From: Rhizobium sp. WYJ-E13
GTDB lineage: Bacteria > Pseudomonadota > Alphaproteobacteria > Rhizobiales > Rhizobiaceae
DNA: 64,000 nucleotides
Reading direction: 5' to 3'
Assembly (NCBI RefSeq): GCF_018987265.1
Contig: NZ_CP076854.1
Span: 1,426,001 to 1,490,000 of the forward strand
The position numbers and the translations under genes are program-made. This document shows positions 1 to 64,000 of the stretch, one piece after another. The notes beneath the pieces are model-generated. The model ran no database searches. It was not told the origin of the DNA and saw nothing but the letters and a program-made list of their open reading frames with translations. Numbering within the stretch: the first letter of the stretch is position 1; each line of letters opens with the position of its first letter.

Positions 1-413
1 GGGCGCTCGCCGAAGTCGGTCTCGAAGGACGGGAAACTGCCTGGCCGAACCAGCTGTCCGGCGGCGAACAGCAGAGGGTGGCACTCGCCCGCTCGCTGGT
101 GCGTGAGCCGGTCCTGCTGCTGGCCGACGAACCCTTCGGCGCGCTCGATGCGCTGACCCGGCTGAAGATGCATGACCTCTTGCGGGAGCTTTGTGCGAAA
201 CACCGCCCCGCCGTTCTGCTCGTCACCCATGATGTCGATGAGGCGATCTCGCTCGCCGACCGAATCCTGGTGCTCGATGAGGGCCGTTTTGTCGAGGATC
301 TGCGCATCGATCTGCCGGCGCCACGCGATCACGGCGATCCGCGCTTCGCACAGATCCGAACCCGTCTTCTGAGACGGCTCGGGGTTGATGCCGCCGGCCG
401 TCACGCTGCCTGA
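1..413 (+). CDS. ABC transporter ATP-binding protein, sulfonate/taurine type (5' truncated)
   Basis: Only the last 136 or so residues are present; the frame is open at the left edge from base 3. Visible are the ABC signature LSGGEQQRVALARSLV, the Walker B stretch LLLADEPFGALD and the H-loop VTHDVDEA, in the order and spacing of the SsuB/TauB/NrtD family. These ATPases power uptake of aliphatic sulfonates, taurine or nitrate at the inner membrane. Two flavin monooxygenase genes follow directly (20-bp gap to the first), so a sulfonate or other organosulfur substrate fits best. The Walker A half lies outside the window. The substrate is inferred from the neighbours. Confidence 0.88.
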   Translation, partial: ALAEVGLEGRETAWPNQLSGGEQQRVALARSLVREPVLLLADEPFGALDALTRLKMHDLLRELCAKHRPAVLLVTHDVDEAISLADRILVLDEGRFVEDLRIDLPAPRDHGDPRFAQIRTRLLRRLGVDAAGRHAA

Positions 414-433
414 AACCAAAGGAGATCGTCATC

Positions 434-1810
434 ATGGCTAATCAGAAAAGACAGATACGGCTTGGCGCGTTCATCATGGCAACCGGCCATCATGTCGCCG
501 CCTGGCGCCACCCGGACGCACAAGCCGATGCCGGCCTGAATGTCGATCACTATCGCGAGCTCGCCCAGACCGCCGAGCGCGGCAAATTCGACCTGGTTTT
601 CGTTGCCGACAGCCCGGCCGGCTGGGAGCGGGCCAAAGACCCCGAAGCGCTGCGCCGCACCGCGCAGGGCGCCCATTTCGAGCCGGTGACCCTGTGGGCG
701 GCGCTTTCTCAGGTCACAAGCCATATCGGCTTTGTCGCAACCGCCTCCACCACCTATGAAGACCCCTATCTGCTTGCCCGCAAATTCGCCTCGCTCGACT
801 ATATCTCCAAGGGGCGCGCGGCCTGGAACGTCGTCACCACGGGAGCCGATGTCTCCAAGAATTTCTCGATCCCCGGCCATCCGGCTCATGCCGACCGTTA
901 TGCGCGGGCAGAGGAATTCGTCGATCTGGTGAAGGGCTTGTGGGATTCCTATGAGGACGACGCTTTCATCCGTGACAAGGAAAGCGGCGTCTATCTCGAT
1001 CCGGACAAGGTGCATCAGCTCGACCACAAAGGCCAGTTCTTCTCCGTCAGCGGCCCCTTGAATGTCGGCCGCCCGGTGCAGGGCTATCCCGTCATCGTCC
1101 AGGCCGGCGCATCCGAGCCGGGTCGCGAGCTCGCGGCGCGTACCGCCGAGATGATCTTCACCGCGAACCAGACGCTGGAGGACGCTCAGGAATTTTATGC
1201 GGACGTCAAGGGACGGCTCGGCCGCTATGGACGCAACCCGGATGAACTGCTGATCAGCCCCGGCATCTTCCCGGTCTTAGGCGGCACGGAGGCCGAAACA
1301 CGGGAAAATTACGAATATATCCAGTCGCTGGTTCACCCCTCGGTCGCCTGGAACATCCTGTCGCGCCACTACAAGGACGTCGATCTCTCCGGATATTCGC
1401 TCGACGATCCAGCCCCACCACTGCCCGACAACACCGAGCTCAACAAGAGCCGCCTCAAACTGGTCACCGATCTGGTCTCGCGCAACAATATGACGCTGCG
1501 CGAATTCTATCTGGCGGTCGCGACCGCCCGCGGACACCGCACGGTTGTCGGCACGCCGGAGCAGGTGGCCGACGCGATGCAGGAATGGTTCGACAATGGT
1601 GCGGCGGATGCCTTCAACATCATGCCGCCGGTCCTGCCGAAGGGGCTGACCGACTTCGTCGATCAGGTCGTGCCGATCCTGCGCAAGCGCGGTCTTTTCC
1701 GCGAGGAGTACGAAGGCACGACGCTGCGCGAGAACCTCGGTCTGCGGCGTCCACCGAATGGGCTGGCGCTGAGAGCCCGGCAGGGCACATCGGCCCGGGC
1801 GGCCGGATAA
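434..1810 (+). CDS. NtaA/SnaA/DszA-family FMN-dependent monooxygenase
   Basis: A 458-residue luciferase-like (LLM-class) flavin monooxygenase of the NtaA/SnaA/DszA branch. The N-terminus (IRLGAFIMATGHHVAAWRHP) and the early VFVADSPA strand are typical, as is the GRAAWNVVTT stretch near residue 130. About 450 residues is normal for the branch, against about 380 for SsuD. Members oxidise nitrilotriacetate, dibenzothiophene sulfone and related compounds with FMNH2 supplied by a separate reductase; no reductase gene is in view. The ATG is preceded by AAAGGAGA. It lies between an SsuB-like ATPase and an SsuD-like enzyme, so a role in sulfur scavenging is likely, but the substrate is unknown. Confidence 0.88.
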   Translation: MANQKRQIRLGAFIMATGHHVAAWRHPDAQADAGLNVDHYRELAQTAERGKFDLVFVADSPAGWERAKDPEALRRTAQGAHFEPVTLWAALSQVTSHIGFVATASTTYEDPYLLARKFASLDYISKGRAAWNVVTTGADVSKNFSIPGHPAHADRYARAEEFVDLVKGLWDSYEDDAFIRDKESGVYLDPDKVHQLDHKGQFFSVSGPLNVGRPVQGYPVIVQAGASEPGRELAARTAEMIFTANQTLEDAQEFYADVKGRLGRYGRNPDELLISPGIFPVLGGTEAETRENYEYIQSLVHPSVAWNILSRHYKDVDLSGYSLDDPAPPLPDNTELNKSRLKLVTDLVSRNNMTLREFYLAVATARGHRTVVGTPEQVADAMQEWFDNGAADAFNIMPPVLPKGLTDFVDQVVPILRKRGLFREEYEGTTLRENLGLRRPPNGLALRARQGTSARAAG

Positions 1811-1900
1811 TCCCTCCTTCGCAGAACATGCGGGCGATTGCAACGCAGCCGGCCGCACTATTCCTTCTCATTCAATCACAGAGAACGGCAGGCATATCGC

Positions 1901-2974
1901 ATGAGCAGCAATCCGGAATTCCTTTGGTATATCCCCAATGCCGTCAAAGCCGGCCATCGCGGCGATTCCGCGACCGCAGACCATAACAGCCTGGAAACGC
2001 TGACCAGCCACGCCAGGGCGCTGGAAGAGCACGGCTGGAAGGGCGCGCTCATCGGCACCGGCTGGGGCCGTCCCGACACCTTCACGCTGGCCACTGCGCT
2101 TGCGGCACGCACCACCACCTTCGAGCCGCTGATCGCAATCCGCCCCGGCTACTGGCGGCCGGCGAATTTCGCGTCGGCGGCAGCCTCGCTCGACCATCTC
2201 ACAGGTGGGCGGGTGCGCATCAATATCGTCTCTGGCAAGGACAATCTTGCTGCCTATGGCGACAGCGAGGGCGATCAGGCGCATCGCTACGGCCGCACCA
2301 AGGAATTCATGCGGCTGGTGCGAAAACTATGGACCGAGGAAAACATCACTTATGCCGGTGAACATTTCGGGGTCCGCGAATCCACCGTCGTGCCGCGCAT
2401 CCAAGCCCGCGGCGAGCGGCGTCATCCGAAATTCTATTTCGGCGGCGCCTCGGAAGCAGCAGAGCGTGTCTCCGCTACTGAAGCCGATGTTCAGCTCTTC
2501 TGGGGTGAACCGCTCGATGGCGTGAGGGAGCGGATCGAACGCCTGAAGAAGCTGAGCCGTGACCTCGACCGCGACCTGCCACCGCTTCAATTCGGGCTGA
2601 GGATCACGACGCTGGTGCGCGACACCACCGAAGTGGCCTGGGCCGACGCAGAGGCGAAGGTCGCCGAGATGGCAAACAATAGCGGTGCTGGCTGGCACGA
2701 TCACCACCGCGCCGTCGCCGTCGGCCAGCAGCGCCTGCTCGATCTGCACCAGCGCAGTGAAGTGCTCGACGACAATCTCTACACCACGCCCGGCAAGTTC
2801 GGCGGCGGCGGGGCGGGCACGACTTGGCTCGTGGGTTCTGCAGCGGATGTCGCCCGCTCATTGCGCAAATACCGGGAACTCGGCATCAGCCATTTCGTGT
2901 TGTCCGACACGCCCTATCTTTCGGAGATCAAACGACAGGGCGCACAACTGCTGCCCCTGCTCAGGGCAGCATGA
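1901..2974 (+). CDS. SsuD-like LLM-class flavin monooxygenase (alkanesulfonate type)
   Basis: A 357-residue protein with the features of FMNH2-dependent alkanesulfonate monooxygenases: FLWYIPNA at the N-terminus, then GWKGALIGTGWGRPD, FEPLIAIRPGYWRP and the GGRVRINIVSGKD loop. It ends in ISHFVLSDTPYLSE, the usual C-terminal strand-helix. SsuD enzymes cleave the C-S bond of alkanesulfonates, releasing sulfite and an aldehyde. An upstream ATG (1838) would add 21 residues of non-family sequence. The ATG at 1901 gives the expected N-terminus, although no strong ribosome site precedes it. It is the last gene of the organosulfur cluster and converges on the siderophore receptor gene 3 bp away. It could be a paralogue acting on a special sulfonate. 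Confidence 0.88.
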   Translation: MSSNPEFLWYIPNAVKAGHRGDSATADHNSLETLTSHARALEEHGWKGALIGTGWGRPDTFTLATALAARTTTFEPLIAIRPGYWRPANFASAAASLDHLTGGRVRINIVSGKDNLAAYGDSEGDQAHRYGRTKEFMRLVRKLWTEENITYAGEHFGVRESTVVPRIQARGERRHPKFYFGGASEAAERVSATEADVQLFWGEPLDGVRERIERLKKLSRDLDRDLPPLQFGLRITTLVRDTTEVAWADAEAKVAEMANNSGAGWHDHHRAVAVGQQRLLDLHQRSEVLDDNLYTTPGKFGGGGAGTTWLVGSAADVARSLRKYRELGISHFVLSDTPYLSEIKRQGAQLLPLLRAA

Positions 2975-2977
2975 CGC

Positions 2978-5191
2978 TCAGAACTTCACGCTTGCCGAAA
3001 GCGTGGCGCTGAAGGGTTCGCCGATCTGGTTTGCGAGCGCCGTGGAACCGATCGAGGAGGTATAATAGGTCTTGTCGAAAATGTTCTTCAGGTTGAGCTG
3101 TATCGTCAGCGGCCGTTCGAACTGCACGGTGTAGGCCGCAAAAGCGTCCGCCACCATGTAGCCCGGCAGGAAATAGGCATTGGTATTGATGCCTGCCCGC
3201 TTGCCGGCGCCGCGAATGCCGGCGCCGATCTTCAGCGTGTTACCGTTGCCGCCAACCCCGCCGAAATCATAGGTTAGGAACAGCGAGCCGGTATGACGCG
3301 GCACATTGACCGGCCAGTTGCCCGCATAGTCGCCCTTCAACACTTCCGCATCGGTAAAACTGTAGCTGGCAATCAGGCTCAGTTCATCGGTGATCTCGCC
3401 GGCGATATCGACTTCGACGCCACGGGCGCGCACGAGGCCGGCCGTTTTAACGACGGTTAGCCCGGTGAGCGGATCCGCTTCATTGTAGGCGACGTTCTTC
3501 TTGTCGCTGGTATAGAGCGCCACATTGGCGGTCAGCCCGTCCATCATCTCGAACTTGCTGCCGATCTCATAGGAGATACCCTCTTCCGGCGGCAGGTTGC
3601 CGTAATAGCTGGCGATCGAGGATTGCGGCCGGAAGGTCTCAGCCGCATTGGCATAGAAGGAGACATCCGGCGTCAGCTTGTAGACGATGCCGCCGCGCGG
3701 AAGCCACTTGTCGCCGCTGCTGTCCGTATTGGTAATAAACGGACGTCCCTTGCCGGCCATCAGCTCATAGTGCTGGTATCGCAGACCACCCACCAGGATC
3801 CACTGATCGGTGAGATAGAGCGAATCCTGAAAGTAAGCCGAGGCCGTATTGATCTTTTCGGTCTGGTCGCTGTCTGCCGCAGACACGGTGGTGCAGGCCG
3901 GCATCTTGCCATAGACCGGATTATAGATGTTGAAGTTCACTGATTGCGGGCAACGGATCAGATCGCTGCGGAACGTATCTGCATAGTCATAGGAAGCGCC
4001 GAACAGCAATTCATTGCGCAAGCCACCGATCTCGACATCACCGGTCAGGTCGGCGCGGACGGCGTGATTGTAGATTTCCGAGCCCTGCGTCGCGTCGGCG
4101 CGCCGCGTCAGATTTCCGTTCCTGGCATTGTAGGCCATGACGCGGGCTTGGTTGTCGGAATATTCGTTATAGCTGTAGCTATAATCGAGATTGAGTTTCC
4201 AGTTGTCGTTGAACTCATGCTTGACGTTGAGGGTCGCTATATCGGAGCTGCCCTCAGAAATATTGTAGGGTTCGTCGAAACGGATCTTGGGATCAACGTC
4301 AACCGCATGGCCGGTATTGAGATCGAAGATCGTGCCGCGATCGAAGGGTACGCTGTAATCCTCATGTGTATAGGAGAGCGTGACCTCGGTATCCTCGCCA
4401 AACCAGGTCAGCGACGGAGAGATGATCCAGTCGCGCGTCTCGCCGAAATTGCGCCAGTAATCGATCTTCTTGTATTCGCCGATGATACGGTACGCAAAAT
4501 CCGTGCCTTCGATCGGCCCGGTGAAATCAAGCCCGGTCGTTCCACCACCGAAGCTCGAAAGCGAGCCATAAACCTCACCGCCGAATGTCTGCTCCGGCTT
4601 CTTGGTGACGACGTTGATCATACCGCCGGGATCGAGAATGCCGTAGAGAGTGGATGCTGGGCCTTTTAACACCTCGACGCGGTCGGAGGTGGCATTGAAG
4701 CTGCGCGGCAAGGCGGTCTTCAGACCATTGGTGAGGATCGAGCCGTCACGATTGTCGCCGAAGCCGCGACGGATGAAGGAATCCTGCGTGCCGCCGAGCG
4801 TGTTCGACTGGCCGATGCCACTGATATTGGAGAGGGCATCGTCGAGCGACTGTGCCTTCTGATCCTTCAGCACGTCCTGGCTGACGATGTTGACCGCCTG
4901 CGGAATGTCGATAAGCGGCGTGTCAGTGCGCGTTGCCGTCACGGTGGAGATCGGCTGATAGCCCTGTGTGTCGCCATCCCTGCTGCTGCCCCTGACAACG
5001 ATCGGCTTCAGCTCGGTGATGTCACCGTCCACCCGGCTGCCCCTCTTGGCGGCTGTCGTCTCGGTCTTCTTCGCATTGACAGCCGCATCTTGAGCCATGA
5101 CCGGATAGGCAGCACACGCACTTAAAATTAGAAAGACCGCGCGTAAATGATTGATCCCGTTGCCCGCACCAGCCGTCTTTCTCTGCTTCAT
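2978..5191 (-). CDS. TonB-dependent siderophore receptor
   Basis: A 737-residue outer-membrane receptor. Its signal peptide runs from MKQRKTAG to a cleavage after AYPVMA. The plug domain includes TPLIDIPQAVNIVSQDVL, RRGFGDNRDGSILTNG and the RVEVLKGPASTLYG box. A 22-stranded barrel follows, ending in an aromatic residue (SASVKF). This is the FhuA/FoxA/FpvA-like siderophore class, which takes up ferric hydroxamates or related chelates with TonB energy. A Cys pair near residues 420-440 could form an extracellular loop disulfide. I chose the ATG at 5191 because it gives a clean signal peptide and follows GAAGG. The gene diverges from the ABC operon and has an iron-responsive box about 90 bp upstream. 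The actual siderophore cannot be read from the sequence. Confidence 0.92.
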   Translation of the reverse strand: MKQRKTAGAGNGINHLRAVFLILSACAAYPVMAQDAAVNAKKTETTAAKRGSRVDGDITELKPIVVRGSSRDGDTQGYQPISTVTATRTDTPLIDIPQAVNIVSQDVLKDQKAQSLDDALSNISGIGQSNTLGGTQDSFIRRGFGDNRDGSILTNGLKTALPRSFNATSDRVEVLKGPASTLYGILDPGGMINVVTKKPEQTFGGEVYGSLSSFGGGTTGLDFTGPIEGTDFAYRIIGEYKKIDYWRNFGETRDWIISPSLTWFGEDTEVTLSYTHEDYSVPFDRGTIFDLNTGHAVDVDPKIRFDEPYNISEGSSDIATLNVKHEFNDNWKLNLDYSYSYNEYSDNQARVMAYNARNGNLTRRADATQGSEIYNHAVRADLTGDVEIGGLRNELLFGASYDYADTFRSDLIRCPQSVNFNIYNPVYGKMPACTTVSAADSDQTEKINTASAYFQDSLYLTDQWILVGGLRYQHYELMAGKGRPFITNTDSSGDKWLPRGGIVYKLTPDVSFYANAAETFRPQSSIASYYGNLPPEEGISYEIGSKFEMMDGLTANVALYTSDKKNVAYNEADPLTGLTVVKTAGLVRARGVEVDIAGEITDELSLIASYSFTDAEVLKGDYAGNWPVNVPRHTGSLFLTYDFGGVGGNGNTLKIGAGIRGAGKRAGINTNAYFLPGYMVADAFAAYTVQFERPLTIQLNLKNIFDKTYYTSSIGSTALANQIGEPFSATLSASVKF

Positions 5192-5281
5192 CCAACCTTC
5201 GTATCCTTGCGGATATCGCCCCATTCATACTGTCGATCTTGAAAATTCGCGCAACCGCGATGGGCAGGCTTATTCTTTTCA

Positions 5282-5296
5282 TGAATGTAGTAGTCA
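5282..5296 (-). promoter_or_regulatory. Iron-responsive operator (IRO box, RirA type) for the receptor gene
   Basis: Read on the minus strand the site is TGACTACTACATTCA, an exact match to the rhizobial IRO pattern TGA-N9-TCA recognised by RirA under iron sufficiency. It lies 91 bp ahead of the receptor start. The flanks are also conserved with the second copy (TTGACTACTACA..CATGAA). Confidence 0.75.
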
Positions 5297-5515
5297 ACTT
5301 TTAATCGGCAGATTTTCCGACTGGATAAGGCTGCGGACCATCGTCGACAGGCGTTGCCCGATGCGCCTGATATCCGCACTAGGCTCGGAAAATTGAGTGG
5401 AGTCAGCGGGATAACACCCCCTTTGCCAGATAGGATATCCCATCCGCTGAAGCCCTTTGAAGCGCTTTCCGTTCATCGAAGCCTATTTGTCGAAGAATTT
5501 ACAGCAGGAAAAAAT

Positions 5516-5530
5516 TGACTACTACAGTCA
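5516..5530 (+). promoter_or_regulatory. Iron-responsive operator (IRO box, RirA type) for the siderophore ABC operon
   Basis: The site TGACTACTACAGTCA matches TGA-N9-TCA and differs from the receptor-side copy at one of 15 bases. It lies 41 bp ahead of the ATG at 5571. Its position argues against translation starting at the in-frame ATG at 5457, which lies upstream of it. Confidence 0.75.
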
Positions 5531-5570
5531 TGAATACTTCTTCTCTCGGCAAAACTGCGCGAAAGCGGAC

Positions 5571-6431
5571 ATGCAACACGGACAAAAACACAGCATCAGC
5601 CTCGATCATGCATCCGGGCAAGATCGCACCATACCATTGATGGTCGAGGACATTGCTGCCGGCTACGGTCGCCGGCAGATTCTCGACAGCGTTTCCCTCG
5701 ATATCCCCGAAGGAAAGATGACGATGCTGGTCGGCCCGAACGGTTCCGGCAAGTCGACGCTCCTGTCGGTCATGTCCCGACTTTTAAAGCCCACCTCCGG
5801 AACGGTGCATCTGGACGGCCGCCTGCTCAATACCATGCCGACGCGCGAGATCGCCCGCAGGCTCGGCCTCCTGCCGCAGAGCCCGCTTTTGCCGGAGGGG
5901 CTGACGGTCTACGATCTCGTCTCTCGCGGCCGCTATCCGCATCAGGGTTTCCTGCGGCAATGGACGGAGGCAGATGATGCCGCCGTCGAGCACGCGCTGC
6001 GCATAACCGATACGCTGTCCTTTGCCGCACGCCCCGTCGACAGCCTCTCCGGCGGCCAGCGGCAGCGCTGCTGGATCGCCATGGCGCTCGCGCAGGAAAC
6101 GCCTGTTATCCTGCTGGACGAGCCGACCACCTTCCTCGACCTGCATTATCAGGTGGAAGTGCTCGACCTCCTGAGTCACCTCACCCGTGCCCATGGCCGC
6201 ACCATCGTCGCTGTGTTGCATGACCTCAACTTCGCCCTGCAATATGCCGATCGCCTTGTCTTCCTGAAGGACGGCGCAATCCGCGCGATCGCCGAACATC
6301 CCGGTGACTGTACAGCGGAACTGATCCGCGACGTATTCAATGTGAATGTCGTGCGGCTCTCCCATCCCGAAACCCACGTGCCGCTCTTTCTTCCGGCAGC
6401 CGGGCGCGGGGGCAAGGAGCGATCATTATGA
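5571..6431 (+). CDS. Siderophore ABC transporter ATP-binding protein (FecE/FhuC type)
   Basis: The ATPase of a ferric-siderophore importer, 286 residues from the ATG at 5571. Visible in order are Walker A GPNGSGKST, the Q-loop region GLLPQSPLLPEG, the family mark VYDLVSRGRYPHQG, the signature [17 protein letters not shown], Walker B ILLDEPTTFLD and the switch VLHDLNFAL. The frame is open from 5457, but that start lies upstream of the IRO box; 5571 or the ATG at 5640 (MVEDIAAG) is more plausible. It overlaps the first permease by ATGA, so translation is coupled. It energises uptake of the chelate delivered by the divergent receptor and the binding protein at 8517. Confidence 0.9.
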   Translation: MQHGQKHSISLDHASGQDRTIPLMVEDIAAGYGRRQILDSVSLDIPEGKMTMLVGPNGSGKSTLLSVMSRLLKPTSGTVHLDGRLLNTMPTREIARRLGLLPQSPLLPEGLTVYDLVSRGRYPHQGFLRQWTEADDAAVEHALRITDTLSFAARPVDSLSGGQRQRCWIAMALAQETPVILLDEPTTFLDLHYQVEVLDLLSHLTRAHGRTIVAVLHDLNFALQYADRLVFLKDGAIRAIAEHPGDCTAELIRDVFNVNVVRLSHPETHVPLFLPAAGRGGKERSL

Positions 6432-7462
6432 GCGCGGCGCCAACCGCCGGCGCGAGCATGCCGGCGCAGATACGCCCGGTGCGCGGCCTTGCCGCCTTCG
6501 CAGCACTTGCTGTTCTTCTTCTCGCGCTGGCATCGATTCATGCCGGCATCGGGGCCCGACCCGTTGCGCCAGCGACGCTCCTGAAAGCCGTCTTCGCCTT
6601 TGACAGCCACAATTTCGAGCACCAGATCCTGGTGAAGCTTCGTTTCGCCCGGTTGGCCGGCACACTTCTGGTCGGCGCTGCGCTCGGCATTGCCGGCCTG
6701 CTCTTGCAGTCGCTGCTGCGCAATCCGCTCGGAGAGCCGCATATTCTCGGCCTGAATGCCGGTGCAAGCCTTGCCGTCGTCGCCTCGACCGCCCTGCCCT
6801 TTCTAGCCGGCGGCTTTGCCCGCCCGCTGGTTGCCGCACTCGGCGCCGGAGCGCTCTTTGCCCTCGTGCTGATGCTCGCCTCGGCCGGCCGCTCGGGCCT
6901 GACCGTGCTCAAGGTCACCTTCTGCGGCATTGCCCTTTCAGCACTCGCCTCGTCGCTGACATCCACCATCCTCATCCTTGACGAAGAAACACTGCAGGAG
7001 ATGCGGCTCTGGCTCGCCGGGGATCTCGCAGGGATCGGCTACGGACCGATCGGGGCCGCCTTGCCGGCGATCGGTATCGGCACATTGTTATCCCTGTTGA
7101 TCGCACCAAGGCTCAATGCGCTGGCGCTCGGGGACGCAGCGGCAACAGGCCTCGGGGTGCCGGTGCGCAGCACGCGTGCAATCGGTCTTGTCGCAACGGC
7201 GCTGCTCTGCGGCGCATCCGTCTCGATCGCCGGGCCGATCGGCTTTATCGGTCTCATCGTGCCGAATGCAACCCGCTGGCTTGCCAGCGGTGATCTCAGA
7301 TTTGCCCTGCCGCTCTCGGCGCTTTGCGGCGCCACCCTGCTGCTTGCCGCCGATATTGCTGCACGCGTGATTGCCGGGCCGCACGAGCTTGCCACCGGCA
7401 TCATGACCGCGATCGTCGGCGCGCCGCTCTTCATCTTGGTCGTGGCGAGATATTTCCGATGA
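6428..7462 (+). CDS. FecCD-family siderophore ABC permease (first)
   Basis: A 344-residue integral membrane protein of the BtuC/FecCD family with about ten hydrophobic segments. Family landmarks include LVGAALGIAGLLLQSLLRNPLGEPHILGLN in the second segment region (the LRNPLAxPxxLG motif) and GPIGFIGLIVPN near residue 270, which precedes the coupling helix. It forms a pseudo-heterodimer with the second permease. The start ATG overlaps the ATPase stop (ATGA), and its own stop overlaps the next gene in the same way, so the operon is tightly coupled. Confidence 0.92.
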   Translation: MSAAPTAGASMPAQIRPVRGLAAFAALAVLLLALASIHAGIGARPVAPATLLKAVFAFDSHNFEHQILVKLRFARLAGTLLVGAALGIAGLLLQSLLRNPLGEPHILGLNAGASLAVVASTALPFLAGGFARPLVAALGAGALFALVLMLASAGRSGLTVLKVTFCGIALSALASSLTSTILILDEETLQEMRLWLAGDLAGIGYGPIGAALPAIGIGTLLSLLIAPRLNALALGDAAATGLGVPVRSTRAIGLVATALLCGASVSIAGPIGFIGLIVPNATRWLASGDLRFALPLSALCGATLLLAADIAARVIAGPHELATGIMTAIVGAPLFILVVARYFR

Positions 7463-8508
7463 CCATTGCAGTCGAGAACGGATATCGCCGGCTCAGCGTC
7501 GGACCTTTTCGCCGCCGCATCCATCTGCGCAGCGTCATCCTCTGCGGCCTGCTTGGCCTCCTCGTCGTGGCCATGGCACTTGCCGCAGCGCCGCTCGGCA
7601 GCCACGAGGCCGGTTTCGCCGACCTCGTCACCGTGATTTTCGATCCGGTCCATGCAACCGGCGACGGTCATGCCATCATCAGGGAATTCCGGCTGCCGCG
7701 TATCATGCTCGCGGTACTCGCCGGCGCCATGCTCGGGCTTTCGGGTGCAGCCATGCAATCGCTCACCCGCAACGGCCTTGCCGATCCAGGCCTGCTCGGC
7801 GTCAAGGAAGCGGCAAGCCTTGCAGTCATCGGACTGATTGTCTTTTTCCCGACGGCCAGTCCCGTCCTGCGGCCTTTTGTTGGCATGGCCGGCGGGCTCT
7901 TCAGCGCCCTTCTGGTCGTCTTCATCGCCCAAGATCTGTCACGCATGCGTTTCGTGCTGGTCGGCGTCGGCCTGTCATGGCTGATGGCCGCCGCCCTTTC
8001 CATCATCCTGACGACCGCGGATATCCGCGATTTGCAGACGGCAATGGTCTGGCTCGCCGGCAGCCTCAATGCCGCCTCCTGGGATATTATTCCGATCGCT
8101 CTCGTCTGCGCCATCATTGGCGCGGCGATCCTATTCCTGACGGCGGGTGCCGCGGATGTCGCCCTGCTCGGCGATCAGGCCGCCACCGGCCTCGGCGTAC
8201 GGCTGCGCCATCTCTCCATCCTGCGTTTTGTGGCACCCGTGTTGCTCACCGCAGCCTGTGTCGCCTGCGTCGGCAGCCTCGGCTTTGTCGGCCTGCTCGC
8301 ACCACACATGGCGCGGCTGGCGATCCGCGGCAATCAGACGGCGTTGCTGACGGGCAGCGCACTCTTTGGCGCCGCACTCGTCCTTGCCGCCGATACGATC
8401 GGTCGGATTGCCTTTGCACCCCTGCAGCTTCCGGCCGGCATCGTGCTGTCGATCGTCGGCGTTCCCATCCTTCTGCTTCTGCTCAGGAAGCGCCGAAACC
8501 TTCTGTGA
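7459..8508 (+). CDS. FecCD-family siderophore ABC permease (second)
   Basis: A 349-residue FecCD permease. Landmarks are GLSGAAMQSLTRNGLADPGLLGV (the family LTRNPLAdPgllGv motif with G in place of P) and GSLGFVGLLAPHMAR near residue 280. The frame is open further upstream to 7324, but the ATG at 7459 overlaps the previous stop and gives the normal cytoplasmic N-terminus before the first membrane helix (residues 25-45). It pairs with the preceding permease to form the channel. Confidence 0.92.
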   Translation: MTIAVENGYRRLSVGPFRRRIHLRSVILCGLLGLLVVAMALAAAPLGSHEAGFADLVTVIFDPVHATGDGHAIIREFRLPRIMLAVLAGAMLGLSGAAMQSLTRNGLADPGLLGVKEAASLAVIGLIVFFPTASPVLRPFVGMAGGLFSALLVVFIAQDLSRMRFVLVGVGLSWLMAAALSIILTTADIRDLQTAMVWLAGSLNAASWDIIPIALVCAIIGAAILFLTAGAADVALLGDQAATGLGVRLRHLSILRFVAPVLLTAACVACVGSLGFVGLLAPHMARLAIRGNQTALLTGSALFGAALVLAADTIGRIAFAPLQLPAGIVLSIVGVPILLLLLRKRRNLL

Positions 8509-8516
8509 GGATATCG

Positions 8517-9485
8517 ATGTTCAAGCTTTTACCGGCCGTCCTTCTCGCCCTCGCCGTCAGCGCGACTCCGCTTTTGGCCGAGGATGCGCCAAAACGGCTC
8601 TTTACCGACGATTTCGGCCGCAAGGTCGAGGTGCCGGTCCATCCACAGCGCATCGTCTCCATGCATGATCTCGACATTACCATTCCGCTGATCGAGCTTG
8701 GCGTGCGCCCGGTCGCGAGCCACGGCCGCACGGGCCTCGACGGCAAGGCCTATCTGCGTGCGAGCCCGATCCTGACCGGCATAGATTTCGATAATTCCGG
8801 CATGAGCTATATCGGCGCCGTCACCGTCGATCTGGAAGCCGTCGTCGCCGCCAAGCCGGATCTCATCATCACCGAACCGGGGCGCACAACGCCGGTCGAA
8901 CAGCTCGAAAAGATCGCCCCAACCATCATCATCGACAATACGGTCGGCAGCGCCCCCCATATCTACCAGCGGCTGGCCGATCTGACGGGTACTGAAGACC
9001 GCCTCGCTATTCTCGATCGCCGCTATCGCGCCCAGATCGAGGCGCTGAAGCAGGTAATGGATCCATCCAAGGTCACCGTCTCGGTGCTGCAGGCGCAGAA
9101 CGGCAAGATCAGCATCTATCATACCTATCGGGCGCTCGGCCGGGTATTGCGCGATGCCGGCTTCCGCTTCCCCACCATCATCGACGCGATTCCGGAGGGC
9201 GATAGGATCGAGGTCAGCGCCGAGCGCCTGCAGGAGCTTGACGCTGACTTTATCTTCGACACCTATCGCTCTGATACCGGCGGCACGCCGGCCGAGGAGA
9301 TCGATGCGATGAACAAGGTGATATCGGACTATTGCCAGTTCCTCGCCGCCTGCCGGGAGGGACGCTACATCCTGCTGCCGCGCGAGGAAGCAATCTCCAA
9401 TTCCTATGCGGCGCTCAACCTGATGGTCTCGGTCGTACAGTCCCATATTTCCGGACGCCCGAGACCGCAAAAGCCCCAGGAATAG
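8517..9485 (+). CDS. Siderophore ABC transporter periplasmic binding protein
   Basis: A 322-residue cluster A-II binding protein (FecB/FhuD/BtuF fold). A signal peptide (MFKLLPAVLLALAVSATPLLA) is followed by the mature start RLFTDDFGRKVEVPVHPQRI, which is the classic beginning of iron-siderophore binding proteins. Later blocks DLEAVVAAKPDLIIT and LEKIAPTIIID match the family. The ATG at 8517 follows TGAGGATATCG, 8 bp after the permease stop. It captures the chelate in the periplasm and passes it to the FecCD pair. It is the last gene of the iron operon. Confidence 0.92.
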   Translation: MFKLLPAVLLALAVSATPLLAEDAPKRLFTDDFGRKVEVPVHPQRIVSMHDLDITIPLIELGVRPVASHGRTGLDGKAYLRASPILTGIDFDNSGMSYIGAVTVDLEAVVAAKPDLIITEPGRTTPVEQLEKIAPTIIIDNTVGSAPHIYQRLADLTGTEDRLAILDRRYRAQIEALKQVMDPSKVTVSVLQAQNGKISIYHTYRALGRVLRDAGFRFPTIIDAIPEGDRIEVSAERLQELDADFIFDTYRSDTGGTPAEEIDAMNKVISDYCQFLAACREGRYILLPREEAISNSYAALNLMVSVVQSHISGRPRPQKPQE

Positions 9486-9567
9486 CGGTTTCCAGGCTTC
9501 CAAAGCCGGGCGAAATCCGACAAGGTACCCTTCTTAAGATGAGTATTAAGAGAAGGTATTCGCTGGC

Positions 9568-10461
9568 ATGGACGACGCCCCCAGAGCCCAGAAAAAGCTG
9601 CGCCGCATCGACCGTTTCGGGGAGAGGCTGAAAAATCGGCGTGCCTCGCTTTCGCCAAGCCTGCTCAGCGTCGTCGATTATATCGATCAGCACCGGCACG
9701 CCGTACTCGGCAAATCGGCGCTCGAGATCGCCTCGGAGACCGGCACCTCGGACGCAACCGTCATCCGCGCCATTCAGGCGCTCGGCTTCGAAGGGCTTGT
9801 TGACCTCAGGGACACGCTGGAAGCCCATATCGGCGAGACGGACTCGCCCTCGGAGAAGATGGCCGCTACGACACGGGAGCTTGCCAGCAGCGCCGATTCC
9901 GCCATCGATTTCGTCGTCAACGATCACCGTAGCGCTCTTGATGCGCTCTCCTCGCCAGCCAATCGCGCCGAGATGGGCAAAGTGATCTCGGTCATCCGCG
10001 ACGCAAAACGCATCGGCGTCTTCGGCATCGGCGCTTCGGGCATTCTCGCCACCTATGCGGCTCGCCTCTTTTCCCGCAACGGCTACCCGTCCTATGCGCT
10101 CAACCTCACTGGCATTGCGCTGGCCGAACAGCTTCTGACGATGGAAGAAGGCGATGCGTTGATCTTGATGGCCCACGGCAGGCCCCACCGCGAAGGCATG
10201 ACGACGATTGCCGAAGCCCAGCGCCTGGGCATTCCGATCGTCATGCTGGTCGGTCAGGAGGATACGGTGCTGCGCAAACATGCTGAGGCATCGATCGTCA
10301 TTCCCCGCGCCAAATCGGACCATGTCTCCCTGCACGGGCCGACGCTGGTTTGCATCGAGGCCATTATGCTCGCGCTGGCCGGAAGCGCCCGCGAGCGGAC
10401 GCTTGAGTCTCTCGACCGGTTGCTGACGCTGAGAACCGCAATACGGCCGAGCAAGAAGTGA
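9568..10461 (+). CDS. RpiR/MurR-family transcriptional regulator (HTH + SIS)
   Basis: A 297-residue protein with an N-terminal RpiR-type helix-turn-helix at about residues 20-95 (SALEIASETGTSDATVIRA) and a C-terminal SIS domain at about 130-270 that normally binds a phosphosugar (GVFGIGASGILATYAARLF, DALILMAHGRPHREG). RpiR proteins repress or activate sugar catabolic genes. Here the gene follows the siderophore operon by 82 bp in the same direction, with its own AGAAGG ribosome site, so it may belong to neither flanking system. No sugar gene adjoins it on either side. Its target is unknown. Confidence 0.88.
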   Translation: MDDAPRAQKKLRRIDRFGERLKNRRASLSPSLLSVVDYIDQHRHAVLGKSALEIASETGTSDATVIRAIQALGFEGLVDLRDTLEAHIGETDSPSEKMAATTRELASSADSAIDFVVNDHRSALDALSSPANRAEMGKVISVIRDAKRIGVFGIGASGILATYAARLFSRNGYPSYALNLTGIALAEQLLTMEEGDALILMAHGRPHREGMTTIAEAQRLGIPIVMLVGQEDTVLRKHAEASIVIPRAKSDHVSLHGPTLVCIEAIMLALAGSARERTLESLDRLLTLRTAIRPSKK

Positions 10462-10509
10462 TGAGAGACTGGCCCACAGAGGCTGCCACCGCCCGAAGCG
10501 GCGGGCGCG

Positions 10510-12105
10510 TTAATGGGCGCCCGCACCTCCACCGGCCTGCGGCTTTTTAGTGAGAAGCAGTGCGAGTGCTGCCAACACCAGCACCACGCCGATCACAGCG
10601 AATGTATCGCTGAAGCCCATGATCAGCGCCTGGCGCTTGACGATCTGGCCGAGCGCGACGATCGCCTCCTGCGATGCGACGGCCGGATCGGTGACACCGT
10701 GCTGGGTGAAATAACCTGTAAGCTGGGTCAGGCGGTCACGCACCTCGTCACGGGTCAATGTGATCGACTGACCGATGATGTTCGAGTGGAACTGCTCGCG
10801 CTTCGTCAGGATGGTGCCGAGCGAAGCCGTGCCGACCGCACCACCGAGATTGCGCAGCATATTGGTGAGGCCCGAGGCAGCAGCGGCATCGGCAGGCGCA
10901 ATACCGGCGGTGGTGATTGCAGTGATCGGCGTCAACACCAGGGCCTGGCCGATGGCGCGCACGATATTCGGGATCCAGAACTGGTCGCCGGCATTGTTGG
11001 CCGAGAGCGTGATGTTCATGAAGCAGCTGATCGCGAAGATCGAGATGCCAAGGAAGCCAATATAGCGGGCATCGAAGCGCTTCATCAGAACCGGCACCAG
11101 CGGGATCAGCAAGAGCTGTGGCAGGCCGGTCCAGGCAAGTACATTACCGATCTGCTCGGCATTATAGCGCTGCACCTGGCCGAGATATTGCGGCAGGATA
11201 TAGACCGTGCCGAAGAGCGCCACACCGACCAGCACGTTGACCAGCACGCCGATGCCGAAATTGCGCTGTGTGAGCAGGCGCAGCTTCACCAGCGGCCTCT
11301 TGACGGTGAGCTCGATCCAGATGAAGGCGGCCAGGAAGACGAAGGCCAAGATGCCGAGCTTGACGATGAAGGGCGAGGAGAACCAGTCGTCCTTGTTGCC
11401 TTCTTCCAGCACGGTCTGCAGCGCCGAGAGGCCAATTGCCATGGTGACGATGCCGGCCCAATCGCCCTCCTTGAGAAGGTGAAGCTGCATCGGCTGCTTT
11501 TCAAGCGTCAGAGCGAGAGCCGCCGCCATGATGAGGCTCGGGATGGTGTTGATGAAGAAGATGGTCTGCCAGCCGTAATTCTCAGTCAGGTAGCCACCGA
11601 TCGTCGGGCCGATGGCCGGGGCGAAGGTGACCGACAAGGCGAAGACGGCAAGACCAAGCGGCTGCTGGCTCTTCGGCAGCTTGGTCAGCACCATGGTGAA
11701 GGCCATGGGGATCAGCACGCCACCCGCAAAGCCCTGCAGGCCGCGCAGCAGGATCATCGTGCCGAGATCGTGGGCGAAGGCACAGGCCATCGAGAAGAGC
11801 GGGAAGAGGATGGAATTGACCAGGATATAACGACGGAACGAGAAGACATTGCTGAAATAGGCCGTCAGCGGAATGACGACGATCTCGCCGATGAGGTAGG
11901 AGGTCGAGATCCAGGCGCCGTTATCGACGCCCGTGCCGATGCCGCCCTCGATATCGAGGAGGGAGGCATTGGTGATCTGGATATTGAGGATCGCCATGAA
12001 GGCGCCGATCATTCCGGCGAGAACGGCGATCCAATCCCTTGTGCTGGCCTTGGTGCTGACGCCCGGCTGCGGAACAGCACCTGATGTTGTTGCGATACTG
12101 GACAT
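10510..12105 (-). CDS. DHA2-family MFS multidrug efflux transporter (EmrB/QacA type)
   Basis: A 531-residue inner-membrane transporter with about 14 membrane segments. It carries the DHA2 motif A-like loop and the antiporter motif LAVFALSVTFAPAIGPTIGGYL at the fifth segment. The N-terminus begins a helix at DWIAVLAGMIGAFMAILNIQITN, which is typical of EmrB. It exports hydrophobic compounds with the adaptor encoded 23 bp upstream (12129-13337). The ATG at 12105 follows CAGGAG. The pair resembles the R. etli rmrAB flavonoid-responsive pump, but similar EmrAB sets are widespread, so I give no symbol. Confidence 0.92.
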   Translation of the reverse strand: MSSIATTSGAVPQPGVSTKASTRDWIAVLAGMIGAFMAILNIQITNASLLDIEGGIGTGVDNGAWISTSYLIGEIVVIPLTAYFSNVFSFRRYILVNSILFPLFSMACAFAHDLGTMILLRGLQGFAGGVLIPMAFTMVLTKLPKSQQPLGLAVFALSVTFAPAIGPTIGGYLTENYGWQTIFFINTIPSLIMAAALALTLEKQPMQLHLLKEGDWAGIVTMAIGLSALQTVLEEGNKDDWFSSPFIVKLGILAFVFLAAFIWIELTVKRPLVKLRLLTQRNFGIGVLVNVLVGVALFGTVYILPQYLGQVQRYNAEQIGNVLAWTGLPQLLLIPLVPVLMKRFDARYIGFLGISIFAISCFMNITLSANNAGDQFWIPNIVRAIGQALVLTPITAITTAGIAPADAAAASGLTNMLRNLGGAVGTASLGTILTKREQFHSNIIGQSITLTRDEVRDRLTQLTGYFTQHGVTDPAVASQEAIVALGQIVKRQALIMGFSDTFAVIGVVLVLAALALLLTKKPQAGGGAGAH

Positions 12106-12128
12106 GACACGATCTCCTGCCCCTTCGC

Positions 12129-13337
12129 TTAGTTCCTGGTAGCATCGACCTTGGTATCGATGCTCGGCTGGACGGACATGCCGGGGCGCAGGTCGCCCTT
12201 TTCGGCGGCATCGCCATCAAGCACGATCTTCACCGGAATGCGCTGAACGACCTTGGTGAAGTTGCCGGTGGCGTTGTCGGGCGGCAGCAGAGCGAATTCC
12301 TGACCGCTTGCCGGAGCCAGGCTGTCGACATGGCCGTGATAGGTGCGGCCCGGGAACATATCGACCTCGATATCGACGGGCTGACCGGCGTGCACATCGG
12401 TCAGCTGCGTTTCCTTGTAGTTGGCGACGATGTAGGCAGCCGTCGTCGGCACCACCGCCATCAACTGGGTTCCGGCCTGAACATATTGGCCGACGCGTAG
12501 CGTACGGTTGCCGACCGTACCGTCGACGGGCGCAACGATCGTCGCATAGGAGAGGTTAAGCTCAGCCTGATGCATGACAGCCTGGTCATGGGCAAGTGTC
12601 GCCCTGGCCTGGGCAAGCTCGGCATTCAGTAGCTCGATCTGCTTCGTCGAGGCGTCGAGGGCAGCGCTGTCACGTACGATCGTAGCCTGGGCGGCGGCGA
12701 TTGCCGAAGCCGCCTGCTGGGCGGTCTGAACCGGTGCATAACCGTTGGTGGCCAGGTTCGTATAGCGCTTGTTGTTCTGTTCCGCGAAGGTCTCGTTGGC
12801 CCGGTCAACGTCGAGCGTGGCGCGAGCAGCGGCGATGGTCGACTGTTGGATATCGAGCGACGCCTGCTTGGCGTTGACGGTTGCTTCGGCAGCGGCAACA
12901 TCGGCCCTTGCCTGATCGAGCGCAGTGCGGAAATCGCGGTCGTCGATGCGGGCGAGCGGCTGGCCAGCCTTCACCGCCTGATTGTCGGCAACGAGAACCT
13001 CCATAAGATAACCTGAAACCTTCGGGGAGACCGTGGTGCTGTCGGCCTGGACATAGGCATCGTCGGTTGAGACCTCGAAGCGGCCGACCGTCCAGTAATT
13101 ATGGCCGTAATAGGCGCCTGCGGCGATGATGGCGATGGCGGCAACGCCGATCAGCAGCGAGCGACCGCTGCGCTGGCGAGCCGATGCCTCGGTAGATGGC
13201 CCAGCAGCAGGCTCGGTGACACGCGGCATCTTGCCGGCGTCAAGCGTTGCAGGTGTGGTTTCAGCGGTGGCTTCGGTGGCCGGCATATCGGCCTGTGCGG
13301 CGTCGCTGTTCAGGGCATAGAGCTTCTTGACGGACAT
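12129..13337 (-). CDS. HlyD-family membrane fusion protein (EmrA type)
   Basis: A 402-residue adaptor with a cytoplasmic tail, one membrane helix (LLIGVAAIAIIAAGAYYGHNYW, around residues 80-100) and a periplasmic lipoyl/barrel-sandwich part split by a long alpha-helical hairpin rich in Ala, Gln and Thr. The biotinyl-lipoyl halves show as VSPKVSGYLMEVLVADNQAVKAGQPLARI and ATIVAPVDGTVGNRTLRVGQYV. The ATG at 13337 follows AAGGAG with correct spacing; an open frame extends upstream without a start signal. It links the DHA2 pump to an outer-membrane channel that is not encoded here. It is co-transcribed with the pump and divergent from the TetR gene. Confidence 0.92.
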   Translation of the reverse strand: MSVKKLYALNSDAAQADMPATEATAETTPATLDAGKMPRVTEPAAGPSTEASARQRSGRSLLIGVAAIAIIAAGAYYGHNYWTVGRFEVSTDDAYVQADSTTVSPKVSGYLMEVLVADNQAVKAGQPLARIDDRDFRTALDQARADVAAAEATVNAKQASLDIQQSTIAAARATLDVDRANETFAEQNNKRYTNLATNGYAPVQTAQQAASAIAAAQATIVRDSAALDASTKQIELLNAELAQARATLAHDQAVMHQAELNLSYATIVAPVDGTVGNRTLRVGQYVQAGTQLMAVVPTTAAYIVANYKETQLTDVHAGQPVDIEVDMFPGRTYHGHVDSLAPASGQEFALLPPDNATGNFTKVVQRIPVKIVLDGDAAEKGDLRPGMSVQPSIDTKVDATRN

Positions 13338-13403
13338 CGTCACTCTCCTTGTGGAAGGTCGCCGTCGTCTCCGCTGCGGCCTTAATATTCGGCTCAAGTT
13401 CAA

Positions 13404-13429
13404 TTTAGGAAACTTGCTATTTTCCAAAA
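13404..13429. promoter_or_regulatory. Inverted repeat, probable TetR operator between pump and regulator genes
   Basis: TTTAGGAAA (13404-13412) and TTTTCCAAAA (13420-13429) form an imperfect palindrome with a 7-bp centre, placed in the AT-rich gap between the divergent HlyD-type and TetR-type genes. This is where a TetR dimer controlling both would be expected. The assignment rests on symmetry and position only. Confidence 0.5.
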
Positions 13430-13473
13430 TATGCGTTAAAAAAAAGATGTCAACGAGAATTCGGAAAATCACG

Positions 13474-14121
13474 ATGGTCCAAAATCACAAAATCGAGAAG
13501 AAGCAGCGTGGCAGGCCGCAGATGCGTTGTGACGAGGATACACGCGGCGTGCTTATCGAGGCTGCCAACAAGCAGTTTCACGAGAATGGTTATGCCGCGG
13601 TCAGCATCGCGGCGATCGCACAGGAAGCCGGCGTTTCGACCAAAACGCTCTATCGCCTGTTTCCGACAAAGGCAGATCTGTTTTCCGAAATGGTCTCGGA
13701 TCGCACCGGACGCTTCCTCTTGGCGCTCGATCCCGGCACCTTGGCAACGACAGAACTCCGCCAGGGACTGGAGCGCATGCTGATGGCCTATGGCATGCTG
13801 ACGCTCTCGCAGGACACGATCACGATTACCCGCCTCGTCATCGGTGAATCCGATCGCTTTCCTGAACTCGCAACCTCCTTTTACGAGAAGGCGATCGTCC
13901 GAACCAATACATCGATGGAAAGCTGGCTGCGCCGGCAGGTAGAGCATGGGTTGATCAAGATCGAGGATCCGCACGCTGCTTGCGGCATGCTGCGCGGCAT
14001 GATGATCATGGAACCCCAACGCGCCGCCATGCTGCGCCAGCTGCCGGCGCCCAACATCGAAGAGATCGCGGCAAGGGCGAGAATGTGCGCGGATATCTTT
14101 CTGAAGGGATGTGCTGTCTAG
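13474..14121 (+). CDS. TetR-family transcriptional regulator of the efflux pump
   Basis: About 215 residues. The N-terminal TetR helix-turn-helix is clear: GVLIEAANKQFHENGYAAVS, then IAAIAQEAGVSTKTLYRLFP and TKADLFSEMV (about residues 25-75). The C-terminal two-thirds is a helical ligand and dimer domain typical of AcrR/RmrR-like repressors. The frame is open further upstream; the ATG at 13474 has a GGAA seven bases ahead, and 13447 is the alternative. Diverging from the EmrAB-like genes, it most likely represses them until a toxic ligand is bound. Confidence 0.88.
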   Translation: MVQNHKIEKKQRGRPQMRCDEDTRGVLIEAANKQFHENGYAAVSIAAIAQEAGVSTKTLYRLFPTKADLFSEMVSDRTGRFLLALDPGTLATTELRQGLERMLMAYGMLTLSQDTITITRLVIGESDRFPELATSFYEKAIVRTNTSMESWLRRQVEHGLIKIEDPHAACGMLRGMMIMEPQRAAMLRQLPAPNIEEIAARARMCADIFLKGCAV

Positions 14122-14298
14122 AGCCTGAAATGCCTGCATTCGCGCGGAAATATCGCAGATCGGGCAATCGCCCGAGCACGAGCTTGCGGGCAGCCACGAC
14201 GAACAAGGACTGACTGACCCGCATCGGGGCGAAGGCGCGCCGAGTGCCTTAATCCTGGAGCACTGCCGCGATAATCGCGACGGCGCCGACGGTGGCAG

Positions 14299-14670
14299 TC
14301 AGTTGACGAACGGCGCACCATAGCGGGATGCGCCCGACGGAAACTTGTTGTTGTCTCGGACCCGTTCGAGGAAAGCCTGTCTGTCGAACAGGGCCGACTG
14401 TTCACCTGCCGACGCGTCGTGGTTCGGCAAAACAAAGGCTTGGATGTTGACGACCGGAATATTGGCCAGCGATCGAACTTCTCCGATCTTCGATGTGACC
14501 GTGACGACGACGCAGGCAGTCACAAGTTCCAGTGCAAGCTCCAGCTCGGTTAAATTCCCGACACTTCTGACGTCGAAGCTGCCGCTGCGCAAAACCTCGC
14601 CGGCAAGGTACAAACCCCGTTGATCTGGAATATAGACAAGAACTGGATGGAAGGCGCTTTCGCCAGACAT
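14299..14670 (-). CDS. Hypothetical protein (123 aa)
   Basis: A 123-residue soluble protein starting at an ATG with AAGGAAAA ahead of it. The beginning (FHPVLVYIPDQRGLYLAGEVLR) alternates strand and helix and vaguely resembles a response-regulator receiver or other flavodoxin-like fold. No Asp phosphorylation motif is evident, and no family is recognised. Codon use looks normal. It is isolated in a gene-poor region. Confidence 0.6.
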   Translation of the reverse strand: MSGESAFHPVLVYIPDQRGLYLAGEVLRSGSFDVRSVGNLTELELALELVTACVVVTVTSKIGEVRSLANIPVVNIQAFVLPNHDASAGEQSALFDRQAFLERVRDNNKFPSGASRYGAPFVN

Positions 14671-14943
14671 GAAGCATTTTCCTTTCGGTTGAACCTCCCG
14701 TCTCAAATTATGGGATTCTTTTCAAACTTGGGTTTCGTTATATTAAGTCTTGTGTGCGGGAATGCTTTTGTTGCTATATCTTGCGACGTGAAATGGGCGG
14801 CTTATCTTCGGGATCTTTTCGCGCGATTGCCGGTGTCGATGAGGAAGCGGTTCTTGCTCAGACGGGGCCGTCGCTCGACCTGCGGAAACCGTAGCCTACC
14901 CTAAAAAAACTGCGGCGGCCCGATCCTTGTAAACAATGCGACC
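14671..14943. other. Non-coding gap
   Basis: AT-richer than the surroundings (for example TTCGTTATATTAAGTC near 14735). It has no convincing reading frame and no recognised RNA. It probably holds the promoter of the 123-residue gene to its left. Confidence 0.4.
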
Positions 14944-15237
14944 CTACACCGGACCGATGTTCTTGAACCATGCGGCCAGGCTATCGGAGGAGAGGCTGTC
15001 ATCCTTCAGGCCGGACATGATCACGACCCTGCGTTTTGGTGAGCTTCCGGATTGCCAGAGCTCGAACATCAGGCCAGCGTCCCCGAAGAGGTTTTGACTG
15101 GTGATGTCGTCCAATAGCGTTCGGCCCTTGCTGTAAAAACCAAGTTCGCTGGCCACATTGTACTTGTCCATTCCAACAAGGAGCGGCACGACGGCCTGGA
15201 AGTAGCGGTTCGGAGGATGGAGCGGTTTTAAGTGATG
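14944..15237 (-). pseudogene. Remnant of an unrecognised gene (C-terminal part)
   Basis: An 81-residue frame from a GTG at 15189 reads like genuine protein (DKYNVASELGFYSKGRTLLD, GDAGLMFELWQSGSSPKRR). The protein-like frame continues upstream without an initiation signal (LHPPNRYFQAVV) until a TAA at 15238-15240. This suggests the 3' end of a longer gene whose front has been lost. The family is not recognised. It lies in a zone with other remnants. Confidence 0.4.
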
Positions 15238-15435
15238 TTAACGCCTGCTGCGATTTGTTGCCGATCGAGGCAGATGAACGAAGAGCCGATTCAGGCACGT
15301 TCGATGTGCCGGCGTGCGTCGGATGCACCACTCCGATCCGCGAAGCGTTTCAAGCCCTGCTTCAGCCGAAACATCTCTTAACAAGACAAAATCCATTCCA
15401 AAGCTGTTTTCGCGCACCTTCCGCGCGGTCGCGGC

Positions 15436-15747
15436 GTGACGTGGCAAAGAAGCATCCCAGGAACCAAAGTTGTCTTTTATGATAGAAATACCGGCTTAGT
15501 CATAGTGTCGGCGCTGGCTATGCCCCTGGTAATGAGCAATGTGGCCGACGCCGCGGATGCCGATGCCTACAGTGCCGATGAGCCGATGACACCGGGTTCG
15601 GATGGCGAGCGCCCGAGCGGCTGGCGCGAGAAATTTCATGATTGGGACGTCGTCGTCGGTGCCGGAGCCATATACGGCCCGAAATTCGAGGGATCGAAAG
15701 ACTTCAAGGTCATGCCGCACGCGCCAAAAGATCGAACCCGACCATAA
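15436..15747 (+). pseudogene. Truncated MipA/OmpV-family outer-membrane protein fragment
   Basis: The frame contains a hydrophobic export-like segment (LVIVSALAMPLVMSNVADAA) and then DWDVVVGAGAIYGPKFEGS, which matches the start of the mature MipA/OmpV beta-barrel. Intact members are about 250 residues. Here the frame ends 20 residues later (VMPHAPKDRTRP) and no barrel follows in any frame I could see. There is no ribosome site or proper signal-peptide start. I read it as a decayed gene fragment. Confidence 0.5.
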
Positions 15748-15791
15748 GGACCCGACCTTCATCAAGACCGTGCGGCTCAGCGGTTATATAT

Positions 15792-15995
15792 TCACGCCCG
15801 TGGTTGCGATAGCGCAGGACTGACGGCCCTTCCCTTCCGCTGAAGGCCGCCGGGATCTTGTAAAGCGGACTGCGAACGCGCTGCATTCAGAAGCAGGATT
15901 TTGAATTCTTCGACAGATACGCCGTCAGCGCGCAGCAATTGTCCTATCAATGGGTCGTTCAACACATCGGCGATTGTCATCTCGACATGGGGCAT
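15792..15995 (-). CDS. Small conserved-looking hypothetical protein (67 aa)
   Basis: It starts at an ATG (15995) with AGGAG seven bases ahead. The first 40 residues are well-formed helix (EMTIADVLNDPLIGQLLRAD, VSVEEFKILLLNAAR) and the tail is basic and disordered. No membrane segment or known motif is present. It looks like one of the short acidic rhizobial proteins of unknown function. The good ribosome site supports expression. Confidence 0.55.
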   Translation of the reverse strand: MPHVEMTIADVLNDPLIGQLLRADGVSVEEFKILLLNAARSQSALQDPGGLQRKGRAVSPALSQPRA

Positions 15996-16499
15996 GATCG
16001 TCTCCTGCTGATTTGTTCCCCTCATCGATAGGCGCGGCCGGGAGCGCACGCATGTCGAACCCGCGGCAAAAGCAAGGCGTTTGTTCAAGATTTGTTGCTG
16101 GGGACCGGGCGGGGTTCCGCATGTCCGCCGCAGCAGTGGGGCGGACATGCGGACACCCTGCGGAGGGTGATATCATCGATCCGTCTGTGTCGCATTCGGT
16201 CGCGCAACAACTCTTAACAACACGTAATCCACGGCAATCCGGAATCCGGGTTAATGCCGTCAGATGCGATCCGAAAGGATGCTGACAGATGAAGACGATC
16301 GGTGTGCCGCTTGGTACCGAGCCCGCCCACGCAAGGGTCGCGCAAAGTCCGCATAGCGGGCTGTCGTCGCAAGTCTCGAAAGGATGTTTGCAACGCAATA
16401 TATCGGGCGAACTCCCCGATTTCGCTCGATATGAGCTGGCCGGGCTGTAAACCCCAGGCCCGGCCAGTTGCTTCGAGCTTCGAAACCGCGAATGCGGAT
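15996..16499. other. Gap with a perfect hairpin and no convincing gene
   Basis: About 500 bp with several long open frames on both strands that have poor protein character (rich in Arg, Cys and Ser). It contains the perfect inverted repeat at 16116-16153. A continuation of the membrane-protein frame from the right runs through it to 15925 but looks non-coding. Confidence 0.4.
16116..16153. repeat. Perfect 14-bp inverted repeat, 10-nt loop
   Basis: TCCGCATGTCCGCC (16116-16129) is exactly complementary to GGCGGACATGCGGA (16140-16153). No T-run follows on either strand, so it is not a classical terminator. It sits about 120 bp ahead of the 67-residue gene. It could be an operator, a palindromic element end, or an mRNA hairpin. 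Confidence 0.6.
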
Positions 16500-16920
16500 A
16501 TTTCGCGCGAGGCGTGGAGCCGCACGATTGAACCTCAATACGACCCGATGCTTCGCAGAATGACAGGCTGTGACGCAAAAAACCGCCGAAAGCGACGATT
16601 GCGATATAAAACCACTGGAGAAGCAAAAGCGTCTCGGCCAGATGGGACAGCAGATAATCCATCATGGCAAGCCGCCTTTTATCGGTGCGCGAGCACCTGC
16701 GGTGGCGCTCGATGGTGGCGAGGCGCGATGCAATCCACAACGACGCCAGAACCATGTAATGTGCATAGCTCGCCCCGGCGACGCTAAGCACGAGGGCAGC
16801 TATCGAGAATCCGATGCTCTCTCTCAAGATGAGCTTGACGTAGGATTGTGCTCCCGAGGCGTTGCTCGCCTTCGCCCCGTTCGATATCCGCGGTGTTCGC
16901 CGAGCGAGTTTGCCGGTCAT
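16500..16920 (-). pseudogene. Possible small membrane protein, C-terminus probably degraded
   Basis: From the ATG at 16920 (GGAAGG six bases ahead) about 120 residues read as a plausible protein: a basic N-terminus, a membrane segment SIGFSIAALVLSVAGASYA, a cytoplasmic basic loop, and a second segment ETLLLLQWFYIAIVAFGGFL. After about residue 125 the frame stays open to 15925, but the composition turns to Cys/Arg/Ser-rich sequence that does not look translated. A frameshift or loss of the true end is likely. The family is unknown. Confidence 0.35.
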
Positions 16921-17048
16921 GTTCATCCTTCCGATGGATGAAGCAAGTACGCCACAAACCCGCGTCAAGATGGGTGAACTAATGTTAAGAGATCTCGCCG
17001 CTGCTCCTGTTGGAAGCCAATCTCGGCAGTTCTACAAACGTCTCCCGC

Positions 17049-18074
17049 TCACGTCTGGAGCGCCCGCACCGGCCCGGTGGACTCGCGTAGGATAAGCTCG
17101 ACCGGCCAAAGCTCGTGAATTTCCAGTGGCGAACGCCCGGCCAAAAGCTGCAGCACGAGATCGGCGCATCGCGTACCTGCGGCACGCATCGACGAGCGGG
17201 TCGCCGACAGCGACGGGGCCATATTGTCGGCCGTCAGATAGGGAAAGACGTCATCGTGAGCAATGACCGAGACGTCGCTGCCGATCTGGAGCCCCAGCGA
17301 ACGCGCGGCCCGGTAAATGCCGAGCGCCGTCATCATGGACCCGGCGACAAATGCGGTCGGTCGCTTCGGCTGCTCGAGAAATGACCGTGCAAAACGGAAG
17401 CCGAGTTCGTCGGTGAAATTGCCGTTGGCGATCAATTGCGGATCGACTTCGATCCCGTGGCTCTGCAAGGCGCTGCGGTAACCGATATCGCGATGCAGAG
17501 CATAGGTCGCGCCTTGGCGGCCATTGATCATCGCGATCCTCGTATGACCGAGATCGATCAGATGTGAGGTCGCACGGCGCACGGCTCCTTCATTGTCGAT
17601 ATCGAGCCAGGGGTGGGGTACGTCGATATCTGAACGGCCGTGAACGAGAAACGGCATTCCCAACTCATGCAGCAGAGCGATGCGCTGGTCATTGGGCCGA
17701 GGCGAATGCACAATCATCGCATCCACCCTCTGGCTTTCCGCCAGCCGCCTGTAGAGCTGCATCTCAGCATCGGATTCCGGATTAGCCATCGGAATGACGA
17801 GAATGTCGGTGTCTTCCGTAACAAGGCGCTCCGCCATGCCGGCCATGAACTCCGCAAAGTGAAACTCGCCGGCGCGCCCCATGACAACGCCAATGGCGCC
17901 AACCCGTCCGGTTTTCAGCCTGACCGCATTGACATTCGGTCTATAGCCCAGCCGCACGGCCTCTTGAACGACGCGGGCGCGCGTCACCTCGCTTACCTCG
18001 GGATAGCCACTGAGCGCACGGCTGACCGTCGTCGGAGATAATCCAAGTTGTCTTGCGAACTCTTTGAGTTTCAT
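17049..18074 (-). CDS. thuR: LacI-family repressor of the thu operon
   Basis: A 341-residue LacI/GalR regulator. The N-terminal helix-turn-helix is LKEFARQLGLSPTTVSRALS, the hinge and YRPNVNAVRLKTG region follow, and a periplasmic-binding-like effector domain covers the rest (GAIGVVMGRAGEF, DIDNEGAVRRATSHLIDLGH, AFVAGSMMTALGIY). It diverges from a complete thuEFGKAB operon, the arrangement known for ThuR in Sinorhizobium meliloti. It should repress the operon in the absence of trehalose, maltose or sucrose. Two AAATCGATTT palindromes lie in the intergenic region. Confidence 0.88.
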   Translation of the reverse strand: MKLKEFARQLGLSPTTVSRALSGYPEVSEVTRARVVQEAVRLGYRPNVNAVRLKTGRVGAIGVVMGRAGEFHFAEFMAGMAERLVTEDTDILVIPMANPESDAEMQLYRRLAESQRVDAMIVHSPRPNDQRIALLHELGMPFLVHGRSDIDVPHPWLDIDNEGAVRRATSHLIDLGHTRIAMINGRQGATYALHRDIGYRSALQSHGIEVDPQLIANGNFTDELGFRFARSFLEQPKRPTAFVAGSMMTALGIYRAARSLGLQIGSDVSVIAHDDVFPYLTADNMAPSLSATRSSMRAAGTRCADLVLQLLAGRSPLEIHELWPVELILRESTGPVRALQT

Positions 18075-18166
18075 TGACCGAAAAGACTTTCATCGCCTGC
18101 GCTGCCGGGCATCTATACCATCGGCCTCGCGAATTCCACATTCTATGCCGTTAATTATATTCTCTC

Positions 18167-18176
18167 AAATCGATTT
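18167..18176. promoter_or_regulatory. LacI-type operator copy 1 (thuR side)
   Basis: AAATCGATTT is a perfect 10-bp palindrome of the kind bound by LacI-family dimers. The repeat shared with copy 2 extends to 17 bp, from 18166 to 18182. It lies about 90 bp ahead of thuR and could mediate autoregulation. Confidence 0.6.
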
Positions 18177-18341
18177 CAATTTTGTTCGCCGCCGAGATGA
18201 CCATCTGTACGGCTCGCGGAACCACGGCTGCCAGCCTTCTGTTTGATTTATAATAATATTCTTCGATTTTGAACAAGCGTCGGCAGCCGTCGAGAATCCG
18301 CCTTGACAGGATATCGCCCTTCTGACAGGTTTTCCTCAACC

Positions 18342-18351
18342 AAATCGATTT
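18342..18351. promoter_or_regulatory. LacI-type operator copy 2 (thuE side)
   Basis: A second AAATCGATTT palindrome, 25 bp ahead of thuE and downstream of a TTGACA box. It is well placed to block transcription of thuEFGKAB. It shares 17 bp with copy 1. Confidence 0.65.
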
Positions 18352-18375
18352 CAATTTGGTCTTTGGGAGGAGAAA

Positions 18376-19641
18376 ATGAAGTTTCGTTTCACGGTGGCCG
18401 CCGTCGCGGCTGCACTTATTGGCGCGTCAGTACCGTCCTATGCCGCCGAGATCAGCATTTCAGCGAGCTCTACCGGCAAGAACCTCGATCTGTTCCGCAA
18501 GCAGCTCGATGCCTTCGAGAAAGCCACCGGCAATACGGTCAAGATCGTCACCATGCCGTCTTCATCCACGGAACAGTTCTCACAGTATCGGCTCTGGCTC
18601 GCAGCCGGCAACACGGATGTCGACGTCTACCAGACGGATGTCATCTGGGCTCCGCAGCTGGCAGACCAGTTCGTCGACCTGAAGGATGCCACCAAGGACG
18701 TCATTGGCGACTTCTTCCCGGCGATCGTCGCCTCCCAAACCGTGAACGGCCGCCTGGTCGCAATGCCGCTTTACACGGATGCGCCAGCCCTCTTTTATCG
18801 CAAGGATCTGCTTGAGAAGTATGGCAAGCAGCCGCCGAAGACCTGGGACGAGATGGAGGCAACCGCCAAGGAAATCCAGGATAAGGAGCGCGCCGCCGGT
18901 CAGAAGGATCTCTGGGGGTACGTCTTCCAGGGCAATGCCTATGAGGGCCTGACCTGCGATGCCCTTGAATGGGTCAAATCATCAGGCGGCGGCCAGATCA
19001 TCGAGACCGACGGCACGATTTCAATCAACAACGAAAAGGCTGCGGCAGCACTCAATCGCGCCAAGGGCTGGATCGGGACGATTTCGCCGAGCGGCGTGCT
19101 CGCCTATCAGGAGGAAGAATCCCGCGGTGTCTGGCAGACCGGCAACGCCGTCTTCATGCGTAACTGGCCCTACGCCTATGCACTGGGCAACGGCGCCGAC
19201 AGCCCGGTCAAGGGCAAGTTCGACGTGACGACGCTTCCCGTTGCCGCAGAAGGAGACAAGCCCTCCTCGACGCTCGGCGGCTGGAATCTCGCCGTCTCGA
19301 AATATTCAAAGAATCCGGATGCGGCGATCGAACTCGTCAAGTTCCTGACGTCGAAAGACAGTCAGAAGCAGCGCGCCATCGAGCTTTCCAACCTGCCGAC
19401 CCTGTCGGCGCTTTATGACGACAAGGACATTGCCGCCGCGCAACCGTTCATGCCGAACTGGAAGCCGATCTTCGAAAACGCTGTGCCGCGTCCTTCGGCT
19501 GTTGCCAAGGTCAAGTACAACGAGGTTTCCGCCAAGTTCTGGACCGCCGTGCACAATACTCTCTCCGGCAGCGGTACAGCCGAAGAAAACCTAGAGCTTC
19601 TCGAAGCCGATCTAACGACGCTGCAAGGCAGCGGCTGGTAA
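18376..19641 (+). CDS. thuE: Trehalose/maltose/sucrose ABC binding protein ThuE
   Basis: A 421-residue extracellular sugar-binding protein (SBP_bac_1 / MalE-like). A signal peptide (MKFRFTVAAVAAALIGASVPSYAAE) precedes ISISASSTGKNLDLFRKQLD. Later family blocks include DVDVYQTDVIWAPQLADQF, PLYTDAPALFYRKDLL and GGWNLAVSKYSKNPDAAIEL. A strong GGGAGGAG site precedes the ATG. It is the first gene of the thu operon and delivers alpha-linked disaccharides to ThuF, ThuG and ThuK. The name rests on operon order and the regulator. Confidence 0.9.
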   Translation: MKFRFTVAAVAAALIGASVPSYAAEISISASSTGKNLDLFRKQLDAFEKATGNTVKIVTMPSSSTEQFSQYRLWLAAGNTDVDVYQTDVIWAPQLADQFVDLKDATKDVIGDFFPAIVASQTVNGRLVAMPLYTDAPALFYRKDLLEKYGKQPPKTWDEMEATAKEIQDKERAAGQKDLWGYVFQGNAYEGLTCDALEWVKSSGGGQIIETDGTISINNEKAAAALNRAKGWIGTISPSGVLAYQEEESRGVWQTGNAVFMRNWPYAYALGNGADSPVKGKFDVTTLPVAAEGDKPSSTLGGWNLAVSKYSKNPDAAIELVKFLTSKDSQKQRAIELSNLPTLSALYDDKDIAAAQPFMPNWKPIFENAVPRPSAVAKVKYNEVSAKFWTAVHNTLSGSGTAEENLELLEADLTTLQGSGW

Positions 19642-19725
19642 CAGATCAGGGCGGCAGCGTCGGATATCCCGTCGCTGCCGCTTCCGATAGCGCCGTCGTC
19701 GATCGTCTCATGAAGCGGATATTCC

Positions 19726-20712
19726 ATGAGTGAAGTTGCAGTCTCCCAAAATCTGAGCACAGGCACGCGCGCAAAAGCGATCTCTTCGGATCTGCGCTCG
19801 GAACGCATCCGGTCTGCCTGGATCTTCCTGGCTCCGACCCTGCTGATCCTGGCCATCGTTGCCGGCTGGCCGCTGTTCCGCACCATATACTTCAGCTTCA
19901 CCAATGCGTCGCTGACGAACCTCGGCGATGCCCAGTTCGTCGGCTTCGACAACTATCTTTCCTGGGTCACCCTGAAGAGCGGTCGCACGATCTATAGAGG
20001 GCTGCTGGCCGATCCCGCCTGGTGGGGCGCGGTCTGGAACACGGCAAAATTCACGCTGTTCTCGGTGACGATCGAAACCGCGCTTGGCCTCATCGTCGCT
20101 CTTGTGCTGAACGCGCAGTTCGTTGGCCGCGGCATCGTGCGCGCCGCCATCCTTATTCCCTGGGCGATCCCGACCATCGTTTCGGCCAAGATGTGGGCCT
20201 GGATGCTCAACGACCAGTTCGGCATCCTGAACGACATGTTTCTCGGCCTCGGGCTCATCAGCCAAAAGATCGCATGGACGGCAGATCCAAATACCGCGAT
20301 GATTGCCGTGCTGATCGTCGACGTCTGGAAGACGACGCCCTTCATGGCGTTGCTGATCCTCGCGGCCCTGCAAATGGTTCCGGCCGACATCTACGAGGCT
20401 GCCAAGATCGACGGCATCAACCCCATCAAAGTATTCTGGCGTCTGACCCTGCCGCTGATCCGCCCGGCAATCATGGTCGCTGTGATCTTCCGAATGCTCG
20501 ATGCCATGCGCATCTTCGACCTGATTTACGTGCTGACGCCCAACAACGCCCAGACAAAGACCATGTCGGTCATGGCGCGCGAAAACCTCTTCGATTTCGA
20601 CAAGTTCGCCTATGGCGCAACTGCCTCCACCATTCTCTTTCTCATCATCGCCTCGGTCACCGTGCTCTACATATGGCTCGGCCGCGTCAAACTCGGGGGT
20701 GGGGAACACTGA
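19726..20712 (+). CDS. thuF: Sugar ABC permease ThuF (MalF-like)
   Basis: A 328-residue permease with six main membrane segments. The EAA loop is visible as IYEAAKIDGINPIKVFWRLTLPLI near residue 225. The N-terminus (SAWIFLAPTLLILAIVAGWPL) is typical of carbohydrate CUT1 permeases. It overlaps thuG by one base (TGATG), implying coupled translation. Together with ThuG it forms the membrane channel. Confidence 0.92.
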   Translation: MSEVAVSQNLSTGTRAKAISSDLRSERIRSAWIFLAPTLLILAIVAGWPLFRTIYFSFTNASLTNLGDAQFVGFDNYLSWVTLKSGRTIYRGLLADPAWWGAVWNTAKFTLFSVTIETALGLIVALVLNAQFVGRGIVRAAILIPWAIPTIVSAKMWAWMLNDQFGILNDMFLGLGLISQKIAWTADPNTAMIAVLIVDVWKTTPFMALLILAALQMVPADIYEAAKIDGINPIKVFWRLTLPLIRPAIMVAVIFRMLDAMRIFDLIYVLTPNNAQTKTMSVMARENLFDFDKFAYGATASTILFLIIASVTVLYIWLGRVKLGGGEH

Positions 20713-21542
20713 TGCTGCTCACAGCCACCAAGAATACGCTTTTCTATCTGCTGGTCGCCGTCATCGTCGTCATCGCGGTTTTCCCGTTCTACTATGCGAT
20801 CCTGACGAGCTTCAAAGTCGGCACCGCCCTCTTCGAGGTCACCTACTGGCCGACCTCGATCTCGCTGGAGAATTATACCGGCGTGCTGACGACAGGCAGC
20901 TTCATCCGCAGCCTCAGCAATTCGCTGCTCATTGCCTGCCTCGTGGTCGCCGCCTCTCTGCTGCTTGCCGTGACCGCATCCTACGCGCTTGCCCGTGTGC
21001 ATTTCCGGGGTCGGGCACTCCTAATGCTGACCATCCTGTCGGTGTCGATGTTTCCGCAGATCGCCGTACTGGCGGGGCTTTTCGAACTCATACGCTGGAT
21101 CGGCATCTTCAATACGCCATTCGCGCTGATCTTCTCCTATATGATCTTCACCCTGCCCTTCACGGTCTGGGTGCTGACGACTTTCATGCGCGATCTGCCG
21201 ATCGAGATCGAGGAGGCGGCCATCGTCGATGGCGCCTCCCCCTGGGTCATCATCACGCAGGTGTTCATGCCGCTGATGTGGCCGGCCCTCGTCACCACCG
21301 GTTTGCTCGCCTTCATCACGGCCTGGAATGAATTTCTGTTCGCCCTGACGTTCACCTCGTCGGACGCGCAACGAACGGTGCCGGTGGCGATCGCTCTGCT
21401 TTCCGGCGGCAGCCAGTTCGAAATCCCCTGGGGCAATATCATGGCGGCATCGGTCATCGTCACCGTGCCCGTCGTCATCCTTGTTCTTATTTTTCAACGC
21501 CGGATCATTTCCGGGCTGACGGCCGGCGGCGTCAAAGGCTGA
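20712..21542 (+). CDS. thuG: Sugar ABC permease ThuG (MalG-like)
   Basis: A 276-residue CUT1 permease whose ATG overlaps the thuF stop. It has the first membrane segment LFYLLVAVIVVIAVFPFYYAI and the EAA loop EIEEAAIVDGASPWVIITQVFMPL near residue 180. It ends GLTAGGVKG, the usual MalG-type end. It partners ThuF. Confidence 0.92.
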   Translation: MLLTATKNTLFYLLVAVIVVIAVFPFYYAILTSFKVGTALFEVTYWPTSISLENYTGVLTTGSFIRSLSNSLLIACLVVAASLLLAVTASYALARVHFRGRALLMLTILSVSMFPQIAVLAGLFELIRWIGIFNTPFALIFSYMIFTLPFTVWVLTTFMRDLPIEIEEAAIVDGASPWVIITQVFMPLMWPALVTTGLLAFITAWNEFLFALTFTSSDAQRTVPVAIALLSGGSQFEIPWGNIMAASVIVTVPVVILVLIFQRRIISGLTAGGVKG

Positions 21543-21554
21543 GGAAAGCGTGAC

Positions 21555-22583
<1,029 letters not shown>

Positions 22584-22659
22584 ACAACCCATCAAACAAA
22601 CAGGATCTGGCCGCCTCCCATCGGTTCCGGTCCGCTACTTGCTGTGAAGGAGCAGAAAC

Positions 22660-23445
22660 TTGTCTATTCGCACCATCGTCTGGGGTGAGAACATCCACGA
22701 GACAACCAATGAGATCGTCCGGGGCATCTATCCCGAGGGCATGCACACGACGATCGCCAAGGCACTGAACACCGATCCGGCGATTTCGGCGACGACCGCC
22801 ACCCTGCAGGAGCCCGAGCATGGGTTGAGCGAAGCCCGGCTTGCCGAGACTGACGTTCTGACCTGGTGGGGTCACAAGGATCATGGCGCGGTTTCCGACG
22901 TCGTCGTCGAGCGTGTCGCCAAGCGGGTGTGGGAAGGCATGGGCCTGCTGGTGCTGCATTCCGGTCATTTCTCGAAGATCTTCAAGCGTCTGATGGGCAC
23001 GCCCTGTGCGCTCAAATGGCGCGAGGCCGGTGAGCGCGAGCGCCTGTGGACGATCAATCAGCGCCATCCGATTGCTGCCGGCATCGGCGAGCATTTCGAG
23101 CTTGAAAACGAGGAAATGTACGGCGAGCAGTTCTCTGTGCCGGAGCCACTGGAAACGGTGTTCATCTCCTGGTTCCAGGGCGGCGAAGTCTTCCGTTCGG
23201 GCCTGACCTGGCGGCGTGGTGCCGGCAACATCTTCTATTTCCGCCCCGGCCACGAAACCTACCCGACCTATCACGATGCGAATGTGCAGAAGGTGCTGAT
23301 CAACGGCGTGAAGTGGGCCTATAACCCCGAGGGTGCATTGAAGACTATCACCGATGCTCCGAATGTACCGGTAGAAAAGGCACTGGAGCCGATCGTCGAA
23401 CGCGGCCCAAGACTGCACCAGGCCGGCGAAGCCGGTTACCGCTGA
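22660..23445 (+). CDS. thuA: Trehalose-utilisation protein ThuA
   Basis: A 261-residue ThuA-domain protein (class I glutamine-amidotransferase-like fold). The blocks [50 protein letters not shown] and [20 protein letters not shown] are the family hallmarks. The start is TTG, placed seven bases after AAGGAG; no ATG or GTG gives the same N-terminus. In S. meliloti, thuA and thuB are needed to catabolise trehalose through 3-keto derivatives. Here ThuA probably acts on the keto-disaccharide made by ThuB. Confidence 0.93.
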
Positions 23446-23456
23446 GGAGCATAGAA

Positions 23457-24587
23457 ATGCGTCTACTCGTTCTTGGTACGGGCATGATGGCCAAAAGCCA
23501 GGTTGCCGGCTTCCTCGCGATCGATGGTATCGAAGTGGTCGGCGCCGTCGATACGGATCGGATCCGCCTCAATGAATTCGCCGATCATTTCAACATCGAA
23601 AAACGCTTCAGCACGCTCGACGAGGCGATCGCCTGGGGGAGATTCGATGCTGCCACAAACGTCACGCCCGACCGCGTTCACCACGCGACGAGCCTTGCGC
23701 TGATCGCGGCCGGCAAGCATGTGCTTTGTGAGAAACCGCTGGCGGAAAATTATCCAAGGGCGCTGGAAATGACGGAAGCCGCGGAGGCGGCCGGCGTCAT
23801 CAACATGGTCAACCTCACCTATCGCAACGTCGCGCCCCTACAGCGCGCCCGCGAGATGGTGCTCGCCGGTGAGCTAGGGACGATCAGGCATGTGGAAGCC
23901 TCTTACCTGCAGAGCTGGCTGGTGTCGCGCGCCTGGGGCGACTGGCGCACCGAGTCGCGCTGGCTATGGCGCTTGTCCACCGGTCATGGCTCGAACGGCG
24001 TGCTCGGAGACGTTGGTATCCATATCCTCGATTTCGCCGCCTATGGCGCTGCGACCGATATCGACCACGTCTTTGCGCGGCTCAAAACCTTCAACAAGGC
24101 GCCGGGAGGCCAGATCGGCGAATATATGCTCGACGCCAACGACAGCTTCACCATGTCGGTCGATTTTGCCAATGGCGCGCTCGGCGTCATTCATGCGACC
24201 CGCTGGGCGACCGGTCATCTGAACGAGCTGAAGCTGCGCATCTATGGCGAGAAAGGCAGCCTCGAGGTCATCCATCGACCGGACGGTTCGGATCTTCGCG
24301 GCTGCTTCGGCGACGACATTGAAAGCGCCACCTGGCGTGATATCGAAGTGCCGCCGGTGCTGACCAATTATCAGCGCTTTGCCGAAGCGGTCAGGACCGG
24401 CAAACAGGATGATCCTACCTTCCGCCATGCTGCAAACCTGCAGAAGGTCATCGACCTCGCGATCGTGTCGGAGAAAGAACGTAGGGAGTTCAATCTGCTG
24501 GCCCCTGACACCCCGGAGAGCACGGTCGGCCAAGAGCCGGAGAGCAAGGGCGACGACCAGGGACCGGCATTGGCACTCGTCGTCTGA
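23457..24587 (+). CDS. thuB: ThuB, Gfo/Idh/MocA-family oxidoreductase
   Basis: A 376-residue NAD(P)-dependent sugar oxidoreductase. The Rossmann start RLLVLGTGMMAKSQVAGFLA carries GxGxMA. The conserved CEKPLAENYPRALEM (Lys of the EKP motif) is near residue 95, and the C-terminal substrate domain includes WLWRLSTGHGSNGVLGDVGIHILD. It starts 11 bp after thuA, and an intrinsic terminator follows. It is believed to oxidise the C3 hydroxyl of trehalose or related glucosides. Confidence 0.92.
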   Translation: MRLLVLGTGMMAKSQVAGFLAIDGIEVVGAVDTDRIRLNEFADHFNIEKRFSTLDEAIAWGRFDAATNVTPDRVHHATSLALIAAGKHVLCEKPLAENYPRALEMTEAAEAAGVINMVNLTYRNVAPLQRAREMVLAGELGTIRHVEASYLQSWLVSRAWGDWRTESRWLWRLSTGHGSNGVLGDVGIHILDFAAYGAATDIDHVFARLKTFNKAPGGQIGEYMLDANDSFTMSVDFANGALGVIHATRWATGHLNELKLRIYGEKGSLEVIHRPDGSDLRGCFGDDIESATWRDIEVPPVLTNYQRFAEAVRTGKQDDPTFRHAANLQKVIDLAIVSEKERREFNLLAPDTPESTVGQEPESKGDDQGPALALVV

Positions 24588-24604
24588 CGGCTTGGAAAAA
24601 TATC

Positions 24605-24631
24605 GAAGGCCCGAATAATCGGGCCTTCTTT
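24605..24631 (+). terminator. Rho-independent terminator after thuB
   Basis: GAAGGCCCG (24605-24613) and CGGGCCTTC (24620-24628) form a perfect 9-bp stem with a 6-nt loop, followed by TTT. It lies between the convergent thuB and ribB genes. Confidence 0.75.
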
Positions 24632-24671
24632 GAACCGACAGAGCGCGCTCCGCCTACTGCACAACCGGCAG

Positions 24672-25298
24672 CTAGGCAGCCTTACCGGGCGCACTGACGC
24701 CCCGATAGGCGATGAGATCCTCGATGGTGATCAGATGGAGGCCGTGTCGTTCGGCAAATTGCTCAAGCTCGGGCAGGCGCGCCATCGTACCATCATCATT
24801 GGCCACTTCGCAGATGACGCCCGATGGCGACAGGCCGGCAAGCCTTGCGAGATCGACAGCAGCCTCGGTGTGGCCGGGGCGAGAAAGCACGCCATTCGGA
24901 TGCGCACGCAACGGGAAGATATGGCCGGGCCGCGCAAAATCCTCGGGGCGGGAATTCTCCCCGATGAGCGCGCGAACCGTCGCGGCGCGGTCAGCCGCCG
25001 AAATTCCGGTCGTCGTTTCAGGGATATAGTCAACCGAGACGGTGAACGCCGTCTTCAGGAGTTCGGTATTGTTGGGGACCATCTGCGGGATCTGCAGTTC
25101 GTCCAGCCGCTCGCCTTCCATGGCCACACAGATGAGGCCGCGGGCATAATTCATCATGAAGGCGATCGCCTGCGGAGTGATCGCTTCGGATGCAATGACG
25201 AGATCACCCTCGTTTTCCCGATCGCGATCGTCGACGACAACCACAATCTCGCCCCGCGCAATCGCGGCGATCGCATCTTCGATTTTGGAAATTGCCAT
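24672..25298 (-). CDS. ribB: 3,4-dihydroxy-2-butanone-4-phosphate synthase
   Basis: A 208-residue stand-alone RibB, which converts ribulose-5-phosphate to 3,4-dihydroxybutanone-4-phosphate plus formate in riboflavin synthesis. Signature residues are the acidic loop VVVVDDRDRENEGDLVIA, the MNYARGLICVAM strand, the TTTGISAADRAATV block and RPGHIFPLRAHPNGVLSRPGHTEAAVDLA. There is no fused GTP cyclohydrolase II domain. The ATG at 25298 is preferred over a TTG at 25313. An FMN riboswitch lies upstream, so expression should fall when FMN is plentiful. Confidence 0.95.
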   Translation of the reverse strand: MAISKIEDAIAAIARGEIVVVVDDRDRENEGDLVIASEAITPQAIAFMMNYARGLICVAMEGERLDELQIPQMVPNNTELLKTAFTVSVDYIPETTTGISAADRAATVRALIGENSRPEDFARPGHIFPLRAHPNGVLSRPGHTEAAVDLARLAGLSPSGVICEVANDDGTMARLPELEQFAERHGLHLITIEDLIAYRGVSAPGKAA

Positions 25299-25385
25299 TT
25301 CTCTGCCTTTCAAGGGTTAGCCGCGTGAGCGGCATTCATGGCCGATCAAAGCCACCATTTTCCCTTGGGCGAACAAGCATATGAA

Positions 25386-25406
25386 ACGCCGCGTGCCGAG
25401 CGGCGT
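25386..25406 (-). terminator. Hairpin downstream of the FMN aptamer (expression platform)
   Basis: On the minus strand ACGCCGC and GCGGCGT form a perfect 7-bp stem with a 7-nt loop, followed by TTTC. It lies between the FMN aptamer and ribB, where a ligand-dependent terminator is expected. The T-run is short, so Rho or translation control remains possible. Confidence 0.5.
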
Positions 25407-25416
25407 CCTTTGCGTT

Positions 25417-25552
25417 GCTCTCTTCCATCCGGACTATGACCGTCGGCTCCGGCATCACACCGGATCTGCTGACCCTTCGCTTTCACGAAGGCGCTCGCGG
25501 GCTCCGAGTTGCCTCGATACCGCCGGTGGGGAATTGCACCCCGCCCTGAGAA
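25417..25552 (-). ncRNA. FMN riboswitch (RFN element) upstream of ribB
   Basis: The minus strand reads CAGGGCGGGGTGCAATTC, CCCACCGGCGGTAT, then AGCCCGCGAGCGCC, GGTCAGCAGATCCGGTG, TGCCGGAGCCGACGGTCAT and AGTCCGGATGGAAGAGA in the fixed order of the RFN consensus, including the closing stem (GGGCGGGG region with the CCGGATG...GAGAG end). The aptamer binds FMN and represses the downstream riboflavin gene. Coordinates are approximate at both ends. Confidence 0.93.
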
Positions 25553-25663
25553 CATTGCTTATGTAAATGACGAATGGTTGGTTCTGCAAGAGGTTGAATA
25601 AAGATCATCTCGCGAGAATTGCCTCTCGGTGATGAAAGCACCGTTTCCTATTGTCGAACGGCG

Positions 25664-26446
25664 CTACGACATGATCAGGCCGCCATCGACGTTGATGGTC
25701 TGGCCGGTGATATAGGCCGCGTCGTCACTTGCAAGAAAGGTGACAAGACCAGCGACGTCTTCGCCCGATCCGGCGCGCTTCATCGGGATGCCCTCCACCC
25801 ATTCTTTCATCAGTTCGCCAGGACCGTAGTTGCCGAGCAGCCTGCCCCATGCCTGGTCGTTATAGGCCCACATTTCGGTTTCGATGATTCCCGGGCAGAA
25901 AGCGTTGACGGTGATGCCGTCAGTTGCGACTTCCTTGGCAAGGCTCTGGGTGATGCCGACGACGCCCATCTTCGAGGCGGCATAATGCGGCGTATAGATG
26001 AAGCCGTCGCGTGCCTGTCCGGACGCCGTGTTGATGATGCGTCCGCCGCGGCCATGCTTGCGCATACGGGCGATCGCTTCCTGGGCGCAGAGGAACACGC
26101 CCTTGGTGTTGACCGCCATGACCTTGTCCCACTCGTTTTCGGTCATGTCCTCGATGCGAGCGATGGTGATGACGCCGGCATTCTGGATGGAAACATCGAC
26201 TGCGCCGAAGGCCTCTTCGGCTGCGTCATAGAGCGCCTTGACGCTTGCCTTGTCAGTGACGTCGCCAACAAAGGAGATCGCCTTTCCGCCATCGGCCTTG
26301 ATCTGCTCGGCAACAGCATGCACGCTTTCCTCATTGGCGGAGACCACGAGATTAGCGCCCTCGCGTGCAAAGCGCTTGGCAATCGCCGCGCCGATGCCGC
26401 GGCTTGCTCCAGTAATGACCACCGTCTTGTTTTCGAAGCGTTGCAT
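25664..26446 (-). CDS. SDR-family polyol/sugar dehydrogenase
   Basis: A 260-residue classical short-chain dehydrogenase. The NAD-binding motif TGASRGIG is at residues 13-20, NAG of the VSIQNAGV strand follows, the catalytic Ser is in IINTASGQ, and the YxxxK motif is YAASK near residue 155. It ends in TGQTINVDGGLIMS. Such enzymes oxidise polyols or sugars at a secondary alcohol. It is the distal gene of the minus-strand operon permease - binding protein - ATPase - SDR - tpiA - SDR. It probably oxidises the imported polyol or a sugar to a ketose; the substrate is unknown. Confidence 0.9.
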   Translation of the reverse strand: MQRFENKTVVITGASRGIGAAIAKRFAREGANLVVSANEESVHAVAEQIKADGGKAISFVGDVTDKASVKALYDAAEEAFGAVDVSIQNAGVITIARIEDMTENEWDKVMAVNTKGVFLCAQEAIARMRKHGRGGRIINTASGQARDGFIYTPHYAASKMGVVGITQSLAKEVATDGITVNAFCPGIIETEMWAYNDQAWGRLLGNYGPGELMKEWVEGIPMKRAGSGEDVAGLVTFLASDDAAYITGQTINVDGGLIMS

Positions 26447-26522
26447 TCTCTTTTCCTTTCAGGGATGAGGACGTCAGCGCGCCGATCTGCAAACCGACGA
26501 CACTTGCCTCGTCACCCAGATT

Positions 26523-27260
26523 TCAAACGGCTGCGGAAATAATCCCGGCAAATTCCGAGGCCTTCAGCGAAGCGCCGCCGACCAGCGCTCCGTCCACGTT
26601 GCGAAGCCCGAATATAGCCGCAGCATTGGATGCCTTGACCGAGCCGCCATAGAGGATCCTGACCGAGCTACCGTCTCTCCCAAGGCGCCCTTCGAGCATC
26701 TGGCGGATCGCAGCATGGACCTCCTCAATCTGTTCATTGGTCGGCACCAGACCGGTTCCTATCGCCCATACCGGCTCATAGGCGATGACCAGATTTGCAC
26801 TCGTCGCTCCCTCGGGAACGGATTCTCTCAGCTGCCCGCCAACCACTTCGATCGCCCGTCCTTCGTCGCGCTCATGTCGCGTTTCGCCGACACAGACGAT
26901 CGCGATCAAGCCCGCCCGATGAGCAGCAACCGCCTTTGCGAGGACGATTTCATCATCTTCGCCATGAGACACGCGGCGCTCGGAATGTCCGAGGATCACA
27001 TAACGCGCGCCTATATCGGCAAGCATTTCGGCAGAGACCTCGCCGGTATGGGCGCCTGACTGCTGCGCATGACAATCCTGCGCGCCGATGACCAGGTTCG
27101 AAGCCTTGACCCGCTCCACGGCGCGATCAATCAGCGTGAAGGGCGGGCAGACGACGATATCGCACGTCGCACTGCCTGTTAGTCCCTTCAGCGCCTCGAT
27201 CTCAGCTTGGGAGGAGATGAGACCGTTCATTTTCCAATTGCCTGCGATCAGCTTGCGCAT
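26523..27260 (-). CDS. tpiA: Triose-phosphate isomerase (operon-encoded copy)
   Basis: A 245-residue TIM barrel of normal length with all catalytic marks: Asn and Lys in GNWKMNG (residues 7-13), His in ILGHSERR, Glu in [13 protein letters not shown], and phosphate-binding LYGGSVKASN and GGASL. It interconverts dihydroxyacetone phosphate and glyceraldehyde-3-phosphate, though some paralogues act on tetrulose phosphates. It starts 4 bp after the SDR at 27265-28053. In a module with transketolase subunits it could recycle the triose acceptor. Confidence 0.92.
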   Translation of the reverse strand: MRKLIAGNWKMNGLISSQAEIEALKGLTGSATCDIVVCPPFTLIDRAVERVKASNLVIGAQDCHAQQSGAHTGEVSAEMLADIGARYVILGHSERRVSHGEDDEIVLAKAVAAHRAGLIAIVCVGETRHERDEGRAIEVVGGQLRESVPEGATSANLVIAYEPVWAIGTGLVPTNEQIEEVHAAIRQMLEGRLGRDGSSVRILYGGSVKASNAAAIFGLRNVDGALVGGASLKASEFAGIISAAV

Positions 27261-27264
27261 GACA

Positions 27265-28053
27265 TCACCAGCAGCAGAAGCCGCCGTCGACGAGCAGATC
27301 GACGCCCGTCACGAAGCTTGCAGCATTCGACAGCAGGAAGACGGCCGGACCGACCATCTCGTCGACACCAGCCATGCGCTGCATCGGAGTCTGCTCTTCG
27401 AAGAGCTTGGTCTGATGCACCATCTCCGGGCGGGTGTTCATCGGCGTTGCGGTATAGCCCGGCGAAATCGTGTTGACGCGGATGCCGCGCCCAACCCACT
27501 CCATGGCAAACGACTTTGACATATGGATCACGCCAGCCTTGGAGGCATTGTAATGCGCCTGGCTGAGACCGCGGTTGACGATGACGCCCGACATGGAGGC
27601 GATATTGACGATGGAGCCGCGGCCGTTCTTCAGCATGGCGCGCGCTTCGGCCTGGCAGGACAGGAAGACGCCCTTCAGGTTGATGTCCATCAGCGTCTGG
27701 TACTGATCCTCTTCCATCTCCTCGGCGGGATTGGCATTGGCAATGCCTGCGGCATTGACGGCAAGCGAGAGAGCCCCGAGATCGGCTTCAGTGCGGGCGA
27801 CGGCGTCGGCCAAAGACGTCTTGCTGGTGACGTCGGCAGCGATTTCGATCGAACGGCGGCCGGCAGCCCGGATATGGCTGGCAGTTGTGGCAAGACCGTC
27901 ATCGCTGCGGCGATCCAGAAGCGCCACGTCGGCGCCGCACTGGGCAAGACCGATCGCGATCCTCTGCCCGATGCCGCTGCCGGCGCCCGTCACGAGGGCA
28001 ACCTGGCCGCTGAGATCAAATAGTTTCGGTGCGTTGAGAGAGATGTCGGACAC
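27265..28053 (-). CDS. SDR-family polyol/sugar dehydrogenase (second)
   Basis: A 262-residue short-chain dehydrogenase starting at GTG (28053) with GGAAG ahead. The NAD motif is TGAGSGIG, an Asp after the second strand (ALLDRRS) favours NAD, NAAG follows, Ser is in IVNIASMSG, and the catalytic pair is YNASK near residue 160. It ends TGVDLLVDGGFCCW, the two-Cys end seen in several sugar-alcohol dehydrogenases. It follows the ABC ATPase by 22 bp in the same operon. Confidence 0.9.
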   Translation of the reverse strand: MSDISLNAPKLFDLSGQVALVTGAGSGIGQRIAIGLAQCGADVALLDRRSDDGLATTASHIRAAGRRSIEIAADVTSKTSLADAVARTEADLGALSLAVNAAGIANANPAEEMEEDQYQTLMDINLKGVFLSCQAEARAMLKNGRGSIVNIASMSGVIVNRGLSQAHYNASKAGVIHMSKSFAMEWVGRGIRVNTISPGYTATPMNTRPEMVHQTKLFEEQTPMQRMAGVDEMVGPAVFLLSNAASFVTGVDLLVDGGFCCW

Positions 28054-28075
28054 CGCTCTTCCTTTCTGTCTTTGC

Positions 28076-29554
28076 CTATATTGTCGCCAGTTCCATGACC
28101 GAGACGTCGTTCGCCTCGTCACGCTTCAGAATGCCTGCCTGCTTGCCCTGCGCCAGAACCAGAATGCGGTTCGACACGCCGAGAACCTCCTCGAGATCGG
28201 AGCTCACGACGATCACCGCGACACCCTGCTTGGCCAGGTTGACGATGATATCGTAGATGCCGGCGCGGGCGCCGACATCGATGCCCCGCGTCGGCTCGTC
28301 CAGCACGACGACCTTGGGATCGCGCATCAGCCATTTGGCGATGACGACCTTCTGCTGGTTGCCGCCTGAGAGATCGGAGGCGAATTGCTCCGCACGCCCC
28401 TTGACGCCGAATTTCGCCACTGCCTTTTCGGCGAAGACGCGCTTCATGCCGGCAGTGATCCAGCGCCCGCCGAGCTTGTCGAGATTGGCGTAGATGATGT
28501 TCTCGCTGATCCTGTGTGCAACGACGAGGCCCTGGTCCTTGCGGTCTTCCGGAACCATCACGATGCCTTTGGCAATCGCATCCGCGGGACTGCGCAGCTT
28601 CAGCGGCTGGCTTTCCAGCCTGACCGAGCCGGCGCTGATCGGATCGGCGCCAGAGATCGCCCGCACGAGTTCAGTGCGGCCGGCGCCGACGAGGCCGGCA
28701 ATGCCGAGGATCTCGCCGGCATGAACATCGAAGCTCACATCGCGGAAGGAATCGTCCGGCGACGTCAGGCCGGACACTTCAAGTACGGGTCGGCTGGTCG
28801 GCTCGGGAAGGGTCGGAAACAGGCGATCGAGCGAGCGGCCGACCATGCTTTCGACGATCGTGCGCACCGGCGTCGAGCTGTCGGCAAATTCATGGACGCG
28901 CTCTCCATCGCGAAGCACGACGATCCGGTCGGTGATCTTCTTGATCTCCTCCATGCGGTGGGAGATGTAGATGATGCCGACGCCCTCGGCGCGGAGCTTG
29001 CGCACCTGCTCAAACAGGGCTTCCGTCTCCGCCCCGCCAAGGGCTGCGGTCGGCTCGTCGAGGATCAGGAGTTTTGCGTTCAATGCCAGCGCCTTGGCGA
29101 TTTCGATGAGCTGCTGGTTGGCAGTCGAGAGGCCGGCGACCTTTCGGGTCGCGGGAATGTGGAGATTCAGCCGTGCGAGTTGTTCCTGGGCGCGGCGAAC
29201 CATCTGGGCGCGATCGACCACGCCATTCTTCATCGGCCACCGACCGATGAAGACATTTTCAGCGATGGAAAGATGCGGCAAAAGCTGCAGTTCCTGATGG
29301 ATCAGCACCACGCCCTTGTCGATCGCCTCGCGTGGAGCGGCCGGGGCATAAGGCTGCCCCAGCCATGTCATCGTGCCCTCGGATGGTGTGCGCGATCCGG
29401 CAATAATGCCCGACAGCGTCGACTTGCCTGCGCCGTTTTCACCGAGCAGCGCCACCACCTCGCCGGGATAGACGTCCAGGTCAACATTCTTCAGAACCTG
29501 GAGCGGTCCGTAGCGCTTGGATATGCCCCTCAGGGATAAAACCGGCTCGGTCAC
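28076..29554 (-). CDS. Pentose-type sugar ABC ATPase (RbsA/XylG-like, duplicated)
   Basis: A 492-residue CUT2 ATPase with two ABC domains. The first has Walker A GENGAGKST, signature LSTANQQLIEIAKAL (degenerate, as is usual) and ILDEPTAALG. The second has a degenerate Walker A (GLVGAGRTE) with signature LSGGNQQKVVIAKWL and VLDEPTRGIDVG. The start is GTG after GAGGAGG. It drives the importer formed with the permease at 30627 and the binding protein at 29582. Confidence 0.93.
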   Translation of the reverse strand: MTEPVLSLRGISKRYGPLQVLKNVDLDVYPGEVVALLGENGAGKSTLSGIIAGSRTPSEGTMTWLGQPYAPAAPREAIDKGVVLIHQELQLLPHLSIAENVFIGRWPMKNGVVDRAQMVRRAQEQLARLNLHIPATRKVAGLSTANQQLIEIAKALALNAKLLILDEPTAALGGAETEALFEQVRKLRAEGVGIIYISHRMEEIKKITDRIVVLRDGERVHEFADSSTPVRTIVESMVGRSLDRLFPTLPEPTSRPVLEVSGLTSPDDSFRDVSFDVHAGEILGIAGLVGAGRTELVRAISGADPISAGSVRLESQPLKLRSPADAIAKGIVMVPEDRKDQGLVVAHRISENIIYANLDKLGGRWITAGMKRVFAEKAVAKFGVKGRAEQFASDLSGGNQQKVVIAKWLMRDPKVVVLDEPTRGIDVGARAGIYDIIVNLAKQGVAVIVVSSDLEEVLGVSNRILVLAQGKQAGILKRDEANDVSVMELATI

Positions 29555-29581
29555 AGCACACCTCCTCGAGATTTCGGCTGA

Positions 29582-30511
29582 TTAGGGATGGTTGGCGATG
29601 AAGCCTGCCACGTTTTCCTTGGTCGTCAGCGTGGCATCCATCAGCTGGACCGGCGGCACCTTTTCCTTGGCAGCGAGCTTGACCGCGTTCTCCACCGCAT
29701 CGCGGCCCATCTTCTGCGTCTGTTGTGTCGCGGTCACATCGAACACACCCTTGCTGAGGGCCTCGAGTGCGGCGGTGTCGCCATCAAAACCACCGACCAC
29801 GATCTTTTGCGATGGATTGGCGACCTTGATCGCCTGGGCCGCGCCGAGCGCCAGTCCGTCTGCCTGGGCAAAGACGATCGAGACATCCGAATTCGACTGG
29901 AGCATGTTCTGCATGATCTGGAAGCCCTCGTCCTGGCTCCACATGTTGGAATATTGCTCGGCGACGACGCTCACGTCCGGATAGGCTTTCAGGGATTCCT
30001 GGCACCCCTTGGTGCGGTCCAGTTCAGGCGTGGTGCCCTTCTGGCCATGGATGATGACCATCTTGCCCTTGCCGCCGGCTTCCTTGAGGATGTAGTCGCA
30101 AACCGCCTTGGCGGAGGCGACGGAATCCGTCGCCAGGAAGGTATCGCCCGGAGCGCCTTCAGCATTGCGGTCGACGTTGACGACCGGAATGCCGGCCTGT
30201 TTTGCGAGCTTGACCGGCACACTGGCTGCAGCAGCGCCTGCCGGGATGTAGATCAGCGCGTCGATATCCTGGGTCAGCAGGTCCTGGATCTGGTTGACCT
30301 GGGTCGGGCCATCGCCCTTGGCGTCGACGGTGACGACCTCGATGCCACGTTTCTTGGCTTCAGCTTCGACGGACTGCTTGATCTGGTTGAAGAAGTTTGC
30401 CTGCAGATTGGCGACGGCAAGGCCGAGCTTCTTGACTTCGGCCGCCTGGACGGATCCGAGGCTGAGGCCAAGCAGGGCGGCAGACGCGAGCAGAGTGCGC
30501 GCAAATTTCAT
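29582..30511 (-). CDS. Pentose/polyol ABC binding protein (RbsB-like)
   Basis: A 309-residue periplasmic binding protein of type I fold. A signal peptide (MKFARTLLASAALLGLSLGSVQAAE) is followed by KLGLAVANLQANFFNQIKQ. RbsB-like blocks are IDALIYIPAG, GIPVVNVDRNAEG and DVSIVFAQADGLALGAAQA. The ATG follows GGAGGA. It captures the substrate of module A, a pentose, tetrose or sugar alcohol that cannot be fixed by sequence. Confidence 0.92.
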   Translation of the reverse strand: MKFARTLLASAALLGLSLGSVQAAEVKKLGLAVANLQANFFNQIKQSVEAEAKKRGIEVVTVDAKGDGPTQVNQIQDLLTQDIDALIYIPAGAAAASVPVKLAKQAGIPVVNVDRNAEGAPGDTFLATDSVASAKAVCDYILKEAGGKGKMVIIHGQKGTTPELDRTKGCQESLKAYPDVSVVAEQYSNMWSQDEGFQIMQNMLQSNSDVSIVFAQADGLALGAAQAIKVANPSQKIVVGGFDGDTAALEALSKGVFDVTATQQTQKMGRDAVENAVKLAAKEKVPPVQLMDATLTTKENVAGFIANHP

Positions 30512-30626
30512 GTCAGTTCCTCCGTTGTTAGTGAACCCTCGGGTATCCTCCCCCTCGGGTGATAGCTCCGCTCCAAACCTTTCGGAGAGGAATTTCTGGC
30601 GGCCGCACCATCTGCGAGCCGAATGA

Positions 30627-31610
30627 TCAGGCAGCCCGCCGCTTGCGGATCGTTTCCGCACCGACCGCGAGAACGATGACGACGCCGATGATGACCTGCT
30701 GCAGGAAGGGCGAGACGTTGAGCAGATTGAGGCCGTTGCGAAGCACGCCGATGATCAGCACGCCGATCAGTGTGCCGCCAATGCCGCCTGCGCCTCCCGA
30801 CAGAGACGTTCCGCCGATGACGACGGCCGCGATCGTGTCCAGTTCGTAGCCAAAACCGCTGGACGGCTGAACCGAGTCCAGACGGGCAGCAAGAACGATA
30901 CCGGCAAGACCTGCAAGCGCGGCACTCGCCACATATACAAGAATGGTCACAAGCTGGACGTTGATGCCGGCAAGACGGGCAACTTCGGGATTGCCGCCGA
31001 CTGCATAGAGCATGCGGCCTTCTGCGCGGAAGTGCAGGAAAACCCAGGCCGCGGCGACGACAACCAGCATCAGGAAGACGGTTGCGGTCAGGATGCCGAA
31101 ATGGCGGTCGATCGCCAGCATCATGAACCAGTCGGGGAAGCCGACGATCTGTTGGCCATCAGTGATCATGTTGGCCACGCCGCGCGCAGCCGACATCATC
31201 GCAAGCGTCGCGATGAAGGCAGGCACCCTGAACCAGGTAACCATGATACCGACGATCAGGCCACTGATCATCGAGGCAATGAGCGCCACTACAATCCCGA
31301 CGCCGAGTGGCAGGCCGGCGATATTCGCCGTCCAGCCCATCACCATCATCGCGAGAGCGAGAACCGAACCGACCGAAAGGTCGATGCCGCCGATCAGGAT
31401 CACGAAGGTCATGCCCACCGCCATGATCCCAAGCACGGTGATCTGGTCGAGAATGTTCAGACCATTGCGGACGGAAAGAAAGGCGTCAGTGCTGAAGCTC
31501 AGGAAAAGGCAGAGCAGAAGCAGTCCGATCAGCGGGCCTGTTGCTCCCGTGAGCTTGCTGACGAACGTGCCGGACGGACGGCTCTGCTCATTCACGTCGA
31601 TCGCCACCAT
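30627..31610 (-). CDS. Pentose-type sugar ABC permease (RbsC-like)
   Basis: A CUT2 permease of 327 residues (328 if the tandem ATG at 31613 is used; GGGAGGA fits 31610 better). It has about ten hydrophobic segments. RbsC/AraH landmarks are VGMTFVILIGGIDLSVGSVLAL near residue 65 and ELDTIAAVVIGGTSLSGGAGG near 255. It is the first gene of the minus-strand operon of module A and has a clear promoter upstream. Confidence 0.92.
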   Translation of the reverse strand: MVAIDVNEQSRPSGTFVSKLTGATGPLIGLLLLCLFLSFSTDAFLSVRNGLNILDQITVLGIMAVGMTFVILIGGIDLSVGSVLALAMMVMGWTANIAGLPLGVGIVVALIASMISGLIVGIMVTWFRVPAFIATLAMMSAARGVANMITDGQQIVGFPDWFMMLAIDRHFGILTATVFLMLVVVAAAWVFLHFRAEGRMLYAVGGNPEVARLAGINVQLVTILVYVASAALAGLAGIVLAARLDSVQPSSGFGYELDTIAAVVIGGTSLSGGAGGIGGTLIGVLIIGVLRNGLNLLNVSPFLQQVIIGVVIVLAVGAETIRKRRAA

Positions 31611-31658
31611 CATTCCTCCCTGAAGATTAAGGCCGGCGGCCAGTATTTCATCAAGCTA

Positions 31659-31672
31659 GAATAAATATTCAT
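31659..31672. promoter_or_regulatory. Module A operator copy 1 (permease side)
   Basis: GAATAAATATTCAT. Read on the minus strand it is ATGAATATTTATTC, an exact match to copy 2. Internally it is the palindrome TGAATA-N2-TATTCA. It lies about 15 bp downstream of the -10 box of the permease promoter, in a repressing position. Confidence 0.65.
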
Positions 31673-31686
31673 GCCTGCTGGAAAAT

Positions 31687-31715
31687 TCATTAACAACTTG
31701 CCTAAGTGCTGTCAA
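31687..31715 (-). promoter_or_regulatory. Promoter of the minus-strand module A operon
   Basis: On the minus strand TTGACA (31715-31710), a 17-bp spacer and TAATGA (31692-31687) form a good sigma-70 promoter pointing to the permease gene. Operator copy 1 follows directly. Confidence 0.55.
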
Positions 31716-31796
31716 CCAGCTTTTGGGGTGATGACCAGCGCAGAATGATTAACAGGGGGCTTGACTAAGTCGGCGCCTGTGCAAAAATATAAATAC

Positions 31797-31810
31797 ATGA
31801 ATATTTATTC
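31797..31810. promoter_or_regulatory. Module A operator copy 2 (transketolase side)
   Basis: ATGAATATTTATTC, the exact reverse complement of copy 1, 13 bp ahead of the transketolase start at 31824. It is likely bound by the SorC-family regulator encoded at 35143. Confidence 0.65.
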
Positions 31811-31823
31811 ACAAGAGGAAACG

Positions 31824-32633
31824 ATGCAGCCTTCCGAACTTGAACGTGTTGCTCGCCAGATCCGTCTGCGCGACCTCCAGGCCGTATACGAGGCGGGCGC
31901 CGGCCATATCGGTGGCGAGATGTCGGTGATCGATCTCCTCACCGCGCTCTACTTCCGCGTGCTGCGCGTCTGGCCCGACCAGCCAAAGCATCCCGATCGC
32001 GACAGGTTCGTGCTTTCGAAGGGCCATACGGCCTGCGCGCTCTATGTTGCACTCGCCAAGCGCGGCTTCATTCCGGAAGAGGAAATCTCGACCTTCCTGA
32101 AACCGCATTCCCGCCTGAACGGCCATCCGAACTGCAACAAGGTGCCGGGCGTCGAAACGAATACCGGCCCGCTCGGACACGGGCTGCCGGTCGCTGTCGG
32201 CATGGCGAAAGCGGCAAAACTCTCGGGCGCGAAATACCATACCTATGTCATCACCGGCGACGGCGAGATGCAGGAAGGGTCCAACTGGGAGGCCATCATG
32301 GCGGCATATCAGTTCCGCCTCGACAATCTGACGCTGATCATCGACCACAACAGATTCCAGCAGGGTGCATCCCTCGCGGACACCAACGATCTCGCCCCGC
32401 TTCGCCCGAAGCTCGAGGCCTTCGGCTGGGAGGTCAGCGAAATCAATGGCAATGACATGCGCGCGATCGTGCCCGCTCTCGAGCATCGCAGCGACCGCCC
32501 CCATTGCATCGTTGCGCATACGAACAAGGGCCATGGCATTTCGTTCATGCAGGACCGGGTCGACTGGCACCACAAGGTTCCGAGCAAGGAACAGTATGAA
32601 ACCGCATTGGCAGAACTGTCGGAGGCACTCTAA
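31824..32633 (+). CDS. Transketolase-type enzyme, N-terminal (ThDP-binding) subunit
   Basis: 269 residues covering the diphosphate-binding half of transketolase. Seen are GHIGGEMSVIDLLTALYF, RDRFVLSKGHTACALYVAL, GPLGHGLPVAVGMAKAAKL and the ThDP motif GDGEMQEGSNWEAIMAA...N (GDG-X-N). The ATG follows AGAGGAA. It needs the separate C-terminal subunit, whose ATG overlaps its stop. Split transketolases are typical of dedicated sugar pathways such as the apulose-4-phosphate transketolase of D-apiose catabolism, so a branched or unusual ketose phosphate is a fair guess for the substrate. Confidence 0.92.
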   Translation: MQPSELERVARQIRLRDLQAVYEAGAGHIGGEMSVIDLLTALYFRVLRVWPDQPKHPDRDRFVLSKGHTACALYVALAKRGFIPEEEISTFLKPHSRLNGHPNCNKVPGVETNTGPLGHGLPVAVGMAKAAKLSGAKYHTYVITGDGEMQEGSNWEAIMAAYQFRLDNLTLIIDHNRFQQGASLADTNDLAPLRPKLEAFGWEVSEINGNDMRAIVPALEHRSDRPHCIVAHTNKGHGISFMQDRVDWHHKVPSKEQYETALAELSEAL

Positions 32634-33589
32634 TGAACGCGCCCGTAAACCCAACGAAGTTCTATGACTGCCGCGATGCCTTTGCCGCGACGCTTGAGCG
32701 CCTGGCGGCCGGAAACGAAACGATCGTCGCCGTCTGCAACGACTCCGTCGGCTCGTCGAAACTTGGTGGTTTCAAGTCGAAATTTCCTGATCGCCTCGTC
32801 AATGTCGGCATTGCCGAGCAGAACATGGTCGGCGTTGGTGCCGGCCTCGCCAATGGCGGACGCCTGCCCTATGTCTGCGCCGCCTCGCCGTTTCTGACCG
32901 GCCGGTCGCTCGAGCAGATCAAGGCCGACATTTCCTACTCCAATGCCAACGTCAAGCTCGTCGGCATTTCCTCGGGCATGGCTTACGGCGAACTCGGCCC
33001 GACCCATCATTCGATCGAGGATTTCGCCTGGACACGCGTTCTGCCGAACCTGCCCGTCATTGCCCCCTGCGACCGGATCGAGACTGCCGCCGCCGTCGAA
33101 TGGGCCGCAAGCTACAATGGTCCGTGCTTCCTGCGCCTGTCGCGCGTCGGCGTGCCCGACCTTCTGGCTGAAGGGCATAGGTTCGAGCTCGGCAAGGCGA
33201 ACCTTCTCCGCGAAGGCTCCGACGTGACGCTGATTGCCAACGGCACGTTGACCCATCGCATGATCAAGGCTGCCGATATTCTGGCCGAGCGGGGTATTTC
33301 GGCGCGCGTTCTGAATATGGCAACCGTTCGCCCGATCGACGAGACGGCCATTATCGCCGCTGCCAGCGAGACCGGTGCGATCGTGACGGCGGAAGAGCAT
33401 TCGATCTTCGGTGGACTGGGATCGGCCATCGCCGAAGTGGTCGTCGACAATGCCCCCGTGCCGATGAAACGTCTCGGCGTGCCCGGCGTTTACGCTCCGA
33501 CGGGTTCTGCCGAATTCCTGCTCGACGAATTCGGCATGGCACCTGCAGCGATCGCCGATGCCGCCGCCGCGCTCATCAAGCGTAAATAA
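32633..33589 (+). CDS. Transketolase-type enzyme, C-terminal (pyrimidine-binding) subunit
   Basis: 318 residues. The pyrimidine-domain Glu is in RLVNVGIAEQNMVGVGAGLAN, and the conserved GPTHHSIEDFAWTRVLPN, a His-bearing loop, follows. The transketolase C-terminal domain starts near residue 190 (GSDVTLIANGTLTHRMIKA). The ATG overlaps the N-subunit stop (TAATG), so the two are made together. The small size and split form match the AptA/AptB or DXS-like two-subunit type and differ from full-length housekeeping transketolase. Confidence 0.92.
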   Translation: MNAPVNPTKFYDCRDAFAATLERLAAGNETIVAVCNDSVGSSKLGGFKSKFPDRLVNVGIAEQNMVGVGAGLANGGRLPYVCAASPFLTGRSLEQIKADISYSNANVKLVGISSGMAYGELGPTHHSIEDFAWTRVLPNLPVIAPCDRIETAAAVEWAASYNGPCFLRLSRVGVPDLLAEGHRFELGKANLLREGSDVTLIANGTLTHRMIKAADILAERGISARVLNMATVRPIDETAIIAAASETGAIVTAEEHSIFGGLGSAIAEVVVDNAPVPMKRLGVPGVYAPTGSAEFLLDEFGMAPAAIADAAAALIKRK

Positions 33590-33610
33590 TCTGATAGCAG
33601 GTCTTTTGAG

Positions 33611-33632
33611 CCGGGGCGGGCATCCGCCCCGG
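33611..33632 (+). other. Strong GC hairpin between transketolase and kinase genes
   Basis: CCGGGGCGG (33611-33619) and CCGCCCCGG (33624-33632) pair perfectly with a 4-nt loop. No T-run follows (CCATTCG), and the next gene begins 20 bp later with GAGGAG. It may lower expression of the kinase relative to the transketolase or stabilise the upstream mRNA. Confidence 0.6.
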
Positions 33633-33651
33633 CCATTCGTTTGAGGAGAAG

Positions 33652-35121
33652 ATGATGCGGGCAATTCTGGCGATCGACCAGGGCACCACCAATTCGAAGG
33701 CCGTTCTGGTTTCCGAGACGGGCGACGTCGTCGCGAGAGGATCGGCCGCCGTCGGCATCTCCTATCCGCAGCCGGGCTGGGTCGAGCAGGATCCCCGCCG
33801 CATCTTTGCCTCTGTCTGCGAAGCGATCGAGGCATGCCTGAAAAACGCTTCCGGCGTCACCGTGGAGGCAATAGCGGTGTCCAACCAGCGCGAGTCCGTA
33901 ACCGTCTGGGATGCCGAAACCGGCGAAGCGCTCGGACCAGTGCTCAGCTGGCAGTGCCGCCGCACCGCGCCGGACTGCGAGCGCCTCATCGCCGAAGGGC
34001 ATCTGGACCGTGTGGAGGCGCTGACCGGCCTTCCCCTCGACCCGATGTTTCCCGGATCGAAATTTCGCTGGCTGCTCGATCGCGTTCCGGCAGGTCGCCG
34101 CGTGCGTCTCGGCACGATCGACAGCTGGCTCATTCATTGCCTGACGGGCGGCAGCCGCCACGTCTGCGATGCCTCCAATGCCGCCCGCAGCCAATTGTTC
34201 GACCTGCAAAGCCAGGTGTGGAGCGAGGAACTCGGCCAGATCTTCGGCGTCGATATCGCCCTGTTGCCCGAAGTGCTCGACAGTTCTGCCGATTTCGGCA
34301 CGATACGTGGCCTTCCCGGCATCCCGGACGGCACGCCGATCCGATCCGCCATCGGCGACAGCCATGCGGCGCTTTTCGGTCATGGCGCCTTCAAGCCGGG
34401 CGATGGCAAGGTGACGTTCGGCACCGGCTCTTCCGTCATGACGACGCTGCCGCGCTTCATTGCGCCGCAAAACGGCATAACCACGACGATTGCATGGCGC
34501 ATCGCCGGCGTGCCGACCTTCGCCTTCGAGGGTAACATCCTCGTTTCAGCCGCAAGCCTTCCCTGGATGGCAGACATTCTCGGCCTTGCCGATGTGGCGG
34601 CCCTCGTTGATCTCGCGGCGACCGCCGAGCCGGGCGGACCAGGCTTCGTGCCGGCTTTCGTTGGTCTGGGCGCACCCTACTGGAGCTCCGGCGCCCGCGC
34701 CCTCTTCTCCCAGATCAACTTTTCCACGACGCGCGCGCAGATGGCCCGGTCGGTAACGGATTCAATCGCCTTCCAGGTCCATGACGTGATCGCCGCCATG
34801 CGCGCCCAGAGCGGCGGCCAACTCGGCGCCCTCTACGTCGATGGCGGCCCGAGCCAGAACCGCTTCCTCATGCAATGTGTGTCGAACCTGATCGAGCATG
34901 CCGTGATCCAGTGCGAGGCTCCCGAAGCCTCCGCCCTCGGAGCCGCCTATCTTGCCGGGCTTTCGCTTGGTCTGTGGAAAGATCTCGAAACGATCGAGGC
35001 GTTACCCAGAAGCACGCACGTCCTCCGGCCCGAAGAGATCGATCGGACCGGTCTCCTGAATACGTGGAATGATGCGCTGGCCCGCTCGACGTCGCGACCG
35101 ACACCGGCTAAGTGTGAATAA
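33652..35121 (+). CDS. FGGY-family sugar kinase (glycerol kinase-like; possible keto-pentose kinase)
   Basis: 489 residues. The first phosphate loop is ILAIDQGTTNSKAVL, the early strand AIAVSNQRESVTVWD and the WQCRRTAPDCERL loop place it in the GlpK-like part of FGGY, and the second ATP motif is VTFGTGSSVMTTLP. Later FEGNILVSAASLPWMAD and YVDGGPSQNRFLMQ close the fold. Apulose kinase and tetrulose kinases belong to this region of the family. It is coupled with transketolase subunits, so it probably phosphorylates the ketose that the transketolase then cleaves. Confidence 0.9.
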   Translation: MMRAILAIDQGTTNSKAVLVSETGDVVARGSAAVGISYPQPGWVEQDPRRIFASVCEAIEACLKNASGVTVEAIAVSNQRESVTVWDAETGEALGPVLSWQCRRTAPDCERLIAEGHLDRVEALTGLPLDPMFPGSKFRWLLDRVPAGRRVRLGTIDSWLIHCLTGGSRHVCDASNAARSQLFDLQSQVWSEELGQIFGVDIALLPEVLDSSADFGTIRGLPGIPDGTPIRSAIGDSHAALFGHGAFKPGDGKVTFGTGSSVMTTLPRFIAPQNGITTTIAWRIAGVPTFAFEGNILVSAASLPWMADILGLADVAALVDLAATAEPGGPGFVPAFVGLGAPYWSSGARALFSQINFSTTRAQMARSVTDSIAFQVHDVIAAMRAQSGGQLGALYVDGGPSQNRFLMQCVSNLIEHAVIQCEAPEASALGAAYLAGLSLGLWKDLETIEALPRSTHVLRPEEIDRTGLLNTWNDALARSTSRPTPAKCE

Positions 35122-35129
35122 AAATTCAA
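35116..35129. promoter_or_regulatory. Module A operator copy 3 (ahead of the SorC gene)
   Basis: GAATAAAAATTCAA differs from copy 1 at two of 14 bases and keeps the TGAATA-N2-(T/A)ATTCA symmetry. It overlaps the kinase stop codon and lies 13 bp ahead of the regulator ATG, which suggests autoregulation. Confidence 0.55.
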
Positions 35130-35142
35130 GCCGGTATCGCTC

Positions 35143-36096
35143 ATGTCCCGTCTCAATGAACTCCGCCTGATTTCAAGAGTGGCCCAGATGTATCACATCG
35201 AAGGGCGACGGCAGGCGGAGATCGCCGAGCATCTGCGCCTTTCCCAGGCGACGGTATCGCGAATGTTGAAACGGGCCGAGGCGGAAGATATCGTCCGCAC
35301 GAGCGTGATCCCCCCTGTCGGAACCTATAGCGAACTTGAAGGCGGGCTCCGCGACAAATTCAAGTTGCCGGAAGCAATCGTCGTCGAATGTACCGAGGAC
35401 CGGGACGGCGCCATCATGGCCCGTATCGGCGAAGCGGCTGCCCACCTGCTCGAGGTCACGCTTTCACCCGGCGAGATCATCGGCGTGTCAAGCTGGAGTC
35501 AGACGATCTTCAAGATGGTCGAAAACATCCATCCCCAGAAAAGCGCCCAGGTGAAATATGTCGTCCAGACCCTCGGCGGCATGGGCGACCCCTCCGTGCA
35601 GACACATGCCACACAGCTCACCACCCGCCTGGCGCGGTTGACGGGGGCCGAACCGAAATTGCTTCCCGTACAAGGCGTAACGACATCGAGGGAAGCCAAG
35701 TTGCTGATGCAGGCAGATCCCTTCGTTCGTGAGACTATGGATCTGTTCGGGAGCATCACGCTCGCCATCGTCGGCATCGGCGCGGTGGAGCCGTCCGAAC
35801 TGCTTGCCCGCTCCGGCAACATCTTTTCGTCGCGCGAACTCGCCGATCTCGCAGAGGCCGGCGCCGTCGGAGACATTTCTCTGCGTTTCTTCGACAAGGA
35901 CGGCAAACCGGTGAAGACGCCTCTCGACGACCGCGTCATCGGCCTGCCCCTTGAAGACCTTACCCGGGTGGACCGCGTGATAGCGCTCGCCGGCGGCGCA
36001 AAGAAAACAGCCGCAATCGCCGGCGCCTTGCGTGTCGGTGTCATCGGCACGCTGATAACCGATAAGTTTACCGCTCAACGATTGATCGATGCATAG
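35143..36096 (+). CDS. SorC/DeoR-type sugar-binding transcriptional regulator
   Basis: 317 residues. The N-terminal helix-turn-helix (ISRVAQMYHIEGRRQAEIAE, LRLSQATVSRMLKRAE) is followed by the SorC sugar-binding domain, with the NagB-like fold visible as GEIIGVSSWSQTIFKMVE, GGMGDPSVQTHATQLTTRLA and a closing RVIALAGGAKKTAAIAGAL. SorC proteins sense phosphorylated sugars. It is the last gene of the plus-strand operon of module A and the likely reader of the TGAATA-N2-TATTCA sites. No strong ribosome site precedes it. Confidence 0.92.
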   Translation: MSRLNELRLISRVAQMYHIEGRRQAEIAEHLRLSQATVSRMLKRAEAEDIVRTSVIPPVGTYSELEGGLRDKFKLPEAIVVECTEDRDGAIMARIGEAAAHLLEVTLSPGEIIGVSSWSQTIFKMVENIHPQKSAQVKYVVQTLGGMGDPSVQTHATQLTTRLARLTGAEPKLLPVQGVTTSREAKLLMQADPFVRETMDLFGSITLAIVGIGAVEPSELLARSGNIFSSRELADLAEAGAVGDISLRFFDKDGKPVKTPLDDRVIGLPLEDLTRVDRVIALAGGAKKTAAIAGALRVGVIGTLITDKFTAQRLIDA

Positions 36097-36206
36097 ATAC
36101 CGGATCGCTCCGGACGAGGAGGATTGAGAATTATCGAGCGGATCGACCGGATGTCAACCAGGGTATGATGATCACTGCGTTCATTATTCCTACGGCGAAA
36201 ACGAGC

Positions 36207-36230
36207 GGCCGGCGGATGGCCGGCCACTTT
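36207..36230. terminator. Terminator between convergent SorC and eryI genes
   Basis: GGCCGGC (36207-36213) pairs with GCCGGCC (36219-36225) over a 5-nt loop, followed by ACTTTT on the plus strand. It is placed between the two convergent genes. Confidence 0.55.
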
Positions 36231-36240
36231 TGTCCCGCTC

Positions 36241-36696
36241 TCAACGCGCATTGTATTTTGCATCAAGCTCATCGATCGCAAAGACATTGCCGGCCGAACG
36301 GCCGTTCTGGTCGAATGTCTGGGCGAGAAATGCGTCGGCGATCGACTTCGCGAGCTCAGGTCCAATGACGCGCGCGCCCATCGTGATGATCTGCGCGTTG
36401 TTGGAAAGAGCGGCACGCTCGGCCGAATAGGTGTCGTGCGTCAGGGCCGCGCGGATGCCAGGCACTTTGTTGGCCGAGATGCAGACGCCGATGCCGGTGC
36501 CGCAGACCAGGATTGCCTTGTCATAGGTGCCATCGACCACGCCCGAGGCGACACGATCCGATAGGTTGGCATAGAACGGGTCGAGCCCATCGTCGATGCG
36601 CGACACCTCATGAACGTCGAAACGGTCCTTGAGGTGTTCGGCGAGCACCTTGGCGAGACCTTCGCCGGCGCTATCTCCCGCAATTGCAAGCTTCAT
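36241..36696 (-). CDS. eryI: RpiB-family tetrulose/erythrose-phosphate isomerase (EryI)
   Basis: 151 residues, RpiB/LacA fold. The start [20 protein letters not shown] replaces the usual DHAG of ribose-5-phosphate isomerase B by DSAG, and the catalytic Cys and anion loop are [22 protein letters not shown]. In Brucella the corresponding RpiB2 (EryI) makes D-erythrose-4-phosphate, the last step of erythritol breakdown. The ATG overlaps the eryH stop (ATGA). The open frame upstream of 36696 is not part of the protein. Confidence 0.88.
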
Positions 36697-37478
36697 CGTT
36701 TTTCTCCTTGGAGTTTGGCGGCGCATTTCGCGAGAATGTCGAGATAACCCTCGACGTTCCAGGCGGAACGGCCGATGAAGAGCCCGTCGATATGCGGGCT
36801 CGAAATCAGTTCCTCGCAATTTTGCGGATTGACCGACCCGCCGTAGAGGCAGGGGATTTTCCGCCCGAGCGCCGCTTCGGCGACCGCGATGATCTCGGCC
36901 TGGCGCGCATCGGCATAGTCCGCCGTCGCCGGAATGCCTTTTTCGCCGATCGCCCAGACGGGCTCATAGGCAAGCAGGATTTCGGCGGATTTCTGCTCGT
37001 CGGAGAGCTTCGACAGCGCCCCGCGCACCTGCGCCGCCAGTATCTCCGCAGCTTTTCCACCTTCCCGGTCAGCAAGGGTCTCACCGATGCAGATGAGCGG
37101 AATCAGGCCATGTCGAACGGCAGCTTCCGTCTTCAGCCCGACTGTCTCATCCGTCTCTCCGAAAAACTCGCGGCGTTCGGAATGCCCGAGTTCGACGATG
37201 TCGAGATCGCAATCCTTCAGCATCAGCGGAGAAATCTCCCCCGTCCAGGCGCCCTGGTCGGCCCAATGCATGTTTTGCGCACCGACCTTGACGGAGGTCT
37301 TCGCAAGCATGCGCTTGACCTCCCGCACGGACGTAAAGGGCGGGATCACGAAACGCTGGATGAGCGGATCGCGCGCGGCATCGGCCGCCCCGAGGCTGCG
37401 CGCGAAATGCTCGGCCTCCGCAAGCGTCTTGTTCATCTTCCAGCTGGTGCCAATCCAGAATTTCGGTTTATCGGTCAT
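36693..37478 (-). CDS. eryH: TIM-family tetrulose-phosphate isomerase (EryH)
   Basis: 261 residues, triose-phosphate isomerase fold. The first loop is [10 protein letters not shown] where classical TpiA has GNWKMNG, and the other catalytic marks are [24 protein letters not shown] and [10 protein letters not shown]. These substitutions, plus the position between a DeoR gene and rpiB in an erythritol locus, match Brucella TpiA2/EryH, which acts on tetrulose phosphate. It overlaps the DeoR gene by ATGA. It is clearly distinct from the canonical tpiA copy at 26523. Confidence 0.88.
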
Positions 37479-38251
37479 GCCTGATCCTGTGCCGGAGCGA
37501 TCGTGAGCTTGATGCCCGCCCGATCGAATTCGTCGAGGACAGCGGCCGCTGGCGCGCTGTCGGTGATGACAGTGTCGAAATCGGCCAGATCCGCCATGAC
37601 GTGCAGCGCCGTGTGGCCGATGCGCTGGTGGTTCACCAGAAGGCAGCTTTTTGTCGAGGAAGAGATCATTGCCCGCTTGGCGCGAACGACATTGTCGTCC
37701 ATGTGATAGGCAAGCCTGCCGCTGACCGCCGGCGTCGAGATGAAAGCGATGTCGGCCCTGAGGCGCGACAGCGCCTCTTCGGTCACGACGCCGAAATAGG
37801 CGTTGAATTTAGCAGAATAAATGCCCCCGAGTGCAATCAGGGTTATGCCGTTTTCGCCCTTCAACCGCTCCATGATTGCCGCGTTGTTGGTTATCACCGT
37901 CAGCGGTCGCTTACGCAACAACATCTCGCCGAGAACCGCGGCCATCGAACCGTCATTGACCATGATCGTCATGCCAGGTTCGATGATGGCCAGCGCTTCT
38001 TGCGCCATGGCAACCTTGGCCTCGCCATCCTGACGCTCGCGAATGCGAAAATCACTCTCGAACTGTGTACCGGCATCGATCGTCGCGCCACCGCGCACCT
38101 TACGCAGGACACCTGCCTGTTCCAGGTCGTCGAGATCGCGGTGGATCGTCATCTTGGATACGGAAAAGCGCTCGGCAAGATCGTCCACGTCGACGGTCTT
38201 GTCCTCGACGAGCAGATTGACGATCAGCTGCTGGCGTTCTTCCCGTTTCAT
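37475..38251 (-). CDS. DeoR-family transcriptional regulator of the ery locus
   Basis: 258 residues. The DeoR helix-turn-helix is RQQLIVNLLVEDKTVDVDDLAERFSV with KMTIHRDLDDLEQAGV, and the sensor domain has GMTIMVNDGSMAAVLGEML, TVITNNAAI and ALGGIYSAKFNAYFG. DeoR proteins bind sugar phosphates. It sits between eryD and eryH on the same strand, as in rhizobial erythritol loci, and its end overlaps eryH. Confidence 0.92.
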   Translation of the reverse strand: MKREERQQLIVNLLVEDKTVDVDDLAERFSVSKMTIHRDLDDLEQAGVLRKVRGGATIDAGTQFESDFRIRERQDGEAKVAMAQEALAIIEPGMTIMVNDGSMAAVLGEMLLRKRPLTVITNNAAIMERLKGENGITLIALGGIYSAKFNAYFGVVTEEALSRLRADIAFISTPAVSGRLAYHMDDNVVRAKRAMISSSTKSCLLVNHQRIGHTALHVMADLADFDTVITDSAPAAAVLDEFDRAGIKLTIAPAQDQA

Positions 38252-38348
38252 CGGTCTCCAATCCTAATTAGCAACAATATAACATCAAAAATGTGAAAAT
38301 CAACAAAATGAAATGTGATTATGCGGTCGACTGGCTAACAACAGATCG

Positions 38349-39284
38349 TCAGACCAGAAGAGCTTGCGCGGTCCGTTCGTCGGTGATGAGCCCGTGAAGG
38401 CGGCGGCTTCGCAGGATGGCCCGTATGGCGGCCACCTTCGCCTGTCCGCCTGCCAGTGCCACGAGGCGTTCCTTCTTCGTTGTCGGAAAGGAAGCCGAAA
38501 GCGTGCGTGCAGTCAGAGCGGTATCGAGGATCTGGCCATCCGCATTGAAAAAATGACCGAGGATTTCGCCGATGCCGCCCGCGGCCGCGATGTCCTCGAT
38601 CTCGCCTGGCTCGACTAGGCCGGAGAGCACCAGCTGGGCCTCGGCGTCCACCGTTCCCAGGCCGACGAGCTTCAGGTCGGCGGCATTGGCGAGATCGAAC
38701 ACTTCCTTGACACCGCGTTGTGCCCTGAGAACCTCCCGGTCCTCTGCAGTGTTGGCGAAAAAGGGGACCGGCATGACGTAAGCGTGCGTGCCGGTCTTTT
38801 CCGCGATGCGGTGCATGACATCATAGGGATTGGCGCCGTAGTTTCGCGTGAGGCCCCCAAGCAGGGAAACGAAACGCATATGCTTGGCGTTCGTCCGCGG
38901 CATATATTGAACGGCGGCCGAAAGCGTGCGGCCATGGCCAAGACCAATGACCGAGTGATCCCCATGTTCGATCTCGCGCTTCAGATAGCCAGCCCCCGCA
39001 TGACCAAGCGCGCGAAGCGGCAGACCCTCTTCGCCAAGATCGGGCGCGACCTCGCAATATTGCAATCCGAAGCGCTCGGCGAGCCGCGTCTCCAGTTCGA
39101 CGCATTCGACGATATCACCGTCGATCGTGACCTTGACGACACCATCGGCCACGGCACGTGCGATCAGCCGATGCGCCTTGACCGAGGGGATGCCCAGGCG
39201 CCGGGCGACGTCGGACTGCGTCAGTCCGCCCGCGTAATGAAGCCAGGCGGCCCGCACGGCAAGCGTATCATCGGCATCCGTCAT
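38349..39284 (-). CDS. eryD: SorC-family regulator EryD
   Basis: 311 residues from the ATG at 39284 (a TTG one codon earlier is possible). The helix-turn-helix YAGGLTQSDVARRLGIPSVKAHRLIARA is followed by the SorC sugar-binding domain (VIGLGHGRTLSAAVQYMPRT, SLLGGLTRNYGANPYDVMHRIAEKTG, LVALAGGQAKVAAIRAIL). In Brucella EryD represses eryABCD and is relieved by erythritol. It follows eryC by 69 bp in the eryABCD order. Confidence 0.9.
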   Translation of the reverse strand: MTDADDTLAVRAAWLHYAGGLTQSDVARRLGIPSVKAHRLIARAVADGVVKVTIDGDIVECVELETRLAERFGLQYCEVAPDLGEEGLPLRALGHAGAGYLKREIEHGDHSVIGLGHGRTLSAAVQYMPRTNAKHMRFVSLLGGLTRNYGANPYDVMHRIAEKTGTHAYVMPVPFFANTAEDREVLRAQRGVKEVFDLANAADLKLVGLGTVDAEAQLVLSGLVEPGEIEDIAAAGGIGEILGHFFNADGQILDTALTARTLSASFPTTKKERLVALAGGQAKVAAIRAILRSRRLHGLITDERTAQALLV

Positions 39285-39353
39285 CAACGCATCCTTCCCA
39301 TTTCTCCGACGGCGATCTCGCCCGATAACAACCAGCCTTTGTAGATGGCCGGA

Positions 39354-40286
39354 TCATATCTTCAAGTCTGCGGCGCCAGTGTCGATATGCGGCGCCCAGA
39401 AGGCGACGCTTTCGGCGATCTGCGCGATGACCTCGCGATCGTTCGGTTCGCGTTCCTTGAAGGAAAGTTCGAGGCAGATCTCGTTGTCACTGGCGCCACC
39501 TGCCGCAAAAGCGTCCAATAGTGGCGCAGGTTGAATCCGCCCCTTGGCATTGAATTCCGCCGTGAACGGCCGGTGGCCGCCCTTATCCATGAGGCTCTGC
39601 TTGATGTGGATGATCGGCGACAGCTTCGGCACGACCCGCGCCCAGGCATAGGGATCGTAGTCGTCGGGATTGGCGGAGGTGACGTCGCCATGGTCGATAT
39701 CGGCCATCATCCACATCGGCACCGCCATGTCGGCAGCAGTCAATCGTGCCTGCAGCAAAAGGCAGGATTCGATCGTCTCGCCGAATTCCCGGCCGATGCT
39801 CATCGGCTCCCAGAAGATGTAGGAAAGGCCGGCAGCCCTGGCGTGCTCCGCGACTTCGCACCAGCAGTCGATAGCGATCTTTATCAGCTCCTCGCGCCGG
39901 CTTGCGTCATCGAAGTCCTTGTAGGTGAAGATCGCAAACTGCGTGCCGACGGAATGTCCGCCGAGATCAGCGGTGATGTCGGCGAAGGTCTTGAACCAAT
40001 CCACATAATAGCGGCGCACCTCGGTATCCGGGTGCCCGAAATGGTTCAACCGTCCATAAGGTCCGGTCATGCCCGAGGTGACGCGAACACCGGTGCGCGC
40101 CAACGCCGCCTTCATCTGGCGGGTCAGGCGGCGGATGACCGCGGCCTGCCAGCTCGGATTGATGAATTCATGCGTCAGTTGGAGATCGCGGATGCGCAGA
40201 TCTCGCGCCACCGTTTCGATCAGGTCGTCCGGGTCGGCAAAACGGTTGACCAGCGGATTGGTATTCAGCGAAAGCGAAAGCGGCAT
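39354..40286 (-). CDS. eryC: EryC, AP-endonuclease-type TIM-barrel isomerase of erythritol breakdown
   Basis: 310 residues of the sugar-phosphate isomerase/epimerase (xylose-isomerase-like) fold. Blocks include DLQLTHEFINPSWQAAVIRR, GMTGPYGRLNHFGHPD, GLSYIFWEPMSIGREFGETI with a metal-type Glu, MADIDHGDVTSANPDDYD and IIHIKQSL. The ATG at 40286 follows AGGAGG. EryC was shown in Brucella to be a tetrulose-phosphate isomerase/racemase in place of the dehydrogenase first proposed. Gene order eryA-eryB-eryC-eryD is intact. Confidence 0.9.
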   Translation of the reverse strand: MPLSLSLNTNPLVNRFADPDDLIETVARDLRIRDLQLTHEFINPSWQAAVIRRLTRQMKAALARTGVRVTSGMTGPYGRLNHFGHPDTEVRRYYVDWFKTFADITADLGGHSVGTQFAIFTYKDFDDASRREELIKIAIDCWCEVAEHARAAGLSYIFWEPMSIGREFGETIESCLLLQARLTAADMAVPMWMMADIDHGDVTSANPDDYDPYAWARVVPKLSPIIHIKQSLMDKGGHRPFTAEFNAKGRIQPAPLLDAFAAGGASDNEICLELSFKEREPNDREVIAQIAESVAFWAPHIDTGAADLKI

Positions 40287-40296
40287 CAAGGCCTCC

Positions 40297-41808
40297 TCAG
40301 GCGGCGGCAAGATGGGATGAAGCAAACCAGTCGGCAAAGGCTGCTCGCTCTGCCTCGCTCAAATGCAGGTAATGCTTGGTTCGACGATAGAGGATGTCCT
40401 CGGCCGTCTCCGCCCATTCGGCGGTAGCGAGATAACGGGCTTCCGCCTCATAAAGCTGCCCGCCGAAGTGGCGGCCGAGACCTTGCAGATCCGTTGCCCC
40501 GGCAATCAGGTTCCTCGTGCGTGTGCCATAGAGACGGCCGTAGTGATGGACGAGCTTGCGCGGCATCCAGGGATAGGTGTCGCGCAGGCTGTTGGCGAAA
40601 GTCTCATAGTCGGCATTGGGCATTTCACCGCCCGGCAGCGGCGCCTTTTCCGTCCAGTCGCCGCCCATGTTGGGAAAGACATGTCTGAGGCGCTGCATGC
40701 CACGTTCGGCAAGCTCTCTGAATGTCGTGATCTTGCCGCCGAAGACATTGAGAAGCGGCGCTCCCCCCGTCTCGTCGAGATCGAACACGTAGTCGCGGGT
40801 CACCGCCGATGGATTGCCCTTGCCATCGTCAAACAGCGGACGCACGCCGGAGAAGCTGTGCAGCACATCCTGCCGGCGCAGCTTCTCCTTGAAATAGCGG
40901 TTCACCGCCTTCAGCAGATAGTCGATTTCCGTCTCGTCGGCCGCCACGTCCTCGGCCCGGCCCTCATAGGCGATGTCGGTCGTTCCGATCAGCGCCTTGT
41001 CGCCCTCGTAGGGATTGATGAAGATGACACGCTTGTCATGGTTCTGGACCAGATAGGCGTTGGAGCCGGACCAGAACTTCGGCACGATGATGTGGCTGCC
41101 CTTGACGAGACGCACATTGCGGCTGGAATTGGAGCCGGCGACGCGGTTGATGATGTCGGTGACCCACGGGCCGGCGCAATTGACGAGACATTTGGCACGG
41201 AAGGTCCGCGTTTCGCCGCTCGTGCTGCTTTTCGTGCTGATCGTCCATTGGCCGTTTTCCCGGCGCGCCGACACTGCCGGCGACCGTGTGAGCACCAGGG
41301 CGCCCTTCTCAGCCGCGCTCACCGCATTCAGGGTGACGAGGCGGGCATCGTCCACCCAGCAATCCGAATATTCGAAGCCGCGGGTATATTGATCGAGAAT
41401 GGGCGTGCCTTCGGGATCGCGCAGCAGATTGAGAGTGCGGGTGCCTGGCAATTTCTTGCGGCCGCCGAGATGATCGTAGAGGAAGAGGCCGAGCCGGACG
41501 AGCCAGGCGGGCCGATCCTCGGGACTGTGCGGCAGCACGAAACGCATCGGCCAGATGATGTGCGGTGCGGCATTGAGCAGCACCTCGCGTTCGATCAACG
41601 CCTCCCGTACGAGGCGGAACTCGTAATATTCCAGATAGCGGAGCCCCCCATGCACGAGCTTGCCCGAGCGGGACGATGTCCCCTGTGCCAAATCGTCCTT
41701 CTCGCACAAGGCGACTTTCAAGCCACGCCCCGCCGCATCGCGGGCAATTCCCACACCGTTGATGCCGCCGCCGATGACGAAAAGATCCAGGATTTCAGGT
41801 TCGGTCAT
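40297..41808 (-). CDS. eryB: Erythritol-phosphate dehydrogenase EryB (GlpD family)
   Basis: 503 residues. The FAD-binding start LDLFVIGGGINGVGIARDAA and the GlpD hallmark TSSRSGKLVHGGLRYLEYYE identify the glycerol-3-phosphate dehydrogenase family, and CLVNCAGPWVTDIINRVAG closes the FAD domain. EryB oxidises erythritol phosphate to tetrulose phosphate at the membrane and passes electrons to quinone. It starts 35 bp after eryA on the same strand and ends 10 bp ahead of eryC. Ordinary GlpD is the alternative, but the context is decisive. Confidence 0.92.
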   Translation of the reverse strand: MTEPEILDLFVIGGGINGVGIARDAAGRGLKVALCEKDDLAQGTSSRSGKLVHGGLRYLEYYEFRLVREALIEREVLLNAAPHIIWPMRFVLPHSPEDRPAWLVRLGLFLYDHLGGRKKLPGTRTLNLLRDPEGTPILDQYTRGFEYSDCWVDDARLVTLNAVSAAEKGALVLTRSPAVSARRENGQWTISTKSSTSGETRTFRAKCLVNCAGPWVTDIINRVAGSNSSRNVRLVKGSHIIVPKFWSGSNAYLVQNHDKRVIFINPYEGDKALIGTTDIAYEGRAEDVAADETEIDYLLKAVNRYFKEKLRRQDVLHSFSGVRPLFDDGKGNPSAVTRDYVFDLDETGGAPLLNVFGGKITTFRELAERGMQRLRHVFPNMGGDWTEKAPLPGGEMPNADYETFANSLRDTYPWMPRKLVHHYGRLYGTRTRNLIAGATDLQGLGRHFGGQLYEAEARYLATAEWAETAEDILYRRTKHYLHLSEAERAAFADWFASSHLAAA

Positions 41809-41843
41809 GTCATGCTCCCTTGGATGCCTGTTGCATCAACGAT

Positions 41844-43415
41844 CTATTTGATGGACGGCATCGCCGCGGCTCTGGCCAGTGTTTCCCAGGCGGCGGGCAT
41901 GGCCTTTCGAATATCGCCATAGGCGGAAAACAAGAGATCGAAGCGCCGGGCTTCCTCCGCAACCGGCTCTTCGGCTTCGCCGAGAAGCGGCGTCACCCAG
42001 TCGGCGATGCAGTCATCCATTGTCTTGTAGGCACCGATCGCGACAGCTGCCATCATCGCTGCACCGGCCGCCCCTGTCTCCTCGCGACGAGACAGACGGA
42101 TCGGCGCGTTGATGGACGCGCTGAGCGAACGGCGAAGCGCACTTGAGCGCACGGCACCGCCAGTAATGCGCAATTCTTCGGGCATGTCGCCCATGGCGGC
42201 GTAGCAATCGCGCGTCGCCAACGCCAAACCTTCGACCACCGCACGAACAAGATCCGGAAATCCGTGGCGAACCGACAAGCCGGAAAATCCCGCGCGGGCC
42301 TGCGCATTGACGAAGGGGCCGCGCTCTCCGGCCTCGGAAATATAGGGATGATAGACGACCGAACCTGGCCGGCTTTCGGAAAACCAGCGGTCGATCCGTC
42401 CGACGAGTTCGGCATGGGTGGCAGGCTTTCCGGCCTCCGCCATCAGATAGGTGGCCATATCCAGCAGCCAGTCGATATTGATCGTCGAGCCCATATTGGT
42501 CTGCACCTGCGTGACGGTGCCTGGGATCGGCAAGGCAATGACATAGCCGGTGCCTTCCTGATTGAGATGAACATCGGCCACCGGCTTTGCCCGCAGATGC
42601 ACGCCAGTGGACCCGATCGTCGAGCAGGCCGCGTTGCGTCCGCCGCTGCGAACGCCGGCACCGAGCGCGGTCATCACCATGTCGACGTAGCCGAGACTGA
42701 CCGGTGTGCCGGCGAGAAGCCCGCAGGCATGTGCAGCGTCCTCCGTCAGCGGATGGATAAATTCCGTCCCGTCAAGGATATCGGGCAAGAGCGCGCGGCG
42801 ATGCGTCAGTCCGAGCGCCTCGATGGCAACAGGCGAATAACGCCGTATCCTAAAATCACCGAAGGTAAAGCTTGCCTCTGAGGGGTCGGTCGCCCGCACG
42901 CCGGTAAAATTGAGATAGAGCCAATCCTTGCAATGCAGCGCGGTCTCTGCCTGATCCAGGAGTTCCGGCATTACCCGGTCCATGTGAGCAAGCTGCGCAC
43001 CCTGCTGGCACGTGTTCAGCCCGGTGCCTGTCTGTTCAAAACGAGCCCGGTTCGACACTTCGCCCGCAAGCGAAATCACTGTCGGTGCAGCGCGAGCATC
43101 GAGCCAGAGCCAAGCATCGGCGACCGGTCGGTTTCCCGAACCGACCAGCCATGTTCCGTCACCCTGCCCCGTCACCGCGATGGCGGCCGCGCGCGAAGCA
43201 AGATCCTCGACCTTCTCGCCAAGGCTACGAAGGGCTGCCACACAATCCTTCCAGGTCTGGGCAAGCGGCTGCGTGGCCGAGCCGTCGCTACCGCTCGCAT
43301 ATTTGTTGCGAACAGATGCGGTCGCGATCTGGCGGCCGGAAAGGTCGAAGGCGACGGCCTTTATGACCGACGTACCGGCATCGATACCGATGATGAGCTC
43401 GCGGCTGGTGGTCAT
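41844..43415 (-). CDS. eryA: Erythritol kinase EryA (FGGY family)
   Basis: 523 residues. The first phosphate loop is LIIGIDAGTSVIKAVAFDL, the substrate strand AAIAVTGQGDGTWLVG, then WLWLDARA, the second ATP motif ACSTIGSTGVHLRAKP, and ITGGAVRSSALRRSL near the end. It phosphorylates erythritol in the first step of its catabolism. It leads the eryABCD operon and diverges from the transporter genes across an 800-bp control region. Confidence 0.92.
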   Translation of the reverse strand: MTTSRELIIGIDAGTSVIKAVAFDLSGRQIATASVRNKYASGSDGSATQPLAQTWKDCVAALRSLGEKVEDLASRAAAIAVTGQGDGTWLVGSGNRPVADAWLWLDARAAPTVISLAGEVSNRARFEQTGTGLNTCQQGAQLAHMDRVMPELLDQAETALHCKDWLYLNFTGVRATDPSEASFTFGDFRIRRYSPVAIEALGLTHRRALLPDILDGTEFIHPLTEDAAHACGLLAGTPVSLGYVDMVMTALGAGVRSGGRNAACSTIGSTGVHLRAKPVADVHLNQEGTGYVIALPIPGTVTQVQTNMGSTINIDWLLDMATYLMAEAGKPATHAELVGRIDRWFSESRPGSVVYHPYISEAGERGPFVNAQARAGFSGLSVRHGFPDLVRAVVEGLALATRDCYAAMGDMPEELRITGGAVRSSALRRSLSASINAPIRLSRREETGAAGAAMMAAVAIGAYKTMDDCIADWVTPLLGEAEEPVAEEARRFDLLFSAYGDIRKAMPAAWETLARAAAMPSIK

Positions 43416-44214
43416 CTGAAATTATTCGCCTGCCAGGTCGAACATCGCGAGGGGCAAAGCGCGCGTCGATGTCATGTCTCATATCCTCCTGGTCGCCACA
43501 GGCTGCAATAGCGTACACGACCACACTTCGAATCTCGGAGCAAAGCCGGCAGTCCACCTTTGGCGGCTTGCAGACTTGGCGCTCTTCGAAACCTCCCAAG
43601 GCCTCATCAAAAATATAACACAAAGATATCATTGTTCCAGTAAGATTTTTCTGACTGTGAAATTTTTTCCATGTAAAATACTATTCATGATAGGGGCGAG
43701 GTACGGCCACGCTCTCGAACCATTCCGCCGGCGATCGAATTTGCGGAGTGCTGGATTAGGCTTATTTTATATCTTATAATCAAATAGATAAATCCACGTT
43801 ACGCAAAGGCTCTGGCTGCCTGAGCGACAGCGAAGTGCGCGAAAGAGCTTCTTTAATCGCTGCGCGCAGAAGCTGCGCATCTCACGCCATAGGACCCGGA
43901 GAGCCAAAAGACCTGTTGACAGGCGCAAAATTTGATAACATGATTTTTGACATAAATACCACTTACCTATCATGCGGCCATCGACGCTGATAGAAAACCA
44001 CGGTCCTGGCGGTTGGAGGAGACAAGCGCTGGTTCTGCATGGAGGAGGTTCGGATGCACATTGTTTCCGCTGATCATCGCGCCTTTCAGCTCGGCAGGTT
44101 TTTGTGCGCCGATGCGGATTTCGACACGCGCCGTCTTCGATGAAGTAGCCGCGAGGCTTCACCCGTTTCCTCCTCTTTCGACATAGATCCGACCAGCCGC
44201 AAAGATCGCCAGCA
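43416..44214. promoter_or_regulatory. Divergent eryA / transporter control region (799 bp)
   Basis: AT-rich between 43600 and 43800, with no gene of normal size. Possible plus-strand promoter boxes are TTGACA at 43914-43919 and TTGACA at 43947-43952 followed by TATCAT at 43968-43973 (15-bp spacing). TATAAT at 43775-43780 lacks a good partner. A short frame with a very strong ribosome site lies at 44054-44143. No operator could be matched with confidence. Confidence 0.45.
44054..44143 (+). CDS. Short ORF (29 aa) with strong ribosome site, RpiB-like N-terminus
   Basis: ATG at 44054 is preceded by GGAGGAGG with five bases between. The peptide begins MHIVSADHRAFQLGRFL, reminiscent of the first strand-helix of RpiB/LacA isomerases (SDHAG..L). 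It stops after 29 codons at TGA, 71 bp before the DUF2291 gene. It could be a leader peptide or the remnant of an rpiB paralogue. The similarity is by eye only. Confidence 0.3.
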   Translation: MHIVSADHRAFQLGRFLCADADFDTRRLR

Positions 44215-44871
44215 ATGAATACTCAGCCCGCTCACGCAACATCCGCGCCAGGCAAAGGCAACTTCAAGTTCATCGTCAGTGCCGTTGTGGCAATCATGGT
44301 CGTCGGCGCAATTGCGCTCGATACAACCGTCATCAAGATCGGCTCGGAGAGCGATGTGCGGCAGCAGGCCTTTTCTCCGGAATCCTTCGGCGCCGAGCAG
44401 TTTCCGAAGATCCAGGCGGATGTCGAGAAGAGAGCCGTTGCCGCGTCCGACCTCGCAGCGGCGATCGCTGCAGACAAGAAGGCGGCCGGTGAGAAATACG
44501 GGGTTGCCACGAGTACCGGCCCGGTCATCCCGGTGACGCTGAGCGGCACTTTCGGCGCGCGCAAATCCAATACAAACGAGATGAAGATCGACGGCCTCCC
44601 CCCCGAGACGGTGGTCCGTGTCCAGACCGGCCCTGCGGTCAATGGCACGGACCTCCGCGATGCCACGGGGGCGATCGAGTTCGGCCAGTTCACCAACCAG
44701 ATCCAGTATCAGGATGCCGGTTCGGCGATCAATAACGAGATGAAGAAGGCCGTATTTGCCGGCCTCGATCCGGACCAGCTCGATGGCAAGACGGCGACCG
44801 TCGTCGGCGTGTTCAAACTGATCAACCCCAAGAACTGGCTCGTCACTCCGGTCAAGGTCACAGTCAAATGA
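44215..44871 (+). CDS. DUF2291-family periplasmic protein of the ery transporter operon
   Basis: 218 residues with an N-terminal membrane anchor (FKFIVSAVVAIMVVGAIALDTTVIKIG) and a soluble periplasmic part of the DUF2291 type (QAFSPESFGAEQFPKIQADV, ATVVGVFKLINPKNWLVTPVKV). Such genes recur as the first member of pentose/polyol ABC operons; their biochemical role is unknown and may be an accessory to uptake. The ATPase ATG overlaps its stop (ATGA). Confidence 0.8.
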   Translation: MNTQPAHATSAPGKGNFKFIVSAVVAIMVVGAIALDTTVIKIGSESDVRQQAFSPESFGAEQFPKIQADVEKRAVAASDLAAAIAADKKAAGEKYGVATSTGPVIPVTLSGTFGARKSNTNEMKIDGLPPETVVRVQTGPAVNGTDLRDATGAIEFGQFTNQIQYQDAGSAINNEMKKAVFAGLDPDQLDGKTATVVGVFKLINPKNWLVTPVKVTVK

Positions 44872-46412
44872 GCGAGCCGATGCCCATATCCGAGACCCTT
44901 GGCGAGGTCGTCCTGGCTGCCCGCAACATAGCCAAATCTTATGGCAATGTGCATGCTCTCAAAGGCGTCAATTTCGATATTCGTCGTGGACAGGTGACGA
45001 CCCTCTTCGGCGAGAACGGCGCAGGCAAGTCGACCCTGATGAAGATCCTTTCAGGCGTCGTCCAGCCGACGTCAGGCGAGATCATTCTCGACGGCACGCC
45101 GATCAGCTTCAACTCTTCCACTCATGCACGCGAATGCGGCATCTCGATTATTCACCAGGAACTCAGCCTCGCGCCCAACCTCAGCGTTCGCGACAACATC
45201 TTCATGGGCCGCGAGATCGTCAAGGGCGGCGTGGTCGACTTCGCGGAGGAAGAGCGCCAGACGCGCATTTTGATGGAAGAACTGGAAGAGGAGATCGATC
45301 CGCTGACCAAGGTGGAAGATCTGCGTCTCGGCCAGCAGCAGATCGTCGAAATCGCCCGGGCGCTGTCGGTCAATTCTCGTATCCTGATCATGGATGAGCC
45401 GACTTCAGCACTCAGCGCCACCGAAGTCGAGATGCTTTTCAAAGTCATCCACGACCTGACCGATCGCGGTGTATCGATCGTCTATATCTCGCATCATCTT
45501 GAGGAAGCGCTGCAGATCACCAACCATGCGGTCGTGCTGCGCGATGGCACCATGACTGCCTATGCGCAACGCAGGGACATCGATCTCGAATGGATCGTGC
45601 GAAACATGGTGGGCGACAACTTCGATCTCGGCAACCCGCCTGAAGGTTATGCGTTCGGTAAGCCTGCGCTTTCGATCGATAATCTCACCGTTCCCGGCCC
45701 CTCGGGATCAGCCTTCAACTCCGTCGATCGCCTGTCGCTGGACGTGCGGGCCGGAGAGGTGGTCTGCATTTACGGCCTGATGGGCGCCGGTCGCACCGAG
45801 CTTCTGGAATGCGTGGCCGGGCGGTTGCGCGCCAGTGGCGGCACCATTCGTCTTGAAGGCCAGGACGTCGGGCAGTTGAGCATCGCCGGACGTATCGCAA
45901 GCGGCCTCGTGCTGGTGCCAGAGGATCGCCAGCGCGACGGCCTCGTCCAGACGATGACGGTCGGCTCCAACCTGTCGCTCGCCAGCATCGGTGCCTTTAC
46001 CAATGTGTTGTTCACATCCGTCCGTCGCGAGCGTGAGCTCGTCGATGCCTCCATTCGCAAAGTCCACGTCAAGACCGATGGAGGAGAGGCGGCCATCGGC
46101 TCGCTGTCGGGCGGCAATCAGCAGAAGGTGGTTATCGGCAAGATGCTGGCGACCGACCCGAAAGTCATTCTTCTCGACGAGCCGAGCCGCGGCATCGACA
46201 TCGGCGCCAAGGCGGAAGTCTTCAAGCTGCTTGCCGAACGCGCCCGCCAGGGTCTCGCCGTCATCTACTCGACGTCCGAGGTCAACGAGTGCCTGAGCAT
46301 CGCGCACCGCATCATCGTCATGCATCGTGGCCGGATCTCAGCGGAATTCGGTGCTGACGTCACCAAGGAAAAGATCATGGCCGCGTCAGGCGAAGCCGTG
46401 GTCGCGCACTAG
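44868..46412 (+). CDS. eryE: Erythritol/polyol ABC ATPase (EryE-like, duplicated)
   Basis: 514 residues, CUT2 ATPase with two ABC domains. Walker A is GENGAGKST, first signature LRLGQQQIVEIARALS and LIMDEPTSAL. The second domain has the degenerate loop GLMGAGRTE, signature LSGGNQQKVVIGKML and LLDEPSRGIDIGAK. Position opposite eryABCD matches EryE of R. leguminosarum. Note that a different polyol module (48677 onward) follows on the same strand, so the transporter may serve both. Confidence 0.88.
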   Translation: MSEPMPISETLGEVVLAARNIAKSYGNVHALKGVNFDIRRGQVTTLFGENGAGKSTLMKILSGVVQPTSGEIILDGTPISFNSSTHARECGISIIHQELSLAPNLSVRDNIFMGREIVKGGVVDFAEEERQTRILMEELEEEIDPLTKVEDLRLGQQQIVEIARALSVNSRILIMDEPTSALSATEVEMLFKVIHDLTDRGVSIVYISHHLEEALQITNHAVVLRDGTMTAYAQRRDIDLEWIVRNMVGDNFDLGNPPEGYAFGKPALSIDNLTVPGPSGSAFNSVDRLSLDVRAGEVVCIYGLMGAGRTELLECVAGRLRASGGTIRLEGQDVGQLSIAGRIASGLVLVPEDRQRDGLVQTMTVGSNLSLASIGAFTNVLFTSVRRERELVDASIRKVHVKTDGGEAAIGSLSGGNQQKVVIGKMLATDPKVILLDEPSRGIDIGAKAEVFKLLAERARQGLAVIYSTSEVNECLSIAHRIIVMHRGRISAEFGADVTKEKIMAASGEAVVAH

Positions 46413-46435
46413 CCCGGAATTATGGAGCACTGATT

Positions 46436-47488
46436 ATGTCAGTCACGAACATTACCGAACAGAAATCAGTATCGCATGGGCATAAGCGCAATACCAACCT
46501 CGTGCGCCTGATCCTGGAAGGCCGCGCCTTCTTCGCGCTGATCGTCATCATCGCGGTCTTCTCCTTCCTGTCGCCCTATTACTTCACCCTCGGTAACTTC
46601 CTGACCATGGCCTCGCATGTCGCGATCTTCGGCATTCTGGCGATCGGCATGCTTCTGGTGATCTTGAATGGCGGCATCGACCTGTCGGTCGGCTCGACGC
46701 TCGGGCTTGCGGGTTGCATTGCCGGCTTCCTCATGCAGGGCGTCACCCTTAGCGCTTTCGGCGTCATTCTCTATCCGCCCGTTTGGGCAGTTGTGGTTAT
46801 TACCTGCGCTCTTGGCGCTGTCGTCGGCGCAGTCAATGGCGTGCTGGTTGCCTATCTGAAGGTTCCGGCCTTCGTCGCCTCGCTCGGCGTGCTCTATGTC
46901 GCCCGCGGCATTGCGCTGCTTATGACCAACGGCCTGACCTACAACAATCTCGGCGGTCGTCCGGAACTCGGCAATACCGGTTTCGACTGGCTCGGCTTCA
47001 ACCGCCTCGCCGGCATTCCGATCGGCGTCATCGTGCTCGCCGTACTTGCGATCATCTGCGGCATCGTCTTGAGCCGCACGGCTTTCGGCCGCTGGCTTTA
47101 CGCCTCTGGCGGCAACGAGCGCGCGGCCGATCTCTCGGGCGTGCCGGTCAAGCGCGTCAAGGTCATCGTCTACGTGCTTTCGGGCGTCTGCGCGGCAATT
47201 GCCGGCCTGGTCCTGTCATCGCAGCTGACCTCTGCCGGTCCGACGGCGGGCACGACCTACGAATTGACGGCGATTGCGGCTGTCGTCATCGGCGGCGCGG
47301 CGCTGACCGGCGGGCGCGGCACAGTGCGCGGCACGATGCTCGGCGCGTTCGTGATCGGCTTCCTGTCGGACGGTCTCGTCATCATCGGTGTGTCGGCCTA
47401 CTGGCAGACCGTCTTTACCGGCGCGGTCATCGTCCTCGCGGTCCTCATGAACAGTATCCAATACGGACGCCGGACAAAATCGTCCTGA
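46436..47488 (+). CDS. eryF: Erythritol/polyol ABC permease (EryF-like)
   Basis: 350 residues, CUT2 permease (RbsC/XylH family). Landmarks are AIGMLLVILNGGIDLSVGSTLGL near residue 75 and YELTAIAAVVIGGAALTGGRGT near 280; the segment FVASLGVLYVARGIALLM is also typical. It follows the ATPase by 23 bp. It forms the homodimeric channel of the importer. Confidence 0.9.
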   Translation: MSVTNITEQKSVSHGHKRNTNLVRLILEGRAFFALIVIIAVFSFLSPYYFTLGNFLTMASHVAIFGILAIGMLLVILNGGIDLSVGSTLGLAGCIAGFLMQGVTLSAFGVILYPPVWAVVVITCALGAVVGAVNGVLVAYLKVPAFVASLGVLYVARGIALLMTNGLTYNNLGGRPELGNTGFDWLGFNRLAGIPIGVIVLAVLAIICGIVLSRTAFGRWLYASGGNERAADLSGVPVKRVKVIVYVLSGVCAAIAGLVLSSQLTSAGPTAGTTYELTAIAAVVIGGAALTGGRGTVRGTMLGAFVIGFLSDGLVIIGVSAYWQTVFTGAVIVLAVLMNSIQYGRRTKSS

Positions 47489-47596
47489 CGTCAGCAGCAG
47501 AACTTATCCACGACGGTACCTGGATTTCCAAAAGGCCGATCGCGGAAAGCACCGCCGGTTTCCGGCAGCACCTGAACTCACAAAGGGAGAGAGACT

Positions 47597-48544
47597 ATGT
47601 TTAAGAAAGGCATGCGCATTCTTCTGGCAGCCGCAGCTGTTGCCCCGATCCTCGTCAGCTCCGCCTGGGCGGCGGGCCAGATGACGATCATCGTCAATGA
47701 TCCATCCAATCCCTATTGGCTGACAGAAGGCAACGTCGCCAAGGCGACAGCCGAAAAGCTCGGCTACACCGCCTCGGTCAGTGCGCATAAGGGCGACACC
47801 AACACCGAAAGCAACCTGATCGACACGGCTATCACCAACAAGTCGGTCGCCATCATCCTCGATCCGGCAAACGCCGACGGTTCGATCGGCGCGGTCAAGA
47901 AGGCAGTGGCCGCCGGTATCCCGGTCATTCTCGTCAATGCCGAGATCAACCAGGAAGGCCTCGCCAAGGCGCAGCTCGTTTCGAACAACGCCCAGGGGGC
48001 GGCGATCGGCGCGCAGCAGTGGGTCGAAGCGGTCGGCGACAAGGGCAAGTATGCCGAACTCTTGGGCGCACCATCTGACAACAACGCCGCCACGCGCTCC
48101 AACGGCTACGAGACCGTCCTGACACAGTATCCCGACCTTCAGAAGGTCGCCCAGGAAGTCGCTAACTGGGACCGCACCCAGGGTCACAACAAGATGCAGT
48201 CCATGTTGCAGGCCAATCCCGACATCATCGGCGTGATCTCCGGCAATGACGAAATGGCACTCGGCGCGATCTCAGCGCTGAAAGAAGCCGGCAAGCTCGC
48301 CAACGTCAAGGTCGGCGGCTTCGATGGCTCACCGGATGCGGTCGCCGCGATCAAGGCAGGCGAGTTGCAATACACCGTCCTACAGCCCGTTGCCGTCTTC
48401 TCCGAAGAGGCCGTCAAGCAAGCTGATAACGTCATCAAGACGGGCAGCACCGGCGCCAAGAGCGAAAAGCAGCTGTTCGATTGCCTGCTGATCACCAAGG
48501 ACAATATCGACAAGTATACCGGCCCGTTCGTTCTGGCCCAATAA
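47597..48544 (+). CDS. eryG: Erythritol/polyol ABC binding protein (EryG-like)
   Basis: 315 residues, RbsB-type binding protein. A signal peptide (MFKKGMRILLAAAAVAPILVS..WA) precedes MTIIVNDPSNPYWLTEGNVA. Core blocks are KSVAIILDPANADGSIGAVK, GIPVILVNAEIN and VISGNDEMALGAISALKEAG. The ribosome site is GGGAGAGAG. A strong hairpin follows the stop, so the transporter transcript probably ends here. Confidence 0.9.
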   Translation: MFKKGMRILLAAAAVAPILVSSAWAAGQMTIIVNDPSNPYWLTEGNVAKATAEKLGYTASVSAHKGDTNTESNLIDTAITNKSVAIILDPANADGSIGAVKKAVAAGIPVILVNAEINQEGLAKAQLVSNNAQGAAIGAQQWVEAVGDKGKYAELLGAPSDNNAATRSNGYETVLTQYPDLQKVAQEVANWDRTQGHNKMQSMLQANPDIIGVISGNDEMALGAISALKEAGKLANVKVGGFDGSPDAVAAIKAGELQYTVLQPVAVFSEEAVKQADNVIKTGSTGAKSEKQLFDCLLITKDNIDKYTGPFVLAQ

Positions 48545-48550
48545 TGCGAT

Positions 48551-48578
48551 GGAGGGCGCCCGACCGGGCGCCCTCCTT
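48551..48578 (+). terminator. Terminator hairpin after eryG
   Basis: GGAGGGCGCCC (48551-48561) pairs perfectly with GGGCGCCCTCC (48566-48576) over a GACC loop, followed by TT. The 11-bp GC stem is very stable; the T-run is short. Confidence 0.65.
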
Positions 48579-48676
48579 GACCTTTCAACCACGTCAAGCC
48601 GCTTTCGCCTTCTTTGCCTTGGCACGGCAATCACTATACGAAGCTGGGGTATGGAATTCAGCGACAAGGGTGACCC

Positions 48677-49519
48677 GTGACACAGAAGACCAATCAGGGC
48701 GATGAGCTGTTGGACCAACTGACCAGCGACAGCCGCCAGACGCGCCAGGTCGCCCGCCGGCGGATGATCGCGGAGGCCGTCATGAGTGAGGGTTCGATGC
48801 GCATCGAAGATCTGACCGACCGCTTCGGCATCAGCCTGATGACGGCGCATCGCGATGTGGATGAACTCGTCAGCCGCGGGATCTTCAGGAAAACGCGCGG
48901 GATCGTCACTGCGGCGGCCACCAATCTGATCGAGTCCAGCGATGTCTACCGCTCAAGCCGACAGTCGGCGGAAAAGAAAGTGATTGCAGAGGCGGCGATG
49001 CAATTCGTGGAGCCCGGACAGGCGATCTTCTTCGACGACTCGACGACCGTATTGCAGATGGCATCGCATCTTTCCGCAAAAGTGCCGATCACCGCCATCA
49101 CCAACTCGCTGACGTTGATGAATGCGCTGACCGGCATGCACGATGTCACCCTGCTGGCGCTCGGCGGCCAGTATTACAACTGGTGCAATGCTTTCATGGG
49201 GCGCATGACGATCAGTGAGATCAAGGGTCTGCGGGCGGATATCGCCTTCATCTCGATGTCCGCCATCAGCGACGGGATCGTGCTGCATCAATCGCCCGAA
49301 ACCGTCGATACGAAGCGTGCCATGTTCGACTGTTCCGTCAAACGCATCCTGCTTGCCGACCATACAAAGTTCGAGCGGCGCGCGCTTCACAGCTTCGCGG
49401 CGCTTGATGAATTCGACGTCGTCATCGTCGACGACAAGACGCCGCCCGTCCACATTGATCGGATGCGGTCCAAGGATATCAATGTCGTCATTGCCAGGAC
49501 CAGTGGCGGGCGCATGTGA
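48677..49519 (+). CDS. DeoR-family transcriptional regulator of polyol module C
   Basis: 280 residues starting at GTG (48677). The helix-turn-helix is RRMIAEAVMSEGSMRIEDLTDRFG with SLMTAHRDVDELVSRGIFRK; the sensor domain carries PGQAIFFDDSTTVLQMASHL, AITNSLTLMNAL and LALGGQYYNWCNAFMG. It is followed by a kinase 36 bp downstream, so it probably senses the phosphorylated substrate of that kinase. Confidence 0.9.
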   Translation: MTQKTNQGDELLDQLTSDSRQTRQVARRRMIAEAVMSEGSMRIEDLTDRFGISLMTAHRDVDELVSRGIFRKTRGIVTAAATNLIESSDVYRSSRQSAEKKVIAEAAMQFVEPGQAIFFDDSTTVLQMASHLSAKVPITAITNSLTLMNALTGMHDVTLLALGGQYYNWCNAFMGRMTISEIKGLRADIAFISMSAISDGIVLHQSPETVDTKRAMFDCSVKRILLADHTKFERRALHSFAALDEFDVVIVDDKTPPVHIDRMRSKDINVVIARTSGGRM

Positions 49520-49555
49520 CCGGGCTGCCCGGTCACGATAGAAAGGTGAATACGC

Positions 49556-51091
49556 ATGCCGAGCCTTCTCGGGATCGATAGTGGCCTGACTGTCACGAAG
49601 GCCGTCATTTTCGATATAGACGGCACACCCATCGCCGTCGCGCGGCGGCGCGTGACCCAGCTCATCCCGAGGCCGCGGTTCGTGGAACGGGACATGCACG
49701 AATTGTGGACCGCAACGGCCGAAGCGATCCGCGAGGCCATTGCTCTCAGCGGCCGCCCGGCAAACGATATCCAGGCCGTCGCGGCAACGGCGCATGGCGA
49801 CGGAATCTATGTGCTGGATCAGTCGGAGATGCCGCTTGGCAACGGCATCGTATCGCTGGACAGCCGCGCAGGTGATATCGTCGATCAGTGGATGAAAAAT
49901 AAGGTCGCCGAAGAGGCGATCGAGCTGACAGGTCAAGTCCCGCATGTCTCGGCGCCGTCGGCGCTACTGGCCTGGATGCGCGACCATGAGCCGGAACGGT
50001 TCAAGCGTATCGGCCACATCATGAGCTGCAAGGACTGGCTGCGCTTTTGCCTGACCGGCACTGTCGGCACAGATCGGACCGAAGCCAGCACCTCATTCAC
50101 CAATGTAAGGACACAAGACTATAGCGAGGACGCCCTGCGTCTGTTCGGCTTGCAGGCGCTTGTTGGCACTCTGCCGCCTGCCGCACGCTCGGACGAGATC
50201 GTTGGACGGATCACAGCCGATGCGGCGCGTCTGACCGGCCTTGTCGAGGGCACGCCTGTGGCTGCCGGCTTGCATGATGTCACCGCATCCGCCCTTGGCG
50301 CGGGTGGTTATGCCGATGGCGTCGTTGCCGTCATTGCTGGAACCTATTCGATCAATGAGACGCTGTCTTCTGAACCGCGCGTCGATCGACGCTGGTTCTG
50401 CCGCAACGGAATTGCACCGGGCGTCTGGAACAGCATGTCGATTTCGCCTGCATCGAGCGCGAATTACGAATGGTTCATCGAAAAACTATGCGCCGGCGAT
50501 CGGGCACGTTGCGACGCCGACGGCACATCCATCCACGCTCTGCTCGCATCCGAAATCGACGCGGCTTTCGAGCGCCCCTCTCCCGTACTTTTCCATCCCT
50601 ATCTCTACGGATCGCCTTATGGCGCTTCGGCAAGCGCGGCTTTCTTCGGACTCGGCGGCTGGCATGACCGCGGTGACATGCTGCGCGCCGTGCTGGAGGG
50701 GATCGCATTCAACCACCGCATCCATGTCGATGCGCTGCGCGACGGCTTTGCCTTCACGGAGGCGCGGCTTGCCGGCGGCGTATCGCGCAACCCCGCCGTC
50801 GTACAGATGTTTGCCGACATTCTTGCAATGCCCGTGACGGTGACTGGCACCGACGAGGCCGCCGCCTGGGGAGCCGCACTTTGCGCCGGCGCAGGCGCCG
50901 GTATCTACGCAGATCCGCAAAGCGCGTCGACGACGAAAAAACAGGGCGAAAACTGCATGCCAAATCCCATCCGCAGCGCCGACTATGACAAGCGCTACCG
51001 GCTGTTCCTGGAGATCGCCGAAACAATGAAGCCGCTCTGGCCAAAGATCGCTGGCCTTGCGCAGGAAAGCGCGGCAGACGCCGCAGTTTAG
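49556..51091 (+). CDS. FGGY-family kinase, LyxK (L-xylulose kinase)-like
   Basis: 511 residues. The first loop is LLGIDSGLTVTKAVIFDIDG. The block LIPRPRFVERDMHELW and the later SPASSANYEWF and HPYLYGSPYG resemble E. coli LyxK/YgcE more than EryA or GlpK. LAGGVSRNPAVVQMFADIL ends the second ATP site. It follows a DeoR gene and precedes a GlpD-like dehydrogenase by 12 bp. That pairing suggests phosphorylation of a polyol at a terminal carbon. The real substrate is unknown. Confidence 0.88.
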   Translation: MPSLLGIDSGLTVTKAVIFDIDGTPIAVARRRVTQLIPRPRFVERDMHELWTATAEAIREAIALSGRPANDIQAVAATAHGDGIYVLDQSEMPLGNGIVSLDSRAGDIVDQWMKNKVAEEAIELTGQVPHVSAPSALLAWMRDHEPERFKRIGHIMSCKDWLRFCLTGTVGTDRTEASTSFTNVRTQDYSEDALRLFGLQALVGTLPPAARSDEIVGRITADAARLTGLVEGTPVAAGLHDVTASALGAGGYADGVVAVIAGTYSINETLSSEPRVDRRWFCRNGIAPGVWNSMSISPASSANYEWFIEKLCAGDRARCDADGTSIHALLASEIDAAFERPSPVLFHPYLYGSPYGASASAAFFGLGGWHDRGDMLRAVLEGIAFNHRIHVDALRDGFAFTEARLAGGVSRNPAVVQMFADILAMPVTVTGTDEAAAWGAALCAGAGAGIYADPQSASTTKKQGENCMPNPIRSADYDKRYRLFLEIAETMKPLWPKIAGLAQESAADAAV

Positions 51092-51103
51092 GACGACAGT
51101 GCC

Positions 51104-52849
51104 ATGACCCTCACCCCTCTCGAGCGCAGCCCGGATACAAGCGAGAACGACATTGACGTCGTCATCCTCGGAGCAGGCATCAATGGCGCCGGCCTGTTTC
51201 GCGACCTGGCGCTGCAGGGCGTCAGCTGCATGATCGTCGATAAGTCGGACTTCGGTTCCGGAACGAGTGCAGCACCCTCCCGCCTCATACATGGTGGATT
51301 GAAATACCTGGAAACCGGGGAATTCGGCCTGGTCGCCCAATCCACTCTGGAGCGCAATCTGCTCTTGAAGAACGCGCCGCATTGCGTCGAGGCGCTGCCG
51401 ACATTCATTCCGGTCTTTTCCTGGACACGCGGCATCTGGGCGGCACTCAGGACATTGGCCGGTTCTAAGACCGCGCCCCGCAGCCGCGGAGCCGTGCTCA
51501 TCAAGATCGGTCTTTCCCTTTACGACTTCTTCGGTTCGCGCGATCGTGTAATGCCGCGCCACCGTCTGATCCTGAAAAGGAAGGCCAGGCAGGAAATGCC
51601 GCATGTCACGCCGGACATCGTTGCCGGCGGGATCTATTACGACGCAAAGATCAGCCGGCCGGAGCGCCTCGTCTACGAACTCGTCAAGGACGGGCTTGAG
51701 GCGAACCCACATTGTGCCGCGGCAAATTTTGCCACCCTGACGGCCAGATCCGAAGGCCGCCTGTCTTTCCGAAAAGAGGATGGAACTGAATTCTCGGTCC
51801 GGCCGAGGCTCGTCGTGAACGCGGCCGGGCCGTGGATCGATCATGTCAACGAAGCACTCGGTGCGCCCTCTCGCCTGATCGGCGGCACGAAGGGCTCCCA
51901 TATCCTGATCGATCATCCAGAACTGGTTCGCAGCCTGAACGGCCATATGATCTATTTCGAGGCCGATGATGGCCGCATCTGCCTGGTCTACGGCTATCTC
52001 GGACTGGCGCTCGTCGGCTCGACGGATATTCCAAGCCGGGATCCCGACACTGTGCGCTGCGAGGATCCAGAAATCGATTATTTCCTGCAGAGCTTGCAAT
52101 CGCTGCTTCCGACATTGCGCTTCGATCGCGACCAGATCGTCTACACCTATAGCGGCATCCGGCCGCTTCCGGCCTCCGACGGAACTGCCCCTGGCCTGAT
52201 CAGCCGCGACCATTCAGCCCCGGTCATCGAACCGGACGACCAGAGGCCATTTGCCATCATGTCGCTCGTCGGCGGCAAATGGACGACGTTTCGCGGTTTT
52301 GCCGAGGAGGTTGCCGACACCGTTCTTTCCCGGCTGGAGCGTTCGCGCAAGCAGTCGACCCGTTACCTTCCGATTGGCGGCGGAAAGGCATTTCCGGCCG
52401 ACGCGCAGGCGAGGCGGGTCTTCGTCGACAGGATCGCGAAGGCTGCAGGCATCACCGCCGCACGCGCAGAACAACTTCTGAACCGCTACGGGACGACGGC
52501 CGAGGCGATGGTGATCTCCCCCTCCGATCATTCCGACGAGCGGCGCGTATCGGCTGCCGAACACTATAGTTTCCGGGAGATCGACTGGATCGCACGCAAT
52601 GAGCTTGTGGTTCACCTCTCCGATATCGTGCTCCGGCGCACGACGATCGCAATCGAGGGCCAGCTGAGCTACGAAGGGTTGACGGATATTGCCGGCATCG
52701 CCGCAAAAGCACTCGGCTGGGATGCTCCGCGTGTTGAGCGTGAGACCGATGATGTCGTCTCCCTGCTCAAGGCGTTTCACGGCCAGACGCTGTCAGCCGG
52801 GACACCGGATATCGAACCGGGAAAAAGCGTCCGGCCCGTCAGTCGATGA
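51104..52849 (+). CDS. GlpD-like polyol-phosphate dehydrogenase
   Basis: 581 residues. The FAD site is IDVVILGAGINGAGLFRDLA, followed by the GlpD box APSRLIHGGLKYLETGEFGL and LVVNAAGPWIDHVNEAL, then VYGYLGLALVGSTDIPSRD. A longer C-terminal domain (DAO_C type) than EryB is present. GlpD-family enzymes oxidise the carbon next to the phosphate-bearing carbon and pass electrons to quinone. With the kinase just upstream it should turn a polyol-1-phosphate into a ketose-1-phosphate. It ends 3 bp from the convergent aldolase. Confidence 0.88.
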   Translation: MTLTPLERSPDTSENDIDVVILGAGINGAGLFRDLALQGVSCMIVDKSDFGSGTSAAPSRLIHGGLKYLETGEFGLVAQSTLERNLLLKNAPHCVEALPTFIPVFSWTRGIWAALRTLAGSKTAPRSRGAVLIKIGLSLYDFFGSRDRVMPRHRLILKRKARQEMPHVTPDIVAGGIYYDAKISRPERLVYELVKDGLEANPHCAAANFATLTARSEGRLSFRKEDGTEFSVRPRLVVNAAGPWIDHVNEALGAPSRLIGGTKGSHILIDHPELVRSLNGHMIYFEADDGRICLVYGYLGLALVGSTDIPSRDPDTVRCEDPEIDYFLQSLQSLLPTLRFDRDQIVYTYSGIRPLPASDGTAPGLISRDHSAPVIEPDDQRPFAIMSLVGGKWTTFRGFAEEVADTVLSRLERSRKQSTRYLPIGGGKAFPADAQARRVFVDRIAKAAGITAARAEQLLNRYGTTAEAMVISPSDHSDERRVSAAEHYSFREIDWIARNELVVHLSDIVLRRTTIAIEGQLSYEGLTDIAGIAAKALGWDAPRVERETDDVVSLLKAFHGQTLSAGTPDIEPGKSVRPVSR

Positions 52850-52852
52850 GAT

Positions 52853-53917
52853 CTAGGAAAACACCGGATCGAGCGCGCCGGATGCATAGCGCTTTGCCAT
52901 CGCCGAAACCGGAAGGGGCGTAATCCGATCCGCCATGCCGGCGGTGCCGAACTGTTCGAAGCGCTCCTTGCATAGCTTGGTGAGTGCAGCCATTGCCGGC
53001 TTCAGATATTTGCGGGGATCGAATTCGCTCGGATCTTCCTGAAGGACCCGGCGGATCTGCCCGGTCATGGCCATACGGCCATCGGTGTCGATGTTGACCT
53101 TGCGCACGCCGTTCTTGATGCCGCGCTGGATCTCTTCGACCGGTACGCCCCAGGTGGGTTTCATCTGGCCGCCGTATTTGTTGATGATCTCCTGCAGCTC
53201 GACCGGCACCGACGACGACCCGTGCATGACGAGGTGCGTGTTCGGCAGCTTGCGGTGGATCTCTTCGATGACATTCATCGCCAGCACCGAACCATCAGGC
53301 TTGCGCGTGAATTTGTAGGCGCCGTGCGAGGTCCCCATGGCGATTGCCAGTGCATCGACCCGTGTTTCACGCACGAACTTCACCGCCTCGTCCGGGTTGG
53401 TCAGCAGCTGGTCGTGAGACAGTTTGCCTTCCGCGCCGTGTCCATCCTCGGCCTCTCCCATCCCGGTCTCCAGAGAGCCAAGCACGCCGAGCTCGCCTTC
53501 AACGGAAATGCCGCCGAGATGGGCCATCTCGGTCACCCGCTTTGTCGCCCCGACATTATAGTCCCAGTCGGCGGGTGTCTTCGCATCCGCCTTCAGCGAG
53601 CCATCCATCATCACAGAGGTAAAGCCCGCCTGAATGGCTGTCATGCAGCTGGCCGGGTCGTTACCGTGGTCGAGATGCACACAAACCGGGATATGCGGGT
53701 AGATTTCGACGACCGCGTCCATCATGTGCTTGAGCATGATGTCATGCGCATAGGCGCGCGCGCCGCGTGATGCCTGCATGATGACGGGGGCGCGGGCCGC
53801 ATCTGCGGCCTCCATGATGGCGAGCGCCTGTTCCATGTTGTTGATGTTGAAGGCGGGAACGCCGTAGCCCTCCTCCGCCGCGTGATCCAGCAACTGCCTG
53901 AGCGTAATGCGCGCCAT
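52853..53917 (-). CDS. Class II fructose-bisphosphate-type aldolase
   Basis: 354 residues from the ATG at 53917 (GAGGGG ahead). Zinc and substrate residues show in [31 protein letters not shown] and [11 protein letters not shown], with [14 protein letters not shown] near the end. This is the class IIB CbbA/FbaA type that condenses or cleaves dihydroxyacetone phosphate and an aldehyde. It converges on the GlpD-like gene and lies downstream of the GH28 gene on the minus strand, 160 bp apart. It may cleave a ketose-1-phosphate from module C, or simply be an extra glycolytic aldolase. Confidence 0.9.
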
Positions 53918-54077
53918 TGAACACCCCCTCACGTGAAGCACGTCGAAATCGTTGGCTTCAGTCTAGAAGGATCGCACACTCACAAAAGTGGAACAAGTAT
54001 AAATCACAATATCACAAATTTTCTGATGATTTTCTCCTTGTCTGAGCATTCAGTGTCGAAAAGAGGCCATGCCGGTC

Positions 54078-55379
54078 TCAGGAGATCAGCACTGTGGTTG
54101 CCGGGTTCCATCCTGCAGGCAGCGGTTCTGGCCGGCGGATCGTTATGTCTTCCAACTCGAGCCCTGTCACATTTTGCGCAAAAACGCCCGGCAATCCCCC
54201 TGGATAGTCGAAAAGCCCGACGATTTGCCCGTCCTGTCCTCGCACCCAGGCGTTGCCGCGCCCCTGCGCGCCCTTCGGCGGCGCCAGATCGGCATTTGTC
54301 GGTCGCAAGTCGTACCGCTTTGCGGCGCCAAGCGGCCCTTCGTCCATTTTGATATCGATCCCGCGCAGAACGATCCCATCGATACCGCCCGGCTCCTCCG
54401 CAAAGAGATTGACGGCACCGTGGCTTCGCCCCGAGACGTTTTCGACCAGCACCATCCGGACTGCTCCTGCGGGGCGTTCCGGGCGGCGTGTGAGCTTGGT
54501 TATCGTGAACGGTTCTCCGGAGCCCCAGAACCCATCAGGCGTCTCGCTGCAATCGAGCTCTATATCGCGGAAAACGACGTCTTCAATCTTGCCGCCATCG
54601 CGCGAAAAGATGCCAAGACCACGGTTCGAATTCTCGATCCGGCAGCGCAGGAATCGGACCTGAGATACATCGCCGAAGCTCTCCGTGCCGATTTTGAGAG
54701 CACAACTCTTGCTCTCAATCACACTATCGCAGATCTCGATCCGCTCGCAGCGTCCAATTCCTTTGTCGCTCAAGCTCGTCTTCAGGCACACACCGTCATC
54801 GGCGGTGCGAATGACGGCTTCAGAAATCGTGACGTCGCTGCAACTGTCGATAACGATCCCGTCCGTATTGGGGAGCTGGCGGTTATTGGAGACGCGAAGC
54901 CCACGAGCGCCGATATCCCGGCAGCGCACGAGATGGATCGTCCACATAGGCGAATCCGTAATGTGGACGTCTTCCAAACGAATGTTGGTGCAATCCTCAA
55001 AAACGATCACGCGTGGACGTTCGGCTACCGGAGTGAAGGTGCCCACCCCCTCGTCGAAGCCAGTGTGGAAGGCATCGCCGCGTCCATCGATCGAGCCTTT
55101 GCCGACGATGGCAATATTCATTGCCTCCTGCGCGACGATATAGGCGCGGTTTGAGGACTCAGCGCGCACGCTGACGGCATTTTCGGAATAAAGCTCATAA
55201 TCGGCCACGAATGCGAGGACAGCGCCTTCCTCGATATGCAAGGTAACATCGCTTCTCAATCGGAGCGCGCCTGTGGAGTGACGGCCCGGCCGAAGGAAGA
55301 CCGTTCCGCCTCCCGCTGCCGCGATCGTATCGAGCGCCATCTGAATACCGCCGTCCACCGCTTCGACGAATATCTCCAT
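54078..55379 (-). CDS. GH28-like (polygalacturonase family) beta-helix protein, no signal peptide
   Basis: 433 residues, right-handed beta-helix. The GH28 motif PNTDGIVIDSCSD carries NTD and TADDGVCLKT carries the DD pair, so the three catalytic Asp are present. By eye the GHG His box is replaced (KSCALKIGTES) and the RIK box reads LGIFSRDGG. The enzyme is therefore divergent. No signal peptide is present, pointing to a cytoplasmic substrate such as an imported oligosaccharide. The start is the ATG at 55379, six bases after GGAGG. It diverges from a sugar importer gene. Confidence 0.82.
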   Translation of the reverse strand: MEIFVEAVDGGIQMALDTIAAAGGGTVFLRPGRHSTGALRLRSDVTLHIEEGAVLAFVADYELYSENAVSVRAESSNRAYIVAQEAMNIAIVGKGSIDGRGDAFHTGFDEGVGTFTPVAERPRVIVFEDCTNIRLEDVHITDSPMWTIHLVRCRDIGARGLRVSNNRQLPNTDGIVIDSCSDVTISEAVIRTADDGVCLKTSLSDKGIGRCERIEICDSVIESKSCALKIGTESFGDVSQVRFLRCRIENSNRGLGIFSRDGGKIEDVVFRDIELDCSETPDGFWGSGEPFTITKLTRRPERPAGAVRMVLVENVSGRSHGAVNLFAEEPGGIDGIVLRGIDIKMDEGPLGAAKRYDLRPTNADLAPPKGAQGRGNAWVRGQDGQIVGLFDYPGGLPGVFAQNVTGLELEDITIRRPEPLPAGWNPATTVLIS

Positions 55380-55441
55380 CACATACCTCCGCCTATTCTG
55401 GCCTCCGCCTGTTCTGGGCTTTTCATAGCATGCGGCATTTA

Positions 55442-55458
55442 TTCGTCAACAGGACGAA
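55442..55458. promoter_or_regulatory. ROK-regulon operator copy 1
   Basis: TTCGTCA-ACA-GGACGAA; 13 of the 14 arm bases fit the palindrome TTCGTCA-N3-TGACGAA. It lies in the divergent gap, 63 bp ahead of the GH28 gene and 73 bp (centre to centre) from copy 2, about seven helical turns. Confidence 0.65.
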
Positions 55459-55487
55459 CTAAATCACATTGAACCGAATGTGTTGTG

Positions 55488-55515
55488 TTGACAGTCCGGA
55501 AAACTCGTATTTAAT
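55488..55515 (+). promoter_or_regulatory. Promoter of the sugar importer operon
   Basis: TTGACA (55488-55493), a 16-bp spacer, and TTTAAT (55510-55515) make a strong sigma-70 promoter. Operator copy 2 starts on the last base of the -10 box. Confidence 0.65.
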
Positions 55516-55531
55516 TCGTCATGGTTACGAA
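55515..55531. promoter_or_regulatory. ROK-regulon operator copy 2
   Basis: TTCGTCA-TGG-TTACGAA (13 of 14 arm bases) covers the transcription start region of the importer promoter, an ideal place for repression. Confidence 0.65.
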
Positions 55532-55604
55532 CAAAGGCCTGAGGGAGTTCAGTTGCAGGCCGTTCATTTCGGATGTCAGAATGACAAGCCAGAGAGGGAG
55601 AACT

Positions 55605-56846
55605 ATGAAAACGCTAAAGACAATTCTAATGACCGCCAGCGCCCTGGCGATGACAATGTCCTTCGCCGCGGCCTCTGAGCTCAAGCTCGTATGGTATGTC
55701 GAAAACGATCAAGAGGAAGCGGATACGCGCGCGCTCCTCGATCAGTACACGAAGCTGCATCCCGAAACGACCTTCGACCTTGAAATTACACCCTATGACG
55801 GGATGATTCAGAAATTCCAGCAATATGCTGCATCGGGGATCATGCCGGATCTGTCGCTGACATCCTCCATGGAGCCGGTCATCAGGCCCTTCCTGGCAGA
55901 CCTCAGCAAGGAGATTGGACCGGAATGGATCAACGACTTCGTCAAGGGTTGGGCCGATGGAGCCAAGCTTGGCGACAAGGTGATTGCCGCACCCCTGCGC
56001 GTCACTTCGACTGGCATCTTCTTGAACGCTGACGCCTTCAAAAAGGCAGGCGTTGCCATCCCGGACCAGGCGACCGGTTGGACATGGGAAGAGTTCATTC
56101 CGAAGATCAAGGAGGTCGCAGAGAAATCCGGCACTCGCTATCCGCTGGTCTGGGATGTTTCGGCGAGCCGTTGGATCGTTCACGAATATCAATATGGCAA
56201 CCACATCTACACCGAGAAGGAACCCGTCAAGGTCGTGATGGACGAGGCGGCCTGGACGAGCACGCTCGATAAATTCATCGACATCACCAAGGCTGCCATG
56301 CCGCCCGGCCTGTGGAGCGGCGCGAGCTCGGACAATCCAAAGGAACTTTTCACGGCAGGTCAGGCGGCAGCCTATATGTCCGGCAGCTGGCAGATCGCCG
56401 GCCTGGCTACCAATGCGCAATTCGCCTGGCAGGCCGGACCGACGCCGCGTGGAACGGTTGCTTCATCGATCTATGGGGGTGACTACATCGTCGCCTTCAA
56501 CACCAGCCAACACCTGCCGGAAGCCATCGAATTCATAAAGTGGGTCACCTCGCCCGAGATCCAGGCGCAATACGCCAAGACGTTCGGCATGATCCCCGCC
56601 AACCTCAAGGCACCCCCGGTCAAGTATGACAATCCGGCTGCGACGGCGGCGATCACCACGATGCAGAACGAACTGAACGCGAGCCCCGTCTACGCGGCGA
56701 CAGATCAGGCCTGGCCGCAAATGCAGGCCGTCTGGGGTACGGTCAAGACCGCCGTCACTCAGGCTGTCGCCGGTCAGATTTCCTCGGCCGAGGCGATCGC
56801 GCAGATCAAGAAAGCCGCCGACGGTTCGCTTGAGGCGAGCAAGTGA
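55605..56846 (+). CDS. Sugar ABC transporter binding protein
   Basis: 413 residues, SBP_bac_1 family. A signal peptide (MKTLKTILMTASALAMTMSFAAA) precedes SELKLVWYVENDQEEADTRA. Family blocks are YDGMIQKFQQYAASGIMPDL, APLRVTSTGIFLNADAFKKA, GQAAAYMSGSWQIAG and GGDYIVAFNTSQHLPEAIEF. The ATG at 55605 follows GAGAGGGAG. It belongs to the CUT1 oligosaccharide class. The ATPase gene is 4.4 kb away at 63004. Confidence 0.92.
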   Translation: MKTLKTILMTASALAMTMSFAAASELKLVWYVENDQEEADTRALLDQYTKLHPETTFDLEITPYDGMIQKFQQYAASGIMPDLSLTSSMEPVIRPFLADLSKEIGPEWINDFVKGWADGAKLGDKVIAAPLRVTSTGIFLNADAFKKAGVAIPDQATGWTWEEFIPKIKEVAEKSGTRYPLVWDVSASRWIVHEYQYGNHIYTEKEPVKVVMDEAAWTSTLDKFIDITKAAMPPGLWSGASSDNPKELFTAGQAAAYMSGSWQIAGLATNAQFAWQAGPTPRGTVASSIYGGDYIVAFNTSQHLPEAIEFIKWVTSPEIQAQYAKTFGMIPANLKAPPVKYDNPAATAAITTMQNELNASPVYAATDQAWPQMQAVWGTVKTAVTQAVAGQISSAEAIAQIKKAADGSLEASK

Positions 56847-57796
56847 CGGCGGCGATCCCGCAACAAGGCAGTTCGGCACTGGGTTTCCACCCGGTGCCGA
56901 AAGGCCGGCGCAACAGCCTTTTCAATCTCGGTTGGCCGTATCTGCTGATGCTGCCGACGATCGCATTGCTCGTTACTTTTACTCTCTATCCGCTTGTCCA
57001 GGGCCTCATGATGGCATTCTTCAAGCGAGGCGTGGTGGTCGTCCCGCAGGTGCCGAGCACTCTTCCGCAATATGTGGGCTTTGATAATTTCCTTGGGCTT
57101 TTGAGCGATGCCGACTTTCAGACCTCGCTCGTCAAGACGGTCGTCTTCGTTGTTATCGCGGTACCGCTGAACATCGTCGCCTCCCTGGCACTGGCGCTGC
57201 TTCTGTCGCCTCAGACGAGGTTCTTTGCAGTTGTCCGGACGATCGTCTTTTTTCCCTCGATGATCAGCCTGCTGATCATCGGCGTCTCGTGGCGCTGGCT
57301 TTTCGGCCTGAACAACGGTCTCGTCAACTATCTGCTATCGCTTGCGGGAATTGCTCCCGTTCCATGGCTCGAACAAGATACCATGGCTCAGATTGCGATG
57401 ATCATCGCCTGGGTATGGGCTCAGGCCGGTTTCAACATGATGATCTTCATCGCCGGCCTCACCGCAATCTCGGCGGATTACTATGAAGCCGCATCAATTG
57501 ATGGCACCAGCAAATGGCGCCAGTTCACACATATAACGTTGCCGCTCCTCAGGCCGACAATGGCGGTGGTTCTGGTGCTGTCCTCGATCGAGGCCTTCAA
57601 GGTCTATGAGCTCGTCGTATCTCTGACGGGGGGCGGGCCAGGAAAGGCGACGGTCTATCTGATCCAGACGATCTACGATACGGCGTTTCAAAAGCCGATG
57701 CAGGCCGGCGTTGCCGCTGCCCAGTCGATGGTTCTCTTTGCAATTCTTCTGCTGCTGACGATCGTCCAGTTGCGCCTGTCGAGGAGCCAGACATGA
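56843..57796 (+). CDS. Sugar ABC permease (MalF-like)
   Basis: 317 residues; GTG start overlapping the binding-protein stop (GTGA). The first segment is YLLMLPTIALLVTFTLYPLV, and the EAA loop DYYEAASIDGTSKWRQFTHITLPLL lies near residue 215. CUT1 family. It is translationally coupled on both sides. Confidence 0.92.
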   Translation: MTAAIPQQGSSALGFHPVPKGRRNSLFNLGWPYLLMLPTIALLVTFTLYPLVQGLMMAFFKRGVVVVPQVPSTLPQYVGFDNFLGLLSDADFQTSLVKTVVFVVIAVPLNIVASLALALLLSPQTRFFAVVRTIVFFPSMISLLIIGVSWRWLFGLNNGLVNYLLSLAGIAPVPWLEQDTMAQIAMIIAWVWAQAGFNMMIFIAGLTAISADYYEAASIDGTSKWRQFTHITLPLLRPTMAVVLVLSSIEAFKVYELVVSLTGGGPGKATVYLIQTIYDTAFQKPMQAGVAAAQSMVLFAILLLLTIVQLRLSRSQT

Positions 57797-58611
57797 CACG
57801 GATCTATTCGCCCTGGCGGCTCGCCTTCGTGGCCCTGACGCTCTTCGTCTTCCTGATGCCGCCGGTGTGGCTGTTCTTGTCGTCGCTGAAATCGCAACAG
57901 GAAATATTCCAGTGGCCGCCAACCATTTTTCCAGCCCATGTAACGCTGCAGAATTTCATCGAAACGGTGTCGCGAGCCAAATTCCTCATCTTCTTTCGCA
58001 ATTCGGCGATCGTCTCCGTGCTCTCGGCACTGCTGTCCGTCACCATCAGCGTCATGGCGGGTTATGCGCTTGCGAAATTCAGGTTCAAAGGCGATACCCT
58101 GTTTTTCCTGCTGATCATGTCATCGCTGATGGTGCCGCTGCAGATCGTCATGATCCCGGTATTTCTTGTCCTGCGCGATCTTCATCTTCTCGATACGCTC
58201 GCCGGCATCATCATCGCCCCCGCTGCGACGCCGACCGGGGTGTTCCTGATGCGGCAATACATTACGAACATTCCCGACAGTCTTCTGGAGGCCGCCAGGA
58301 TCGACGGAACGCCCGAGTGGCGTATCCTCTTGCGCATCATCGTGCCGCTCTCGATCCCAGCAATTGGTACGCTTCTCGCGTTCAACCTCGTCTGGCGCTG
58401 GAACGACTACCTATGGCCGTTCCTGATCATCACCGATCAGGACAAATGGACCGTCCAGGTCGCGCTCGCCAATACGGTTGGACGATTTGGCATCAATTGG
58501 CCGCGACTGCTGTCGATGTCGGTACTCTCGGTCTTGCCAGTGCTCGTCATGTTCGCCGCCCTTCAGCGGATGCTGATGAGCGGGCTGATGGCCGGAGCGA
58601 CCAAAGAGTAG
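57793..58611 (+). CDS. Sugar ABC permease (MalG-like)
   Basis: 272 residues; the ATG overlaps the previous stop. The first segment is LAFVALTLFVFLMPPVWLFL and the EAA loop is SLLEAARIDGTPEWRILLRIIVPL near residue 160. It ends SGLMAGATKE, the usual MalG-type end. A bidirectional terminator follows. Confidence 0.92.
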   Translation: MTRIYSPWRLAFVALTLFVFLMPPVWLFLSSLKSQQEIFQWPPTIFPAHVTLQNFIETVSRAKFLIFFRNSAIVSVLSALLSVTISVMAGYALAKFRFKGDTLFFLLIMSSLMVPLQIVMIPVFLVLRDLHLLDTLAGIIIAPAATPTGVFLMRQYITNIPDSLLEAARIDGTPEWRILLRIIVPLSIPAIGTLLAFNLVWRWNDYLWPFLIITDQDKWTVQVALANTVGRFGINWPRLLSMSVLSVLPVLVMFAALQRMLMSGLMAGATKE

Positions 58612-58634
58612 CCAAAGCCGGTCCCGAGCAAATG

Positions 58635-58661
58635 AAAAAGCCGCCTCCGGGCGGCTTTTTT
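58635..58661. terminator. Bidirectional rho-independent terminator
   Basis: AAAAA-GCCGCC-TCCG-GGCGGC-TTTTTT. The symmetric A- and T-tracts allow termination in both directions between the convergent permease and glycosidase genes. Confidence 0.88.
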
Positions 58662-58717
58662 GCATTGTTTGCCCCCCACAAGGTCGTGACGATGTTCTGC
58701 GGAGCCGACGTCTCAGC

Positions 58718-60454
58718 TCATCGCAAACGCAGCTTGTCTTTGTGCGCAAGGGCAGCCATCGCCGGCATGCTGCTCCATCCCTGGAGCAGCGAGCCGCGCC
58801 CCCATGGCGGCGCAAAATATTCGACGGCGCCCATCCACCCTTCTTCCAGGCAGGTTTCCCACCAGCGCAGCAGCGGATACTCCGCATCCGCAAGGCCGTG
58901 TACCAGGCGCTGTTCGGCATAAAGACCCGACAGGTAGGGCCAGTCCGATCCATTGTGGTAGCGATATGCAAAGGCCGATTTTGAGCGGGTGTCTTTAGGC
59001 CTCTTGAAGGGTGGGAAGGCACACATGACGCCCCAGTCACCGTAGGGCTGATCGCTGTTGCTGCGGCTTTCCAGGGTCGACGCCACCTTGGCCAGAACCC
59101 TTGTTGCGCTTTCTGCCGAAACGGCTCGGTACCGAAGCAGCGTGAGACTGTCGAGCGTCATATGATCCTCGACGAAGTCCTGTTTCGTCCCATAGTCGGC
59201 ATAGGTTCCGCCTTCCTGAAGAAGGACGTCGTCAATCGATGCGCGAGCTCTTTTGGCGATGGCGGCTGCCTTGGCGGCAATATTTTCGTCAATTGCCTCG
59301 CCGTAAGCGGCGATCACGTCGAGAGCACCGACCCACAGGCCGATATCATATGACACGTAGCCGTGGCGGTAGACGTTGTCGGCCCAATCGCGATCGTGGG
59401 CAGGCTTGACCGGCAGGCCGTTTCCGGCCTCATCCAAGGCGCAGTAGCGATCAAGGATGGCAACGACCTTGTCCCAATGAGCAGACAGCGGAGAATTGTC
59501 ACCCGTCGAACGGATATAGTCGCCGATCGTCAGAATGAAGAACAACGGACTGTCGAAGTGGTCGCTCCACCAATCTCCTGGACGCAGGTGCTCCTCTTTG
59601 ATCTGTGGATGCGATCTGCGAACCTTCTCCCATTCCTCGGCCTGTGCCGGCCCGGTCAGGATGACGCCGCTCGGCGCCTCCCCGTCAGGCTGTATGCCGC
59701 GCGCCAGTAGCTCGATCTGCGAGCGTACGGCATCGGGTGCACGCGCCAGCAGGGCCTGAAGCGTCCAGTACCCGTCGCGATAATAGGTTCGTGCCGGCGC
59801 GCTGTAGGCCTGGCCGGCAGCAAGGCCGCCAAAATCCCCATGCTCGTCCTGACGAATGCTTGAAAGTGCGGCATGAAGGCTCTGCGAAACCATGCTGCGC
59901 ATCAGTGGAGAAGCCTCGGGCATCTCATCACAACGCGCTACATAGGCGTTGGCCTCCGCAATCACGTCCTCCTGAGCGAGGTCGAGAGCCCTGGTGGCTT
60001 CTTCGATCGATGCGCCTGCACTGAGAAATATGCCGGCCGGTCGCTGCTCGGCGATTGCGACACCCCATCCCGTTCTGGCAATCCGCCGTTCACCCAGCCG
60101 CTCGACCGGTTCGCGTTTCGTGGTGCTTCCCCACCAAGCGCAACGACGCGAGGGTATGAGTGTTCGCAGTTTCGCCCCCTTCAAAAACACGACCGGTGCC
60201 GACTGGGCCACATAAAGGCCGCCGCCGCTGGTTTCGACGCGGTTCGGCGCATAGATGAAAGGCCCACGCCAACCGCTGAAGGTCAGGTTCGCGATCTTTC
60301 CACAACCCCAGACAGAAATTTCGATCTTGCCGTCCGGCCAGCAATCACCCTGCAGGCGCGGTGCCATGAACGGCAGTTGGACCGGCTTTTCCGATACGAG
60401 TTGCCCATCGGCAAGCGGGTTAAGGACACGCGGTTTTGGACGTGGCTTCGTCAT
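58718..60454 (-). CDS. Six-hairpin (alpha/alpha6) glycosidase-like protein, family uncertain
   Basis: 578 residues from the ATG at 60454 (AGGAG ahead). The second half is an alpha/alpha6 barrel with YYRDGYWTLQALLARAPDA, GDWWSDHFDSPLFFILTIG, DRDWADNVYRHGYVSYDIG and YRYHNGSDWPYLSGLYAEQ, which resemble glycogen-debranching and other six-hairpin hydrolases. The first 200 residues look like a beta-rich domain. No signal peptide is seen, so it acts in the cytoplasm. It forms an operon with the ROK kinase upstream (16-bp gap). The precise GH family and substrate are unknown. Confidence 0.75.
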   Translation of the reverse strand: MTKPRPKPRVLNPLADGQLVSEKPVQLPFMAPRLQGDCWPDGKIEISVWGCGKIANLTFSGWRGPFIYAPNRVETSGGGLYVAQSAPVVFLKGAKLRTLIPSRRCAWWGSTTKREPVERLGERRIARTGWGVAIAEQRPAGIFLSAGASIEEATRALDLAQEDVIAEANAYVARCDEMPEASPLMRSMVSQSLHAALSSIRQDEHGDFGGLAAGQAYSAPARTYYRDGYWTLQALLARAPDAVRSQIELLARGIQPDGEAPSGVILTGPAQAEEWEKVRRSHPQIKEEHLRPGDWWSDHFDSPLFFILTIGDYIRSTGDNSPLSAHWDKVVAILDRYCALDEAGNGLPVKPAHDRDWADNVYRHGYVSYDIGLWVGALDVIAAYGEAIDENIAAKAAAIAKRARASIDDVLLQEGGTYADYGTKQDFVEDHMTLDSLTLLRYRAVSAESATRVLAKVASTLESRSNSDQPYGDWGVMCAFPPFKRPKDTRSKSAFAYRYHNGSDWPYLSGLYAEQRLVHGLADAEYPLLRWWETCLEEGWMGAVEYFAPPWGRGSLLQGWSSMPAMAALAHKDKLRLR

Positions 60455-60470
60455 GGGCGAACTCCTGTTC

Positions 60471-61442
60471 TTATGCGGCAGCCTGGCTGGAAAGTTCGTG
60501 CAAACCAAGCATCAGGGCACCGCGCATTCCGGCCTCTGGACCGAGAGAAGTCGGTTCAATCTGCACCGCAAACGGCAGCAGGGACGACATATGCTGCGAG
60601 ACGAGCTCGACGAATTCCGGACGCGAGCCGATGCCGCCTCCGAGTACCATCAATGCTGGATCGAAGACCGCCTGAATGGACGCGAGGCCGACCGATGCGG
60701 ACTTTGCGAGCGTTGCGATGGCAGCGGCCGCCTCCCCGTCCCCTGAACCCGCTCTGAGGAAGATCTCGCTCACCGGCACGGTTCCATCTCGGTAGAGAGC
60801 ACGAACGGCCGGCGAATCGACTTGGTCCTCAAAGAGGCCAGCCCTTGCTTTCGGTGCGGCATCGTGCGGATTTGTGCCGAGCGGTAGAAGACCAAGCTCC
60901 CCGGCGCGGCCGTGGTGACCGCGAAAAAGCCTGCCGTCGATAACAAGCCCCATACCAACCCCCGTTCCGAAGGCGATGAAGGCCACAGAAGTGCAATCTC
61001 GCGCCTTTCCGAGGGTCGCCTCGGCAAACGCTGCCAGATTGACGTCATTCTCGACAACCACGCCACAGGGCAACCCGGCCTCAAGCAGGCGAGCAAGCGG
61101 CTTGTCCGCCGGGATTGCGAGATTCGGCGACAAGGAGGCAAGGCCAGTGGAGGGCGAAACGGCGCTCGGCACGCCAACGACCGCCTTGAGCAAGGGACCA
61201 CGATCGCGGTGCCTCTCCGCAAGAGTCAGGATCATGCGCACAATTTGCTTGAGAACAGGAGCGCCTTCGCCGTGCGCCGTCGGCTCTTCCATCGTCGCCA
61301 GCAGGTCGCCGTCAAGGTCAGATAGGCCCGCGAGCACTTTCGTGCCACCGAGATCAACACCGGCGACGAGACCCGGAGCTTTCGTGCGGCGATTGCCAAC
61401 CGCCGGCCGCAGATCTGGCGCGATAGTTGAGATATTTGACAA
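60471..61442 (-). CDS. ROK-family sugar kinase
   Basis: 323 residues. The ATP loop is GLVAGVDLGGTKVLAGLSD (DLGGTK), then VVVENDVNLAAFAEATLG with the catalytic Asp, IAFGTGVGMGLVIDG, and FRGHHGRAGELGLLPLG. The zinc motif CxCGxxGC of many ROK proteins is absent. Translation must start at TTG (61442) because no ATG precedes the conserved loop. It likely phosphorylates the monosaccharide freed by the glycosidases. It diverges from the ROK repressor and shares an operator. Confidence 0.9.
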   Translation of the reverse strand: MSNISTIAPDLRPAVGNRRTKAPGLVAGVDLGGTKVLAGLSDLDGDLLATMEEPTAHGEGAPVLKQIVRMILTLAERHRDRGPLLKAVVGVPSAVSPSTGLASLSPNLAIPADKPLARLLEAGLPCGVVVENDVNLAAFAEATLGKARDCTSVAFIAFGTGVGMGLVIDGRLFRGHHGRAGELGLLPLGTNPHDAAPKARAGLFEDQVDSPAVRALYRDGTVPVSEIFLRAGSGDGEAAAAIATLAKSASVGLASIQAVFDPALMVLGGGIGSRPEFVELVSQHMSSLLPFAVQIEPTSLGPEAGMRGALMLGLHELSSQAAA

Positions 61443-61463
61443 ACGCAGCTCTCTTTATATATT
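61436..61463 (+). promoter_or_regulatory. Promoter of the ROK regulator gene
   Basis: TTGACA (61436-61441), a 16-bp spacer and TATATT (61458-61463) on the plus strand. The operator begins 3 bp after the -10 box. The -35 box overlaps the kinase start codon. Confidence 0.6.
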
Positions 61464-61465
61464 TG

Positions 61466-61482
61466 TTCGGCAGGTTGACGAA
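61466..61482. promoter_or_regulatory. ROK-regulon operator copy 3 (shared by kinase and regulator)
   Basis: TTCGGCA-GGT-TGACGAA (13 of 14 arm bases). It lies exactly between two opposite -10 boxes, 61458-61463 on the plus strand and 61484-61489 on the minus strand, so one bound dimer could shut both promoters. Confidence 0.7.
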
Positions 61483-61483
61483 T

Positions 61484-61512
61484 TTATTATTGGTGAGCCT
61501 TTGGTCTGTCAA
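61484..61512 (-). promoter_or_regulatory. Promoter of the ROK kinase-glycosidase operon
   Basis: On the minus strand TTGACA (61512-61507), a 17-bp spacer and TAATAA (61489-61484). Operator copy 3 starts 1 bp after the -10 box. Confidence 0.62.
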
Positions 61513-61598
61513 CAACCAGTTTGAAATTGGCGGGCATTCGTGGAAAAAGCAGATGCAGACGAAAAGCGGAATCGTATATCGACCGGAATATTTGGCTC

Positions 61599-62798
61599 AT
61601 GGCATTGACTGAGAACGCACCTCCTGTGCTGCGACAGATTTCGGTTCGCGCCGTCATGGACGTATTGCTGCATACCGGCCCAACATCCCGGGCGGACCTG
61701 TCGAAGATCACCGGGCTCTCCAAGCAGACAATGTCCGAGGTCATCAGAACTCTGGAAGAAGCCGGCTGGGTTCGCGAAAAAGGCGTTACGACCGGCCGCA
61801 TCGGCCGCAGCGCCATTACCTACGAGGTGAACGGCACCGCCGGCTATGCCGTCGGCGTCGATATGGGCGCAACGACAACGCGGGTCGTGCTCGGCAACAT
61901 CGTGGGCCACATCGTTGGAGAGATAGAATATCCTTCCGACCGTCGTGGTGGCTATCATCAGCTGGAACAGGTTGAGTCAGCCCTTGCTCGAATTCTCGCC
62001 GAGAGCGGAGTGGCGCGCGAGCATGTCCTCGTGGCCGCTATCGCAACCCCTGGCGTCGTTGAACCCACGACCGGCGCATTGTCGATGGCCCCGAACCTTG
62101 TCGACCTCGACAGCATCAATATTGCCAGGACGCTCGCAGATCGGCTTGCATGTCCAGTGGTCTTGGAGAATGACGTCAACGCAGCCGCCATAGGCGAGTC
62201 TTGGCAGGGCCACGCCGTCGCGGTTGATACGGTGGCATTCATTTCGCTTGGTACCGGTATCGGCCTTGGCGTGCTTCAGGACGGCAAACTGATGCGTGGC
62301 GCGAGCGGCGCAGCAGGCGAGATTTCCTACCTGCCGTTCGGAGCCGATCCCTATGCCGAGGACAGCCTGGAACGCGGGGCGTTGGAATGCGCCATTGCAG
62401 CGCAAGGAATCAGCGACTTCTACCAGCGTTCAGGTGGCGCAAAGGACACGTCCGTTCGAGATATCCTAAGGCTTGCCGAAGAGGAGGATCCGATTGCAGC
62501 CAAGGTTATCCGGAAAGTCGGAGACATTGCGGCGCTATTGATCGTGTCCGTGAACGCCATCGTTGATCCTACCATCATCATTATTGGGGGCAGCATCGGC
62601 CGCCATCCGCTGATGGTCCAGCGCATTCGCGAAGGCATCGCCAAGGCCAGCCGGCGCAGGATAACCGTCGAAGCAAGCGCCCTCGGCAGCCGCGCCACAT
62701 TGATTGGAGCGCTCGCCATCGGCCTCAACCACCTGCACAACCTTCTCTTTTCTCCGCAGGCCCTTCCCGAGCAACGGCGCCTCCCCCCGCCGGTCTGA
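61599..62798 (+). CDS. ROK-family transcriptional repressor (NagC/XylR-like)
   Basis: 399 residues. An N-terminal winged helix (MDVLLHTGPTSRADLSKITG, LSKQTMSEVIRTLEEAGWVR) is fused to a ROK domain (YAVGVDMGATTTRVVLGN, VVLENDVNAAAIGESW, ISLGTGIGLGVLQDG). The Cys zinc motif of NagC and Mlc is missing. The start at ATG 61599 is chosen because the upstream TTG (61521) would add non-family residues; the ribosome site is weak. It most likely binds the TTCGTCA-N3-TGACGAA sites and controls the whole 54-64 kb module. Confidence 0.9.
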   Translation: MALTENAPPVLRQISVRAVMDVLLHTGPTSRADLSKITGLSKQTMSEVIRTLEEAGWVREKGVTTGRIGRSAITYEVNGTAGYAVGVDMGATTTRVVLGNIVGHIVGEIEYPSDRRGGYHQLEQVESALARILAESGVAREHVLVAAIATPGVVEPTTGALSMAPNLVDLDSINIARTLADRLACPVVLENDVNAAAIGESWQGHAVAVDTVAFISLGTGIGLGVLQDGKLMRGASGAAGEISYLPFGADPYAEDSLERGALECAIAAQGISDFYQRSGGAKDTSVRDILRLAEEEDPIAAKVIRKVGDIAALLIVSVNAIVDPTIIIIGGSIGRHPLMVQRIREGIAKASRRRITVEASALGSRATLIGALAIGLNHLHNLLFSPQALPEQRRLPPPV

Positions 62799-62900
62799 GG
62801 ACGATCCGCAGCCAGGAGCGGCGCGCCCGCCCATCTCATTTGAAAGCGAATCCGGACAGGCGCGCTCTGGATGGAAACATCTGCAAGCGCAAAATTCATG

Positions 62901-62917
62901 TTCGTCATCTTGACGAA
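62901..62917. promoter_or_regulatory. ROK-regulon operator copy 4
   Basis: TTCGTCA-TCT-TGACGAA, a perfect palindrome (14 of 14), 87 bp ahead of the ATPase gene. It is the best-conserved copy and defines the consensus. Confidence 0.7.
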
Positions 62918-63003
62918 CTAATTCGTTCCCCGCAAAGTGCCGGCTGAATTATGCCTCGATCAGCGACCTTCGCTTGACATAGCTTACTGGGAGAACAGTG
63001 GAC

Positions 63004-64000
63004 ATGGCCGGTTTGAGATTGAACGATGTCAGAAAAAGCTTTGGCCACCACGGTATTCTGCACGGCATCGATCTTGATGTGAACGAGGGTGAATTCGTTG
63101 TCTTGGTCGGCCCATCCGGCTGCGGGAAATCGACCCTTCTGCGATTGATCGCCGGACTTGAGAACGTCACGGGAGGACGCGTCCTGATCGGCGACAAGGA
63201 CGTTACGCAGGCCGCCCCTGGCGAACGAGAAATTGCGATGGTGTTTCAGTCCTATGCACTTTACCCGCACATGACCGTCGCGAAAAACCTGTCATTCGGC
63301 CTCGAAAACCTCAAAATGACGCGAGCCGAAATTGATGCCCGTGTCATGGAAGCGGCCAGGATGCTGGCGATTGAACCACTTCTTGAGCGGCGTCCAAAAC
63401 AGCTGTCGGGAGGACAGAGGCAACGTGTGGCGATCGGACGAGCCATCGTTCGAAACCCCAAGCTGTTCCTTTTCGACGAGCCGCTGTCCAATCTTGACGC
63501 AGCACTTCGCGTACAGACGAGAGGCGAGATCAGCCGGCTCCACAAGCGCCTGGGCGCAACGATGATTTATGTCACGCACGATCAGATCGAGGCGATGACG
63601 ATGGCGGACCGCATCGTCGTGCTCAATGCCGGCCGTGTCGAACAGATCGGCACGCCCCTGGAGCTTTTCGAGACGCCGGCGAACCGGTTCGTCGCAGGGT
63701 TTATCGGATCCCCCCAGATGAATTTTTTCGAAGGCGAACTGCTTTCCTTTGGCCCCGGGGGGATAGCCCTGCAGGTGCCTGGATTCGGTGCGCTCAACGT
63801 GCCGCTGGAGGCCCCCGATGCCCAGATCGGCCAGGCGGTCACGCTTGGCGTCCGTCCCAGTCATTTCGGATTGGCGCGGGATCAAACCCGCGACGGTCTT
63901 CGCGTTCGCTATCATGTTGACTATGCCGAAAGCATCGGAACGGAAACCTATGTCTATGGCACGGTCGAATCCTGCGAAACCTCTGCGGTTATCCATCTTC
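63004..64000 (+). CDS. Sugar ABC ATP-binding protein (MalK/UgpC type, 3' end outside window)
   Basis: The frame opens at ATG 63004 and is still open at the window end (332 residues seen). Motifs are Walker [22 protein letters not shown], signature [16 protein letters not shown], Walker [12 protein letters not shown] and [10 protein letters not shown]; the TOBE/OB part starts near [10 protein letters not shown]. The importer at 55605-58611 lacks its own ATPase, and a perfect copy of the shared palindrome lies upstream, so this is its likely partner. Confidence 0.92.

Follow-up and report, generated by a model that had tools for sequence, protein, structure and literature searches.

A putative substrate-inducible regulon of a ROK repressor and four palindromic operators in Rhizobium sp. 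WYJ-E13

The locus described here, which lies at the end of a 64,000-nucleotide stretch of Rhizobium sp. WYJ-E13 DNA (the window), can with high confidence be read as a local substrate-inducible repressor regulon, in which a ROK protein would act on four 25-bp operators. One repressor and four sites very probably switch a cluster for oligosaccharide import and cleavage on and off. In the proposed mechanism the ROK protein would bind the operators, probably as a dimer, at positions overlapping or adjoining the promoters of pglB, of the importer genes, of the kinase–glycosidase operon together with the repressor's own gene, and of the ABC ATPase gene, and the bound repressor would block RNA polymerase. 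After entry via the importer, an oligosaccharide would meet PglB and the six-hairpin glycosidase in the cytoplasm and be cleaved by them. The released sugar, the same one that the sister ROK kinase would phosphorylate, would then bind the ROK domain of the repressor and free the operators. The features of the locus are collected in Table 1.

Table 1. Genes and operator sites of the locus (window coordinates).
Feature	Coordinates	Strand	Remarks
pglB, GH28 protein	54078..55382	-	NCBIfam PglB equivalog NF051861
Operator 1, TTCGTCAACAGGACGAA	55442..55458	.	5' of pglB (minus strand); 1 mismatch to TTCGTCANNNTGACGAA
Operator 2, TTCGTCATGGTTACGAA	55515..55531	.	Abuts importer -10 region; 1 mismatch to TTCGTCANNNTGACGAA
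Solute-binding protein, sugar ABC importer	55605..56846	+	Likely start ATG 55605
Importer permease 1	56843..57796	+	
Importer permease 2	57793..58611	+	
Six-hairpin glycosidase	58718..60508	-	Weak DUF608/GDE_C matches; frame overlaps ROK kinase, same direction
ROK sugar kinase	60471..61442	-	DLGGTK and END present
Operator 3, TTCGGCAGGTTGACGAA	61466..61482	.	Between divergent ROK kinase and ROK repressor genes; 1 mismatch
ROK repressor	61599..62798	+	N-terminal winged helix-turn-helix, then ROK domain; likely start ATG 61599
Operator 4, TTCGTCATCTTGACGAA	62901..62917	.	5' of ABC ATPase gene; arms fully palindromic; 0 mismatches to TTCGTCANNNTGACGAA
ABC ATPase, UgpC/MalK type	63004..64000	+	Likely start ATG 63004; runs ~120 bases beyond the window

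The four 17-bp palindromes of the form TTCGTCA-N3-TGACGAA named in the preliminary description were confirmed, each with 0 or 1 arm mismatch and each upstream of genes. At up to 3 mismatches to TTCGTCANNNTGACGAA the window held 12 matches, compared with a mean of 3.07 and a maximum of 8 in 100 shuffles. The genome-wide motif search that the same description had called for gave 11 distinct places with 0–1 mismatch in the 6.9 Mb genome, and 4 of them fell within 7.5 kb at this locus. Extended outwards, the motif becomes a 25-bp palindrome of roughly the form TTWRTTCGTCA-N3-TGACGAAYWAA, which occurred at four places in the whole genome, all at this locus, and at none of the 7 other 0–1 mismatch places. 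By a crude open-frame measure, frames of 230–434 codons enclose five of these 7 places, and the other two fall in frames of 171 and of 197 codons; the four window sites gave 105–443, so the measure alone does not separate the two groups. The result is a sharply bounded set of one protein and four sites with no further 25-bp match in the genome. A further 17-bp match (2 mismatches), at 59526 within the six-hairpin glycosidase gene, was left out of the operator set. A chance origin of the four sites was rejected by the window shuffles, the genome-wide counts, and the confinement of the 25-bp form to the locus.

The repressor gave Pfam matches over cut-off to MarR_2 (residues 46–93) and ROK (111–400), the domain arrangement of NagC/XylR-type regulators. 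A regular expression for the zinc-type H...CxC...GC (H-C-C-C) motif found no match in repressor or kinase; this motif is common in ROK proteins and is not a defining feature. All NCBIfam models for the substrate of the kinase scored below cut-off, with 90.5 bits against the GlcNAc kinase model PRK13310 (cut-off 380) and 86 against the ManNAc kinase model PRK05082 (cut-off 283). The kinase was thus not recognized as a hexosamine kinase, and the models listed include none for a ROK glucosamine kinase.

The GH28 protein scored 667.2 bits against NF051861 (cut-off 600), and it shares this PglB family with Agrobacterium PglB (Atu4560), for which a role in polygalacturonate degradation is reported in the part of the source available to us (PMC6683767). 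It is probably cytoplasmic, because its N-terminus, read by eye, has no obvious signal peptide. Among 10 proteins scanned, the only glycosidase matches were GH28 and DUF608/GDE_C. For the six-hairpin glycosidase, a single-sequence search of the PDB at E 0.1 found nothing and profile matches were weak (best E 3.5e-4). Its fold resembles GH116, with invertases and GH94 scoring almost as high; sequence identity to GH116, GH94, and the alkaline/neutral invertases, which we take to be GH100, was 10–18% among the matches listed. As several families score similarly, we took no substrate from the fold and profile searches. The homologue search for this enzyme scored the 7,996 candidates with the most shared words and covers the best 120 of 545 matches.

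For the solute-binding protein, ATG 55605 was preferred as the start because ATG 55521 falls within operator 2; a purine-rich stretch ahead of ATGAAA is conserved at this start in the aligned loci. Its matches among solved structures are varied sugar binders. The NCBIfam matches of the permeases were all under cut-off, and no substrate is readable from these family models. The ABC ATPase probably serves the cluster importer.

Among the same-genus genomes, all 12 with an orthologous repressor carried the 25-bp motif (up to 3 mismatches) exactly four times, always at this locus; of 78 genomes lacking an orthologue, 5 had the motif. In the wider family the motif was present in 9/9 genomes with an orthologue versus 18/288 without, and the latter count is near background, since a reversed control pattern matched 17/297 family genomes. 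The four sites lay 5' of the same genes in 12/12 same-genus orthologue loci and in L048, with 2 mismatches in the kinase site of L054; the position of operator 1 was also the same in all 12 genomes. A motif strewn at random and not ahead of orthologous genes was the outcome that would have spoken against the preliminary idea, which survived this comparison. Gene order differs in other genera, where the sites mostly stand ahead of the new transcription units (L061, L117, L119, L120, L131). Lone ROK homologues of 40–45% identity without the cluster have a site a short distance upstream (L124, L125, L126, L129). The sites thus also occur beside diverged ROK homologues outside the gene set. Taken together, the findings support the ROK regulon reading well. 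An 824-residue product of L131 matched no Pfam or NCBIfam model, and a contig scan gave 4 loci, one at just 29% identity.

The matrix used to scan diverged loci was built from 44 sites in 11 loci, which in both orientations amount to 24 distinct sequences. Its training set did not include L048, L056, or L061, and a 1-mismatch site outside the cluster (L052:15123) was removed by hand. The 8 best places per locus were considered and scores over 9 were listed; 8 of the 21 relative loci scanned had no site scoring at least 24. Cluster genes were sought about 1.5 kb on each side of 19 stray or lone sites, with a second stray site of G067 left out.

An alternative is that some other regulator, such as the product of a gene elsewhere in the genome, binds the sites and that the ROK neighbour is coincidental. 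We consider this very improbable. The predicted ROK binding is read from sequence, other sugar regulators too bind palindromes near promoters, and 18 of the 288 family genomes without an orthologue carry the site. In addition, L127 (G200) has pglB, glycosidase, and kinase genes with a 42% identical ROK gene, and no operator was found there by the matrix scan. The 18/288 count is, however, close to that of the reversed control, and within these 18 genomes a ROK homologue adjoins the site in G212 and G257 and lies in the same cluster in G169. The sites accompany the repressor gene from genus to genus and through rearrangements, and the operator of another ROK protein, RokB, has the same arms as far as the available text gives it.

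Promoter boxes were read by eye, and their conservation was taken from an alignment of 11 loci. The kinase promoter (minus strand) comprises TTGACA at 61512–61507, a 17-bp spacer, and TAATAA at 61489–61484, with the operator 1 bp downstream. For the importer, TTGACA is found at 55488–55493. The boxes of both promoters are invariant across the 11 loci. At the importer promoter the -10 region and the adjoining operator are invariant throughout except for one operator base in L059, and the first half of the spacer is variable; in operator 3 a single base differs in L049 and a single base in L054. A plausible repressor promoter (plus strand) has TTGACA at 61436–61441 and TATATT at 61458–61463, with the operator 2 bp downstream and a less conserved -10 box. 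Palindromic operators at target promoters, as the preliminary description had placed them near -10 boxes, are present, clearly at the importer and kinase promoters. The promoters of the pglB and ATPase genes are uncertain. The six-hairpin glycosidase gene lacks a separate operator. Its longest frame shares bases with that of the kinase, and it is probably transcribed from the kinase promoter.

From this placement we infer repression rather than activation. Some ROK regulators do activate at certain promoters, and the protein might act as an activator here or merely fine-tune its own gene. This appears very improbable, because two operators are placed at conserved -10 regions or immediately downstream of them, and a protein bound there is expected to block polymerase. 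CsnR and XylR are also repressors in the source text available. Inverted repeats can fold in RNA, yet hairpins or terminators are hardly credible for sites at promoters 5' of start codons, with identical letters, beyond mere pairing, at four places and in 12 genomes.

As to the sugar sensed by the proposed ROK repressor, our best guess, a weak one, is an amino sugar; glucosamine or another hexosamine may be the inducer, perhaps in linkage to galacturonate. The guess was made because four related clusters include glucosamine-6-phosphate deaminase genes, and it is weak because none of these genes was found in this genome. NagB-type deaminases over the TIGR00502 cut-off lie in or beside the cluster of G166, G209, G255, and G308, and in G209 an operator stands between the repressor and nagB genes. 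TIGR00502 was searched in 20 genomes, with 8 matching and 4 over cut-off; controls were positive in 6/14. It had no match in this genome, in 9 of the other 11 same-genus genomes (2 matched below cut-off), or in G099 and G435, two genomes with all or part of the cluster. It is conceivable, and in our view rather unlikely, that the regulon serves an undescribed galacturonate–amino sugar oligosaccharide, that the six-hairpin enzyme represents a new carbohydrate-enzyme family, and that repressor and kinase read the same free sugar. Galacturonate joined to an amino sugar occurs in some bacterial surface glycans. No rhizobial ROK glucosamine system was found in the literature searched. Other Rhizobiaceae can be screened with the motif for this switch. 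The genomic context allows a substrate guess that can be put to the test, both for the NCBIfam PglB family and for a group of six-hairpin glycosidases that lack a close relative of solved structure.

The preliminary description knew of no published system that combines these genes. The literature searched (subscription papers and RegPrecise were outside its scope) showed none either, but the CsnR and NagR regulons have the same architecture. According to the available parts of the sources, CsnR of Streptomyces is a ROK repressor of its own cluster (csnREFGHK) via palindromic operators, its binding is weakened in vitro by chitosan oligomers (PMC6097792), and its negative regulation is also described in PMC3048496. 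Like the present locus, that cluster places ABC importer genes, a glycoside hydrolase, and a saccharide kinase under the ROK repressor. Its glycosidase is a GH4 enzyme, whereas the window cluster has six-hairpin and GH28 enzymes and no protein recognized as GH4; the CsnR-box AGGAAANTTTCCT had 0 window matches at up to 1 mismatch. CsnR also targets a chitosanase gene located elsewhere, and no PglB or ATPase gene is named for it in the text available. NagR of Bifidobacterium, again in the text available, is a ROK repressor beside a ROK kinase, nagB, nagA, and an ABC importer, has palindromic operators, and is released in vitro by GlcNAc and derivatives (PMC9599254); its regulon spans 29 genes in several clusters, whereas the window cluster lacks nagB. 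For RokB of Streptomyces coelicolor, the accessible text gives a novH promoter site, TTTGTTC-N11-GAACAAA, that conforms to the 25-bp motif in its outer arms and spacing; two of RokB's own genomic sites differ in that they are reported to lack a perfect inverted repeat, and amino acid metabolism is hinted at (PMC4856308). The parts of the present locus are thus of known kinds; it would work like the CsnR or NagR sugar switches, and the proposed mechanism is unsurprising.

All four copies of the palindrome TTCGTCA-N3-TGACGAA claimed in the preliminary description were recovered at their coordinates, with no arm mismatch in the copy at 62901 and one in each of the other three. A whole-genome motif search of the window's own genome (6.9 Mb, three contigs; the window is C2:1426001-1490000) found 11 distinct places when at most one mismatch was allowed, and four of these fall within a 7.5-kb part of the window. 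Of the seven other places, five lay in open frames of 230–434 codons, and the frames around the remaining two had 171 and 197 codons; this measure alone was not discriminating, because the window sites gave 105–443 codons. When the sequence on either side of the four sites is included, the palindrome grows to about 25 bp (TTWRTTCGTCA-N3-TGACGAAYWAA). Because this pattern was written from the window's four sites, it necessarily fits them, and the rest of the genome and the other genomes served as its tests. With up to three mismatches it occurred four times in the genome, always within the cluster, and the reversed control gave no match.

Coordinates of the operators, starts, and neighbouring features
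Locus	Feature	Position	Remark
Window	Upstream neighbours	49556-53941	FGGY-look sugar kinase (by eye), glycerol-3-phosphate dehydrogenase-like protein, class II fructose-bisphosphate aldolase; no operator copy with 0–2 mismatches among them
Window	Operator 1 (pglB)	55442-55458	
Window	Importer TTGACA	55488-55493	
Window	Operator 2 (importer)	55515-55531	Abuts the -10 region
Window	Binding protein, first-listed ATG	55521	Within operator 2
Window	Binding protein, likely start	55605	Conserved ATG
Window	Operator 3 (kinase/repressor)	61466-61482	
Window	ROK repressor	61599-62798 (+)	Likely start 61599, conserved ATG
Window	Operator 4 (ATPase)	62901-62917	
Window	ATPase, likely start	63004	Conserved ATG
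L049	pglB, seemingly split	2590-3884	Two overlapping matches in the assembly; sequencing error or true break
L117 (G166)	Extra operator-like site	15855	Score 24.5, 2 mismatches; ahead of an EamA-family transporter gene
L131	824-residue protein	7515-9989	In the operator-bearing cluster; no Pfam or NCBIfam match

Sites and repressor occurred together. An orthologue of the repressor (75–100% identity, E < 1e-200) was found in 12 of the 90 same-genus genomes (G000-G089), and each of these 12 carried exactly four sites, all inside the orthologous cluster. Any site at all was present in five of the 78 genomes without it (six sites in total); more distant homologues of the ROK protein are encoded by many of these 78. 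A search around the stray sites in five loci (L070, L071, L073, L074, and L076) gave no cluster protein. The reversed control matched once each in 3 of the 90 genomes. In the wider family sample (n = 297), all nine genomes whose repressor match reached E ≤ 1e-105 had at least one site. Genomes without such a repressor had a site in 18 of 288 cases, which is near background because the reversed control matched 17 of 297. Within these 18, G212 and G257 have a ROK homologue (45% and 40%) directly beside the site, and G169 has one (42%) within the same cluster.

The preliminary description made its regulon depend on sites ahead of orthologous genes in relatives, and this was borne out: 13 of 14 loci (L047, the window's own, L048-L050, and L052-L060) had the four sites upstream of pglB and of the importer, ROK kinase, and ATPase genes. 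The locus from another family of the order (L061) had two sites and a rearranged cluster. In L117, L119, L120, and L131 the gene order was changed and the sites still lay at divergent or single promoters (repressor/ATPase, kinase-glycosidase, importer, and repressor/kinase). No six-hairpin enzyme was found in the L131 cluster. In the matrix scan (training sites 31.1–39.9), 13 of 21 loci had a site scoring at least 24 and eight had none (L116, L127, L128, L130, and L132-L135). L127 is a real exception, because pglB is present there together with genes for the glycosidase, the kinase, and a ROK protein of 42%. Outside the cluster, ROK homologues of 40–45% identity also had a site shortly upstream (L124, L125, L126, and L129), so the operator's DNA specificity seems to predate the present gene set. 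Judged by eye from N-termini, L125, L126, and L129 appear to have transporter genes in the vicinity; L124, L126, and L129 appear to have a gene whose product begins with MFLDVLRRRN or MFLDLLRRRN and resembles D-threonine aldolase or alanine racemase.

Promoter boxes were read by eye, and 11 loci were aligned. At the importer the TTGACA box was invariant, as was the sequence running from the -10 region to the far end of the operator apart from one operator base in L059; the first half of the spacer was variable. The minus-strand kinase promoter (TTGACA-17-TAATAA) had both boxes invariant, with operator 3 one base downstream. As operator 3 also lies two bases downstream of the candidate plus-strand repressor promoter (TTGACA-16-TATATT), it may be shared by both. 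At pglB and the ATPase the operator was conserved and the promoter boxes were not clear.

A more distant ROK protein (37–43% identity to the window repressor) is found in many same-genus genomes; in G017, G051, and G075 its gene has a six-hairpin glycosidase gene of its own as neighbour. A related yet distinct palindrome, (A)ATTTGTC-N9-GACAAAT(T), was located about 145–185 bp upstream of the ROK match in 6 of 17 such loci screened for palindromes (15 of the genus, 2 of the order; sites in L029, L032, L035, L036, L042, and L045), which would be consistent with paralogous repressors that each use their own operator.

Very probably the cluster forms a local classical repressor circuit. A bound ROK dimer would block the promoters, and sugar from the imported and hydrolysed substrate would release the repressor; we infer binding, regulatory sign, and inducer from sequence. 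NagB-type deaminase genes lie within or beside the regulon in L117, L119, L120, and L121. In G166, G255, and G308 the gene immediately after the ATPase gene encodes a NagB-type glucosamine-6-phosphate deaminase that scores above the TIGR00502 cut-off. In G209 nagB comes after the repressor gene, and the operator with the highest score in the matrix scan lies between the two. The kinase product in these relatives may therefore be glucosamine 6-phosphate. In G166 (L117) a GH42 beta-galactosidase (Pfam) follows the permeases, and G308 (L120) has a protein whose N-terminus resembles it. The TIGR00502 search found no NagB in the window's genome; nine of the other 11 same-genus genomes had none, two had sub-cut-off matches only, and 6 of 14 control genomes matched. 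The window-type cluster may rely on a different deaminase or on a different sugar.

The operator reported for RokB on the novH promoter (TTTGTTC-N11-GAACAAA) fits the arms and spacing of the 25-bp motif, and T-rich and A-rich ends are described for other ROK sites in the RokB paper (PMC4856308). The proposed circuit resembles the Streptomyces CsnR regulon, with ROK repressor, importer, glycosidase, and kinase (PMC6097792), and the Bifidobacterium NagR regulon (PMC9599254). Both box and glycosidase differ from those of CsnR, so the window regulon is not a CsnR regulon. It is best seen as a new, well-delimited putative regulon of an already known kind.
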